DNA from: Escallonia rubra
Taxonomy: Eukaryota; Streptophyta; Magnoliopsida; Escalloniales; Escalloniaceae
Length of the DNA: 64,000 nucleotides
Assembly (NCBI GenBank): GCA_033065855.1
Contig: JAVXUO010000932.1
Coordinates: 1-64,000, forward strand
Direction of reading: 5' to 3'
Of this stretch, positions 1-64,000 are shown one piece after another. A program made the translations under genes and the position numbers. Positions within the stretch are counted from its first letter, which is position 1, and each line of letters opens with the position of its first letter. Below the pieces are notes generated by a model that was not told where the DNA came from, did not search any database, and worked only from the letters and a program-made list of their open reading frames with translations.

Positions 1-3000
1 AGCTATGGATTCCCATTCCAGACTACAAATCACATCCTGCAAATTGCACGACACGCTCACCGTCAAGGAAACGACAATAGAGCATGCGAGACCAGAAGTC
101 TCCAAAAGCCACCATAAATACCATTATTATGCACATACCGAGGGGTTTTGCTTATCGATGTCAAAGCTGTTAATGGCACAGGGTTCGGCCAAGAACTCAA
201 TAGCTTCTTCCCCTGGGAATTGAATGACATATTTAGAATCAGCCAACATGTAACTCAGAAGCACTACTCTTATTTGCATAAAACCCAAAAGCCTCAACAA
301 ATAGAAGAACAAATTCAGAAACAGCCCCTACCTTGCTCCACAACTGCAAGAATGCCATCTTCGGAGCATATCATAGCCGGTAAGACCCGCGTAGATGAGA
401 TGCTAGCAAGGTTTGCAGCACGTGTAAAAGTGTCATATTGGACCTCCCAAACCTCGCTTTCAGATAGCGACTGGGCTGGTGTCTCACCCATCCCAACCCC
501 AGAGAGAATTATCGGCTGTTGTTGCCACCGAAGGTCCCACGCAAATACAGAACCACTAGAACCCCCTGCCTTCATAAACAAGAAAACTAGAGAGCCAGCA
601 CAAAGTTTGAACAAGCTTGATATTTCAGATTGCATAAAACAAAAAATCAAACGACGCAAAAATGAAAAAAAAAAAAAAAAAGGAATTGATAATGAAACTT
701 CAGCTCTATTTCACTTCAGCAAAATCCTACTTTTTCCAGCAAGATCAGAAGGCACGTTTAAGTTGAAAATAGCTAGATGCAGAATTGTTTGGAGGAAGTA
801 CATGTTGGCCTTGTTTGCATACACCCCGAGTAAACATTTTGTGGCACTAAACCCTGCTCTGGTGGGTATGTTTGGCACATCACCTCCCTCCATCTTTCCT
901 CGTTATCTCGCTCACTCGCTCTATCTCACAAACATGTTAAAAGCCTGAGGTTCTATCAATAACATTGTTGGAGTTTGATGTCCTTCGTGAAATTGGATTT
1001 ACTACAAAAAACCATGTCATATACATGCACATGGAGACAAACATACACATGCAACAAATATAAGATATGTATCTATATGGTAGATGCGAAAGGGAGAGAT
1101 AGCCACCATCAACCTATTTGAACTGATCTTATCACCTGGGGCATGTTTAACGATGGGGTATTGACCTTGATCCAGTGGAGGAACAAGCTTCCAATTACTC
1201 GGGCACAACCTAAAACTGAGAATGCATAATAAAATGATGATTCCTGAAATGTTTACTAAAAACTTTGATGCTTTTAATTTTACATTTGATCTTGAAATTC
1301 AATTATAATAACCATTATTTGATACTCAAATGTCAAGGAATACATAAAAAGCCATACCTGAACACACACACACACAAACACTGTGTGTGTTGAAATTCAT
1401 GTCTGTAAAAAAGGCATTGGACTTCCAAAAATCAAAGGCATTGGATTTACTAAAAAATTAGGTACTTTTGGCTCTTTATCGATCTTAGAAGTTGATTATT
1501 AATGGTTCTGCGAGCGCCTTTGGACTTTAGAGAATGTTTGCCAAATACACCGAGTGTCTTTCGCTGCATGACTCCTGATTTCTTAGAACCGTTTGAAGGC
1601 TTACGTTTCTACTGTTTCTACCAGAAAAAGGGGATGTTCAAATGATATTACTTATCATAGTCATCATCCAAGCCTTTGTACGAAACTAGTTGGAGTCGGC
1701 TACATGAATCAGTTTATCACAATTCCCCTCCTAATAAACCAGGTGTTCACACAACTTCTTCCCAAGTTATTCGCGGTCTACCCCTACCTTGTCCAACACC
1801 ATCAACTTGGCCAAACCACTTCTATTTATAAGGGCATCTAAAGGCCTACGTGGAACATAGCAAAGAATGTCAACAAATGTTCCCTCATCTTTCCCTCAAT
1901 TTGTGTCACCCCCACTTGGCTGTGGATATCTAAATTTCTTGTTCTATCCCTCCTTGTGGCTGCACATCCACCTAAGCATTGGCATTTCAGCCGATCATCT
2001 TGTGTGTGTGATGTTTCTAAGTTACCCAACATACTGAACCATACAAAACTAGTGCTCTCACCGCCGTCTTATAAAAATTCACCTTCAGCTTAAAAGGCGA
2101 GTATGAAATCACATAAGACCCCGGTTGCAGACCTCCACTTTAACCCACCTGCTCTTACCTTAAAATCCTCGTCAATCTCTCCCTCCTTGTGCTTTATTGA
2201 ATCAAAAATACCTAAACAAATCTTTCTAGGTACTTGTTCACAAACCATACCTCCTCCAAAGACATCCTCCTTGTTTTACTAAAATTGCATTCCAAGTACC
2301 TCTTCTTAGTCCTGCTTAACCTATAACCTTTGGATCTAAAGTACTTCTCCATAACCGTGATTGTTAGCATTGTACGATCCGCGATATGTATCGTACTATG
2401 ACGGTACACCAATAAAACAGTAAAATATTGCTTGCATATTGGACCAATACTCGTGTCACCCCTTATATGGTTTTGCCGTTTACTCTATGGACCTGCATAA
2501 ACCCGAGAAACCTCCTAACCTCATCCAGGATTCCTCTATGACAATGAACAAACAAACAAACTCCTCTAGCAAGACACGAGAATGTGAATACTCTATCACA
2601 TCCTTCAATCACCATATAATTGTGAAAGAGGGAAGAGATGCTAACGACATTGAAAAAGAAAGGAGAAAGCTTTTACCAAGTTTCTACCGTCACGGCAGCA
2701 CCTATATTCTATTACTTGTAAGGGTGATCCAATTGAATGAACGGACCATATCCCCAAGGGATTGTATTATATTTTTATTTATTTTTATTCTTTAGTTTTT
2801 AATTTTTTTTTTAGTTTTAATTTATGCCTTGTTGAATGTGAATGAGCCCCGGCCATTTTTAGGTATTTGAATTTTGAACTACTTATATCAAATAATAGCG
2901 TTTGTTCTTGTGTTTGAATTTTGAAATACTGAGCATATAGATCGGAGCGTTATCAAGATGAGTAAAATCATTTGTAACATCCCTTTATTTTGGCAGAAAG

Positions 3001-6000
3001 TAGAAAACATGCCATGAACACAATTATAAGAAGTAGTAATACACCAAGAGGCATTTGATGCATTAAAATGTCCTGTAAAAGATGTTGCAGGTTGCCCCAT
3101 TTTCAAATTTGAGTTCATATGGGTTTGGTGAGCTAGAAATCAACCTTTGGTTCAAGCCACAACTTGGCAGGCGGAGGTCACGCCTGGCCAACAATGCTCA
3201 TCCCAAGACAGTAGGAAATCATATCACTTGGTCAAAATTGCTTAATTTATTAGTTAACACAGGTTTTCGCCAAAAGGATATGACATGTCATACAATGAAG
3301 CAAAAAGGTCAAAGACTTGATCAATTGAAATTGGACTCACTGACACAAATGTTATATGATGTTTCTTCTTAAAGGCATATAAACGATGAATTCGTAACTT
3401 AAATTAGGTAAACTTACATAAGCACGTCCTCAACTTTTTTAAATATAGACACCTTCCTCTTCAACACGACTTCACCCCTTAAATAAATCAATTTGGATGG
3501 AGAAAAAAAAGTACTACTCTTCCCCTTGTATATATAAATTATTCTTCAATCATCATCCAAGCAGTCCCGTCATATACATACATACAAAACATAGGTACAG
3601 AAAGGACCTTGCCACCACCACTAAAAACACCGAAGAAGGCTGCCGCCATCCACCTATATCATGCCTCACTGACCTATAGCCCTTGCACACTGCCATCAAA
3701 CTAATGTTCTTGCGATCATCTTCTTTAAAAATTAAACTCTATAGTATGGAGTACCTGTGTGCGTGTGTGTGTTTTTCTGTAAGGAATTAAAAATTTCAGG
3801 ACTGTGTTCAGAGCTCTTCTCCAATTGCTGTTAGGCATAAATGCCACACATTGTTGAAGTACACCGTCTTTCCTACTTTATCACAAGCAAAAGAGGATTT
3901 TTAATCAGCCATCTTACCAGACATGTGTGCTTTCGTGATGGATGAATATCAATGGAGTGCACAATGCCAGAAGTCTTCTGAGCCCTGCAACATTAACTGA
4001 GAATATGACCAAAAACAGTAAGAGAATAGGTTATCTGGGCCCAACTAATTAGGACAGCAGTATTGCAATTGTAATAGTCAAAATATGAAAAGTAACTATG
4101 TCTGCTCAAAGCATAAAAAGAACTATGAGAATGAAGAGCAACGACGTATGTCCAAAAGCATAGTAAATTTGTGATAAGCATAGTCCGCGGACAAACCAAT
4201 CAAAATCCCTAAGACATGAAACCCAGCCACATGGTATACTCAAACGCTAAGTAATTTGTTCGTCTAATGGCATGATGTTCATTTCACTCGCCACTGGGCA
4301 ATTCAAGGTGTGGGGATTCTGGCGAATTCACACTTCAATCAGTTTCGGCATGGTAGGAGGAATCTTAAGATACGAGACATGGAACTTTGTAATATACCAT
4401 TTCCCACCCCCTTTCATAGCTATCAGTGCACCATTTTCATATCACACTGTGTATCAAGGCAATGAAATCATAATAAGCAGTATTGACATCTGCCTTGTGT
4501 GTTTCAACGCTCGAAATGAATGGTAACGACATTGATGAGAGAATGACATTCCAAGAATGAGATGCCTATTAAGGCACCTTTATGTATTGGCTCTCTTCAT
4601 ATATACAGCATTACAGCCTAGCCTAGGAAGCACAGATTCCGGTGCGAGTGCGGATACGTCATTTTCTAAAACGTAGGATACGGGTGCTGCAGGGATACGG
4701 TAATTATATGTATTTTGTAAGCTATAGATGGGAAAAAAACTATCTTGTCTTTCCAACCAAATTAGCGTGGGAGTTTGTTGAATTAATGGGCTGTTTTGGA
4801 ATCATTAAAAATTGTATAGCTGACTTTAGTAAAAGTTTGTATGAGTTGTGGTGTTACTCTTATTTCCATGAAGTAATGGGGCTATTTTAGATATACTAAT
4901 CAAAATGGGGTACCTAAATAAAATACTAGAAAGTTGGGAAAAGATAAGGTTGCATGCATTTAAACAAGCGGTTATGGGTTAAAGAACAGCAGAAGTAACT
5001 TCAGCAGTTGTATATCTCCGAGTGATCCCTCTTCTTCTTGGATGCCGCTGCTACTGCCGGATCAACCTACGGACTCGCCCCCGACATCTCTTTCATGTCA
5101 TCCGTCTCCGGCTGCTGCTGCCTACTGTATCTGGTTCCTTCTTCTGTTTCTCTTTATTCTCTCTTCAACCCCCCTGCCCCCAAAACCACGATACCCTAGC
5201 TTCATTCTCTTTTGAAATTCTTCTTTGATCCTTGAAGTACCCGGTGCGTGTCCCAGCTGCACCCGAAATTTGGAAAATCATTTGAGATACTAAATAATAT
5301 TGGACACACACCAAGTGCACACCCAGCCACACCCAATCTGCACCCTGTGCTGGTACGTTGTCCAATATGCCGCACCCGTGCTTCACAGGATACAGCTAAA
5401 TGCTGGTTATAACTCAGGACCCCTTATGTAACCTGTCTTCACAAGTGGAGCCTAATTTTAAACCATCTAAAGCAATGAAGTTCACGTGAAAGAGCACCCA
5501 GTAAAGACAGTGTAATGAACAATTACAAGTCTACAACACCAAGAACTGCTTGCCCTTGTCTTCTGTTTGAAGTCCCAAAACAAGTACAAAGCACATACAT
5601 TTAACAAGGCAGTGCCCTCATTTATCAGTTCTACCTTATATTGCTTTGTGGATAGCTAAATATAGCAATATTGCTAGAAAAAGAAAAAACAGCGCGAGCC
5701 TAAAGGGGCGCAACAATGTACACGAAGATTACACAACTAACCAACCATATAAGACTTAAAGAACCTACACACTCCTGCTCTGACCACAATAACAAAGTAC
5801 TCAATACCAGGGAATTCAATTTAGCCAATTGAAGCTCTACCACCTGAAAGGCCCCTGGTGTTTGGTTCCCTCCACAGAGACCAAAATGGCACAGAGGTAT
5901 CACTTCCTATTAGTACGACTCGGAATTAACAATGCTCACTTTCTGTATAGATGCTTTTGTCTACAATAACGTCTTCAGTAATGACTCGAGTACTCAACCA

Positions 6001-8914
6001 ACTACTTTGCTCTTATTCCCTCCAGTTTGTTCCAAACCCAGTAAAAGTACAAGCTCTGTGAGCAATTTACCGGCTTAAGCAAGCGAGCACCCTCTTTGAT
6101 TGGTAACCACTAACCCCAACAAGGTTCCAGCCTAATCTCGTTATGCCTGTATTTCAGGCCCTTGGACAGACTATCTTCTTTTCCAAATAATTAGAGATGC
6201 TTCCGATTTATAGTTCTTTACTACCCAACCCTGCCCCCAATAGGAGGAGAGGGGCTGCACCCAACCATAGTCCATAATTTCTGTAGGTATTCATGAGATA
6301 ATAATCTTGCAATCATCTACACATTTGGCTTGAACATTAAGTGATATGAGTTCGACCAAGATTTGTTAGGATTTGAGCTAAAATAAAACTTAGAAAAACT
6401 TGGCGACAAGGAAAAACAGGAAATTGAAGACATTCCAATTGTTCGTGAGTTCAGTGACGTGTTCCCTGCTGAAATAAAAGCTCTACCCCCTGATCGAGAA
6501 TTTGATTTTGTTATGAAGTTATTGCCACGAACAAGTCCGCTTTCTAACGCTCCATATAAAGGAGCTCCAACAGAGCTGAAAGGGTTGAAGGTTCAGTTGC
6601 AAGAACTACTAGATAAAGGCCTTATTCAACCAAGTGTATCGCCTTGGGGTGCTCCCGTATTGTTCATTAAAAAGAAAGACGGTCCGTTCAGCTTGAGCAT
6701 TGATGATGGACAATTGAATCATGTGACTGTGAGGAACAAATATCCACTATCAAAGGTTTTGTTAGTCAAACTAAAGCCTTTTAGGTGAAGGAAGCTATGA
6801 GTTGGGCAAAACGATATATCTGTTGAGGTTGGGAGAAGCTTCGGGGATATAGGCATAGATTGGTGGGAATAAGTTGTTTAACACGATCTTAAATTCTAAG
6901 AAAATGCCGAGGAATGGAGATAAACAAAGTTGCAACTACTATAGAGGGATCAAGCTCATGAATCACGCTATGAAACTTTGGAGAGGGTTATTGAACATAG
7001 ACCAAGAAGAAAGAGTAAAATATCTAAAAAACAAATTGGTTTAGAAGCGATCTTTGCATGGTCTTTAAATATCTGGAAAAAGCATACAATAAGGTCCCAA
7101 GGGAAGTTATGTAGCGGGCTCTCGAGAACAAATTGAGTGCCTACCAAGTTTGTTGATGTTCTCACAAATGGAAAGACTCCAATCATACTCTCTATTCGCT
7201 TTGTACTTCAATTTTTCATAACATGTAGTAAGGATATGCACACCACCATATGTACTCTCTTACTTAACTCCTAGGTTTGCTAAAATTGCATGCCAAGTAC
7301 ACCGTCTTGGTCCTGCTTAACCTAAAAGCCTTTCAATGGGGAATATGCTTCTCGATAACTCTATCTTGAAGTTTAGATTAGCAAAAACGTATACCATCCG
7401 ATCTCATTATGAATATTCTCGGTAAGCTCGTCCTTGATCAAAGTAACTAAGCAAGGTACCTTTAAGCATCTTAAAAATCAGTAATGCACAGGGAGGGAGA
7501 GATTGATGAGGATGTGGACAATAGCATAATAAACGAGAAGAGCACGTTTAACAATTAAACAAAACAGCATCGAGCTGGCTAGAATTTGTTATCTCCATAT
7601 AACATAATAGCCGCATTCTCTTATCCTGATCCCAAACTTGAAAGGAATTTCCACCAGAAGTAAATAGATTCAATCATCTTAGGCTTAACAAATCCCTTAC
7701 TTGAGGATTCCGTAAATGGATGCACATTTTTTAAAATAAATGGATCATGGGCTCATGCTTCCCTTGAACATCAATTTTAACAATTTTTCGATGCTTTGCA
7801 TCAGCAATCTTTTGTTTTATAGGCGGGACACATGCAGCAGGGTAACAGTAAGAGATGAGGTTAGTGTCGCTCTGTGTTTACATCCGATTGGCATTGCTAA
7901 ATATTAAAAAAGCACTATCACAGAGTATCTGTTGTTGGGGGTGGCAAATTTTGCTTTCCAAGCAAAGCTACCTGCCATCCCCCCTGCTTTTCTCTCCTAG
8001 AATTACATTTATACACGCAAACTGATCACTGATTTGCCATTAATTTCGTCCAAAATAATGCTTCAAAAAGCATTGATCAATCATAAGAAGGCAGTCAAAT
8101 TAGAGTTAACAAAACAAAGTTTTGAAAGTATTAGCATTATTCCACTAAGCACTCTTAAGCATTAGCAAACACATGACTGCGAAATAACGCACAAAATGGA
8201 CATTTGACACCAATGCTCAAGCATGAAACAGTCGAAACAGTAACAGTTCAAGAAATAAAGACTGCTCACTAACCAATTCCCCTTAAACTGAGCTGCAGGC
8301 CCACCGCACTTCCTCTGATCCCACCACTGCACGCCAAGCCCCGGCCCGCCCGTGGCGAACTCCGCTGGTGACGCCCACTTTGTGGCAGTATACGAAGCCA
8401 GCCCGTTGCTGTCAAAAACTTTCCGATAACTCACCCCCGAACCGCCGACACTCACCACATTCACCCTCCCGTCCATCCCAACTGTAACACACTCCGACCC
8501 ACTTTCGTTCAAGTCAATCCCCGAGATGGGTCCCGCGTGCAACGCATTTTCGGGCAAAGAGACCTCCGAGTCTATCCTGGCATCGAGCGAATCAGCGAAC
8601 AGCACGTGGAACGAGCCAGAGAAGGAGGAGGCGGCGATCACGGGCTTTTGTGGGGTTTGAGAGACCTTGAGGGAGGAGATTCTATGAGGGGAGGTCCAGG
8701 AGAAGTGGTGGGTAAGGGTTTCTGACGGGTTTTTGGAGTTTATGGAGTGTATTTCGACGGAGGAGGCATCGGAATCGGAGTTAAAGGCGGCCAAGACGAC
8801 GTGGCGGTCAAATGGGGAGATAGGAGGCAGCCAGCGGAGGGCGTCGATGTATTTAGATTGGGGGAGTCTGTGGATTTGGAGGGGTTGGGGGTGCGGGGTG
8901 CCGTTTCGTGCCAT
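1..8914 (-). CDS. NUP43: Nucleoporin NUP43-like WD40 protein, five exons, 3' end outside the window
   Basis: NUP43 is a WD40 (beta-propeller) subunit of the outer-ring Nup107-160 complex of the nuclear pore. Coding exons read on the minus strand: 8914-8274 (ATG at 8914), 3984-3918, 569-332, 212-139 and 36 to the window edge. All introns are GT-AG and phases join exactly, giving 352 visible residues without a stop. Family blocks seen in order: [113 protein letters not shown] and [12 protein letters not shown]. These match remembered plant NUP43 sequence; only a short C-terminus should be missing. Introns 1 and 2 are about 4.3 and 3.3 kb and hold transposon remnants. The family call comes from recall, not a search, but the residue match and the consistent splicing make it strong. 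Confidence 0.9.
1838..2412 (-). mobile_element. RTE-type LINE fragment (C-terminal reverse transcriptase region) in NUP43 intron 2
   Basis: Minus-strand readings contain [20 protein letters not shown] (about 2270-2345) and, further 3', [20 protein letters not shown] (about 1880-1950). Both are signature stretches of the C-terminal part of plant RTE-class non-LTR reverse transcriptases. The pieces lie in different frames with stops between them, so this is a dead, 5'-truncated copy. It sits inside NUP43 intron 2 in the same orientation as the gene. No poly(A) tail or target-site duplication could be fixed. Confidence 0.7.
4627..5384. mobile_element. Possible short non-autonomous element with inverted ends, in NUP43 intron 1
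   Basis: The left end (4627-4652) carries GAAGCACAGATTCCGGTGCG and the right end (5370-5384) the reverse complement of GAAGCACGGGTGCGG, about 760 bp apart. The inside has no recognised coding domain; 5020-5230 is a CT-rich, UTR-like stretch. No clear target-site duplication was found, so the boundaries and class are uncertain. It could be coincidental similarity between GC-rich patches. Confidence 0.3.
6395..6785 (+). mobile_element. Ty3-gypsy reverse transcriptase fragment in NUP43 intron 1
   Basis: A plus-strand frame reads [15 protein letters not shown], then [32 protein letters not shown] and [17 protein letters not shown]. This is the start of the Ty3-gypsy reverse transcriptase domain (the [34 protein letters not shown] block). 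It ends abruptly near 6785, before the catalytic YVDD motif. Only a small part of pol remains. It is antisense to NUP43. Confidence 0.85.
6828..7385. mobile_element. RTE-type LINE fragments in opposite orientations, NUP43 intron 1
   Basis: On the plus strand, 6870-6990 reads [16 protein letters not shown] and [19 protein letters not shown], followed near 7070-7130 by [14 protein letters not shown]. These correspond to the NYRGIKL..TMKLWERVIE and DLEKAYDRVPREV blocks of plant RTE reverse transcriptases. At about 7275-7380 the opposite strand reads [19 protein letters not shown], the later [16 protein letters not shown] block. The two pieces face opposite ways, so the copy is rearranged or two fragments lie side by side. 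Several stops are present and neither piece is functional. Confidence 0.7.
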
Positions 8915-10652
8915 TGTTAGGGCTTTGTGAGGGTTTTGGGAGTGAAGTGTGTTGTTGAAGGTGAAGAGGGTAAGGTGGGAAATGGGTGGGGTTAGGAAGT
9001 AACATTAAATCACTTAAAGTTAAATTTTTTATTTTTAAAACAATTAAAATCAATTTAGTTTTTATTTTTTATAAAAATAATGGGTGTTTGATTATCTAAT
9101 TTTTATTTTTAGTGTTTGATTTCTCAGTTTTTATTTTGAAGGTGACAGTGGTGGGGCGTGGCAGTGGGGGGGGGGGGGGGGGTGGTATTAAAATAAAAAT
9201 CAAAACTGACAATACAAAACTCCAAAATGAGAGTTTTGAAAAAAACCCTGTTTTAAAAACTGCTTTTCAAAACTGAAGAAAAAAAAACAAAAACTATGTG
9301 TCAAACGCGTTTTTTTCTCCAGTTTACAAAATTAGAAAAAAAACTGAAAGCCAAATGGTTTTCAAACAAACCCTTAAAAGTTGACGTTTACTGCTGTTTA
9401 GAGGTGGCAATCAAGACTTAAATCTATTTGTGTTTATAAATTCATCCACTTAAAATTTGCTTAAATTTTACTTATTTAATAATTAAGTCTTAATTGGCCA
9501 CTCATTTTAAAACTCAATAACCCGCGAGTTTTAAGTGCATTGTAAATGAGTGTTCATTTGACCGTATATGTAGTCGACTTTTTATGTCAAAAGTGTGTAC
9601 AACCTAAAATTTCTCCAATCTTCTCTCTCACAAGTTACGACGTAAAAGTACATCGTCGTCACCGTCACTGCCGGTTCATCGCCGTCGTTGCCCGTTAACC
9701 GCCATCGACGCAGTTTGTTACTGTTGCCACTACCATTGCAGCGACACTGAAGGTTGGATCTACTATTGCCTAGATTGGACTGGCAATAACCACCCGTAAC
9801 CACCCACCATCTCCGTCGACGTCACCATTACCACATCCTGCCGGCTGTGTTGCCTCTCCATCTTTACCACTCTGTTGCCATATTCGCTTAGATCTGGTGA
9901 TGATTGTGGTTGTAGTTGTAGTTGTTGGTGGTTGTGGGTATGATGGACGTCCAATTGTGGCGGCAAGTATTGGTTGTTCAGTGTGGTTGTGCTTCTTGTT
10001 GTAGTCGTAGTGTGGTGGTTGTACTTGTGTTTATGGTTGTAACTGGAGCATGAAAGTGGTGGTTATTGGTTTTTGCACCAGAGCCTTCAATTTTATGTCG
10101 AGAGCCTTTGCTCTATATGAAGTGCAATGTGGTCGAGTCCCTTTCACACTCCACCCATCGAGCTAAAATTATTACCAGCTCAAATAAAAAGCAAAAATGC
10201 CCTTTGCTTTCATCCATAGTACAAAGGCCTGAGCATATTCCGAAGAACAACAGTTCTTTCATATATCAGGAATTTGTGTGAAAAGGGATATATATTGCCT
10301 CAAAGATATCTCCTTTTAGGGATGACTGGAGTTGTAATCTTTTTCTTCTCATTTTGTTATCTTTAGCGGTATGTTTTCTGCCTTAAAAAGTGAAGTGCTG
10401 AAGTCAAATGTTGGCTAACCCTCTTGTCAAAAATGCTGCAATGGACAACAGTGGCACCTACTTTTGTAGCTCTACATTGTTTCGGAAAATATTTCTAATT
10501 GCTTCCATGGTACTGAATACAAAAAAATATTGTCCTCCAAAGCTTTGTTGCTCCAATATTGTTAGATGCTAACCGTAGATAGGTTTCAACGCTCACCTCA
10601 CCACAAGACGTATATAGTTAAAGGAACACAAGTTGTTGAAAGAATAAGGAAG
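8915..10652. other. Intergenic region upstream of NUP43, with a 17-base poly-G tract
   Basis: No gene was supported here. The stretch 9060-9390 is rich in T and A runs, with the motif GGGTGTTTGATT at its left and TTTTCAAACAAACCC at its right, suggesting an old hAT-type MITE, but no target-site duplication was confirmed. A pure G17 tract lies at 9166-9182. The stretch 9640-10040 is GTTG/CACC-rich low-complexity sequence; its ORFs have biased composition and look non-coding. Confidence 0.6.
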
Positions 10653-11740
10653 TTATTGATTCCATTTTCCCTTCAGAAATGCTCTACAAATCCTTTCCCA
10701 GCATTTCCTATCTGGTTCAGCAGCTTGCAATTTCAGTCTAGCATCTTCAGCAATACCTTTCTGTAAGATGATCAGATTGAAAACAAAGTAAGGCATCAAG
10801 TAGGTAAAAAGTTATCAAATTTGGGTAATACTGGATGGATTATGAAGAAGTACTAAATTATTTTACTTGGTTATTACCTCTATAGCATCGTTTGTGAGAA
10901 GACGATCAATGAGATTATTTAGAATATCTTTGGTGTACTCAGGATGCCCTTGAATTCCAAGAATGTTGTCCCCAATTGCGAACATCTCGACACCTGTTTT
11001 GTCGGAGAACGCAATCACTTCCGCTCCCGCGGGGACCTCCCAAACCTCATCTTGGTGGCACTCAATGATCGAAAGGGCAGGTGGGAATTCATCCAAGCCA
11101 TCAAGGAAGCTACAAGAGGAGAAATCTTTCACAATCTTCACTTTTCTTAAACCAATATCCCATCCGCTATAAGCTTTTCCAACTTTTCCGCCAAAAGCTC
11201 TGCACAAAACCTAAGAAGAAGAAGCAACAAGGTAAACTCTTGGTTACTTCTCATTTAACTAGATGATCATAGGATAGAATGAGTCTATTTTTGCATGTCT
11301 TGGTTTCTGAAGAACCATTAGCTTGTTTATGCATACTTAGCATGAAGCAGATTGTATAGATTGCCAAAATGGTGCGGAAAGAAATATAGAAACTGATGTT
11401 CATCATCTCAAGTTACCTGGTGACCAAAGCAAATACCAAGCACCTTCTTCTGCATGGCATCCAGGGTTTGCAGAAGAAAGCAAAGCTCAAGAATCCAAGA
11501 GTCATCTCCATAAGCATCATAAGGGCTACCACTAACCACAAACCCATCATAGTTGTGGAGCTCATTCATACTTGGGAACTCTCCATCAACAACCCTAAAC
11601 AAGTCCCATCTTTCTCCTCCTCCTCCAAAGGCTGCAACAAACACATTGAAGTACCCACCATACACCTTCTTCACATAGTCAGAATCTCTTGCTGCTAGTA
11701 ATAGTGCATATCTCTTTTCTCCTTCAATTCTCATCTTCAA
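10653..11740 (-). CDS. GGP: Gamma-glutamyl peptidase, class I glutamine amidotransferase-like
   Basis: Three minus-strand exons, all GT-AG and phase 0: 11740-11417, 11210-10878 and 10760-10653 (TAA stop). They encode 254 residues, the usual family length of about 250. The nucleophile elbow GICFGHQ has Cys104 at the end of exon 1; exon 2 carries the His-Glu part of the triad in GIQGHPEY. The N-terminus has [12 protein letters not shown] and [17 protein letters not shown]; the C-terminus ends [20 protein letters not shown]. In Arabidopsis, cytosolic GGP enzymes remove gamma-glutamate from glutathione conjugates in glucosinolate and camalexin synthesis; the substrate here is unknown. The start could also be the Met at 11734, two codons downstream. 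No damage is visible, so the gene looks intact. Confidence 0.92.
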
Positions 11741-11834
11741 ATAAAGTTATATAAGAGTAAAGTGACTACTTTGAGAATCAGAGAGAGATGTGGATCAGTG
11801 GGTTGAAGTTTGGAGTGTTAGAGGAGGGGATGAG

Positions 11835-11844
11835 CCTTATATAG
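11835..11844 (-). promoter_or_regulatory. TATA box of the gamma-glutamyl peptidase gene
   Basis: On the minus strand the sequence CTATATAAGG lies about 95 bases upstream of the start codon at 11740. This is a normal distance for a plant TATA box with a short 5' UTR. No other good TATA candidate is closer. Confidence 0.6.
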
Positions 11845-14800
11845 CAGCAAAGACAAGGAAATGGGATCCCACTAGCGCAATATATAATTACTGAGAAGGG
11901 TTAAAAAATTCAGCATATAGAGCATGTGGAAAGTGAGGGGGGACTAATGGCAAGTGACCCACACGCTATTAGCAATTTATACCAAAATATATATTCTGCT
12001 TTTGGAAATTGTGTTTCTCATGTTTGGGCACTTTTCATTTTTATTTTTTAATTCTCGGTACATCCAAAGAAGTTGAAAGAGAAAGTGGGCAAGTGGCATC
12101 CCAATGAGCATAATTTAAGTGTTTTCACGCTAATCAGACACAAGTGCAAAGGCGTACAATTAAGATCATCGATTTACCGCTCTTTATTATAAAATCAAAT
12201 TGATATATATTTTTTTTAACAGAGGGACTATATGGAAGACAAAAGAGGATCGATATCTCCTTATCTGAATTCAGGTAAAGATCTCTCTGTTTGAGTCTTT
12301 TTATCCCTTGTGTTGTAGCCGATCACCTGAATTTTGTGGTGGGTACACTACACTACAATTCCCCTGAATAAATCAAACATCAGTGTATCTGCATTGACCT
12401 TAATGGTAGTTTGACTTTTTGGCCTTCTTTTCCAAAGAAGGATTGTTTTGACTTGCAATTTGATAGTACAAACAACACATAAGAGAAAGTGGTAGACATG
12501 GAAGTACGCGTCTAATCTTTGTCACTAAAATTCTTATATAGTTATTTTAATTTTTCTTTTTGTCTCCATTATGGTTGCCCACACAATATAGTATCACGGT
12601 ATTTTCTCTTATCTTTACTAATTTAAGCCACACCAATAATTCAACTTTTTTGCTTTTTAGTCAATTCATTGCAAGTGGCAAGCATTGTTTTTTTCGCATA
12701 TGGTATTAGCAGATAATAATTTAATTAGGTCACTTTCCGTAGAATCAAACTCTTATTTGCTCTTTTAATTAGCATTATTATTGAATGTACCATTATAAAA
12801 AATATTAACAATGCTACAAAGTTTCAACCTCTAGCTTTTACTTGTACGATATGCCCATGGAGGGTTTTGGAAGTGTCGGTCCATTGCAAATGGTAGGAAC
12901 CAGCTGGAGTGTCATTTTTTGACTTGTAGATAAAATTACACAGATTCTATAGCTTATGGCCGTTAGCTTGAAAAACGTATCATACGTGGAACATGATTCT
13001 TATATATACTGCTGCAGATATTGAAAAGATATACAGACAAAATTGCTTCATTTACGTTGATGAAGTGATTTCTTCTTCTTATTTAGGTCAAGAAAATATA
13101 AGTTACTTTGGCACTTAGGCTATGATTGGATGAAACTAGTCTCTTCTTTTTCATGTGCTTGACGAAGTTATGTTTCAGCATCAAAGAAGCCCTTCCCAAC
13201 ACTCACTCCAATCCGTTACCCCGCAAACCATCATCTGCTTGAAGCTTAGTGTTGAGCTTATAGGGAGGGGTTCAACTCGCAGACTGCACAATCTGGACTA
13301 GGAGGTAGATTTGTTTATCAGATTGATTAGTTGGTTCAAGAAAATAACATGCATGGTGGCTTCGATCTCCTTGCTTCTTTCCCGAAGAATATGAAGGTGT
13401 CTTCTTGCCAACTAGATACAGCACAAAGAAGGTTAGACCCAAAAAAGCTTCCAAATAAACAATTTTCCATGCATGGAATCACAAAACTATTCTCCGGATC
13501 GGAGGAATCTCCTGGTTAAGCAATGTTCTAATATATCTTCTTCTCCCACCAAGAACCAGCGCAGGTTCATGACTACGATTGGAATGGACTAGATACATTT
13601 CCCTACATTTCCTACAAAAACCAACATGGCCTGGGGAGTAAAGTGTTGGAATAGTCAGTGGCAAACAAGTGTGGGTTTGTTGTCCCACGTTGAAAAAGAA
13701 AGAAGGATACAAAGCCTTCATAATTAAAGCTCCACCCACCAAATCAATTAACTTTGGATGGTGGGAAGAGTTGGAGGAAAATTTGAAAATTTCGTTGGTT
13801 TAACCTTGATTTGGGCTTGAAATATAACAATATTTAATGGTCAAAAGATGAGCACTTGGGTCTTGGTTGAAATTAATTAATTTCGTTTTATTTAGCAGTT
13901 AATTGCAGTTAGTGCCCAAACAGTTGTGTTCCTTATGCCAAGGGTTGTGTCCATTCAGATATTATTTAATATCTGTATATCCTTTAATTTTCAAGATCAG
14001 AAAAATTATTATTCAATAACATGTTCTTGGGGAAATTCTGAATTGCTGATCAAATTTCGTTTGGCTTTGTAATCCTGGAGGAATTTACCATTAACCCAGC
14101 AACAATTATAGTGGGGGCATATTTCCTTAAGGACAGTGATTGTTCAAGTTCAAAGCCTAATTTCGTTTTCTAACATAAAGAGCCAACTCGTCGGAGATGC
14201 AAAGACTAAAGATATACTGGGAAATTGTTCACTAATGCAGACAATCAGAGAGTTTGGATTAAGGATGTTTCCACTTTCCACCACTGTTATTGAGCATCGT
14301 ATATCGATGATTTCACTTGCTTAGATCACTAAGATTACCTTCGTTTTCCTTTCGCCAAAACTAATTTTTCCTACATGCATGGGTTTGCTACTATAATAGG
14401 TTACACTTTAGGAATATTGGTATCTCACTGTCTCATCGATCTATCGGAATTTTCTTCCACATTGTTGCTCGACTTGTACAAGTAAACAAATATTGTCTAC
14501 ATAACTTGCTTCTCTCTCAAGTCTTGTGGAATAACTTTCTTTAGCTCGGAAGTTCAAATGCGAGCATCTTAAGGTTGGCAGGCTAGTAGGATCGAGATTG
14601 TATCAACGCCGCAAAAGTAACAGCCTTATCGTTTGTTGTCACATAGGAAAGAATTTGTTCACATTTGGATACACTTGAAGCTAGGCCGGCATAGAATTAC
14701 CCATGTGAGAGCAGCCTTACCGTTTGTTGTCTCATAGTTTCCACACGAATTTTGGCTCAAATAGTTATGTGATGCCATGATTTTTTTTAGTAATTGATCA

Positions 14801-15204
14801 CATAAGTCTATGCAATCTCGACCGTCAAATTCTTAACCTAATTGAATACTATATATTTTTTTGTCATAAGTGGAATTTTTTTTTTTAGCAATTTGATCGT
14901 CTATATTACAATTGGAATTAAAATTCTTCTCTTGGACTTTGCAGACATAACAAAGGAAATAGAAGTTCTTTCTCTTTAGGCATCAAGAAGTGATTCTTAA
15001 TAGTTCTTGGTACGTGACTTGTTGCGCTTAAGATACTTTCAACTTGTATAAATGTAATTGTGTTGTTTATATGCCTTTTGCAATTTCTTTTCAGTTTTAC
15101 TCATATTCTTGTCTTATTTTTCTGAAATAGGGTGAGTGACGGTTCCCACTTTTCGTTCATGTTTGTAGACCTTTAAAGACTTCTCTTTTCCTACTTTATT
15201 TTTT
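11845..15204. other. Intergenic AT-rich region between GGP and the MULE
   Basis: No convincing gene is present. Short ORFs (13331-13519 plus, 13479-13742 minus, 14136-14324 plus) have no recognisable domain. A degenerate 27-base direct repeat (core CCGTTTGTTGTC or similar, followed by CATAG) occurs at about 14619-14645 and 14711-14738. A possible decayed copia LTR is listed separately. Confidence 0.55.
13644..14101 (+). repeat. Possible decayed Ty1-copia LTR
   Basis: The stretch starts TGTTGGAATAGTC, contains the copia-LTR-like words TTGTCCCACGTTGAAAAAG and ACAAAGCCTTC, later GGGCTTGAAATA, and may end with CCCAGCA. These resemble plant copia LTRs. No matching second LTR, primer-binding site or target-site duplication could be found, so this is a weak call and the right boundary is a guess. 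Confidence 0.3.
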
Positions 15205-15419
15205 GGGTTAATTACAAAACTGTCCCCTGTGGTTTACATGTTTTTGCACTTTGCCCCTCGTGTTTATAACTTTTGCAATAATGTCCCTCAAGGTTTACAA
15301 AACCATTGCAAACAGCTCCAAAAACGGACGACCGTTCAAATTCAGCCGTTAAGACCCCACGTGCACAGCACACCCAGTTTTCTCATGGGTATATCGGTCA
15401 TTTGCCTACCCCATCTTCC
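15205..15419 (+). repeat. Left terminal inverted repeat of the MULE
   Basis: About 215 bp matching the reverse complement of 20821-21033 with roughly ten differences. It contains a CACGTG palindrome at 15358-15363, present in both ends. MULE TIRs normally hold the transposase binding sites and act as promoters. Confidence 0.93.
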
Positions 15420-15939
15420 ATCGGTTATCACGAAATCAAATAACCCAACCGTTGCCAGAGCTAAGGAGAGAGAAATAGAGAAGAGCGGGAAAATAGAGAA
15501 CGGTTGTGCGATCACTACCTGCAAATCGAAATTCTTGGACGAAAAAGATCGCGTGTGGGAGATTGATGAGCGAAAATGGATTGGGTACTCCGAGAAAGTG
15601 ACGTCGCACAGCCCATTTACGGTCAGTGCTACTGAAACCCATATTTTGTCCCTGTTTGATTAAACTAGGGTTTGAGTTTTAAGTATATAATTAACTAATG
15701 TCTCTCACATGTGCAAATCATTTTATAATCCCTGTTCTAATTAAATAATTTTGTTTGTTGAAGTGTTGTTTGTTCGTGCGTGTTGTTTATTGATAGAATA
15801 ATGTTTTTAACTTTTATTAGTTTTTGTTTTATGCAGTAGTTAATTTGGGATTGTGCATGTTTGGTTTGTTTGTGTGTTTTCAGATCCTCATTCTTCTCTT
15901 TTAACCATAAAATTGCACTAAGGGGGGTAATTTAAGAAC

Positions 15940-18845
15940 ATGCCACACAAGGTTTACACCCCTTGCAAAATAGACTACTTTGATTATTGTGACCTTGTAA
16001 TGTTAAGTTTGATTGAGATTGATAACATGGCAGAGAGTGGAAGAGCTGTAGGATTTATGAACTATTACTATAAGAAGCCTGGGTTAAGCCTTGACAATGG
16101 ACTAGTGCAGATGATTGTAGACTCAGACATTTTGGCATTGAAAGACTGCATAAATTCACAGGGCCAAGTAGAAATATATTTGGAAAGTTTGTCAAAGGAT
16201 GAGATGATGGAATCAATTTCCACTCAGTTAGGGCTTAAAGAAACTGTGGGCTCTAGTGTGGTTATTGAAGAGCTTGATGATGTAGGCAATGTAGGAGGAA
16301 ATGTGCCTACAGGGACTACTGTGCCTGTTTGGAGCTTAGAAGTACACAGGGGGTGAGAGGTGGTTCAAGGTTTAGGCTAAGTCTAGAAGGTCCAAGCAAT
16401 GCTGGTGATGATGGGCTTGGTACACAAGCATCAGTAAATGTGGGCACTGGGGTGGAGGAAAACATAAACCAGAGCAGTAGGGCAACAATGGGTACTCAGG
16501 GGGAGGAAAACATAAATCAGAGCAGTAGGGCAAGAATGGGCACTGAGGGCAAGAGAACCATACACCAAAGGACTAGGGCAGCAAGGGGCAGTGCTAATGA
16601 GGGGTCAATGGGCAGTGCTACTAAGGGACCAAGGGGTAGTGCTACTGGTGCTAATGAGGGGCCAAGTGGTGGTGCTTCTGAGGGGCCAAGGGGTAGTGCT
16701 ACTGGTGCTAATGAGGGGCCAAGTGGTGGTGCTTCTGAGGGGCTAAGAGGTAGTGCTACTGGTGCTAATGAAGGGCCATGTGGTGGTACTTCTGAGGGGC
16801 CAAGGGGTAGTGATTCTGACACTGATTCCGATGATGAATCATACTGCTCAGATTTGTTTGATAGTGACTATGATGCCAATGAGGATGATAGATTGTATGA
16901 GAAGAATGTTGACATGAATGTAGTAGAACATGGAGTGGGTAGTAGAAGCAAGGGTAAAGGACAAATGGTGCCAAATTTTGAAGAGAAAGAATATGACTCT
17001 GATGAGTGGCAGGAACATCCACCATCAGATTCTGAGGGAGAAATTGACAATGCAAGAAACAATAAACTAACTGGGGAATTTAACCCTAAATCAGCCATGA
17101 GAAAACCTGAGTTCAAGGTTAGTATGGTGTTTAAAGACAACAAGGTTTTCAAGGAAGCTGTTAGGCAACATTCTATTTTGGAAGGAAAACCAGTAGTATT
17201 CCCCAAGAATGAATCAGGGAGAGTTAGATCTAGGTGTGCTTCAGAAGGGTGTCAATGACAGGTGTTTGTGTCTAGGATGCAAGGAGACAATGAGGTTGAT
17301 TTGGTTGTGAAGACTGCGGTAACCCAGCACACCTGTACCAGGGTGCACAAGAATAAACATGTGACTAGTACTTGGCTAGCTGTTAGATATAATAAAGATT
17401 TCAGATTAAATCCTAATATGAAGGTTGGTACTTTGAGAAATACATTGATGAGTGATCACCAACTAGATGTGCCACTTTGGACAGTTTATAGAAGCAAGAG
17501 GAAGGCAACAATGATGGTTGAGGGCAATATAATGGAACAGTTTGGGCAGTTGAACTCTTACATTGATGAACTTAAGAGAAGTACTCTTGGCACCACTGTG
17601 GATCTACAATATGAACCAGGGGGCATAGGACAGAGTGAGTATAGGTTTCAAAGGATTTATATATGCCTTGGTGCATTGAAGGAAGGGTTCAAAGCTGGGT
17701 GTAGGAGATTGATAGGGCTAGATGGGTGCTTTTTGAAAGGTCCCACTGGTGGTCAGCTCTTGACTGCAGTGGGCATTGATCCTAACAACCAGATGTATCC
17801 AGTGGCATATGCTATTGTAGAGGCTGAAAACAGAAACTATTGAGGTTGGTTTGTACAGTTGTTAGGTGATGACTTAGTGATAAAAGACAATTTGAGCTGG
17901 ACATTTTTGTCTGACAAACAAAAAGGGTTGGTTGGGAGCATAGAGTCATTGTATCCTCATACTGAGCACATGTTTTGTGTCATGCATTTGCATGCAAACA
18001 TCAAGGCAGCATGGTTTACTGGGATTGCTTTGAGAGATGCTCTATTTGCTGCAGCCAAGGCAACCAATGTGGTGAGATGGGAGCATAGAATGCAAGAGAT
18101 AGCTGACATAGACAAGGAGGCAGTGGCCTGACTTGATGATAAGCCACCTACAAAGTGGTCTAGGTCACATTTTAGTACAAATGTTAAATGTGATGTTCTT
18201 TTGAACAATTATTGTGAGAGCTTCAATTCAATGATAAAGGAAGCAAGGGATAGATTGGTCATTACTTGTCTTGAAACCATAAGAAATACCTTGATGGTAA
18301 GGATGAGATTTTCTAGGGAACAAGCTAAGGAATGTAATGGTGAGATTTGTCTTGCAATACAGAGGATAACTGAAAGATTGAAGGTGTATGTTGGGGAAGG
18401 GATACCATCACACTCAGGGGAGTTGAGGTTTCAGGTAGCATGTCCATGGGGGGAGCAGTTCACTGTGGATCTCAAGCAGTACACATGTTCATGTAGGAGG
18501 TGGGACTTGAATGGGATTCCCTGTCCCCATGCCATTGCATGCATTTGGCAGAAGAACCTGGTAGTAGAGAATTTCATCCATGAGTGCTACAGTATTGACA
18601 CATACAAGAAGGCTTATGCAGCAATCATTAACTCAATGAATGGTCCAAGTATGTGGCCTAAAAATAATTTACCCTTCATTCTACCCCCCACTTATAGAAG
18701 GCCAAGTGGCAGACCTAAGAAACTGAGGAGAAGAGGCAAATATGAAACTGAGGATAACACAGGCACTGACAAGATGCCAAGGAAAGGAACAACAACTAGA
18801 TGCAGCATATGCAATCAGCTTGGGCACAATAGGAGGAAATGTTAG
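15940..18845 (+). pseudogene. MuDR-type MULE transposase, inactivated by three TGA codons and a frameshift
   Basis: The N-terminal part (15940-16356) has the plant MULE N-terminal domain pattern VDYFDYCD...VGFMNYYYKKPG. It continues in another frame from about 16329, implying a one-base indel near the G-run at 16347-16352 or an unrecognised intron. The transposase body follows: RLIGLDGCFLKG (first catalytic Asp at 17721), FLSDKQKGL (second Asp at 17913), HMFCVMHLHANIK, NNYCESFNSMI, a SWIM zinc finger CSCRRWDLNGIPCPHA, and a zinc knuckle CSICNQLGHNRRKC. In-frame TGA codons lie at 17256-17258, 17841-17843 and 18129-18131. Each falls where related transposases carry Trp, so each is one G-to-A change. 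Further C-terminal exons may lie at about 18950-19050 and 19122-19494, with another in-frame stop at 19355-19357. Confidence 0.88.
16635..16805 (+). repeat. 57-bp tandem repeat, three copies, inside the MULE transposase ORF
   Basis: Copies start at 16635, 16692 and 16749, with the beginning of a fourth at 16806. The 57-base unit encodes a 19-residue Gly/Ser/Ala/Glu-rich stretch beginning GSATGANEGPSGG. Being a multiple of three it keeps the frame. It lies between the N-terminal domain and the transposase body and is followed by an acidic DSDTDSDDESY stretch, as in a flexible linker. Confidence 0.9.
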
Positions 18846-19991
18846 AGCAGCAGACAAAATACTTCCTCAGTAAGTACATGTTGATTTTATTTAGTTGGCC
18901 TAGTTGTTATTTATGTTTGAGATTAATGCATTATAACCTCTCTAACAGGGAAACATGCCAACTGAGCAAGGCAGAGCCCCACAACAGGGAGATATGGCAA
19001 CAAGGGGGGAGGGGGGGCAGAACCCCAAGAAGCCAAAAGTTACCAGTATGTAAATAACAGAGTTATATATTTGAATTGTATTTATAATTAGGTGTTTTTA
19101 CTGAAAATGTCTTTTTGCAGCCAAGAAGGCAACAAACTGCATCTCAACCAAGCCAAGGTGCTCCACAAAGCTCAGTTGTTACAGAGCAGATACAAGCAGG
19201 GTTTATGCCAACTCCACAGGCAACATCAGCCCAAAGACCATCATGGCCTATACCAAGCATGGTAGAGCCACCACCAACATCAGCTGTTGCAGGTGGCCAA
19301 AGCCAAGGTGGCCAGAGTAGAGGGATAGAGAAAACTGCCAAGGGAAGTCCAAGCTAAGGGAAGGAGAAGTCAAAAGATAACCCTGGCCCAAATCCAACAG
19401 GAGGACAAATAACCACAAGATCAAGAGCAGCTGCAAGGAGTCAAGGTGAAGGACAAGCAGCTGCTGGTCTAAAGGGCAAGGGAAAGCAAAAGTGATATGG
19501 TGTCAGTGTAGCTTAATTTTGTGTAGGGAACTCACTGTTAGTTTTTGTTCAAAGTATAGGAAGGTTGGATGGTTTTTGGAGAGCAGTAGATAAATTTGTA
19601 GGTGGCTGGTTTTTGGAAGCCTAGTATATACACTAGAAGATAGTGTCAGAGTACATGTTTTTGGATGTTGGTTGTAATTAGAATTGGGAAGGATGATATT
19701 GTTTATGTGTTGGATGTAATTTAATTGGAAGATTGATGACAAAACCACAGCTTGTGAGTCTGTATGTTCAGATTAATGTAACTTGATTACTTGTCTTGAG
19801 ATTCGCTTGTGAATCTTACATGAAAGGGATATTTTAAAACTTGTGATGATGCAAATGTGATGAATTTGCAAGTGAGATGATGCAATTTCATTGTGCTATA
19901 TTACAATTGGAATATAGTATAATGCAGTGTTTAAGGACATGTCCATTTGAGTAGTTTAGGTACATGTTTGTCAACATGCAACAATGTCAAG

Positions 19992-20090
19992 GGGACACTT
20001 TTGTCCTGAAAAAGTAAACCAGATGGGACACTTTTGTCCTGAAAAAGTAAACCACATGGGACATTTTTGTCTATTATTGTAAATGACAGG
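19992..20090 (+). repeat. 33-bp direct repeats in the MULE 3' subterminal region
   Basis: The words GGGACACTTTTGTCCTGAAA and GTAAACCA recur with a 33-base period at 19992, 20025 and, more diverged, 20058. Related GGGACATTTTTG words follow to about 20130. They resemble the opening words of the TIR (CAAAACTGTCCCC), so they may be extra copies of a TIR motif. Confidence 0.75.
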
Positions 20091-20820
20091 GAACAGAATT
20101 ACAATACACATGGGACATTTTTGCTCGGTATGTGAAAAGTACGGGAGATACTTTTGCCATTAACATTAAAAGTACAGGGAACAGAAATGCAAAAACATTA
20201 AATTAAAATTATCTTCATTACATTGCTTCAGTACACAGCTTGGAAACATGGGATGTTGATTTTTTTAAGGCAATCCCTAATTCAGTACATTCCACAGCTC
20301 AAAACATTACAAAAAGCCCTAATTCAATACAACCCTAGCAATTTCTACAAGCTGTTGCCCACGTCTTCACCTTCAATGTTGCTCAATTCCTCTGTCCCTT
20401 CGCAATCACAGTCAGTAGAAGCAACACCCAACTAATAATTGCAACAGTCTTCCAAAATCTCTTATTTGACCTGTTAATCGTAATTGGAGGGTCACGCCAA
20501 GCAAAAAACCCACACCTACCAGCCTGTGAGAACAAGGAGATTGTTCATTTAGCTCACGAAATTGAAGAAGAAAATGGGTTAAACACAAAACTCACCTGTT
20601 GCTGCAAGTCCAAAATCTTCGGCCGGGATTTAGATCTGTCCACGAAGTCTTAGCCACGGCTCTCTGACCACACTGACAGTATATATGAGCCATGAGATGG
20701 GTTCTTCGAAATCTCTCTCTCCTCCACTGAAGTCTCTCTCTCCTTTCTTAAAACCCCTGAAGAAATACTGAGGCATAAACTGATTTTGGAGGGAAATAGG
20801 AGTGACAATCACTTTTGGAG

Positions 20821-21033
20821 GGAAGATGGTGTAGGCAAATGACCGATATACCCATAAGAAATCGGGTGTGCTGTGCACGTGGGGTCTTAACGGCTGAATT
20901 TGAACGGCCGTCCGTTTTTGGAGCGTTTGCAATGGTTTTGTAAACCTTGAGGGACATTATTGCAAAAATTGTAAACACGAGGGGCAAAGTGCAAAAACAT
21001 ATAAACCACAGGGGACAGTTTTGTAATTAACCC
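20821..21033 (-). repeat. Right terminal inverted repeat of the MULE
   Basis: About 213 bp, reverse complement of the left TIR. It is directly followed by the second copy of the 9-base duplication TTATTTTTT. Confidence 0.93.
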
Positions 21034-21042
21034 TTATTTTTT

Positions 21043-21964
21043 ATTATTATATTATGACTCTTGTCTTTTTCTCTCATTTTGTTCCAAATATTTGATTTCA
21101 TGCTTATCTTTAGGTTCACTTTGAGACTTTAATGTATTTTTTTTTCATTATTATGACTAAATTGTAGAGTTGGAGGGTCAATAATATATTTTAAAATCTT
21201 TTTTAAAAAAGTAAGTCGTACCATGGACAACCCGCGAGCAGCCTGTATCCGCCAAAATTTTGATGAGTTCAACGTGGACAAATATTATTAAGCCTGTGGA
21301 TAGGCTCTGGTGGACATGAGCATGACTTTTAGAGAGTGAGTTGGGCATGGTCTAACTCTTGGACCTGTTCAGTCTGCCCAAGTTGTACCCTTAAGTGAAA
21401 CCAACTCGTTTAATGAAATAATCCGTTTAACCCATAAATAGACGAGTAAAATGAGTCAGTTCTCCATTCAAGCCCAACCCATTTTATTACAACCAAACCC
21501 AGACCCAAACACAAACCCAAACTACCCACCCCCTCTGCCACCCCTACTACTAATATTTAAGTACTCTGCCACAATTGGCGACGATAATCCATGATTCCTC
21601 TCTAAAATTAAGCCAAAGGTCATGAGTTTAGAAGGTGCCACTGAATGAGAAAAGGTTTGAGTTGTGTTACTCAAGTACCCATCTCGCTTTTTAATGATCG
21701 AGTTGTGTTAATTTAGTACCTTTCGTGTTTACAAACGAATTGATGACTTCACCCTAAAGTTGAGTCAATTCGGTGCACCATATCTCATGGCAATCATATC
21801 TCCAAAAGTGCCACTCATATATAGCCTTAACAAGTGCCACTAATTATCGTAATGCTTAGCGCGACACCTATGTTACTGTTGGCAATTGGGCCCTATGGCA
21901 TATGCCTTCTATGGATATCCATCCACAAATGAATGTCTGAAGATAGGAGGAGTCTGACAAGAAA
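21043..21964. other. Intergenic region between the MULE and the small membrane-protein gene
   Basis: AT-rich, without any supported gene. The stretch 21230-21540 contains words such as AGCCCAACCC and CCAAACCCAGACCC with no coding frame. I see nothing else in it. Confidence 0.5.
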
Positions 21965-22467
21965 ATGCTGATCACAGAAAAGGGCATCTTCTCGTCCAAC
22001 ATTTTCTCTCCCCTGTCTCTGAAGAAAAATGGCAGAAGCTTTGTAACCTCCACACTTGCGAAGAAGAGAAACTCTGAGGATTCAACAACCCAACAAGAAG
22101 GAAAACAACCCAGTGTGCTACCATTGAGAATATCAAAGAGGACTCTTGCTCAATCAGTTGTGGCAGTTTTTGGACTGGGATTCATTGATGCCGGGTAAGT
22201 AAATTTTCTCTTTTTACCACTAATTAATCAGTATATGCCGTCTACTGTTATTCAAAGTTCTTGGGCTGTTTTGGATTGATCCGCATCTTCTGTCCTTCTC
22301 TCTGACTCTGAGATTTGGAACGTTTAATATGCAGTTATAGTGGAGATTGGTCGAGGATTGGAGTGATCTCAAAGGGCAATGAGGATTTGTTGAAGATTGC
22401 AGCTTTTGTAGTAGTTCCCTTGTGTGCATTTCTTGTATTTTCCATCTCCAATAGAGTTGAGGACTGA
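21965..22467 (+). CDS. Small two-exon predicted organelle membrane protein (DUF7887-like)
   Basis: Exons 21965-22194 and 22335-22467 (TGA stop), joined by a GT-AG intron in phase 2, encode 120 residues. The N-terminus is rich in Ser, Lys and Arg with few acidic residues, like a transit peptide. The conserved-looking core begins RISKRTLAQSVVAVFGLGF and continues DAGYSGDWSRIGVISK. A second hydrophobic stretch, LLKIAAFVVVPLCAFLVFSI, lies at residues 96-115, followed by NRVED at the end. Two membrane segments are likely. I recall similar small plant proteins of unknown function, probably chloroplast-targeted, but cannot name a role. It runs tail to tail with the bromodomain pseudogene. The start could lie elsewhere if an upstream exon exists. 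Confidence 0.75.
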
Positions 22468-23470
22468 AGTGTATTATTAACGCATTCTCTGCTTGAGTAG
22501 TGTTCTGCATCTTTTCTGCTTCTCTTACCTGGTTCTCTCGAGTTGTAATGAGTGTCGATCAATTGCATGCTCACAAAATCTCATACTACTTTCGAGTTAC
22601 CTGCGAAAAGCTCTGAGGTTTGAACTTTGACTGAGATCATTTAATATTGTTGGAAGTGTCAATGTCACAAATCTCCCCGTCTGTTGCAAATGATTAGAAG
22701 GCGAACGTCCAAGAAGAATCTGAAAGTCCCTTTCGGCCTGTAAATTGTCCAGCTCTACTGTCTTTTCCATCTTCTCCAATTTATTTCGTGCAGCCTCTCT
22801 CTCTCTCTCTCTGCCAGTTTGCCGCTGTGCCTTCAATTCTGCTTCTTCCCAGTCTTGTTGCAACTTCTGCTGCTCTGATTTCTGCACGTAGTCTCCTGCT
22901 GCATTTGTACGGGATGAGACTGCGTGTCAACCGTCGACACCTGTTTCCCCTTCAAGATTATGGGTCCGAAGCTATTCATCAGATTTGCAACACGTTGGGC
23001 CTTCGGAGCAGAACTTTCTTTCGTAGGAACACCAGTAGTTGAGGGTTCAGGTCCACGACGCATTGTTCTCCACCCAGACGACCTGCAGCCCCATCCGCTT
23101 CAGAATCTGATTTGCACAGGCCGGATGGCCTGATTTCAGGTTTGTGTTCTCCGTTTGCAAGACTATTGATGGAGGATATAGGGGCACAACCATCATATCT
23201 ATTGCTGCGTTGGCTTGTCACCTTACAACTTCAACGACCTTGGAAGGCTAACTTTAGTCTTAACTTCGTTTGGGTAGAGCCACGAGCAGTTGCGTCTTCA
23301 TCCACATTAGCGGCATTCGAAATCTGATCGAAAAACTCACTCAACTTCCTTGCCATCAGATGAACAGCATTAGACTCAGGATTGTAGGTCATGGCATTGA
23401 ATAATGTCAACCTGACATCTGCTTCAAACTCCTCACGGTTCGTGTAGATACCGTCTTCCAACTTGGCCTT

Positions 23471-26400
23471 TGTTCCCAACCTAACTTGGTTGAACCCAAG
23501 GGCCACTAGGGTTCCCGTTTTGCGCGACACATCATATATTCAACTGTCAACTTTTCAACGCTCCCAAGACGGTCAAAAAATCATGCCGAAGTCACGTGCA
23601 TTTTCTCCTTCGGTACAACCTTGGTGTGCCTTCCTCCTTGGGGGTCGGCCACCTTCCCCTTAGGGGTGGGGGGGGGGGGGTCGGCCACCTTCTTCCCTTG
23701 GGGGTCGGTGTGCCTCCTATCTCTCATGCAACGCATGCTCTTCCTTGGCCTCGCGCCGACTCCGCGATGCCCACCGTCGCCCGTGCGCCGGCTTCACGGT
23801 GCTCGTCGTCGTCGCCCGCGCACTGGCTTCACTGCGCCAGTGATCGCGCACAGTCTCTGCAATGCCCGCCGTCGCCCACGCATCGACTTCACGGCGCCAG
23901 TCGCCCGTGGTCGCGGGCCATCTTCTCGACCCCCGCCGTCGCCCGCGCACCAACTTCACAGCGCATGTCGCCGTGGCCCGCGAGCCGGCTTCACGGCACC
24001 AGTCGCCTACTGTCGCGCGTCGTCTCTGCGACGCCCGCCGTTGCCCGCACACCGGCTTCACGCCACCCGTCACCCATGATTATGCGCAGTCGCCGCGACG
24101 CCCGCTGTTGCCTACGCGTTGACTTCCCAGAGCTCGTCGCCCGCGGCTGTGCAACACCTGTCACCTGCAAGCCGACTCCACGGCGCCCGTCGCCCGCGAT
24201 CGCGCGCCATCTTCGCGACACCCATCGCCCTCACCCGTAAGTCATCTCCAACACTCTGCCGCACCCCTGATACAGTCGCGCCCCCGACTCTATGTCATAC
24301 TACCACGCTCCTTGCACTGGTCCATCCTATCACGACACAATGCGCGCCTTGCCTTGGTTGTGGAACATGGTTCGACCCACTCTCCGGAGTGTGTAGCATC
24401 CCGCAGGGATAGACGACTCCTCTGGGACACTGTCTCTGCCAGGAAGCTTTTCAACTCTCCTTCCGCCAGGTAGACGGCTCCTCTGGGATACTACCTTGAC
24501 GCACTCTAAGTGCTCCTATACAAGGACTCACCCGCAAGGATAGACGACTCCTTCAGGGCACTTTCTCCGCTTGGGAGTTCTAAGTGCTCTGGTACGAAGA
24601 CTCCCTTTCTGCCAAGTAGACGGCTCCTCCGGGATGCTACCTCAGCCCGCGGAATAGGCGACTCCTCCGGGACAATATCTCCGCCAGGGTGTCTGCCTGA
24701 CTGGCCTACGTGTTCCGGCACCGGGGGCTTCATCAGCACCCCTAGGGACTATGACCCCCGGGTCACTCTGAGACGGGAGCAGTTCTCCAGAGGGCATCGC
24801 GCCTAGTCCGCCTGGCAGTTAGGCGTCGGGTTTTCCCCACCGCTGCCAGGCCTGTGGGACTCTGGAAGGGCTTGGATTGGTGGCTAGATCAAGAGGGTTC
24901 TCTGGCCACGCCGACGCTATGGGAGCCAGTCTTTCCAGACAGACAGAGCGAGACTGTGAGGAGCAGACCGGGTGAATATGCGATCTAACAGTCTGAGGAG
25001 AACCAGTATATTTGGACCCCCTGGTGATGCGTCACTCCCAGGGGATGACACATGCACACTTTTCCCTATAAATAGAGGACTTTGAAACTCATTTTGGATA
25101 GAACTCTTTCATTTGACAATTTTACTTTTTCAATCTAGAATCCAAATTCTCTAGAATTCTAGAGAGAGAAACATACAAGACTTTGACTCTGGACCTAAGC
25201 ATCGTACTGTGATTGTTGTCGTATATTCGCCCTGCGTCGTCACCGTCACAGCACTGCCATCCTCAGGCTCTGTCTGGGAAGCCCTTGGTCTCTGCCCTTG
25301 CTCCACCTTTGTTGTGTCCTACATCAGTACACTTGGCATATGACTCGGACTGTATTCCTAGTGGCCCCGCCACGTCGACTGCGAATCCACTTCCTTGGCA
25401 TCATTTTTCGAACCCAAGAAGGGGAGTTGAAAAGCTCTTTGGTAGAGATTGTGTCCCGGAGGAGTCGTCTTTCCCCGCGGGTGAGTCCTTGTGCCGAAGC
25501 ACTCGGAACGCATCAAGGTAGCATCTCGGAGGAGCCGTATACCTGACGGGCCGAGGTAGTATCCCAGAGGAGCCGTCTACCTGGCAGAAGGGGAGTTGAA
25601 AAGGTCCCTGGCAAAAATAGTGTCTCAGAGGAGTCGCCTATCCCTGCGGGATGCTGCACACTTTGGAGAGTGGGTCGAAGCATGTTCCGTGACCAAGGCA
25701 AGATGTGCATGGTGTGGTGATAGGATGGACCAGCGCAAGGAGCGTGGTAGTGTGACATAGAGCTGCGGGCGTGACTGTATCAGTGGCAGGGCGGAGTGTT
25801 GGAGACAACAGGCGGACGCGGAGGACGTGTGTCATGGAGGTGGCGTACGGTCACGGGCGACGGGCGCCTTAGAGTCGACGCGCGGGCAACGGGCGCCAGG
25901 CGGCCGCAGGTGCCGAGCTTCGGGAAGTCGACGAGTAGGGGACAGCGGGCGTTGTGGCGCTACCACGGGTGACGGGCGCCGTGAAGTCGGCCTACGGGCG
26001 ACGACGGGTGTCGAGTGGGCGGCACGCGACCACGGGCGATGGGTACTGTGAAGCTGGCGCGTGGACGACAACGGGCGTCACGAAGAAGGAACGCGACTAG
26101 GGGTGACGGGCACCGTGAAGCCGATGTGCGGGTGACAGCGATGGGCGCCGTGAAGCCAGCGCATGTGACGGCAGGTGTTGCAGAGTCGTTGCGAGGCCAA
26201 GGAAGAGCATGCGCTGCATGAGAGGTAGGAGGCACGCTGACCCCCTCTGGGGGAACGGGGCCGACCGCCAAGGGAGGAAGGTGGCCGACCCCCTTATGGG
26301 GAAGGTGGCCAACCCCGCTTAAGGGGAAGGTGGCCGACCCCCAATTGGGAAGGCGTGCCAAGGTTGTTTCGAAGGACAAAATGCACGTGACTTGGGCATG

Positions 26401-26512
26401 GTTGTTTGACCAGCTTGAGAGCGTTGAAAAGTTGACAGTTGAATATGTGACGTGTCGGCCAAAATGGGACCCCTGGTGGGCCCTTGGGTGCAACCATGGT
26501 AGGCTGTGAACA
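23471..26512. mobile_element. 3.04-kb palindromic TG...CA element with a 5-bp target-site duplication inside the bromodomain exon
   Basis: The element begins TGTTCCCAACC and ends ...GGCTGTGAACA. It is flanked by GCCTT on both sides (23466-23470 and 26513-26517). Removing it with one GCCTT rejoins the bromodomain frame exactly. The two halves are inverted copies: the first 190 bp inward match at about 80%, and similarity continues in patches to about 24560 and back from about 25440. The arms contain GC-rich tandem repeats (23760-24240 and 25830-26200) and a recurring motif of the type GACGRCTCCTCYGGGA. The centre (24560-25440) is unique and has TATAAATA at 25067-25074. TG/CA ends, a 5-bp duplication and a central TATA box fit a solo LTR; the long inverted arms fit a foldback transposon. 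ORFs inside are Arg/Pro-rich by composition and not credible genes. Confidence 0.85.
25067..25074 (+). promoter_or_regulatory. TATA box in the centre of the palindromic element
   Basis: TATAAATA occurs in the non-palindromic centre, followed by an AT-rich, CT-containing stretch typical of the start of an LTR R region. This supports the LTR reading of the element and a transcription start near 25100 on the plus strand. Confidence 0.5.
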
Positions 26513-26650
26513 GCCTTTACGGTTCCCAAATCCATAGCCTACTGACTACCGAAAAGTAATTCGGAATGCCTAGTTTTATAGGATCAACTGGGTTGTTGAA
26601 TACCCACCCAGTTGGATGAGCCCTTAACCTTTCGAAGATGCCACTCTAAC

Positions 26651-27690
26651 GGAGCTTCAACCTTCGGCTATCCACCTTCTCCGTACGTCTGTGTTTCTTG
26701 GTCCAATTCTTGGTAATACAAGACTCATTGCCTGATGCTACTTTTGCCATCAACCAAGACTGTACTGGACACTGGAAATTCTAGATCAAGAGGGAAGATG
26801 GTTACCGTTACTCCAATACTAGAAGCAGCCCAAATACCAAATCACGACACTGAGAAAAAAGTCGCCGAGCCTTGTATAGATTGCCGTGAAAAGACCCTTG
26901 TACTGATTAAAAGCCAAGCCAAGTCAAGTCCGCAAAGTAAAAGAACAAACTTTGGCTCCTACCCGGTTGTACGAATCTTCCTCCAATCCCGTGTATAATG
27001 ACAATTAATAGTCGCTAAATGTTTCTAATGACTTTTCTTCTAACATTTTCAGTGACAATTATTAGCAGCATTTTTTTAGCATTACTAAATAAAATTCTAT
27101 AGAAACATTTAGAGACGATTGATTGTTGTTATATAGGGGGTAGGAAACCAAAATCATGACTCGTCAAGGACAGTAAGTTCCTTGGAAAAGCTTTCTCTTT
27201 GGGTTACCAAAAAGCATAATTCTTTTATTTAACTTAAAAAATTTTCAAGATTTTTATATTAACTTAAAAAAAGATGTCATGGTCTTTATTTTCTTTTTGG
27301 TGAGCAGTTAAGCTTATCCCGTGGCAAACACGATATCAGTGCTTTCCATATTTTAAACCAGTGAGTGAGCATAGGCTACTTCCACCCCTTAAGGATTCTA
27401 AGTAAATCTAGGTCTAGCGACAAAAATTGGTGGGAAAGACGAAGGCATGTCTTAAGTCATGCTTAACATGCTTTAAAAAAAAAAAAAAAGAGTCATGCTT
27501 AACACTCCAAGGCATACTTCAAGATGTGCCAAAACATATATCTTTTCTTAGTTACCAAAAACATAATTCATCAAGTCAGGCAAATTTTAAATCCTAGAGG
27601 ATTAGGAAGCAAATAATATACGCCTTAATTATTTTCTTTCAAGAAAAAGAAGTGATATTCTTTTTCAAATTTTTTTGACTAATTAATAAA
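26651..27690. other. Intergenic, with an inverted-repeat remnant at 27009-27118
   Basis: No gene is supported; the plus-strand ORF at 26735-26998 has no recognised domain. At 27009-27030 and 27100-27118 the words TAGTCGCTAAATGTTTCTA and TAGAAACATTTAGAGACGA form an imperfect inverted pair about 70 bases apart, possibly a small MITE or CACTA-end remnant. An A-run lies at 27475-27489. Confidence 0.45.
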
Positions 27691-27694
27691 GATC

Positions 27695-28526
27695 CTTCTG
27701 TAAAAATCTGTCGCTAAAGGTTTTCATTTGGTAAAAACCTTTAGCGACGGATTTTTACCGACCTTATTTCTCGACGGAAAGTCCGTCGCTGATTAGAATT
27801 TCTAGATTCTTCCTTATTCTCTAGCTTTTTCTTTGATGTTTTTTTGAACGACCTTTAGCGACGGACTCATTCGGTCGGTAAAGTCTAACTTTTCAAAGTT
27901 TTTATACCCTTTAGCAACTGACTTTTAGCGGCGGTCAAAATCCGTCACTAAGGGTCATTAAAACCAAAAAACTTGGCTAGGTTTGACAAAAAAATTTTCC
28001 TCTTTTTTTTTTCAGTTTTTAAAAACTGAAAAAAAAGGAGCGTTTGGTAACCATTTTTTTTTTCAGTTTAAAAACCAGTTTTTAAACTGAAGAGTAAAAA
28101 AAAAAAACTCCAGAAACTGGTTTTTTTTTTCACTTTCAAATTTTTTTTCTTAGACCACCACCACCACCCTCCCACCGCCGGCAGCCACCTCAGGCGACCA
28201 CCGCCGGCCGCCGGCGACCACCGCCGGAGACTGCCGGCAGCCACCTCCGGCCGCCGGCGACTGCCGGCAGCCACCTCCGGCCGCCGGCCACCACCGCCGG
28301 CGACTGCCGGCAGCCACCTCCGGCCGCCGGCACCACCACCGGCGACTGCCGGCAGCCACCTCCGGCCGCCGGCCACCACCACCACCGGCCACCACCGCTG
28401 CACCCCACCACCACCACCGCAAACCATCGGTAAAGTCTAACTTTTCAAAGTTTTTATACCCTTTAGCAACTGACTTTTAGCAGCAGTCAAAATCCGTCAC
28501 TAAAGGTCATTAAAACCAAAAAACTT
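27695..28526. repeat. CACTA-like subterminal repeats with a GC-rich insert between two 100-bp direct repeats
   Basis: Words of the type TTTAGCGACGGA and their complements recur at 27705-27960, the same motif as in the CACTA end at 32662. A 100-bp stretch (27875-27974) is repeated almost identically at 28427-28526, with a few substitutions. Between the copies are 452 bases: a poly-T/A region with short palindromes (27975-28150), then a GC-rich tandem array (28160-28420). No CACTA terminus is present at either side, so this is a fragment. Confidence 0.75.
28160..28420. repeat. GC-rich tandem array (CTGCCGGCAGCCACCTCCGG type)
   Basis: The unit CTGCCGGCAGCCACCTCCGG, followed by CCGCCGG, occurs about five times with variable CACCACCGCC spacers. 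Minus-strand ORFs here encode Gly/Arg/Trp-rich low-complexity strings and are judged artefacts. The composition differs sharply from the AT-rich surroundings. Confidence 0.85.
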
Positions 28527-29270
28527 AGTTCTTCTCTTTCTCCCCGCCACTTCTCTCTTTCTCTTAGTATGTCCTCATTCTCTCCCTCGCCCACCGCCCA
28601 CACCTGCTGCCGCAACTGTACTCCACCCTGCTCCCTTCGCTCCTCGCTGGTGCACGCCATGATAGCCCTGGTTGCCCACCATACCATGCCCGCGCCTCAG
28701 CCTCCGCACCATGCACCAATGATGCCGCCACACCATGCCCCACTACCGCTGCCCTCGCACGCCACTGCTACCCATCCTTTAACCGCATTTTCTCTAGCTA
28801 TCTATAGGTTATTTGATACTTAATAATTATGTTAGATTTATTTTGATATTTTATAACAATAATATCTTGGAATTGGTAGACTATACATTGTGCTGAATTT
28901 GTTGTATTTTTGTTGCTTGTAGGTAAATATGTAATTGATGTTAGCTCGTATGAGATTATTGAAATGGACAAAGTGATTAACAAAGTTTTATCTTCGACTT
29001 TCAAATGATAGACAAAATTTGAAGCAAATAAAGTCATAAGGATAGCACAATGTAACACCATGAGTACGACGTACTACCAACTTGGACATAATTTCAAATT
29101 AATTAACTCCTCAAATGACGAATTAAACAATAATTAAAAATTATGATCGACTAATATGACTAGTTAAAATCAGCGACATCACATTAGGAATCATGAATGA
29201 CTAATTAAAAGCAATGATCAACTAAAACCTGCAGCTTTGACAAAATTTGAAGATAATGAACTCCTCGTCA
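28527..29270. other. Intergenic, CT-rich then AT-rich
   Basis: 28535-28790 is C-rich (CTTCTCTCTTTCTC, CACCATGCCC words), with an ORF at 28569-28823 of biased composition and no domain. The rest is AT-rich and empty of recognisable genes. Confidence 0.45.
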
Positions 29271-29575
29271 AGTATAAACCATAAACTGTAACCCTATGCC
29301 AAATCCTAAACCGTAAATCTTAATCCAAACCCTAAGCCTAAACTTTAACCCTAAGCTAAATCCTTAACTCCAAATCATAAATCCAAAACTAAACCATAAA
29401 CCACAAATCCGAAAGTAACCGCTAAACTATGGAACCTAAACTGAACCTTGACCTTAACCCTCACCCCTAACACTAAAGCCAACCTTAAACTAAATCCTAA
29501 ACCCTAAATCATATATTTAAATCCTAAATACAGAGCTAAGCCTAAACAACAAACTAACCCTAAACCCTACACCTC
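29271..29575. repeat. Degenerate telomere-like repeats (CCTAAAC variants)
   Basis: About 300 bases are built from words such as AACCCTAAGCC, AATCCTAAACC, AACCCTAAACC and AACTTTAACCC, close to the plant telomere unit CCCTAAA. They are too diverged for a functional telomere and look like an old interstitial telomere-like or simple-sequence array. Confidence 0.7.
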
Positions 29576-30014
29576 TTCTAATGGAGATGATTGAATTGTA
29601 ATCTTGACTTGTGTGACTTGTAACACGTGACTTCTAATATTAACTTAATTTTCTAATAGTACACACCTATTTTCGTATTGTCGTGTACTTGATTATTCCA
29701 TTGTTCCTCCATTTCATAGTAAAACATCTACATATTAACTTAATATTGTCATAATATTTCTGTAATTAGTTATGCATAGGTTATTTGGAAGTCACAGTCG
29801 TAATGGACAACGAGCTGCATTTGCACCGATTGCTGGTGGTAACGCTACGCAGAGTATCAACATCTAGCAGCCCAATCCTTCTGCTTCATCAACAGCTTTT
29901 GTAATACCCCGGAAATTTTTCTTTCCTTGTGCGAAATTAGTATTTTTGAATAGATAAGTTTGTGTTCTTTTGTTAAAAATTAAGAAAATGATTTGGGATT
30001 ATTTCTGAAATTTT

Positions 30015-30340
30015 CGGTCGAATGAAAAGTGGTCTTCATTCGAATCAAAATGAAGGTAAAAGGTATTTTGGGGTTTCTGAAGTTTTCGGTCGACTTAGAA
30101 GTTTCAAGTCGACTGAAAACTCATTTTTCGATCAAATTGAAAGAAAAAAAAAGTTTCTGAAGTTTTTAGTCGATGAACAGTAACTTTTAGTCGCATGAAT
30201 AGTACTTTCAGTAGACTTAAAACTATTTTCGGTCGAATTAAAAGTGTTTTCATTAAAAGTATTTCCGGTCAAATAAAAAGTGTTTTCAATCTACTTAAAA
30301 GTGTTTTCGGTCAACTTAAAAGCGTTTTAAATCAAGAGAA
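30015..30340 (+). repeat. Degenerate tandem repeats in the solo LTR U3 region
   Basis: Words of the type TTTTCGGTCGAATTAAAAGT, GTCGACTTAGAAGT and GGTCAACTTAAAAG recur roughly every 25-40 bases upstream of the TATA box. This is the place where LTR enhancer repeats are often found. Confidence 0.6.
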
Positions 30341-31126
30341 GAAACGGCTGAAGGATTGAGTCGACTTAAACTTGTATTGCTTTGAATGAATAGTATAATT
30401 TATTTACCATCATATAAATAGTGTCTTATTTCATTTCTAGCCTTTTTGGGGGGATCTCTGTTTCTTTTTTTCTCCTTTGTGCGAGAGAAAGAGAGGGAGA
30501 GTGAGAGAGATAGAGAAGAAGGCTTTGAAAGTTTGGAAGCTCTAAAGAGGAGCTTAAGGATATGTGGCTCTCAAAAGGCTTGATTAAGGTAAGGGTTTAA
30601 TCTTCGAAGTTCAAATCAGTGATGGAGCAATCGCTTATGTAAGTCTTTAGATTCTTTTGAAATCCGAATTTCTTCAAATGGAGATAAGTGATTCTTCCTC
30701 TCCTTTTTGTTTTGAACTTTGTTAAGAATGACCTGTTGTCAATTCTATGATTTGTGAAAATCAAATTCCGTCGAATTTGTTTGACCTCAGAATTTGACAT
30801 ATTGATATTGCTCGTTTCAGTGATTTTTATGATTGTCATTAGTTCGTATACTCTACTTATTGTTCGACAAGTCCGTAATTTGATAATGTTATTTTGAAAA
30901 CTTTGAATATGGTTTGAAATGTCCGATATTTGATAACGGTTATTTTGAGATTTTGTTTTAGTGACTTTATGAGCCATGTCATAGTGTATGTGACATATTT
31001 CCGACTTACCCACGTGGATTGAAACGTGGGCTAACTCAGGGGAGTTGAGCTAGAGATCGCGATCTTACTTTCTGAACTGGCCTCATATGTCAGGAATGAC
31101 GCATGTGACCACTTTCTAAATGGCTC

Positions 31127-31268
31127 GCTAGTGTCTGTCTCCGTACTCAGATATATTTTGATTTTTGATATTTGGTCTGCTAGTGTCAGTTTCTGTACTC
31201 AGATATATTTTGATATTTGGTCTGCTAGTGTCTGTTTCCGTACTCAGAAATATTTCGATATTTGGTCT
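31127..31268 (+). repeat. Three tandem repeats downstream in the solo LTR
   Basis: GCTAGTGTCWGTYTCYGTAC repeats start at 31127, 31179 and 31224, each followed by a TCAGATATATTTTGATATTTG-type stretch. Unit lengths are 52 and 45 bases. Confidence 0.85.
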
Positions 31269-31854
31269 GACCTATGTTCAGTTGAAGCTGATGTCTTTGA
31301 AATCTTATTTTTCAGACATATTTTGACATATTTGAAATCTGGTTTGATTATCCGTTCCGTTGAAACATTTTGTGCTTCTGAAATTTTGTTTCTCAGATAT
31401 TTTGGCTTTTGTTTGATTGGTCATTTGAGTGACCTTACTAGGCATTTGGCTCATTCCCTTATTGTTTTTCCTTTTAGGTGTTTAATAGGTGGGAATTTCA
31501 TATTTGAAGGGCAAGTTGTGTGACCAAAAGTTAGCTGCCTTATTTCAGAGTTAGTACTGACATTTAAGTGTATTTAATTAAGACAAGTTGGTATTGCTTA
31601 GGTTTTATTTTGAAACTCCGTGTTGGAGAAAATTTTTGGATTGTATAAAAGTTTTGGGCCCTATGACAGTTATTGATGTACTCTTGGGAGTTATTAATGC
31701 ATGCTTTGATTGACCATTTGAGATATTTATGATATTTTAAGGTTTTCTGATTTCGTTTGGGAGACTTTTGATATTGTAAGGTTTACTCCAAATTTCGATT
31801 ATATGATCGTTAACGCTTCGGAATTTTAATTAATTTTCGGGGCGTTACAGCTTT

Positions 31855-32661
31855 AACATCAGGTATAATTATTATTAGCTTGCACGTTCATCAAGCGCTT
31901 CACTGAGCTTTTTCAAAGTCATCTTCGATCATTATTAAAGACAGACTTTGCCCCTTCTCTTCTTATTTGCGTTGCCTGATACCTATCATTGAGTCACTTG
32001 TTTTCGAGTACTTTTGGTAAGGTGAACTATGTTCTACGATCAGATAAGTATAACGCGAGAAGCCATGTACCCTTGTATTTAAACAATTTGAACTTTATTT
32101 CTTAGCATCTTGTCTAGGCCATGGACCCACACATACGTTCCTTAAGATTCTCATAGGAAACAGAGAGAACTGTTACTTCGGAAGGCGTGAAATAAGTATT
32201 GTTCACCCTTGCACTTGACATGTAATATGGTTATGGAAATTATTCTTGTTCACTTATTTCATCTTATTGATTTTGTTTTTGTCAGCTTTCTTGAGCGTGC
32301 GACCACTACAAAAATCAGCGTTGTTGTGAAGGGTAAATTTTTTAAGCCGTAATTTTAGTGGAAGGACTCGGTTTTTGGAAAGAGAGAGGGATTGTGGAAC
32401 GAGTTTTGGGTATAGTTAATGTTCGGTAAAATATGTTCTATGGAGTTAATTAACTAATTGTGTTATTTTCATAATAGCAAAATGGCTTTGAGTTTTCATC
32501 ACCGGAGCAAAAAGCTATGGGAAAGAGGCCTTTTTTGCCCACATAGAGAAAAATTCCCTGTGGTGGCTGCATAGTGCACGTGAACGAAGAAATAAGATGT
32601 TACATGTAGATGAACCAACAGAGGAGTGGAAACATTTCCCCACTTATGGGACCTTAGCTAC
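31855..32661. other. Intergenic; possible truncated CACTA end at 32305
   Basis: CACTACAAAAATCAGCG at about 32305 resembles a CACTA terminal sequence, but no partner end or TNP2 sequence in the right place was found. No gene was recognised in the rest. Confidence 0.35.
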
Positions 32662-32679
32662 CACTACAAGAAAATGGAC

Positions 32680-33024
32680 TTTTAGCGACAAATAATTCCG
32701 TCGCTAAAAGCCCTTTATCCTTCACCAAAGACCTTTAGCGACAGACACCCCGTCGCTAAAATTCCATGGTCGAAAATCACTTCGCTAATATTTTGTAAAA
32801 AATTTTAACGATGGAAAACTCAATCTCTGAAAGTTTTTTCGATGGAAGTCCGTCTTAAAGGCCCGTCTCTAAAGATACTAAACTTTTAGCGACGGAAATT
32901 CTGTCGCTAAATGTCCATCGAAAAAACTTTTAGTAATGGACTTTTTCATCGCTAAAAGTTTTCCAACACTATCCTTGTAGACTTTTAGCAGCGGAAAAAA
33001 TCCGTTGCTAAAAGTAATTTTTAG
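32680..33024. repeat. CACTA subterminal palindromic repeats
   Basis: Several hairpin units pair TTTTAGCGAC-type words with GTCGCTAAAA-type words 10-15 bases away: at about 32680, 32732, 32881, 32928 and 32983. In CACTA elements such arrays are the binding sites of the element's TNP1/TnpA-type protein. Confidence 0.85.
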
Positions 33025-33629
33025 TTTTTTTATAGCCAAACATGCATCTGCAATTGAAATACAAGCATATTATACAATCCACAACAAGTACACAAATAAT
33101 TCACAATCCACAATAGTGTATCAACAATTATTTAATCTTAAAACACAACATATACTCAAATTCTATTCTACTTAAACACAAAATACATATACAATACTGT
33201 CCAACTGTGGACCAAATGTAACAGGGGGTGGAGACAAGTACAGAAGGGGGGATAAAAATAGGGAAGGGGTAGGGAGCACAATTCCAGAAAGGTAGGGGCG
33301 GGGAAGAGGGGGAGGGCTTAGGGCTCATCAAGACCGGTATCCGGACCCTGCTCGTTATCATCCACATGGTTGTCATGTGGATTCGGCTCGATCTGAGAAG
33401 TAATAATGTCCTGCATTAAAAGCACGCATGCATTCTCGTTAGTAATTGTATTTTGTGTTTATTCATGTATATTGACTTCATAAAACAATTTTTTTGTACC
33501 TGATCATCCTGATGACCTCTCAAGCAATACGATGAACATCCTCCAGGTGTAACTGTCGCTCTACGATTGGTGTTTGTGTCTGTTAAGGGGTAGTAAGGGG
33601 TGGGGACGCTCCCATCATGGCACATCTAG

Positions 33630-34680
33630 TCACACTAGGCAGACCGTATACACGCCCTTTCCTTCTATCAACGACCCCAGTATATCGAGCAAACACTTCA
33701 ATCCCCCGGTACTCGTACTCATACTCGTGGACGTTGTTGGCTGACGAGACTGCTGCCTAGACCCCCTATCCACTTTCCTCATGTGTGTCATCGTGTATGT
33801 CAAAATATACACCTCATCCTTCTCTAGGAGAGGATGCTCAGCTCCATTCTTATGTCGGATGACGTCGTAAGGCACCAACCCTTCCACTCCTCCTCGGGGC
33901 ACCCTCAGACACCAAATTCCTTGCTCGCTCCCGTGCATCCTGTAGCCATCACCAATAATTTTTGGCGATGTAGGCAAAAATAGCCATCATCCTTAATACT
34001 TGTTCCTCAGGCGACTCAAACTCGAATTCCTCCTACAATGCATCCAATTACATAATCACTACGATTAATTTAAACATAAGGTACTAACTAAACAAATATT
34101 ACCTGACAATGTATCAAACCAGACTAGCCACTTCTCTCATAGGGCCTCCCAGCATTCCAGTCCTTCTGGTATAGTTGTGGCTTGTAGAAGCGGCCCTTCA
34201 TAAGGACGCCGATCTTTGTTTTTTGCCAGACACTCTACGATGTTGATAAAGAATAGAATTAATATCATTATATAGGTGAACAGTAATACTATCGGAATGA
34301 ATAAAGTGTCAAGTACTACATTACGTGATTTTTTACTTACTGGCCTCCTTGGTGAGAGTAACTCGCTGTTTTCGTTGGGGATCGATGTGCACCCTACGTG
34401 TGAGTCCACGGCCTCGACGAGATCCTACTAAATACCAACATTAATGTAGTCAAAATATAATTTATATATAACGTAGACATGACTACTAAATTTGATGATA
34501 TCAAATATACTTGATGTCGTCGAACCAACTGAAGAAGAAGAACCAGCGTGCGGCTGGGAGGGCTTGGCCTGGGGCTAGAGCTACAGCTGCAGCTGAGGAC
34601 CTAGCCACCGGCTTGGACGTAGCTCGTAGTCCAACGAGACCACGAATAGCCCGTAATCTATCCATAACTAATAACAGAAA
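33630..34680 (-). pseudogene. Second CACTA ORF remnant (possible En/Spm Transposase_24-like)
   Basis: Minus-strand pieces include MDRLRAIRGLVGLRATSKPV (34670 downward), GSRRGRGLTRRVHIDPQRKQ (about 34360-34425) and GIWCLRVPRGGVEGLVPYDV with LTYTMTHMRKVDRG (33630-33977). Their place downstream of TNP2 and the basic, plant-transposase-like composition suggest the second CACTA protein. I do not recognise the sequence with certainty, and stops separate the pieces. Confidence 0.45.
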
Positions 34681-35134
34681 CTTACTATGAATATTATGTT
34701 AGCAATTAGATTCTCTACTATGAATCAGATGAATGAGTAAGTTAACATATTACTATGGAGTAATCAAGTATAGGTCACATTTAGAAGATGACTTTGTTAT
34801 GTCGTAAATTTAAGGTGAAATGTTCAAGTTACTTTTTACAAGTCATAAATGTTACAACATTACAAATCAATCATCTTCATTTTGAGAATCATCGTCGTCC
34901 TCATCGTCAGACTCATCACCCTTTCTTCTTAAGACTCCTCGTCCTCTTCATCTTGTAATTCATCATCTTCGTCAGTAGACTCATTCTCATCATCTTCAAC
35001 ACTTTCTACATTTTCCTCTTTATCATCTACGAGTTCTTCTCCTAGATGAAGTATTGGTTAAAAAGAAAGATCGTCCTCCTCGTTGTTCACTTCAATAGGT
35101 ACCAAGACAGGAGCATGGTCTGCTTGATAGGTGT

Positions 35135-35431
35135 CTACTTGCTGTCATATGCGACTGAATTTTTTTTAAAATTAATAACAGTAGATTGATGAAATTTAAG
35201 ATTTGCGACATCTTCTACGTAGAACACTTGTGCAACTTGACTAGCAAACTCAAATAGTTCGTCTGATGCAAGTATTAACTTAGTATTAACATATATAATC
35301 CCCTGTGAGCTAACATGCATTCCTCTACTGCATGTAATATCAAGCCATGTATACTTCAACATTACTAAATGGTTTTGGTTACTCAGATATGTGAGCTCAA
35401 TAATCTCTTCCAGTTCTCCATAAAAATCCAT
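35135..35431 (-). pseudogene. CACTA transposase DUF4216 domain remnant
   Basis: The ORF begins MDFYGELEEIIELTYLSNQN and includes VMLKYTWLDIT and FEFASQVAQVFYVEDV. This follows the DUF4216 pattern of plant TNP2 proteins (YG.LTEIIEL.Y, CDWWD, F.LASQA.QVFYV). It lies downstream of the DUF4218 piece, as expected. Confidence 0.75.
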
Positions 35432-36258
35432 GCAATTCTCACCATAACAATCGCCGTTGGGTTTCTTTAGTTAGGTCATCATTTTTTGTTTAAAGCTAAA
35501 ACCGTTGATGATGTAGCCTCCATGACAAGATGCTTGTTTACGAGGGCCTTGAGCTAGTACTTTTAAGCGGGAATCTATTGGTTTGTTGACTGATTGAACC
35601 TATTATAGAAGATGGTGAAAATTAAGGATTTATCAGCATACTAATAAATCACACAATCTATAACACGTAGTATAATTTGGTTTGAGACTTACATGTCTTT
35701 TGAACAACTCAATAAATTGTGATTTCCGATGAAATGCAAGTCCAGCGGGATTAATGATTTGATATCCCGCATCAAACTCATTGCAAATCGATATAGTTAA
35801 CCCCCTAATCACACATTTTCAAGTGTTTACAATAATTATTTGAAGACATTAACTTACTCAATAAAAGCTGAATTTTTTTCATAATTTAGAAGGGCATATA
35901 TTGTTGCAGCGTTATACTCTTCATTCAGCAGCCATCGAGTATAGGTTCATCCGCACGAACTACTTGAATGTTTGAATATTGATAAATTCCCTTCTAAATA
36001 TATGTTGGCTCAGAACTTATTTCAGCCTAGTTAATTTACCTTGTATCAACATTAGGCCCAAAATATTGGCTACAAAAGTTGAAAAACTCTTCCATTATGT
36101 AAGCTTCGTCAATTGAGCCCTCAACACAAGCTTTATTATGGACTTTTTTCTTTCCCGATGAACAGATGAACCTAGAAGTTTATCAAATAGAATTAAGTAA
36201 AATGCCAATAATAACAGGGTTTGCATTATGTGTAAACGAACAACAGAGAGTTAAAGGA

Positions 36259-38510
36259 TTACCTCACAAATAGATACATCAACCGATATTGCACAGGTCC
36301 ACCCATCTTAGCTTCATACGCCAAGTGAACATGCAAATGCTTTATTGAATCAAAGAAGGACAGCAGAAAGATTTTATCGAGCTTGCAAATTATCACCACA
36401 ATGTTCTTCTCAAGCACCTCCATATTACTTACCCGAAGTGTCGAAGAACATATATCTCGAAATAAATGAGATAATTTTGTCAAAGTCTCGCGTACAACCT
36501 TTGGCAACAATCCCTGGAAGGCAATGAGAATGAATTATTCAATAAATATGTGGCAGTCATGACTCTTCACTCCTTAGAACTTACACTCTGATACATTGCA
36601 ACAGCGAGATATGTTGGGCGTATACCTATCCGGAAGCTTCAAATTCTTAACCTTTTGACAGACCTTCTCTACATGTTTCTTGTCTAGATAATACGGTGCT
36701 TTCGGAAGTATCATCCTCCCACTGACTTGAATAGAATGCAGTTCATGGTGTACACCCAACTATTGTAAAATTTTTCTCACTTTAAAGTGATATTTCCATT
36801 TCCCTTTTACATTCATCACTGTGTTGAACACATTTATCAAAAATATTTTCTCAATGTGCATCACATCCATGTTGTTTCATACAATGAGTATCCTCCATTA
36901 GCCTAACTCCCAAAAAATATACTATTTTCTCTAATTGTGTTCTTTCCTATATCCTTGAATCCTATGAGCCAGCACACCCTTGTCGTATGGTATGTCAGTA
37001 TCAAGTGCCTCCAGGTGTTGAAGCACTTCATCACCAGATGGATAGTCCAGTGTGACAACCTCATTCTCTAATACTTGTCAAATTTATCCTTCTGCCTACG
37101 AAACTGATGGTCTGGTGGTAACAGCTTACGGTGACATCTGAACCACGAGGCCTTTCTGCTGTGCTTTAAACGTATAATCGGGTTTCATGCCCATACAAGC
37201 ATGACATGCTAACTTTCCATGTTTCCTTCAACAACACATCATTTCCAATGCGGAAAAATTGTGCATAGTCCACATTAAAGCAGCCCTTATCTGAAAGTTT
37301 TGTTAAGAGATGCATCATAAGTTTTAACTTCACGATCTAATAGCTGTTTGAGCTCATCAATCAACGGCCTTAAATACACATCTATGTCCTTATCAGAACT
37401 CTTCGACCCCAGAATCAGCAACGATAAAAACGTGTATGACTCCTTCATGCACATTCCAGATGGAAGTTTATACGGGACGATAATTCAGGTTATGTGGAAT
37501 AGGGCATGCTAGACTGTCCGAAAGGATTGAACCCATCATTTTCCAAACCAATTCTAACATTCTGAACTTTCCAAGCAAAGGTTGGATGTTTGCGGTCAAA
37601 CTCCTTCTAAGCCTCTCCATCAGTGGGGTGTGTCATCATATCGGGGTCGTTGCTATAAGTCTCACAGTGAACCCTCATATGTTCAGCCATATTGGAGCAG
37701 TAGTGAATCCACTGAAGCCTTGGCGTAACCAAAAAAATATCGTAATACCTTCCGTGCAATGTTTTTCTTTTTTCCTTTGTCCGATTTTTACCTTGGATGA
37801 TCACACAATATATACTTTATCAAGTCCTTATTTTATTTTTAGAACAATCGTTATTGCATGCATCTATCCGCTCATAATCCAATCCAAGTTTCATCATCAT
37901 CTTCTTGGCATCATAGTACGGTGGTGGCAGCTTCTTAGTCTCTGGCAAAATTTCCTTGACAAAAGTCATGACCTCGTTAATCCTTTCTCACTCAACCCGT
38001 GGTCCATTTTCAACTGTAATAACCTACTAACCACATAAAACCATGTATGCTTCCTAATTCCATTCCACAACGGCTCTTTGGATTCTTTTCATAAATCATA
38101 AAGCAGATGATCACCCTCATAGGCTGTTGGGCACTGTCATCATCGCGGTAGTCACCTTAGTCAACATTAGCATGCCCAGCATCTATAATCATATCTCGAT
38201 AATCATATTGTGCCTCTATCCTAACTTCAGCTTGATTAGCCGAGTTAGATGCCAATACTACTGTTTTCCCGTGCTGGGTCCACCTTGTGTATCCACCCAT
38301 AAAACCATACCGGAAAAGATGCAATTTTACCACCATTCATTTTCTCTAATGCAACAACTCACATTTACTGTACGGGCAACTAATCTTCTCAAAGTCAACA
38401 TTGCAGGATGCGCGTAAGCGAACTCGAGAAATTCATTGGCACGATCTTCAAAATCATCATCATTTTTCCTTTTCATCTAACTTCCATCGACCGACATGCC
38501 GACTAAGGTT
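36259..38510 (-). pseudogene. CACTA TNP2 transposase (Transposase-associated, Transposase_21 and DUF4218 regions), many stops
   Basis: From the N-terminus: NEFLEFAYAHPAM (about 38425), HLFRYGFMGGYTRWTQHGK (about 38290), LPPPYYDAKKMMMKLGL with IDACNNDCS (about 37850-37920), HPTDGEA (37607), DIDVYLRPLIDELKQLL (about 37340-37390), LPDRYTPNISRCCNVSECKF (36574-36635), LPKVVRETLTKLSHLFRDIC and AYEAKMGGPVQYRLMYLF (36259-36510). These match the order and motifs of plant TNP2 transposases. Frames change several times and stops are frequent. Near the start a conserved SW-M is read as S-stop-M, a Trp TGG-to-TAG change. Confidence 0.82.
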
Positions 38511-39505
38511 ACTATACACTATCTCAAGTTAAAACCAATAATTAAGTAGGGTTGATATGTAAATGGATGCATGCATGCGACAACATGTCTATACCCCCTC
38601 CATTCTTTACTAGGTAGTGGTTTTATCCCATTCAGAAAAGCACATGTCTATAGAACAGTTACCGACTCATGCTTTGTCCTATGTGTACGAAAAATTCGAC
38701 AGCACCTCCTCGTATTTCTCCAAGTACACGACATCAATTAGGTGTTTTAACATCCGTCTAATCTTGCTCTTGTAAGCTTTAAAGGATGTAGGATACCAGA
38801 TTTATATGAGAAACACCGGAGAAAGTGTACCAAATATCTAAGACATAAAACACGGAGCATGAGTCGATATATTGTTTTATAAACACTTAGCTTTTCCAAA
38901 TTGTCCAAACTGGACATCTAAGGCACATTACAAAGTATTACTTGCTAATGCATGTGGAGGGTCAACTTACTCCTGCTCCTAATTCAGTGCATGAGTTTAA
39001 GATGTACACCCATTCTCAATGTGCTCACCAATTTTATATTGGTACAAAGAGTTCTTTCTCATTTTATATCACACAAAGCTTTTTTTGTACGAAAGGAAAG
39101 GTTACAAATGGTAACTATTAACTATATCAACTCTATCGATAAGCATATTGATTAATCAGCGGAAGATTTCCTCATGAGGAATATCAACAAAGATATCTCC
39201 ATCAGAGTCAGAAGGTTCACAAATTGGTACCATATTTACACTAATGTTCTCTACATGGACTGCCCTCTTACCAATTTCCTGATAATTTTGGATATAGAGA
39301 ACAAAAGTGTAGATAAACAAAAGTTCACAAGTCATAGTAAATAACTCTCTATATGCTAAAATACTAAAATTGGCACCTATAGATAGCAGATCATTGCCAG
39401 GGCCTAGATAATGCATCTGAAGTTATGGTTCCTTTCAAGTCTCACCCTATCTAGCTAAATATGCCCTCACATAGTTAGCTGCTTCTAAATCAACCCCATT
39501 GATAG
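38511..39505. other. Junction region between the CACTA and gypsy remnants
   Basis: No domain is recognised. A minus ORF at 39156-39416 includes NMVPICEPSDSDGDIFVDIP, which looks protein-like but belongs to no family I know. A gypsy 3' LTR would be expected near here but I could not match it to the other side. Confidence 0.35.
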
Positions 39506-41340
39506 ATGAATCATCTAGCCAAACCCGCAACCTCCAAAGGAAAAAGGAAATTGCATATAGAAGCTGCCCCCAAAGCTGTGAAAGTGAAAAACAAAAAACT
39601 AGCTATCCATGAAGTTGGTATGCCTGTTGCTACTCCTATAAGGCAGACTAGGAGTAAAACTGCTCATGCAACTCCCTCAACTGCACTATTTGAATCAGTG
39701 CAAAATGCTAGCAAGAGTTCTCAAGAGGATGAGAATGATATGGAAGAAGAAGAAGAAGAAGAAGTATCTCAACTTATCAGAATAATAGGAAATATAAAAG
39801 AAACAAGACAAAATGGACAAACTGATTTACAAGTAAGGGCTTCTTCTCAAAACTCCTCTAATGCTACTTCTCTCGACCTTATGTTTGCATGTCCCATTTT
39901 GGCAATACCCTTTAACGTGATTAGACCTTTTGATGCACAACCAATGGCAGATAGTGCAACTACAGGAACCCAAATTTTAGTCTTAACTAAGTCAAGGCCT
40001 GCTATAGATGAAACCCTTATTGTTAGATAGTGTTATTGATGGGACAAAGAAGACTTGTGCTGCTATTAACTATACTATGAGTAGGAGAAAGGTATGTAAG
40101 GTACTTCCTTAATTTTAGTTCTCTTTTATCAAACTTATTTGCATACTTACTTAATGTCAAATTGTTAGAACTGAGGAGGTTTATTCATTGATATAGAGGA
40201 AGAGCAATCCCGTGAAGAATAGCCTCCCATCACTGAAACAACAACCATTGGCACAACAGATACTCCATCGATGACCAATGGCCGCTAGTTTGCATAATCT
40301 TTGAACAAGTTAAACATTATTTTACCAAATGAGAACTTTCTTAACTTCTCATGAGTTTTCAGATTGCCTACAACTTATCACATGTATAGTGATGTTATCC
40401 CTATCGATGCCCATCATACAACCATCTTAAGATAAACACTGAGCTGAAAATTTCTCTTGCACCTGAGGAGGCTTCTCTATTCCTTCCATTGCCACTTTAA
40501 ACACAATGATTAACATTCCGAAACCAAGCACATCTTTAGAACCTGAAGAAATGGTACATACCTTTTTCAATTTTACACTCATATTGCTTTAACTCATTTT
40601 TTAACTTAAAAAAACTTGCTACCTCGTCAATACTATTTATGGAGAACCTCCAACAGTTGAAGGGATAAATGAGAAATTCCAACAACTGGAAGATACTATT
40701 ATTGACCTATTCCAAAGCAGCAATTTTTTGGTTCTGTAACTCCTTTTCCTATTGATGATCCTCTTCTAGAAGCCATTGATCTTGCTTTGTCTTCCTTTTA
40801 AAAGGAATCCTTAGGTAAAGCTTGTCTGAGATTGTCACAAATAAGGATATGAAGTCCCAGTTGAATGGTCTAATTTAAATCCTAACCAACAACTCTTTAA
40901 ATTGACAAATTCCCAAGCAAGATAATGATCGTCTGAAGTTCAAACGCCTCGTCATGGTCTCATCAAAATGAGTATCAAAGCCAAATCTCAAAGGCACTAG
41001 AGAAAGCATTAATATAATTAACGAGAGGATTCAAGAAAAATAGCAACAAAGCTTGGAAATCACAAAAGAAATTCAATAGGTTATTTCAAAAATGAAAGTT
41101 TCAGAGGTAAGAATGAATGAACTAAGGAAAAAGGAGGCAAGATTACTCCAAACAAAATGGCAACGCCTACAACAAATTGACTTGTCAAAAGCTAAAGAAG
41201 ACCCTCTGAAGAGTTATGCTAGAGCTAATGTATAGATGGCCTTTCGAATGATATCATCTAAAATGCTCGAGCACAGTGGAAAGAAATCCAAGATTTATTT
41301 AGCAACAATAGAGTCCTTTTAAACTTCTAAGAACAATAGT
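39506..41340 (+). pseudogene. Candidate antisense ORF of the Tat-type gypsy element
   Basis: The open part (39506-40030, 174 residues) starts MNHLAKPATSKGKRKLHIEA, with an acidic stretch EEDENDMEEEEEEE-like near its middle. Further plus-strand coding-like pieces follow with stops, ending in a coiled-coil-like stretch ELRKKEARLLQTKWQRLQQ near 41115-41180. Tat-lineage gypsy elements often carry an extra ORF, antisense to gag-pol, between integrase and the 3' LTR; it is often related to the plant mobile domain. Position and strand fit that, but I could not recognise the domain itself. Confidence 0.4.
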
Positions 41341-41865
41341 TTCATGTTCTCTTAAACATGTTGATTCAAGTACAATTTCCTTTTACTTAGGTTTATGATC
41401 TTTTTCTTATAGAACAATCTTCTTTATCTTAGGTTTATGTTTCTTACTACATTTACACTTCGAATATCATATCCTTTGTTACATGTCTCATGGCCAGTAG
41501 TCTGGCTAATGCAATATTTTCCTATCTATTGGATCAACACCTTCCCACCTGGACATAAATCATTTCTCCAAGTATCTCCCGTTAGTTGGCTTTGGATGCA
41601 CTGACCTTCTAATGATTTTAACCTATATGCACCTCATTTTAACACTTTTTTCACCTGGAATGGTCCTTCCCAATTCGAGTATCATTTACCAAATTTTGGA
41701 TCTTTTAACAATGTTAGGAGAAGGTGTTCCACACGAGGTCATTTTCACTAAATGACTTATACTGCAACTTCCTGCTGCAAGGCCTCTTCATCTTGAGCTT
41801 TTAAGCATACAGCCCGCCTAGAGCATCTAATCGATGCTTATCTAAATCCTTTATATAACCATGGC

Positions 41866-44800
41866 TTCATTGTAGTCTGGTATAGAAGCTCTCTTGCATT
41901 GCAACTTTAACAGATTTCATTGTCATCTCCATTAGTAAGACTGGATCATGCCCATAAATTAATGCATATGGGGTTACTTCTATGGTAGTTGAAGGAGATG
42001 TTCTAAGAGCCCATAACACTTCTAATAACAACTCATGCCAATCACTTGGCTTATCCTCAATTGCTCTTTCCATAATAAGCTTGATGGACTTATTAGTTGC
42101 TTCTTCTACCTTCCTATTTGTTTGAGCATATTAAGGAGTTGAATTTACAATTTGAACACATATTCTTTAACAAACTCAACAATTTTTCCCCAATGACGAG
42201 TGTTCCTCTATCACCAGTAATGGTTTGGGGCAATCCAAATCGATTTTCTCTTATAAAATTTAAGACATCCCACTTATTTATCTGTTTGGCTTTATTCCAA
42301 TTAGTAAAGCAACCTGTAGCCACAATTGCGAAACCATGTTTTTTTTAGAAGAATGAGGATGAATCTGCTGAATTAAATCCATAGCCCAGTCACGAAATGA
42401 CTATGTTTTCACTATCGACTCTAGGTCAATACAAGGCGCCCTAGAACTACTCCATGTCTTTGACAAGTTTTGCATCCTTTTGCATAATTTATACAACCTT
42501 CCATTATTCACGGTCAATAATGACGATGTCTTCTAATTAACCGTATCATTTGACAACATACTAGTGTACTCCACAAATACCTTCGTCTACTTCAACCAAT
42601 GTTTGCGTGGCCTCTCGTTGTCCAAGGCATCTTAATTCTATTCCCTCAGGAGTCTTCCTAAATAAATTACCATTTAACATAAAATATCATCCTAAACTTT
42701 TGTGGATTCCAAAGAAACTGTATTACTGTACTCTTGCAGTATTTTGGACTAAATCGATTAAGAGCCCCTATTTCAATCCATTGATATTCGTTACCATTGA
42801 TGGCAAATGCTTTGTTACTTTAATCCAATGTTCATGAATCCAATTAGGAATTTTAAACTAGATGCTCAGTGTCATAACATTAGCATCCCCATTTTCTATC
42901 CTAGGGACATGTGTCACAGTAACATTATCGAATTTCTTAAGCAAGTGGGATGCTGGAAGACTGAAATATAGCTCCAACAATATTGCACAACACCAGAACT
43001 CTCCACTCATCTGTTTTATGACAAATTAAGAATCTCAAAAGATTTGTACAATTGTTACCTAAATTCTGGTAACATTTTAAAACCAATAATTAAAACTTCT
43101 TATTTAGCTTGATTATTTGAACAACTTTGGTCAATCTAAGAAGCAAACTAATGTATATTCCAATAGGGGAGATTAGGACTACTCCAAACCCTGCTTCATT
43201 GATAGATTTTGATCCATTAAACATCAACTTCAAAGGCACTTCGCTTACATTCATTACCTCATTTTCTACATCTTCATTTGGATGGTCTGCTAAAAGATCA
43301 GCCAATACTTCACCTTTTACAGCATTTTGTGGGATAAAGGTTAAACTATATTCAATCAAAGGCACAATCCTTTTGCCTATTTTACCTCTTAATATAGGTA
43401 TAGTTAGGATAACTTTATCAAATCAGTTTGTGCTACTACTAGCACATAATAAAGCAACATAAAATGTCTTTGTTGAACTGCTGTAGAATAAAAAGTTAGC
43501 ACAAATTTTCTACAGCAGAATAATTATGTTTAGTTGAATCCAAACTCCTCCGAAAGTAGTAAATTGACTGCTCGCAACCTTGATCTTTTTTCCGTGAAAG
43601 CAAATTATCAAGCGATATAATAGCTATGTGGCAGACACTTACAACTTTAATGGCTTCCCTAGTCCTTGTCATTTTATGACTCGTGGCTTGACTAACTAAT
43701 CCTTGATTTCCTGAAAAGTCTGTTAATGCACTAGTTCCTATCAATATGTTGTATCCCTTTTAGTTTACCAAGGTTAAAAAATTCATAACCTTGCCTGCCA
43801 GGCTTGCAATAAACCTACCTAAGAAATTAAACTGACCAAGAAACCACTATAACTCTTTCTTATTAGAAGGAGGTTTAGCAATCATTATGGCATTGTATTC
43901 ACTCTTATCAATTTTGATTCCCTTCTCATGGACAAGAAACCTAAAATGTTTCCTACAGAAACTTAAAAGGCACACTTTAGTGGATTCATCTTTAATTCAT
44001 GATGCATTATTCTTGAAAAGGCATCTTCTAAGTGTTTTAAATTCCTTTGATAGTAATCTGACTTAACCACCACATCATCAATATAAACTTCCATAAACTA
44101 TCCAATCATATCATAGAAAATTAAATTTGCGCTTTTGTGTGTTGGTCCAATGTTTTTCAGCCCAAAGGGCATTAACCCACTCAAAAGCTCCAATAGACAA
44201 TGGACTTCTAAGTGTAGTTTTATGCACATCTTCTTGATCAATAAAAATGTGATTATACCAAACAATCCAGTCCATGACACATGATAGTATGGTTAGATGT
44301 TGAATCAACACGCCAATCTACTATAGGCATTGCATATTGATTTTTAGGAGTGACAATATTCAAATTCCTAAAATCCATTCAAGCTTTTAATTTCCCATTT
44401 TTTTGTAGCACTGGAGGAACAACATTAGACAACCATTTAACATACTTGATAGTCCTGATGAACTTTCATAATAACAACCTTTTGATGTAATCAATATGGT
44501 AACATCTTTCGACATCTTCATTAGTGCCCGTAAAAAAGGTTTAAAGTATTGCTTGGTTGGAAGTTTACGTTCTACCAATTTTTTTTCTAAACCAGACATT
44601 TCATCATAACTCCAGGCAAATAGTCTTTATACTTTGTCAGTAAATCAAACACTTGTTTTTACCCCACTTCATCCAAGCATGTACTGAGAAAGATAATCTA
44701 TAGATCTGCCTTAGAACCTAAGTTTACTTTTACAAGAATGTTTTGAAAAGTTGTTGCAACAACAACCTATCCTAGCTTGCTTTTATCATCATTTATGCCT

Positions 44801-47800
44801 TGTTCTCTTCTTGTACGACAACCACGTTTGGTTGTATCTAGCATATTTCTAATTTTAAACTTGTCTCATTAACTTCCTAATCCAACTCTTCATCTAGAGT
44901 AATAAAATTTCACTTTCCTTATTCTATAGTCAATATCTTCTTTTTATCGTTGTTCATCACATAGCTATCTGTTATTAGATGGCAGAGACCCTTTGTTGAT
45001 CATATCAGGTCTTGCCAATTCATCCCTATACAACTGACGGCCAAATGTATCTTTAAGTTGGCCAATATTCTGATCACACACCACAATTTATCCCCTAACA
45101 ACTTCTAAATGTCTTCACCATGTTAAGAAAACTATGCCTACACACAATTGAAGTTAGTCACAAGAGCCTTATCATTTCTTACATTAACTTTGCCACTTTA
45201 CTCCTATCAGATTCTGCACTCCAGAAAATCAATACTTGATGAATACATGAAGGTAGACAATCATTAACATGAATCAAATCCCTGCTTAACAAAGCATTGA
45301 CATCTGAAGAAGAGTCAATAACAAAGAATGGTGACATCTTTACTTTCTTTCCTACTATTATCTCAATTGGTAACACTCCTTTTGGTTTATTAACTCCTCC
45401 AGTAAAATGACGAACCATTATTTTAGAAGGAATCAAATCCCTTTCATCAATACATAACTTTTTCAACATTTTGGTTGATAGAATATGACTACTGCACATT
45501 CATCGACTAAGACTCCAGCCACAAGATGGCCATCGATTAATGATTTAACAAATAAAGGTCTCAAGTGCTTGGTTATTTTGGAATCAAGTTTTGTCAAAAT
45601 TACTATGTTGCCTTGATCAATAGTAACTTAATACCTTCTGACTACTTTCCTTTTCTAAAGCCCTATCCTTCTTAACCAAAACATTATTTGGGAAGTTTCT
45701 TTTCCTGTAGATATGCCATATTTTCTTGACTAACTAAGTGTTGTTAGTCATCCTGTGACACTCTTGATAATCCTTGGATCCTGCTTAGCATTTTGTGGAC
45801 TTACCCCAAACCTATCATAGTATTGATTCACAAGCCAAGGACCAAAGTTACTTGTCCAGACCTATTTAATATTGTCCTACTGTCCCTGATCCAAAATTTC
45901 ATAGCTCCACAATGCTTTGATACACGTATTGTCTAATGGTCGTTGGTCGATTGGAATAACTTCTCTACATTTGTTTTTCCTTCAATTGATTTTCAAGCAG
46001 CCTTTTCTTTCGCTCCATTATTTATACTCTTCTTATCTTCTGCCGCATTTTCTTAAACCATTCAATAGAGGAACCACAGTTTGCCAAAATGTTTTCCCAC
46101 TTGGTCCAAGTTTTGACACTAAGGTAGCAAGCATTAAGAACATACTGCCTTTGTTGACTTGATTCTTTAGCACCCTGCACCCCAGAGTACTTCTCCTTTT
46201 CTCCTTACTTTTGGACTAAGATCCCCTTCTATGGCTTTCTTTCCATGAACATACCCTCCTCACAGTCATTATCATTACTAGAACACTCTTTTGGATAGAG
46301 ATCCACATAAACTGTATTGATTTCCAATGCCATCTTTAGAAAAAGATCACTATCAACTTCCATTACCTCATTTTCCCTTGTCCGCAAACCTCAACATGAC
46401 ATCTTCAATTTGATCATGAATAGCATTACAAAAAGAGACACAATACTTAGTATTATGACTAATAGAGTTATGCCATTTACGCAACTTAGACATCTTATTC
46501 TTTAGGAACCTGAGAGAACCTTGGACTTGGATGGAATCAATCTTTGACAAGTAGTCAAAGATCTGATCACCTTTGTTGATATCAAAAGAGTACTTTCTTA
46601 AGAAGGATTTGTTTTATTCGGTTGTTGGGAAGATAAAAAGACTAGATTTCTCATCTTAACCAATGACTCACGTACTGCTGGTTTCTGTAGCATCTATTTC
46701 CAATGAATCAACGGGATCTTGAAAGTAGGTTCCATGGATTAATTCTTTCTTATTTGCTCTTCCTTATATAATATTCCTAAACTCCATCCCTTCACTTTTT
46801 CCTAATTTCCAAATCTAATCCATGTAAGGCTAAATTTACCAATTATGGCTCTGATACTTGGAAATGGTATTTGTTCTTTGATGCCGTAAACCTTTCTAAA
46901 AAATGTTCTACACTCTCCCCTACAAACTGTTTTAGCCTAGCCAAATCTGCTAATGAAATCTTTGGTTGCATCTTAAAGAACTGCTCATGAAACTATCTCT
47001 CAACCAATACACATAATTTGGAGGAAAATTATCAAGCCAAGAAAAAGCCACCCCAGTAAATGAATATTGATACCACCTTTTTTGTTATGCACTTAGCTTA
47101 ACCATGTTCACCACATTAAAAAATGAACCTAGCAATGTGTTCAATGGTTCATTGATTTTCTTCGCCACGGAAAAGACTAAATTCTAAAAATCCCATTCCC
47201 TTTGGAATTTCCTCCTAATCAACAGCAGCATGATAGAGCTTTCAATACATTGACCTACTGACCAGTCTATAAGCTTGACTTGCCCCTATTTGATTGAACT
47301 CGTGATGTGGCTGAACTACTTGTCCTACTATTCCTTATCTCCAAGACAATCCTGCCTACCCAAATTATTAGCCTCTGCAAACACAAGATTTTCATTTGAG
47401 TAACTCCCTCTTATAAGGGGGAGTAAAAGCATTTTCACTTCCCTAATGATTATAGTGATTATGTCCATTACCATTTTTTGGTAATCAAATATTCTTAGGA
47501 CAATTTGCATGATTTTTTCATGACCTATTTGCTTAATAGACCTTATAAAAAAATTCATCTATTTGGCCCTGGATCTCCATCGTTGGTCGTTAGGTTGTCT
47601 AATAGTAGTTTAGATCCCAATAGGGGAGGCTTATGAGTTTGACACATTATCATGGTGCATTTGAGGAGCCTACTTCTTAGCAATTTTGTGCACATTAACT
47701 TTGCAATGGATGTAGTCTATCTTTGAAATTCTCCAGACAAATCACTATTTGAAGCATTCTTATCTTCAACTAATTTTTCATTTCTTCCACCACTTTGGTA

Positions 47801-48400
47801 TTAGAATAATCTTAAGTGCTAACTACCTTCATAAAAGCCATTCTTTGGCCATTAAAAATAATAATTAACTTTGGTAACATAGCAGTTAAGGCCAGATTTG
47901 ATGCACAAGTCCCATTCACTAAACGACCAATTGTTGAACTACTCGTTTTGCTTACTTCAGCCTCTCTAACTGCGACTTCTTCATCAGATGCAGTTACATC
48001 GGTACCATTATTGGCACTTCCAATGCTGTTATTGTTGGCATTGTTATGTACATTATCAATTTTATTAATACCACCGTTAGTAGGAGCATTCCTTGTGCCA
48101 CAAACAACACCATTGCCACAATTGCTGGCAACATCGCTCTCTCTGTGCCATTGTTGGCTCCATTGACATGTGGGTCATGATAAACACTATCATTCCTGAT
48201 GTGACTTCTAGTGTTTGGCTTATCCACTGTCAGATTAAAAAGGTCCCGCGAGATGTGCGAATGTTTGTGCTTGATAGCAAACTCAACCAATTTTTTTTAA
48301 AAAGTGCTACGATTCATTCAATGCGTGGATTCTTTTTCCCCTCTTTGAGTACCTCTCTGAAAAATGAAAACTTAATCTGAAGTAGGGCTAAAAACAAAAG
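41866..48400 (-). mobile_element. Decayed Ty3-gypsy (Tat-like) retrotransposon gag-pol, minus strand
   Basis: Reading from 48400 downward: gag pieces (48290-46370, including KLRKWHNSISHNTKYCVSF), protease-region piece (45499-45179: KGVLPIEIIVGKKVKMSPFF, LLSRDLIHVNDCLPS), reverse transcriptase (44311-43750: FRCP-like, EWVNALWAEKHWTN region), RNase H (43365-43090: KGEVLADLLADHP, LMFNGSKSINEAGFGVVLIS), and integrase (42600-41867: GCINYAKGCKTCQRHG, GLPQTITGDRGTL, LLEVLWALRTSPSTTIEVTP). The order is that of Ty3-gypsy pol, and the HHCC and core motifs are Tat-like. Many stops and frameshifts mean it is long dead. LTRs and primer-binding site could not be placed. Confidence 0.85.
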
Positions 48401-48540
48401 GAAATTGAATGTGGCCATAAAACAAAGTGTCGTGATTGATTGATGATGATTGTGTTATGAAGTAGGGCTAAAAACAAAAAGAAATTTGAATGTGGCCATA
48501 AAAACAAAGTGTCGTGGTTGATTGATGATGATTGTGTTTG
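48379..48540. repeat. 80-bp tandem duplication
   Basis: The stretch beginning GAAGTAGGGCTAAAAACAAA at 48379 is repeated from 48459 with a few differences and ends near 48540. It lies just upstream (in gypsy orientation) of the gag remnant. Confidence 0.9.
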
Positions 48541-49154
48541 AGGAGTACAAAGCCTCAGGTATAAAAACTAAATTTGCAATTGCAATTCATTCCATACTTT
48601 AGAAGCAATGGACTCAGATCTAAGTCATGATTTTTCGGAGTGTAGAGTTGTGCTCTTTCTTTCTTCCTTATTCTTCCATTTTTATCCTCTCCTTAAGGAA
48701 ACTGCTGAATACTACTCTGACATCACTTTTAAATACTGTCGATTATTTCTACTCTATCGATAGCTGTGTAAAAACCGTCTCTGAACTTCCTATAACACAT
48801 TTTACATGCCTTAGGTTAATTAGTCACCATTAATAGCTAGTTCTCTAAATAACCATCATGTAATCAATTAAATTAAATCAGCCTAATAATGACATATGAC
48901 TTAAAAATATCAGACTCTTTATTGCACACACATGTTCATGCTATATTGGTCAAGCTAGAAATTGTATTCTAACGAACACCAAAATGAAGAAAGAAGTACA
49001 AGACAACTAAATCAGACGTGAATAAGATGAGTACAAACTTCCATTAACATCAAACCAGAGATATAACCAGCTAAACAACTCCCTCAAACTCTAGACTTCC
49101 TGTCATGGAGAAAGAAGTTCGTCTTGGTTTCACCATAACAATACTCATTCGCTT
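48541..49154. other. 3' flank of the kinase gene and gypsy boundary
   Basis: AT-rich, without a supported gene. The kinase 3' UTR (minus strand) should run into about 49000-49154. The gypsy 5' LTR may lie in 48541-48850 but shows no diagnostic ends. Confidence 0.4.
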
Positions 49155-51717
49155 TCAGATTTTTCCCTTTCTCTCTCCGTACCGCTTATACGGATCTTGC
49201 ATCTTCTGCATCTCCATTGTACCAAAAACGCCATAGGCGCTACTTTCATCAGCGCGACCATCATCGTCGTCATCACTGGCTTGATCAAGCGCCATCAAAT
49301 CATCCCCATACTTAACACTTTCAATCCTGGCCTGCATGACCTTCCCTTTTGGCTCGTACCCTTTCAGAAGGTTTACCACTTCCTTCATGGTAGGCCGTTT
49401 ATCCGGCTCACTTTGCACGCATAAGGCAGCAATGTTAATACCTTGTTTGAGCTGGCTTTCGTCAAAGTTTCCTCTCAGTTTCGGATCAGCAAGATCTTTG
49501 AACCTCCCTTTGATTATATATGGCTCAGCCCATTCGGTTATTGTCCTTTTAATGCCACCAGGGAGTTTTTCGATTGGTTTTCTTCCTGTGAAGATTTCTA
49601 GCAGAAGAATTCCAAAACTGTAGACATCACAACTTTCTGACACTTTTCCCCACATTGCGTACTCTGGTGCTAAGTATCCCAAGGTGCCCTTGACGCGAGT
49701 GGTCATGTGACTAACGCCATCTGGAATTAGTTTTGCGAACCCAAAGTCGGCAACCAGTGGCTCGAAGTTTGAATCCAGGAGCACATTACTAGCTTTTACG
49801 TCTCTGTGAATGATGTGGGGGGTCACTTCATGGTGCAAGTACCTATATCAACATTCAATGATGGATCATATTGAAGTTTCTAACTGAACTCCTATAATAT
49901 TCAGAATTAGGAAACGTTTGTGACTCTTGTATTAATATCTCCATTTCCATTTTGGTTCTCGTTCTCATTCACTATAAGAAAATCTCACACTGTGTATTTC
50001 ATAATAAAAACTTTCTCGCCTTTTACTATTTAGGTTTTTAGTTGGGCACCTTAACACTCGTGATTGGTTTCAACAAAATGCAAAAAATAAAAAATAAAAA
50101 AAACCTTGCGATTGGTACAGCTTCCGATAACTTAAAAATCTCTCTCTAAGGACTTGATGCATTAGCAAAGACAGAAAAATTCTTCCCTCCCTCCCCTGCC
50201 CCAATTACGAAAATATAGTTGAAGCATGTTTACAAAAAAAAAAAAAAAAAAAAATATGCAGCTGTTTTGAAGTTGCTTGGGAAACATTATGGACTCCTCC
50301 AAATGTGTAGTGAATTTTCGTTTTCTGTTTTTTCGTTGTTCTTTGTCTAAGACACCGACTCATAGCAGACAAACTCTAATTACGAATTTTTTGAAGCTGT
50401 AATGCTTTTATGGAAACGTTTTGAGTATGAAAACTAATTACGATTTTATTTTTGGCTACTGGTGCAAAGTTTGTGAGAAGCTTACAATAAGCCTTCTGCC
50501 GAGCCAATGGCAACTTTCATCCTTTTTCTCCAATCGAGTTGAACTTCACTAGCAAATTGACCGTGGAGATGCGAAAGCAAACTGAGGTTTGGCATGTAAT
50601 CATAAACAATTAGCCGTTGTTCATCGCCTGCACAATAGCCCCTGAGACCCAGAAGGTTCTTGTGCCGTACCCTCCCAAGAACTTCAACTTCCACAGCAAA
50701 TTCCATCTCTGCTTTCGAGTTCATGGCTTTCAACTTCTTTACTGCTATCTGCACATATAAAGTAAGGAGAGTGGAGACGGAAAATATGAGATTTTGCATT
50801 CCGCATCCAACTGTCACCAAAATTGCACTTTCAGTGACACAATTTGCGCCACATACCACCAATCCTTACATCCAACTCGCATAAGCAAGCGTCTAAATAG
50901 TTACATTAGTGTCCATCTTCTGTGCAACGATTTTAGAGGGTCAAGCAAAGGGAGACTAAATTGCCAGTAGCCCGCAACTAATAAAACTAGTTTAAATTGA
51001 CAGGGAAGATATTCGAGGTATAGGATCAACAGAGGTAAAGTTATAGCTTTCAACTTTTTTACTGCAATCTGCACAAAAATATAAGGGGAGTGGAGATGGA
51101 ATAGATGACAGTTGCAGGATCCAAATATCATCACAATTGCGTGTTCACTGACACTTTTTATCCTGTTTACCAATGCTCCTATGCAATTCAACACGGGTAA
51201 GCAAGCATTTGAAATAGTTTTATTGGGAGTCCCTCCTTCCGTGCAATGATCTTAGATGGTCAAGCAAAGGAGTTAGACGCCCTTAGACCACAACTGATTA
51301 ATAATACTTAGTAAATTAGCAGGAAAAGATGTTCCAGGGCAAAAGTGCACCAGAGGTACAGATTTGGGTGCCAAGTGTGGTCCTTTTCTTTGTTCTCTAT
51401 TGCGTGTCTTGTGGAAAGATTACCTGGAGACCATCTGTAGTTCTTCCCCAGTAAACACTTCCAAATCCTCCTTCGCCAAGCTTGTTCTCCTCACTAAAAC
51501 CATTGGTAGCAGTATGCAACTCCTTATAGGTGAATATCCTCCATGTACTGTTCCCTCCACCAAATTGCAACCTAAGAAAACGAGTTACAAATTTAGCCTG
51601 GGTTTAAAGAATTTGCTATAAAGTTCAAGCTTATTAGCCTCAGAAGTTTCCCATAACATTCGCTTACCCTCCTTCATCAACTTTCTCTGAACCGCAGCAA
51701 CTCAAGGAGGATCCCAT
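49155..51717 (-). CDS. Receptor-like cytoplasmic kinase, PTI1-like At3g15890/At1g52540 type
   Basis: Four minus-strand exons with GT-AG introns and matching phases: 51717-51668, 51571-51424, 50748-50486 and 49842-49155, giving 382 residues. The N-terminus MGSSLSCCGSEK has Gly2 and a Cys pair for myristoylation and palmitoylation, so plasma-membrane anchoring is likely. Kinase motifs: GEGGFGSV (ATP loop), IAVKKLK (ATP-binding Lys), HRDVKASNVLL (catalytic loop with HRD), DFGFAKL (DFG), GTLGYLAPEYAM (APE) and DVYSFGILLLEIFTGRKP. The tail has an acidic SDDDDDGR run. All catalytic residues are present, so it should be an active Ser/Thr-type kinase; there is no ectodomain or membrane span. Intron 2 contains a duplicated piece of exon 3. 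A young copia element sits 482 bp upstream of the ATG. Confidence 0.92.
50749..51370 (-). repeat. Imperfect tandem duplication covering the start of kinase exon 3 and its upstream intron
   Basis: The stretch from about 50720 to 51030 is related to about 51035-51370. Shared words include GCACARATATAARG-type sequence around the splice acceptor, and GGTCAAGCAAAGG at about 50939 and 51259. The second copy (about 51035-51072, minus) still has an acceptor-like AG followed by codons for IAVKKLKAI, then runs out without a matching donor. It lies in intron 2 and would be a non-functional pseudo-exon. Confidence 0.75.
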
Positions 51718-52199
51718 AGTTTCCTATGGGATTCTCAAGTTCAGTTAGGATACTTTGCCAAACAAGATTCCTAATTTAAATATGAGCAAGTGCTTTCTTG
51801 TCAATGTACAAATAGTACTGCCGACCTCGGCCGGCTGATCTTAACAAGTCAAACAGGTATACCTAAGGACAGAGTTTGTCATGATAATGGAAGTGATACT
51901 TTATTGTATGAGCAAGCAGACGATGATGGGTTTGGATGGACAACAAACCAAAACCTGAATTTAATATTAAGTTGGACATGCATATAAGAATCTTATTACA
52001 CTAGCAACCACAGCCTAGCTAATTTCGTGTAAACATTACTAGGAGTAGGGACAGACCAATTTAGAAATAACTTGTTGAACAGTCCGTCGTGAAAATATTT
52101 GTACTTTTATGACTTTCAGGAGCGACTCTTTCAATAAGACTGTAGTGGCTTCCGTTTAGGGGCTTCACGTGCTACAAAATGCTTTACCACACAAGTATA
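51718..52199. promoter_or_regulatory. Kinase 5' flank, cut by the copia insertion
   Basis: These 482 bases lie between the kinase ATG and the left copia LTR and must hold the proximal promoter and 5' UTR. No clear TATA box stood out on the minus strand. A plus-strand ORF at 51790-51987 has no domain and is probably chance. Confidence 0.5.
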
Positions 52200-52618
52200 T
52201 GTTGTATGTGGAGCCTGATTTCAATCCAGAGACGTTGTTACAATGAGGTAGTGACCCGAAAGCATGTTTTTGTGAGGTTGTCCCACATTGCTTAAGGAAA
52301 GAAGGTCACAGCTTAGCCCAAGTATATAAGTGTTTTGTCCCACATTGGTTATTTAGAGAAAGATCACATCTTAGCTCTAAATAAATATACATGGTCTTGT
52401 ATTGTTTTGGGTCAAGAGAGAAAACCACAACATAAAGTGGGGGTTAAGATTTTGGTTGTAACGCTGCTGAATAGTGAAATCGAAATCTGGTCATACTCCG
52501 GGGACGTAGCCATATTGGTGAACCTCGTAATTCTTGTGTTGTGCGTTTGGTTTATTTTAAATTTCTCGTTTCTTTTTTTCTTCAATATATTGCTTCGTAG
52601 TCGCTGCGTTTCGTAACA
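52200..52618 (+). repeat. 5' LTR of the copia element
   Basis: 419 bp, TG...CA. TATATAAG at 52323-52330 is the likely TATA box. Two related stretches, each with GTCCCACATTG and a following RATCACATCTTAGCY- or RGTCACAGCTTAGCC-type word, lie about 58 bases apart (from about 52278 and 52336). Confidence 0.97.
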
Positions 52619-52620
52619 AC

Positions 52621-52632
52621 TGGTACCAGAGC
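52621..52632 (+). other. Primer-binding site of the copia element
   Basis: TGGTACCAGAGC begins two bases after the 5' LTR. It matches the usual plant copia site complementary to initiator tRNA-Met (TGGTATCAGAGC) except for one base. Confidence 0.85.
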
Positions 52633-52679
52633 TTGGGTTCGAGTCTTACTCACATAGGTTCTACGTTTGAGTGAGACCA

Positions 52680-55600
52680 ATGGCCGAAGAAGGTAAAGGA
52701 AAGATCGAGAAGTTTAATGGTATGAATTTCCAGTGGTGGAAGATGCAAGTTGAAGACTACTTGTATCAGAAGGATCTGTATCTACCGCTGGTGGGAGAGA
52801 AACCTGAAGCGATGAATGCGAGTGAGTGGGCGATTTTGGACAGAAAGGCGCTGGCTACAGTAAGACTTAGCCTAACCCCACAAGTAGCATTCAATATCTC
52901 CAAGGAAAAAACTACTGCTGCTGTGATGAAAGCATTGGAGAAATTGTATGAAAAACCTTCTGCTTCGAATAAGGTATTTCTCATGAAGAAACTGTTTAAT
53001 ATGAGAATGTCTGAAAATGGTTCTGTTGTTGATCATTTAAATGATTTTAACGGTGTTACAAATCAATTGGAATCTGTTGGCATTAATTTTGATGATGAAA
53101 TTAGGGCTTTGTTGTTTCTGTGTTCACTGCCTGATAGTTGGAATAACTTGGTGACGACAGTGAGTAATTCTACTATCTCTGGAACGCTAACACTTAATGA
53201 TGTTGTGAGTTCTGTGATGAATGATGAAATGCGGAGAAAGACAATTGGTGATGGTATATCATCTAGTACTGCTTTGTCCGTGGAATCCAGAGGTAGACAT
53301 AATAACAAGCAGAATAACAGGGGAAGAAGTCCTACAAGAGGAAGATCAAAATCAAGAGGCAAGTCGAAGTCCAAAGGGAGAACCATAGTATGCTGGAATT
53401 GTAATAAGGAGGGTCATAAGAAGAATGATTGTACAGAACCAAAGAAGAAAAAGGGAGCAGGGGGAAGACAAGGTGATGATGAAGGGGCAAACATGGTAAG
53501 TTCAAACGAACGGACATATGACGATTTATGTCTTTCTGCTACAATGGATGATAATTCCAAAGTGTGGTATGTGGACTCAGGAGCCTCGATTCATTGTACA
53601 CCTCATAGGGATTGTTTCAGTGATTATGTTCATGGTGATTATGGACATGTGACTGTCGGGAATGGATATCGGTGCAGCATTGTTGGAAAGGGAAAAGTCA
53701 AAATTAAACTGTCAAATGGAGGAACCCTAATTTTGAATGATGTTAGACATATTCCAGAACTGCAGAAGAACCTTATATCCGTCAGCGGGTTGGATCGTGA
53801 AGGCTATTTTGTGGCATTTGGTGAAAAACAGTGGAAGGTGACCAAAGGGTCGATGGTGGTAGCAAGAGGAGAAAGAGTAGGAACCCTATATACTCTTTCA
53901 GGTACCCATAACCACTCTATCTCTTTGGCTTTTACAGAAAATCAGAGAACCACATTATGGCATCACAGGTTGGGACATTTGAGTGAGAGTGGTATGAAAA
54001 TTCTGCACTCAAAGAATGCATTGCCAGGGATGAAGAACATTCAGTTGGATTTCTGTGAGGGTTGTGTCTATGGAAAGCAAAAGCGGGTCAGTTTTCGGAA
54101 GGATGGTAAAGAGAGGAAGACTGAAAGACTGGAGTTAGTTCATACGGATGTTTGCGGACCTACTACAGTAAAGTCTCTTGGAGGTAATTTCTACTTTGTT
54201 TCTTTTATAGATGATGCTAGTAGAAAGACCTGGATATATGCCATCAAACAGAAATCTGATGTTTATCACACTTTTAAGAAGTGGAAAGCTCTTGTTGAGA
54301 ATGAAACAGGGAACAAAGTAAAATGCATAAAATCTGACAATGGGGGTGAGTATCGTGATGGAGGGTTCCAAGAATATTGTTCCAATAATGGTATCAGGTT
54401 AATAAGAACTGTTAAGAGGACACCTCAAGAAAATGGCTTGGCAGAGAGGATGAATCGAACCATCATGGAACGAGCAAGGTGTATGAGAATACATGCTGAT
54501 TTACCTCTACAGTTCTGGGCAGCAGCTGTGGATACTGCCGTATATTTAATTAACAGAAGTCCAGCCAGTGCTCTCAATGGTGGTATTCCTGAAGAAGAAT
54601 GGTCAGGTAAACCAGTAAATTATTCTTTTCTGAGAGTTTTTGGATGTATTGCTTATGCTCATATTGATAAAGAGGAGAGGAAGAAACTTGACTCTAAATC
54701 TCAGAAGTGTGTATTTATTGGATATGGAGGTGATGAATATGGTTATCGTTTGTGGGACTACGAACATAACAAAATCATCAGGAGTAGGGATGTCATATTC
54801 GATGAATCACGGTTGTATAAGCATAGGTTACAAGAACATGGAATTGAAAGAGAAGACAAGGAATACATGGAACTTGATGAGCCAGAAGATGGACGGATAC
54901 CCAAGATAGAAAGTCCAAAAGTTCTTGATGAGACAACTGATACTGAAATTGGAGCTGGTGATCAACAACAAGTGCCTGAAACTCTTAACCTCAGAAGAAG
55001 TAGTCGGGTAAGGAAAGCTCCTGACAGACTTTGTCTTCCCCTCGATTATATTTTGTATACTGATTCTGGTGAGCCAGAATGTTATCAAGAAGCGATACAA
55101 GATAAATCCAGGTTACAGTGGGAGCAAGCCATGAAAGATGAGATGGCTTCACTTGAGCAAAACCAAACTTGGGATTTGGTAAAGCTCCCTACAGGTAAAA
55201 ATGTTCTGTACAATAAATGGGTATACAGGATTAAAAATGAAGCTGGAGGAACAAAGAGATACAAGGCAAGACTAGTTGTGAAAGGGTATCGGCAGAGGAA
55301 AGGTATTGATTTCCAAGAAATCTTCTCTCCTGTTGTGAAGATGACTTCAATTCGTACGATATTGAGCATTGTAGCTATAGAAGACTTACATCTGGAGCAG
55401 CTGGATGTTAAGACAACATTTCTCCATGGGGATTTGGAGGAAGAAATCTACATGCATCAGCCAGAGGGGTTTGAAGTCAAGGGTAAGGAGGGAATGTTTT
55501 GCAGGTTGAAGAGGAGCTTGTATGGCCTAAAGCAAGCTCCTAGACAGTGGTATTTGAAGTTTGACAGTTTCATGAAGCAGACAAACTTCACTAGATGCGA

Positions 55601-56621
55601 CTCTGATCACTGCGTTTATTTTCAGAAGTTTAATAGTGAAGATTTCATTATTTTAACTTTGTATGTAGATGATATGCTTGTAGCAGGTTCAAGCATGGGA
55701 AGGATTAATGAACTCAAGAAGAAGTTGGCAAGTAATTTCTCTATGAAGGACTTGGGAGAGGCAAAACAACTTCTTGGCATGAGGATAACCAGGGACAGAA
55801 AACAGAAAAAGTTATGGTTGTCACAGGAAGAGTACATTGAAAAGGTTTTGAGGAGATTTAACTTGCATGCCTCTAAACCTGTGACGACTCCTTTAGCAGC
55901 TCACTTCAAGCTTTCAAAGGATTTGAGTCCTAAGAACAGGGAGGATGAAGAATACATGGCACAGGTACCGTACACCTCTGCTGTGGGAAGTCTCATGTAT
56001 GCCATGGTCAGTACAAGGCCGGATATTGCACATGCAGTTGGAGTTGTGAGCAGATTCATGACAAACCCTGGAAACAAACATTGTCAAGCAGTGAAGTGGA
56101 TTCTCAGGTATTTGAGAGGAATATCCAGGTTCTGCTTATGTTTTAAGGGTAATAACATAGATGTGCGAGGCTATGTAGATGCAGACCATGGCGGTGATAG
56201 AGACAACGGGAGAAGCACCACGGGATATGTTTTTTCTGTAGGAGGGACTGCAGTAAGCTGGATCTCTAAGTTACAGAAGATTGTTGCATTGTCTACAACA
56301 GAAGCAGAATATGTTGCTGTGACAGAAGCAAGCAAGGAAATAATTTGGCTTCAGAGGTTGTTGACAGAGTTGGGATATGGGCAAGTAGATTGTAAGCTAT
56401 GGACTGATAGTCAGAGTGCAATACATCTTGCCAAGAACTCAGCATTTCATTCGAGGACCAAGCATATTCAGTTGAGGTATCACTTTATACGATCTCTGTT
56501 AGAGGATGGACAACTGAACTTGGAGAAGATTGAAGGCAACAAGAATCCCGCGGACATGTTAACGAAGGTGGTTGACAGGCAAAAGTTGAGCTTATGCTCA
56601 ACTTTGATTAGTCTTCGTTGA
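52680..56621 (+). CDS. Ty1-copia gag-pol polyprotein, uninterrupted
   Basis: A single 1313-residue frame starting at the ATG at 52680; three further codons upstream are open but lack an ATG. Domains in order: gag (UBN2-type, residues 1-225), zinc knuckle CX2CX4HX4C at 238-251, aspartic protease with DSG at 299-301, GAG-pre-integrase HHCC start at WHHRLGH (His428), integrase core Asp490, Asp553 and Glu589 (D-X35-E spacing), reverse transcriptase with LDVKTTFLHGDL and YVDD at 995-998, and RNase H starting near Asp1167 (GYVDADHGGD), with STTEAEYVA and a WTDSQSA motif. Length and order are standard for plant copia elements (Tork/Tnt1-like by general look). No stop or frameshift is seen. Confidence 0.96.
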   Translation: MAEEGKGKIEKFNGMNFQWWKMQVEDYLYQKDLYLPLVGEKPEAMNASEWAILDRKALATVRLSLTPQVAFNISKEKTTAAVMKALEKLYEKPSASNKVFLMKKLFNMRMSENGSVVDHLNDFNGVTNQLESVGINFDDEIRALLFLCSLPDSWNNLVTTVSNSTISGTLTLNDVVSSVMNDEMRRKTIGDGISSSTALSVESRGRHNNKQNNRGRSPTRGRSKSRGKSKSKGRTIVCWNCNKEGHKKNDCTEPKKKKGAGGRQGDDEGANMVSSNERTYDDLCLSATMDDNSKVWYVDSGASIHCTPHRDCFSDYVHGDYGHVTVGNGYRCSIVGKGKVKIKLSNGGTLILNDVRHIPELQKNLISVSGLDREGYFVAFGEKQWKVTKGSMVVARGERVGTLYTLSGTHNHSISLAFTENQRTTLWHHRLGHLSESGMKILHSKNALPGMKNIQLDFCEGCVYGKQKRVSFRKDGKERKTERLELVHTDVCGPTTVKSLGGNFYFVSFIDDASRKTWIYAIKQKSDVYHTFKKWKALVENETGNKVKCIKSDNGGEYRDGGFQEYCSNNGIRLIRTVKRTPQENGLAERMNRTIMERARCMRIHADLPLQFWAAAVDTAVYLINRSPASALNGGIPEEEWSGKPVNYSFLRVFGCIAYAHIDKEERKKLDSKSQKCVFIGYGGDEYGYRLWDYEHNKIIRSRDVIFDESRLYKHRLQEHGIEREDKEYMELDEPEDGRIPKIESPKVLDETTDTEIGAGDQQQVPETLNLRRSSRVRKAPDRLCLPLDYILYTDSGEPECYQEAIQDKSRLQWEQAMKDEMASLEQNQTWDLVKLPTGKNVLYNKWVYRIKNEAGGTKRYKARLVVKGYRQRKGIDFQEIFSPVVKMTSIRTILSIVAIEDLHLEQLDVKTTFLHGDLEEEIYMHQPEGFEVKGKEGMFCRLKRSLYGLKQAPRQWYLKFDSFMKQTNFTRCDSDHCVYFQKFNSEDFIILTLYVDDMLVAGSSMGRINELKKKLASNFSMKDLGEAKQLLGMRITRDRKQKKLWLSQEEYIEKVLRRFNLHASKPVTTPLAAHFKLSKDLSPKNREDEEYMAQVPYTSAVGSLMYAMVSTRPDIAHAVGVVSRFMTNPGNKHCQAVKWILRYLRGISRFCLCFKGNNIDVRGYVDADHGGDRDNGRSTTGYVFSVGGTAVSWISKLQKIVALSTTEAEYVAVTEASKEIIWLQRLLTELGYGQVDCKLWTDSQSAIHLAKNSAFHSRTKHIQLRYHFIRSLLEDGQLNLEKIEGNKNPADMLTKVVDRQKLSLCSTLISLR

Positions 56622-56685
56622 TGCTTCTTGGATGAGTATGACCAGCATTTGTGTGGAGTTTCAGCATTGGGTTGTATCAGTCTCC

Positions 56686-56696
56686 AAGTGGGAGAT
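56686..56696 (+). other. Polypurine tract of the copia element
   Basis: AAGTGGGAGAT lies directly before the 3' LTR, the typical plant copia plus-strand priming site. Confidence 0.85.
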
Positions 56697-57117
56697 TGTT
56701 GTATGTGGAGCCTGATTTCAATCCAGAGACGTTGTTACAATGAGGTAGTGACCCGAAAGCATGTTTTTGTGAGGTTGTCCCACATTGCTTAAGGAAAGAA
56801 GGTCACAGCTTAGCCCAAGTATATAAGTGTTTTGTCCCACATTGGTTATTTAGAGAAAGATCACATCTTAGCTCTAAATAAATATACATGGTCTTGTATT
56901 GTTTTGGGTCAAGAGAGAAAACCACAACATAAAGTGGGGGTTAAGATTTTGGTTGTAACGCTGCTGAATAGTGAAATCGAAATCTGGTCATACACTCCGG
57001 GGACGTAGCCATATTGGTGAACCTTGTAATTCTTGTGTTGTGCGTTTGGTTTATTTTAAATTTCTCGTTTCTTTTTTTCTTCAATATATTGCTTCGTAGT
57101 CGCTGCGTTTCGTAACA
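56697..57117 (+). repeat. 3' LTR of the copia element
   Basis: 421 bp, almost identical to the 5' LTR. It carries a 2-base AC insertion and one C-to-T difference. It is followed by the second GTATA. Confidence 0.97.
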
Positions 57118-57466
57118 GTATAGTGAGAAATACCATACCGTAGGAGGTATCGATTTCTCTGTAAGTTGTACGCAATGAGTTTGATACAGTTTTGGTATCT
57201 TCTCGTACTCTAAAACAACTATATATATTTATAAATCAAGTGCAAAATAAGCGGTAAGTTGCAATAAATTAGGACATAAAATAGCCTTTCTTTCTCTTCC
57301 CCGTGAAACATAAAGTAAATTGTGTCATTACTTTCAACTTAAAACCAATACTCAAAAAAAAAAAAAAAAAAAAAGCATTGTCACTTAAAATATTAGAATA
57401 ACTAAAAAATGTTGTAACCAAAAAAGAGAAAATGAAAACATGTTAATATAACCCAACAACGAAGTA

Positions 57467-57819
57467 CTCCCTCTGTCCCTGATAATTCGATCACCTTTGA
57501 CTTGACACACATATTAAGGATGTAGGTTATATATTGCGTGTTTTCTGTTTTACCCTTTAGAGAGAAGCAGAAGAGAGTGTGTTATGAGAGAGAAAATTGG
57601 TTGGTAGTGTGTTAAATGTGGAGAGAAAAATAGAATAAAAAAGTGAGTTCAGAGAGAGAAAATGAGTTGGTGGAGAGTTAAATGTGAAGAAAGAAATTGA
57701 ATTAAAAAAATGTAAAAATGTAAACACACTTAAATAATCTATCTTAATTTGAAAAGTGAACAATTTTTGTAGGAGGACCCAAAAAGTAAATATGATCAAT
57801 TTATAAAAGACGGAGGGAG
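57467..57819. mobile_element. Stowaway-type MITE 1 with TA target-site duplication
   Basis: 353 bp. It starts CTCCCTCTGTCCCTGATAAT and ends TATAAAAGACGGAGGGAG, an inverted pair, flanked by TA (57465-57466 and 57820-57821). CTCCCTCYGTCCC ends with TA duplication are the hallmark of Stowaway (Tc1/mariner) MITEs. It has no coding content. Confidence 0.9.
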
Positions 57820-57958
57820 TACACAACATAAGTGGGTGCCACTCATGAAGAAAATTTTGTGTCTTCCGACTTCTAGTTGACAACAACTAACCAAATTTAT
57901 CGACAACCAGCTTCTCTTACTCCAACCAGACTCTCTCTTATTACCTCACTATATGATA

Positions 57959-58258
57959 CTCCCCCGTCCTACATAATTTGATCAAGTTTTTTTTTTGCAT
58001 GCAGGTTAAAGATTTAAATGATATATTATGTGTTTATCATACTACCCTTTAGAGATACGAGAAGAAGAAATTGGGCCAGGAGAGAGAAAATGGTTAGTGG
58101 AATATTAAATGTGGAGAAAGAACTAATTAAATAAAGTGTAAGAAAGTGAAAACGAGTTAATGAAGATTTAAATGTAAAAAGAGAAATGTAATTAAAAAAA
58201 GTGTAAAAAGAGGTGGCCTAAAAAGGAAAGTTGATCAAATTATATGGGACAAAGGGAA
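57959..58258. mobile_element. Stowaway-type MITE 2 with TA target-site duplication
   Basis: 300 bp. It starts CTCCCCCGTCCTACATAAT and ends ATTATATGGGACAAAGGGAA, flanked by TA (57957-57958 and 58259-58260). The interior shares AGAGAGAAAATG and TGTGGAGAAAG-type words with MITE 1, so both belong to one family, but the tips have diverged. Confidence 0.8.
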
Positions 58259-58260
58259 TA

Positions 58261-58993
58261 CGTAGGAAGCAGCTTCACAACCACCACGAACATCACCGTG
58301 ATCTAGATTTCTCATAATGCGAGTGATAGATTGCAGATTTGGAAAAAAAACATCTAGATCTACAAATTGTAGAGGTGATTGGACTGAAGGCGAAGAAGGG
58401 TCACGGATGATAACGCCATGGCATTGTTTGATGGTGGCAAATATGAGGAGGTAGTGATTAGGTGGAAAGGTGCTCATGATGTCAAAGGAGACGCTGGCAA
58501 TATATATGGTAGCGGCAGACTCACGTTTCTACAAAAGTTTGAGCAACCAATACCTCGGCCGAAACTTGAATTTTGACTGATGTGTAGAGTTTCGACCAGT
58601 ATGGCCGGAATTTTTCGGTACATGGAATGGTACAAAATATTTGTTTCGCACCATAATAGACCAAAAAGAATGTAACGACCAGTACATCCGGTACCGATAC
58701 AGTATTTATGACTATGCAAATAGGGAAAAAAGAAGAAGAAGAATACAAATGATGCCCATATTGCAGACATAATACGTTTATGTTATTCGTGGCTATTACA
58801 TATCATACACTAGGATTGGAGTACCTAAGTATTTTACTGCAAGTCCTTTTTGACTTAAAAACTTTTTAAGCAATTTTATAAACTTTAGCCCTTCAACTGT
58901 GCAAACGAAAAAAGTTCATCCGAGAGTATCGTGGGACGCATTTTTCTAAGCTCTAAAAGAGGAGACCAATTTAATTTCTCCTATTTTTCCCTC
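58261..58993. other. Intergenic between MITE 2 and the LTR element
   Basis: No gene or repeat family was recognised. Minus ORFs at 58474-58770 have no domain. Confidence 0.45.
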
Positions 58994-59397
58994 TGTTGCT
59001 GCTTAAAATATGTCCCGCGTACGTTGCGAAACCCGAGCCTGGACCGATGACCTGCAAGACAGAAAACGAGTGACCGCCGGGTGGGGTTCCCGGCGGAGAA
59101 CTCTCCGATGCTTAAGTCAGAGCGCAGCTACATGATAATAACTCTGAAAAAGCATGTATGTGTGTAGTTGTGTAGTCGTCCCTTTTACCTGGGGGTAGAC
59201 CCCTTTATATAATGGTAGGAAGAAGAGTCCTAGTAGGACTTGAATGTGAACAAATCCAATTAGGATTGTATTAGGATTCTACAGACTCACATGTCTATCT
59301 CTGATGATAGAGTCTTGATAAGATAATCCCCAATGTCCTAGTATGACTGAGAGTGCCGGTATTCCCCAATTATTGGGAGTATATTTGAGATATATCA
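58994..59397 (-). repeat. 3' LTR (element orientation minus)
   Basis: 404 bp. On the minus strand it starts TGATATATCTC and ends GCAGCAACA. A TATATAA word lies at about 59214-59220. Confidence 0.92.
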
Positions 59398-59413
59398 TAA
59401 GCCCCCCACTTCC
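59398..59413 (-). other. Polypurine tract of the LARD-like element
   Basis: The minus strand reads GGAAGTGGGGGGCTTA directly before the 3' LTR. This fixes the element orientation. Confidence 0.8.
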
Positions 59414-60039
59414 TTAGCCAAAATGTTTGGCTGAGGAAGTTTATACCTGGTGTCTTGAGACACACGTTAGATTTGTAAGGGATTCTCCATCCGCTTGTAG
59501 GGGTAATAATATTTCTCTACTCCATGTACTCGGACCTAAGCTCTTGGGAGCTTAAGCCTTGGAACTTTGCCCGAGTAGGATGCTAGAACTCTAGCTCTTG
59601 AGAGCTAGGTCTTTCGAATGTCGCCTAAGTAGGCTATTCGGAATCATCTTTGGGAAGATGAATAATGGGATCTCGGGATCCATTAAAGGCTGTGCCCCAC
59701 GTTAGCCTCTCTAGAGAGAGGACATAGAGCTGTGCATGCAAGTTGTTGCATGTGCTAAGTGTTTGAATATCCCCTTGAGGGGTCACCTCATGTGGAAGGT
59801 GTTATTTTGTGCAAGTGTGTGTTCTTTAGCTTGAGCTGACCACATCATGCTTGCGTTTTACTTTGACGCGAACCCTTATCGTCAGCTAAGGGCTGGCAAA
59901 GAAGCCTCGCACTCACGCTCGGCCAGGTTTCGAATTAACAAAACAGGGTAGGGCGACGAACTCCCACGTGGTTTTGTCGTTTCTCGGGCTAGAACTAAAG
60001 CTAGACCGTGTCAGATAACACTTGTGTGCTATCATATCA

Positions 60040-60225
60040 CCCTTGAGGGTGTTCGTCCCTTGAGGGACCGCCCTAGAGGGCTAGTGGAACGTAGAGTTCT
60101 GATAAGTGCCCTTGAGGGGGAATGGAACATGGAGCTCATGTAAATGCCCTAGGGGGCTGGACGGAACTTAGAGTTCTCGTCATACGTGCCCTCGGGGGCA
60201 GATAGAGCGCAAAGTGCTCTGATTC
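60040..60225 (-). repeat. Degenerate short repeats in the LARD-like interior
   Basis: Words of the type GCCCTNGAGGGG and GGAACNTAGAGTTCT recur every 50-60 bases. They look like a decayed tandem array in the element's 3' untranslated part. Confidence 0.55.
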
Positions 60226-61099
60226 AACAATTGCATTAGTAGCATGCGCTGGTGTGAATGTTTGACCGTTGATAGTCGGTCACTGTATGACCGGATATAT
60301 AATGCTGATGCGGCAGGATACTGCAGCAAAAACCCTAAGCATGATCTTTAAGTCACCGGGTGCTGTGAATTTGTTCCTTGCTAGTGAAGTGGTTTTTGCG
60401 TCATTGTTGATGCTTACGAGCGCAGTATAAACCCTTGCAAGAAATAAAAGTATGTGACTGAAAAAACAGCCTTTGAAGCAATAAAGCATATAAAAATGCA
60501 ACTATGTTTTTTATCACAGAATGAATGGCGATGTTCAAACACTACGGCCCCCCTTAGGGTTTTGTCGGTTAGCCGACAGGGGGTGTGCTGCACTACGTGT
60601 CGCATGTGAGCTTAATATGTTATAACAATTGGTAAGACCTAACTTGTGACGTGCGTGAGCTAATTTAAGCAACTGGAGAACAGTAGACCAAAAAGTAAAT
60701 AGGTCTTGCTATAGAAGTGCACTGTAGCCTTCGGAAGGCTTGCCAGTGCTAAAAATTCGTAGTCACTTAATTCTTTTTAGCAACAAATATGTGATGAAGT
60801 ATATGTCGTTTTAAGAACGTGCATCATACATTTAATAAGAAAGAATCTGGGGCCTTTAAATCTAAATCGTCTTGTTCACGGTTAAAAGCTAAATACTCTT
60901 AAGAGCGTGTGGCCTAAGTCGAATAAATAAGACCTTTTGGGTCTTAAGCACAAATCTACCTTGTGCATGGGTTGACCATGTAACATTTTTTAAACGTGGG
61001 GCATATTTAAATAAAAAAGAAACCGTGGGCCTGAAACATAAATGTTCACTTTTAATGACTTTGGAAAGAAATCACCTGACCACTTGTCCCCTCGTCTTT

Positions 61100-62900
61100 G
61101 ACCGAAAGGCCATCATGAAGGCAAATCTGGGCACCGTCCAAAGGCAGCGGCGTAATTCCGGGGAGCGCCGCAGTGGTGATGGCAGCGACGGTGGGGAGTG
61201 CCCGTCACGGCGGTGCCGGTGGTTGTTGCGGGGCTCGGAGCTGCTCCCGTGCCGTGGTAGCGCAGCTCTGAAGTTCTGAACTAACGGCAGTGCCACGGCG
61301 AGGCAGCACTGTAGATCCGGCAGATCTGAAGTTCTGATCTACTTCTTCTTTCCGTTTTTTTTATATTCAGTTGGTTGTTGATGCAGTAGCTTTACGGCGG
61401 CGGTAGATTGCTACCGGCGACGTGCTGGCGCCGTGGAGGTAGTGGTGATGTCGATGGCGCCGGCGGCGCTGCTGTGGCAGTGTCTTTTTGTGACGACGAG
61501 AGCCCCTCGGCTAGGCTTTGTCATCGATTGTTCGTCTCCGGTCATCGTTTCTGGTAGAGGCACGATGTCAGTAGCTGCGCCGATTGACGTTGGCGCTCTT
61601 TGGGCGGTGACGGTGTTGCTGATTTTTTTCTTGTGTCGCTGCTCCGACAGCTTCGTGGAGACGGCAGTAGTTTTGTGGCTGATAAGCACCGATTGTGGCG
61701 GACGTCGGTGAGGTAAATCTCTCGGCTGGTAGCGGTGAAACGGCGATTGCGCCGATTAGAGCTTTCGCTCGTCGCGGTCATGACGAGGCCGATGGGTATT
61801 GCCGCCCATGGCGGTGGTGACATCTTGACGCGGGGGCTGTCGGTGGCGCTGCTGCACTAGTGGCACCGACGCTGTCGCTAATAAGGGTGCCGACGGTGCT
61901 GACGGCCACTGCCGCTCGTCGCAGTTACGCGGATCTGGACCGGAGGGCGGTGATGACATTCCAATCTGTTGCGAACGGCAGTTATGTTGCGCCGTCCAGT
62001 GCCGACGCAGGTGGCGGTGGAACTGCTAGCGGTGCGGCGGTGGCGCCCCAGCGGTGCTGCTAGCCGTGGTCTCGGCCGGCGATCTTGACGGAGTGGTGCC
62101 GTCGTCTGTGGTCGTGGTGGACAGCGCAGATCTGAGGGGAAGGAGCAGCCGGTGGCTGCTTGTCGCTATGGTGATGGCGCCTGCGGCTCGTGGCGGATAC
62201 GGTGGCCACTGATTGTGGTGGACGACGGCGGCAAATTTCTTGTGGCTGCGGTGGCGATTGCTGAAGCCGGTAGCAGCATGTCGGCGACGGCGCTGATTAG
62301 CGCTATCATTGGTCACGCTGGTGACGGGGCTAACTGCCGCTCGTCACGGTGGTGGGTGGCATCTCGACGGCGTGAGTCTGATGGTGGTGCCGCTGCGTCT
62401 TTCCCTTTTGGTGGTTGAGTTGTTGTGATTGTGCTGTCCGGAGCAAGGTCGCGCCGAAGGCGACAGACGGTGGTGAATGTCCTGTGACAGGATGACCGGA
62501 GAAAGGCGCCGTTTGCGGCAGCCCTTTTGCGGCGGATGACTTGGTGGTTCAGAAGCATACGCGGTGGCGCGTATGGGTTGAACCTTGTGACGGGGCTACC
62601 ACTGCTGCTTCTTTTCCTTTCGCCGGATTTTTTTTATTGCGTTGCCGTCGGTGGCTCGCGGCAATTTGCTGGTTCTCTTTGCTGCTCCGGTAACTTTGCG
62701 GCGGCCGGAGATGGTGATGTCTGAACCTTGTTTGTGGTTGTGCAGGCATGGGCCTGCCGTGTAGGTGCTGCTGATGGTTCTGTTGTTGACCGCCTTCAAA
62801 CAGTCTCCAGGTTGGGATTGGAGACCCACGGTGGAGGTGCCGTCGGTTGGCTGTCGACGGTGGTTTCCAAGTTGTACGATCATAGTAATTTTATTTTTTC
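61100..62900. other. GC-rich interior of the LARD-like element, no recognisable protein
   Basis: This 1.8-kb block is rich in GGCGGTGG, GCCGTC and CGACGG words and clearly more GC-rich than everything around it. Both strands hold many overlapping ORFs of 60-100 residues (for example 61433-61711 plus, 62596-62883 minus) of Arg/Ser/Ala/Val-rich composition. None shows a gag or pol motif. Such ORFs are expected by chance at this composition. Confidence 0.6.
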
Positions 62901-62941
62901 TTTGACGTGATTGGGTTTGGTCAATCGGCTAGGCTGGCGGG

Positions 62942-62958
62942 TCCCACGGATGGCGCCA
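62942..62958 (-). other. Primer-binding site of the LARD-like element
   Basis: The minus strand reads TGGCGCCATCCGTGGGA, three bases from the 5' LTR at 62962. TGGCGCC matches the tRNA-Asp type site common in Tat-like plant gypsy elements. Confidence 0.75.
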
Positions 62959-62961
62959 AAA

Positions 62962-63366
62962 TGTTGCTGCTTAAAATATGTCCCGCGTACGTTGCGGAAC
63001 CCGAGCCTGGACCGATGACCTGCAAGACAGAAAACGAGTGACCGCCGGGTGGGGTTCCCGGCGGAGAACTCTCCGATGCTTAAGTCAGAGCGCAGCTACA
63101 TGATAATAATTCTAAAAAAGCATGTATGTGTGTAGTTGTGTAGTCGTCCCTTTTACCTGGAGGGTAGACCCATTTATATAATGGTAGGAAGAAGAGCCCT
63201 AGTAGGACTTGAATGTGAAGAAATCCAATTAGGATTGTATTAGGATTCTAGAGACTCACAGGTCTATCTCTGATGATAGAGTCTTGATAAGATAATCCCC
63301 AATGTCCTAGTATGACTGAGAGTGCCGGTATTCCCCAATTATTGGGAGTATATTTGAGATATATCA
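62962..63366 (-). repeat. 5' LTR (element orientation minus)
   Basis: 405 bp, about 98% identical to 58994-59397. It is followed by the second CCCTC. Confidence 0.92.
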
Positions 63367-63371
63367 CCCTC

Positions 63372-64000
63372 AAACTCAAAAACCAATGGACTTTTAGTAG
63401 TTTTTATACTCCTCAAAGCATTGCTAATGTGCGAGAATGGAAGGGAAATTGAGGTTTCGTGGCTTGAGGCACGTTTAAAGACACTGCCTTTAGGCAATAT
63501 TTATCCCCACTCTTTCTGAGTTTGCTACCTAGTTAATGCAAATCACCTTCAGGATAACTCAAACCACACATCTACAGATAGAAACTCTCAGGATTCGTTT
63601 GAGAATTCCTCTTCGAAATTATGTGTGGAATTGAGAGAGAAGAAATAGATTCTGAAAAATTCAGAATTCGTTCTTTTTCATTTTTTGAATTCGAAGCCCG
63701 CATTCAAAGACTAACACCCATCCTTTCATGAAGAGACATAATTGTTAAAGGTGCCACTTGGAATTAATTATTAAACTGGCACCTTTTAGAATTATTTCAA
63801 AATCATCAAATCATCATTAAATATAATGACAGACAAAAATAGTTAAAAAAAACTTGTTAAGGTTCTGTCTAATAGATCTTTAATCAAAGCGCCAAACGCG
63901 CCCGCAATAATAGTTCAAAGAGCTACCTATGCCAACTAAAGCGCATGTAATGCGCCTCTTGCACAAATGCGCGCATGTGCAGGGTGGTGCACCGCACAAT
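63372..64000. other. Intergenic sequence at the right edge
   Basis: AT-rich with no gene recognised. It continues the sequence that was split by the LARD-like insertion (CTATTTTTCCCTC joined to AAACTCAAAAACC). Confidence 0.5.

Follow-up and report, generated by a model that had tools for sequence, protein, structure and literature searches.

A 3,042-bp palindrome in a bromodomain sequence of Escallonia rubra consists of two LTR pieces of one retrotransposon family in opposite orientation

What kind of element carries the ends of an LTR retrotransposon and yet is a palindrome over most of its length? The question is raised by a locus in Escallonia rubra (assembly GCA_033065855.1), for which the first 64,000 nucleotides of contig JAVXUO010000932.1 (forward strand; hereafter the window) were analyzed. 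The element occupies positions 23471-26512 (3042 bp), starting with TGTTC at 23471 and ending with GAACA at 26512 (both exact), and is flanked by exact copies of a GCCTT target-site duplication (23466-23470 and 26513-26517). The original prediction had taken the TG...CA ends and the duplication as marks of LTR-type integration, and both were found as described. We also confirmed that removal of the element together with one GCCTT restores the empty site, rejoining MDLGTVK (26515-26535, minus strand) in frame to AKLEDGIYTN, which opens a bromodomain fragment downstream of the insertion (23264-23470, minus strand; PF00439, E 4.7e-7). The claim that a bromodomain exon had been split stood for the bromodomain sequence but not for an intact exon. 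Just upstream of MDLGTVK the bromodomain frame is shifted and contains a stop, and the split bromodomain is therefore probably a pseudogene.

The two arms, about 1.1-1.2 kb each, are inverted copies of one another, as had been proposed for a length of more than 1 kb. Overall, 831 of 1007 aligned letters are identical (82.5%), with a local score of 677 in the inverted orientation compared to 23 in the direct orientation and to no more than 34 for any of 200 dinucleotide shuffles, and BLAST pairs 23471-24496 with 26512-25554 in inverted orientation. The similarity thus runs well beyond the outer 200 bp. Within the outer 190 bp the inverted likeness is real, at a measured identity of 85% and not the roughly 80% first given. 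By self-alignment, the left arm covers 23471-24689 (plus strand). The box expected at the center of an LTR was located as well: TATAAATA, the presumed LTR promoter, lies at 25067-25074 (plus strand) near the middle of the element, in which TATAAA occurs once, on the plus strand. Judging from this box, the U3/R border is presumed to lie at a putative start site some 30 bp downstream of TATAAATA. A protein search with the open reading frame of the arm (3402 candidates) gave nothing at E 0.01, and neither Rfam at gathering scores, nor IMG/VR pattern scans, nor a literature search with motifs of the element returned anything informative for it.

One of the two explanations first offered was a foldback transposon, that is, a palindromic family in which the 3042-bp unit itself transposes with its inverted arms. 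The TG..CA ends, the 5-bp duplication and the strong inverted repeat all agree with it, and so does the RNA fold of the whole unit (-2023 kcal/mol compared to a mean of -1246 kcal/mol for five shuffles), in which the right arm is the pairing partner of 882 of the 1219 bases of the left arm. For the center of the element taken by itself, the fold is barely more stable than those of shuffles (z -1.74; one of 20 shuffles as good). However, the differences between the arms are not biased towards wobble pairs: 62 keep G-U pairing in the sense RNA and 59 break it (p value 0.86), so there is no sign that RNA pairing has been kept, and selected pairing between the arms was excluded on this basis. The differences do include many transitions at CpG (52 of 127 dinucleotides, compared to 65 transitions in 753 non-CpG sites), an excess as expected of methylated repeats.

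Copies elsewhere in the genome also speak against the foldback reading, which we consider very improbable. The genome (566,129,122 bases in 3222 contigs) was searched with the best 40 candidates scored each time, and the element query (best 40 of 7911 candidates) gave 30 loci, one of which is the window itself. In 28 of the 29 other loci, similarity to the element ends at query positions 1931-1946, and in the last one (L024) at 1910; the right arm beyond the LTR end is absent from all 29. Copies with boundaries other than those of the element, a possibility that the original prediction had raised against itself, therefore do occur: their end corresponds to 25403, exactly or nearly so, instead of 26512. 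The end they have in common is CTTGGCATCA, with few variants. Similarly, when the junction was used as a query, 37 of the 39 other scored places (best of 4467 candidates) stopped at 25403-25408. Of the other two, the match in C2065 (L045) apparently extends to 25419, although what follows the LTR there is unlike the right arm, and that in C2249 apparently extends to 25430, judging from match coordinates. No copy of the whole palindrome was present in the 29 loci or in 38 of the 39 junction candidates (C2249 left aside; best 40 scored), and the claim of a foldback transposon was abandoned.

The part that these loci share belongs to an abundant LTR retrotransposon. A 19-base LTR-start pattern has 2398 exact matches genome-wide, while the reversed control has none. 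All 22 LTRs for which both ends were located are ordinary: 14 are solo LTRs, three are followed by a primer binding site (PBS) and five are preceded by a polypurine tract (PPT); in the remaining seven of the 29 loci, our probes missed at least one of the two ends. The survey of target-site duplications proposed at the outset, here made on a sample, showed equal 5-bp flanks for the 14 solo LTRs, of which the one at L011 lies in a TA repeat and is hence uninformative. The three LTRs mentioned above continue into TTTTGGCGACTCCGCTGG.., a PBS resembling TTTTGGCGACTCCGCTGGGGA being found after 5' LTRs, while AGGGGGCTTA or a variant precedes the 3' LTRs; the labels PBS and PPT are presumed from position. 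The proposed search for paired copies around an internal region succeeded within the sample as well. Direct LTR pairs carry identical 5-bp duplications in C541, C1840 and C2716 and duplications agreeing at four of five positions in C2488 and C1324, and the internal region measures about 3.6-4.5 kb where both borders were located (C1324, C2488, C2716). A gag domain (PF03732) was detected in C1840, C2488 and C2716 and below the cut-off in C1387, but not in the tested pieces of C541 and C1324. The family is an LTR retrotransposon because LTR pairs surround an internal region, with gag in several of them. No pol domain was detected in 35 ORF pieces, which cover part of the internal frames and in some cases lie outside the internal regions; the other matches in these pieces were SWIM in neighboring DNA (L032) and a sub-threshold TPR (L038). 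The sampled copies look non-autonomous, and autonomous members may exist among the unsampled ones. In five loci (L012, L026, L027, L029 and L030), the U3 harbors tandem repeats of a unit of roughly 169 bp, whose varying copy number probably contributes to the range of LTR lengths (1.5-2.45 kb).

The window contains further repeats. A Copia retrotransposon at 52200-57117 is a recent insertion: its LTRs are 99.3% identical, it has a GTATA duplication, and gag, integrase and reverse transcriptase are all matched in a 1316-aa frame. At 58994-63366, LTRs of about 405 bp (97.8% identical) are bounded by a CCCTC duplication; Pfam gave no match for the single internal frame examined (60893-61279), and this element is possibly non-autonomous. 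A Mutator-like element at 15205-21033 has 218-bp terminal inverted repeats 95% identical and ORFs (16281-18845) that match MuDR, SWIM and, below cut-off, MULE; its 9-bp duplication TTATTTTTT (15196-15204 and 21034-21042) is AT-rich and hence weak. Finally, a GC-rich tandem array with a 43-bp unit lies at 28155-28380. Besides these repeats, the window contains a kinase ORF that shares 99% identity with a protein of Escallonia herrerae.

Comparison with the family resolves the palindrome into two LTRs. The first, LTR A (23471-25403, plus strand, 1933 bp), is complete from TGTTCCCAAC to CTTGGCATCA, is the only part of the element common to the 29 other loci and includes the left arm within its U3; at its 3' end, as many as 37 of 40 positions agree with U5 ends of the family. 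LTR A is followed by TTTT (25404-25407, plus strand), the same bases with which the internal region (TTTTGGCGACTCC..) opens in 5' LTR copies of the family, and then by a 10-bp filler, TCGAACCCAA (25408-25417). Together with the next G the filler resembles family LTR starts (TCGCACCCAAG), although an exact match was absent from the other loci compared, and a templated origin is only suggested. The rest, LTR B (25418-26512, minus strand), corresponds in reverse complement to the initial 1.1 kb of an LTR, so that it is truncated at its 3' end and the 5' end of its U3 forms the right end of the element. Of the outer 40 bases on the right, as many as 37 agree with U3 ends of the family (mean 30.0 for 24 ends, selected by a motif in their first 13 letters) but 14 at most with its U5 ends (25 ends), and in places LTR B reaches 88-89% identity with the U3 arms of other copies. 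The palindrome is thus two LTR pieces of one family and not one LTR. Because LTR A is complete and LTR B is 3'-truncated and inverted, both outer ends are U3 ends within a single duplication. The second explanation first offered, a solo LTR that had evolved an internal inverted repeat, does not hold: a solo LTR has one U3 and one U5 outer end, whereas here the right outer end is U3, the LTR ends at 25403 and the right part is a second, inverted LTR.

The two LTRs could have come from one parent or from two. An inverted duplication of the element's own U3, for example through its own RNA by a hairpin or a template switch, with later divergence of the arms, would be in line with their identity over 1007 aligned letters. 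It would also suit a search with 853 bases of the right arm, in which the element's own left arm was the second-best match by score (427 bits, 68%; best 40 of 3081 candidates). The best match in that search was, however, C1006 (458 bits, 71%), which outscored the left arm, and closer relatives than the partner arm were found elsewhere for shorter segments. In a 190-bp outer segment (four rows), the element's own arms are 85.3% identical to each other, while L002 is 86.4% identical to the left and 88.5% to the right arm; in a 210-bp segment, the corresponding values are 87.1% for the own arms, 89.3% for the left arm and L007, and 88.6% for the right arm and L041. The own arms were grouped in 4% of 200 bootstrap trees (22 rows, 211 columns), a rough figure from an unsettled bootstrap. 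Since such short-segment trees are weak and the left arm ranks second over 853 bases, the kinship of the two halves may be closer than these trees imply. On balance, an origin from two members of the family seems likelier than self-copying, and we regard duplication of the element's own U3 as improbable.

The same structure could have arisen by two independent insertions in opposite orientation, the second reusing the GCCTT target of the first, followed by a deletion from the start of the internal region of A to the middle of the LTR of B; either LTR could have been the first. The abundance of the family, with its 2398 exact LTR-start matches, favors such encounters, opposite-orientation neighbors are present (C26, C61, C127, C135), and deletions and truncated LTRs are common in plants. 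However, an exact reuse of the 5-bp target is required, and a crude genome expectation amounts to 0.005-0.06 such pairs for 2398-8000 insertions, which is small, yet not negligible for an oddity picked by eye. In addition, the outer flanks did not match in any of four contigs (chosen by eye among the first 100 of the 2398 starts) in which U3 ends face outward at a distance of up to about 20 kb. Several of these ends adjoined a PPT and were ordinary 3' LTRs. We judge two insertions with a later deletion to be unlikely, though less so than a duplication of the element's own U3. The least probable of all explanations is an assembly artefact joining two separate loci. The assembly is a draft built from nanopore reads (PMC10759652), and repeats of this LTR family are abundant; a random misjoin would nevertheless not explain why GCCTT is present on both sides and why the bromodomain sequence continues across the empty site.

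We therefore favor, with a probability of roughly 0.58, a chimeric insertion derived from two LTRs of one gag-bearing LTR-retrotransposon family, the two U3 ends of which were integrated in one event. A single event is indicated because there is one exact duplication and because the reading frame is restored across the empty site; integrase would then have inserted the two U3 ends in a concerted manner. These ends may have belonged to two co-packaged cDNAs, whose other ends would have been trimmed and joined by host end-joining, leaving the filler. Alternatively, a single chimeric cDNA carrying a U3 end on either side may have been produced by an inverted template switch between two family members. 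End-joining, a step that we infer, would suit the filler and the shortened LTR B, but these features do not separate the joining of two cDNAs from template switching. The full sequence of steps, in which a plant integrase paired the U3 ends of two cDNA molecules and the far ends were trimmed and joined by the host to give a palindrome within one duplication, is accordingly put forward as a tentative proposal. The palindrome itself would simply result from the opposite orientation of two U3 regions, with no shown function.

The mechanism rests on one case because a second U3-U3 composite was not found in the loci and contigs examined. At L007 (C1750:1421464-1423323), two family LTRs lie in opposite orientation with their U5 ends outward and shortened U3 parts between them; this locus was considered as a second composite and rejected, as its outer flanks differ and one end lacks the last base. 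In the literature on palindromic or inverted-repeat LTRs, complex LTRs, and solo LTRs and foldback elements, no U3-U3 composite appeared in titles and the opening lines of abstracts, so that earlier descriptions may exist. The terms ‘inverted’ and ‘palindrom’ gave no match in PMC4029996, and in passages of PMC2253517 and PMC6547461 ‘palindromic LTR’ refers to nothing more than the TG..CA motif.

If the element did arise in one integration event, it shows that joint insertion of two like ends (U3 and U3) is possible in a living plant, and such events could be counted by a simple signature, namely truncated LTRs in inverted orientation within a single target duplication. If two cDNAs were involved, counts of U3-U3 scars, and of reciprocal U5-U5 scars, in plant genomes could serve to record the co-packaging of cDNAs. 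For annotation, the locus is a warning that TG..CA palindromes with 5-bp duplications can be fused LTRs and not foldback elements.

Among known systems, the element can be compared to the complex LTR insertions attributed to template switching in cereals (Sabot and Schulman 2007; PMC1950507), in which a single 5-bp duplication was taken as one integration event. As in those complexes, two members of the same family are fused inside one 5-bp duplication, here GCCTT on both sides of a multi-LTR structure with the empty site in frame. However, the cereal complexes have a direct orientation, three LTRs and normal outer ends, whereas the halves of this element are inverted and 82.5% identical in place of near-identical direct outer LTRs, the outer ends are both of U3 type and no more than four bases remain of the internal region. 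By this analogy, the element may be seen as a variant of complex LTR insertions, the new feature being two like ends inside one duplication. It resembles a solo LTR in that LTR A is complete and adjoins GCCTT on its left; in a solo LTR, however, the U5 end CTTGGCATCA adjoins the other copy of the duplication, while the right end here is the start of a second, inverted LTR. The family itself presumably comes closest to the gag-only non-autonomous plant LTR elements (LARD / TR-GAG type), with gag PF03732 downstream of the LTR and PBS and no pol in the 35 ORF pieces, and its PBS may resemble that of Ty3 Tat/Ogre elements. Foldback transposons have similarly long modular inverted arms with internal tandem units, but they make duplications of about 9 bp, whereas the arms of this element are LTR U3 regions, its duplication is 5 bp and no second palindrome was seen. 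Retroviral integrases can perform concerted integration of two separate donor ends in vitro. The reaction proposed here would be similar in joining two same-type ends from two molecules to one target, and would differ in being a natural product, of inferred origin, in a plant genome.
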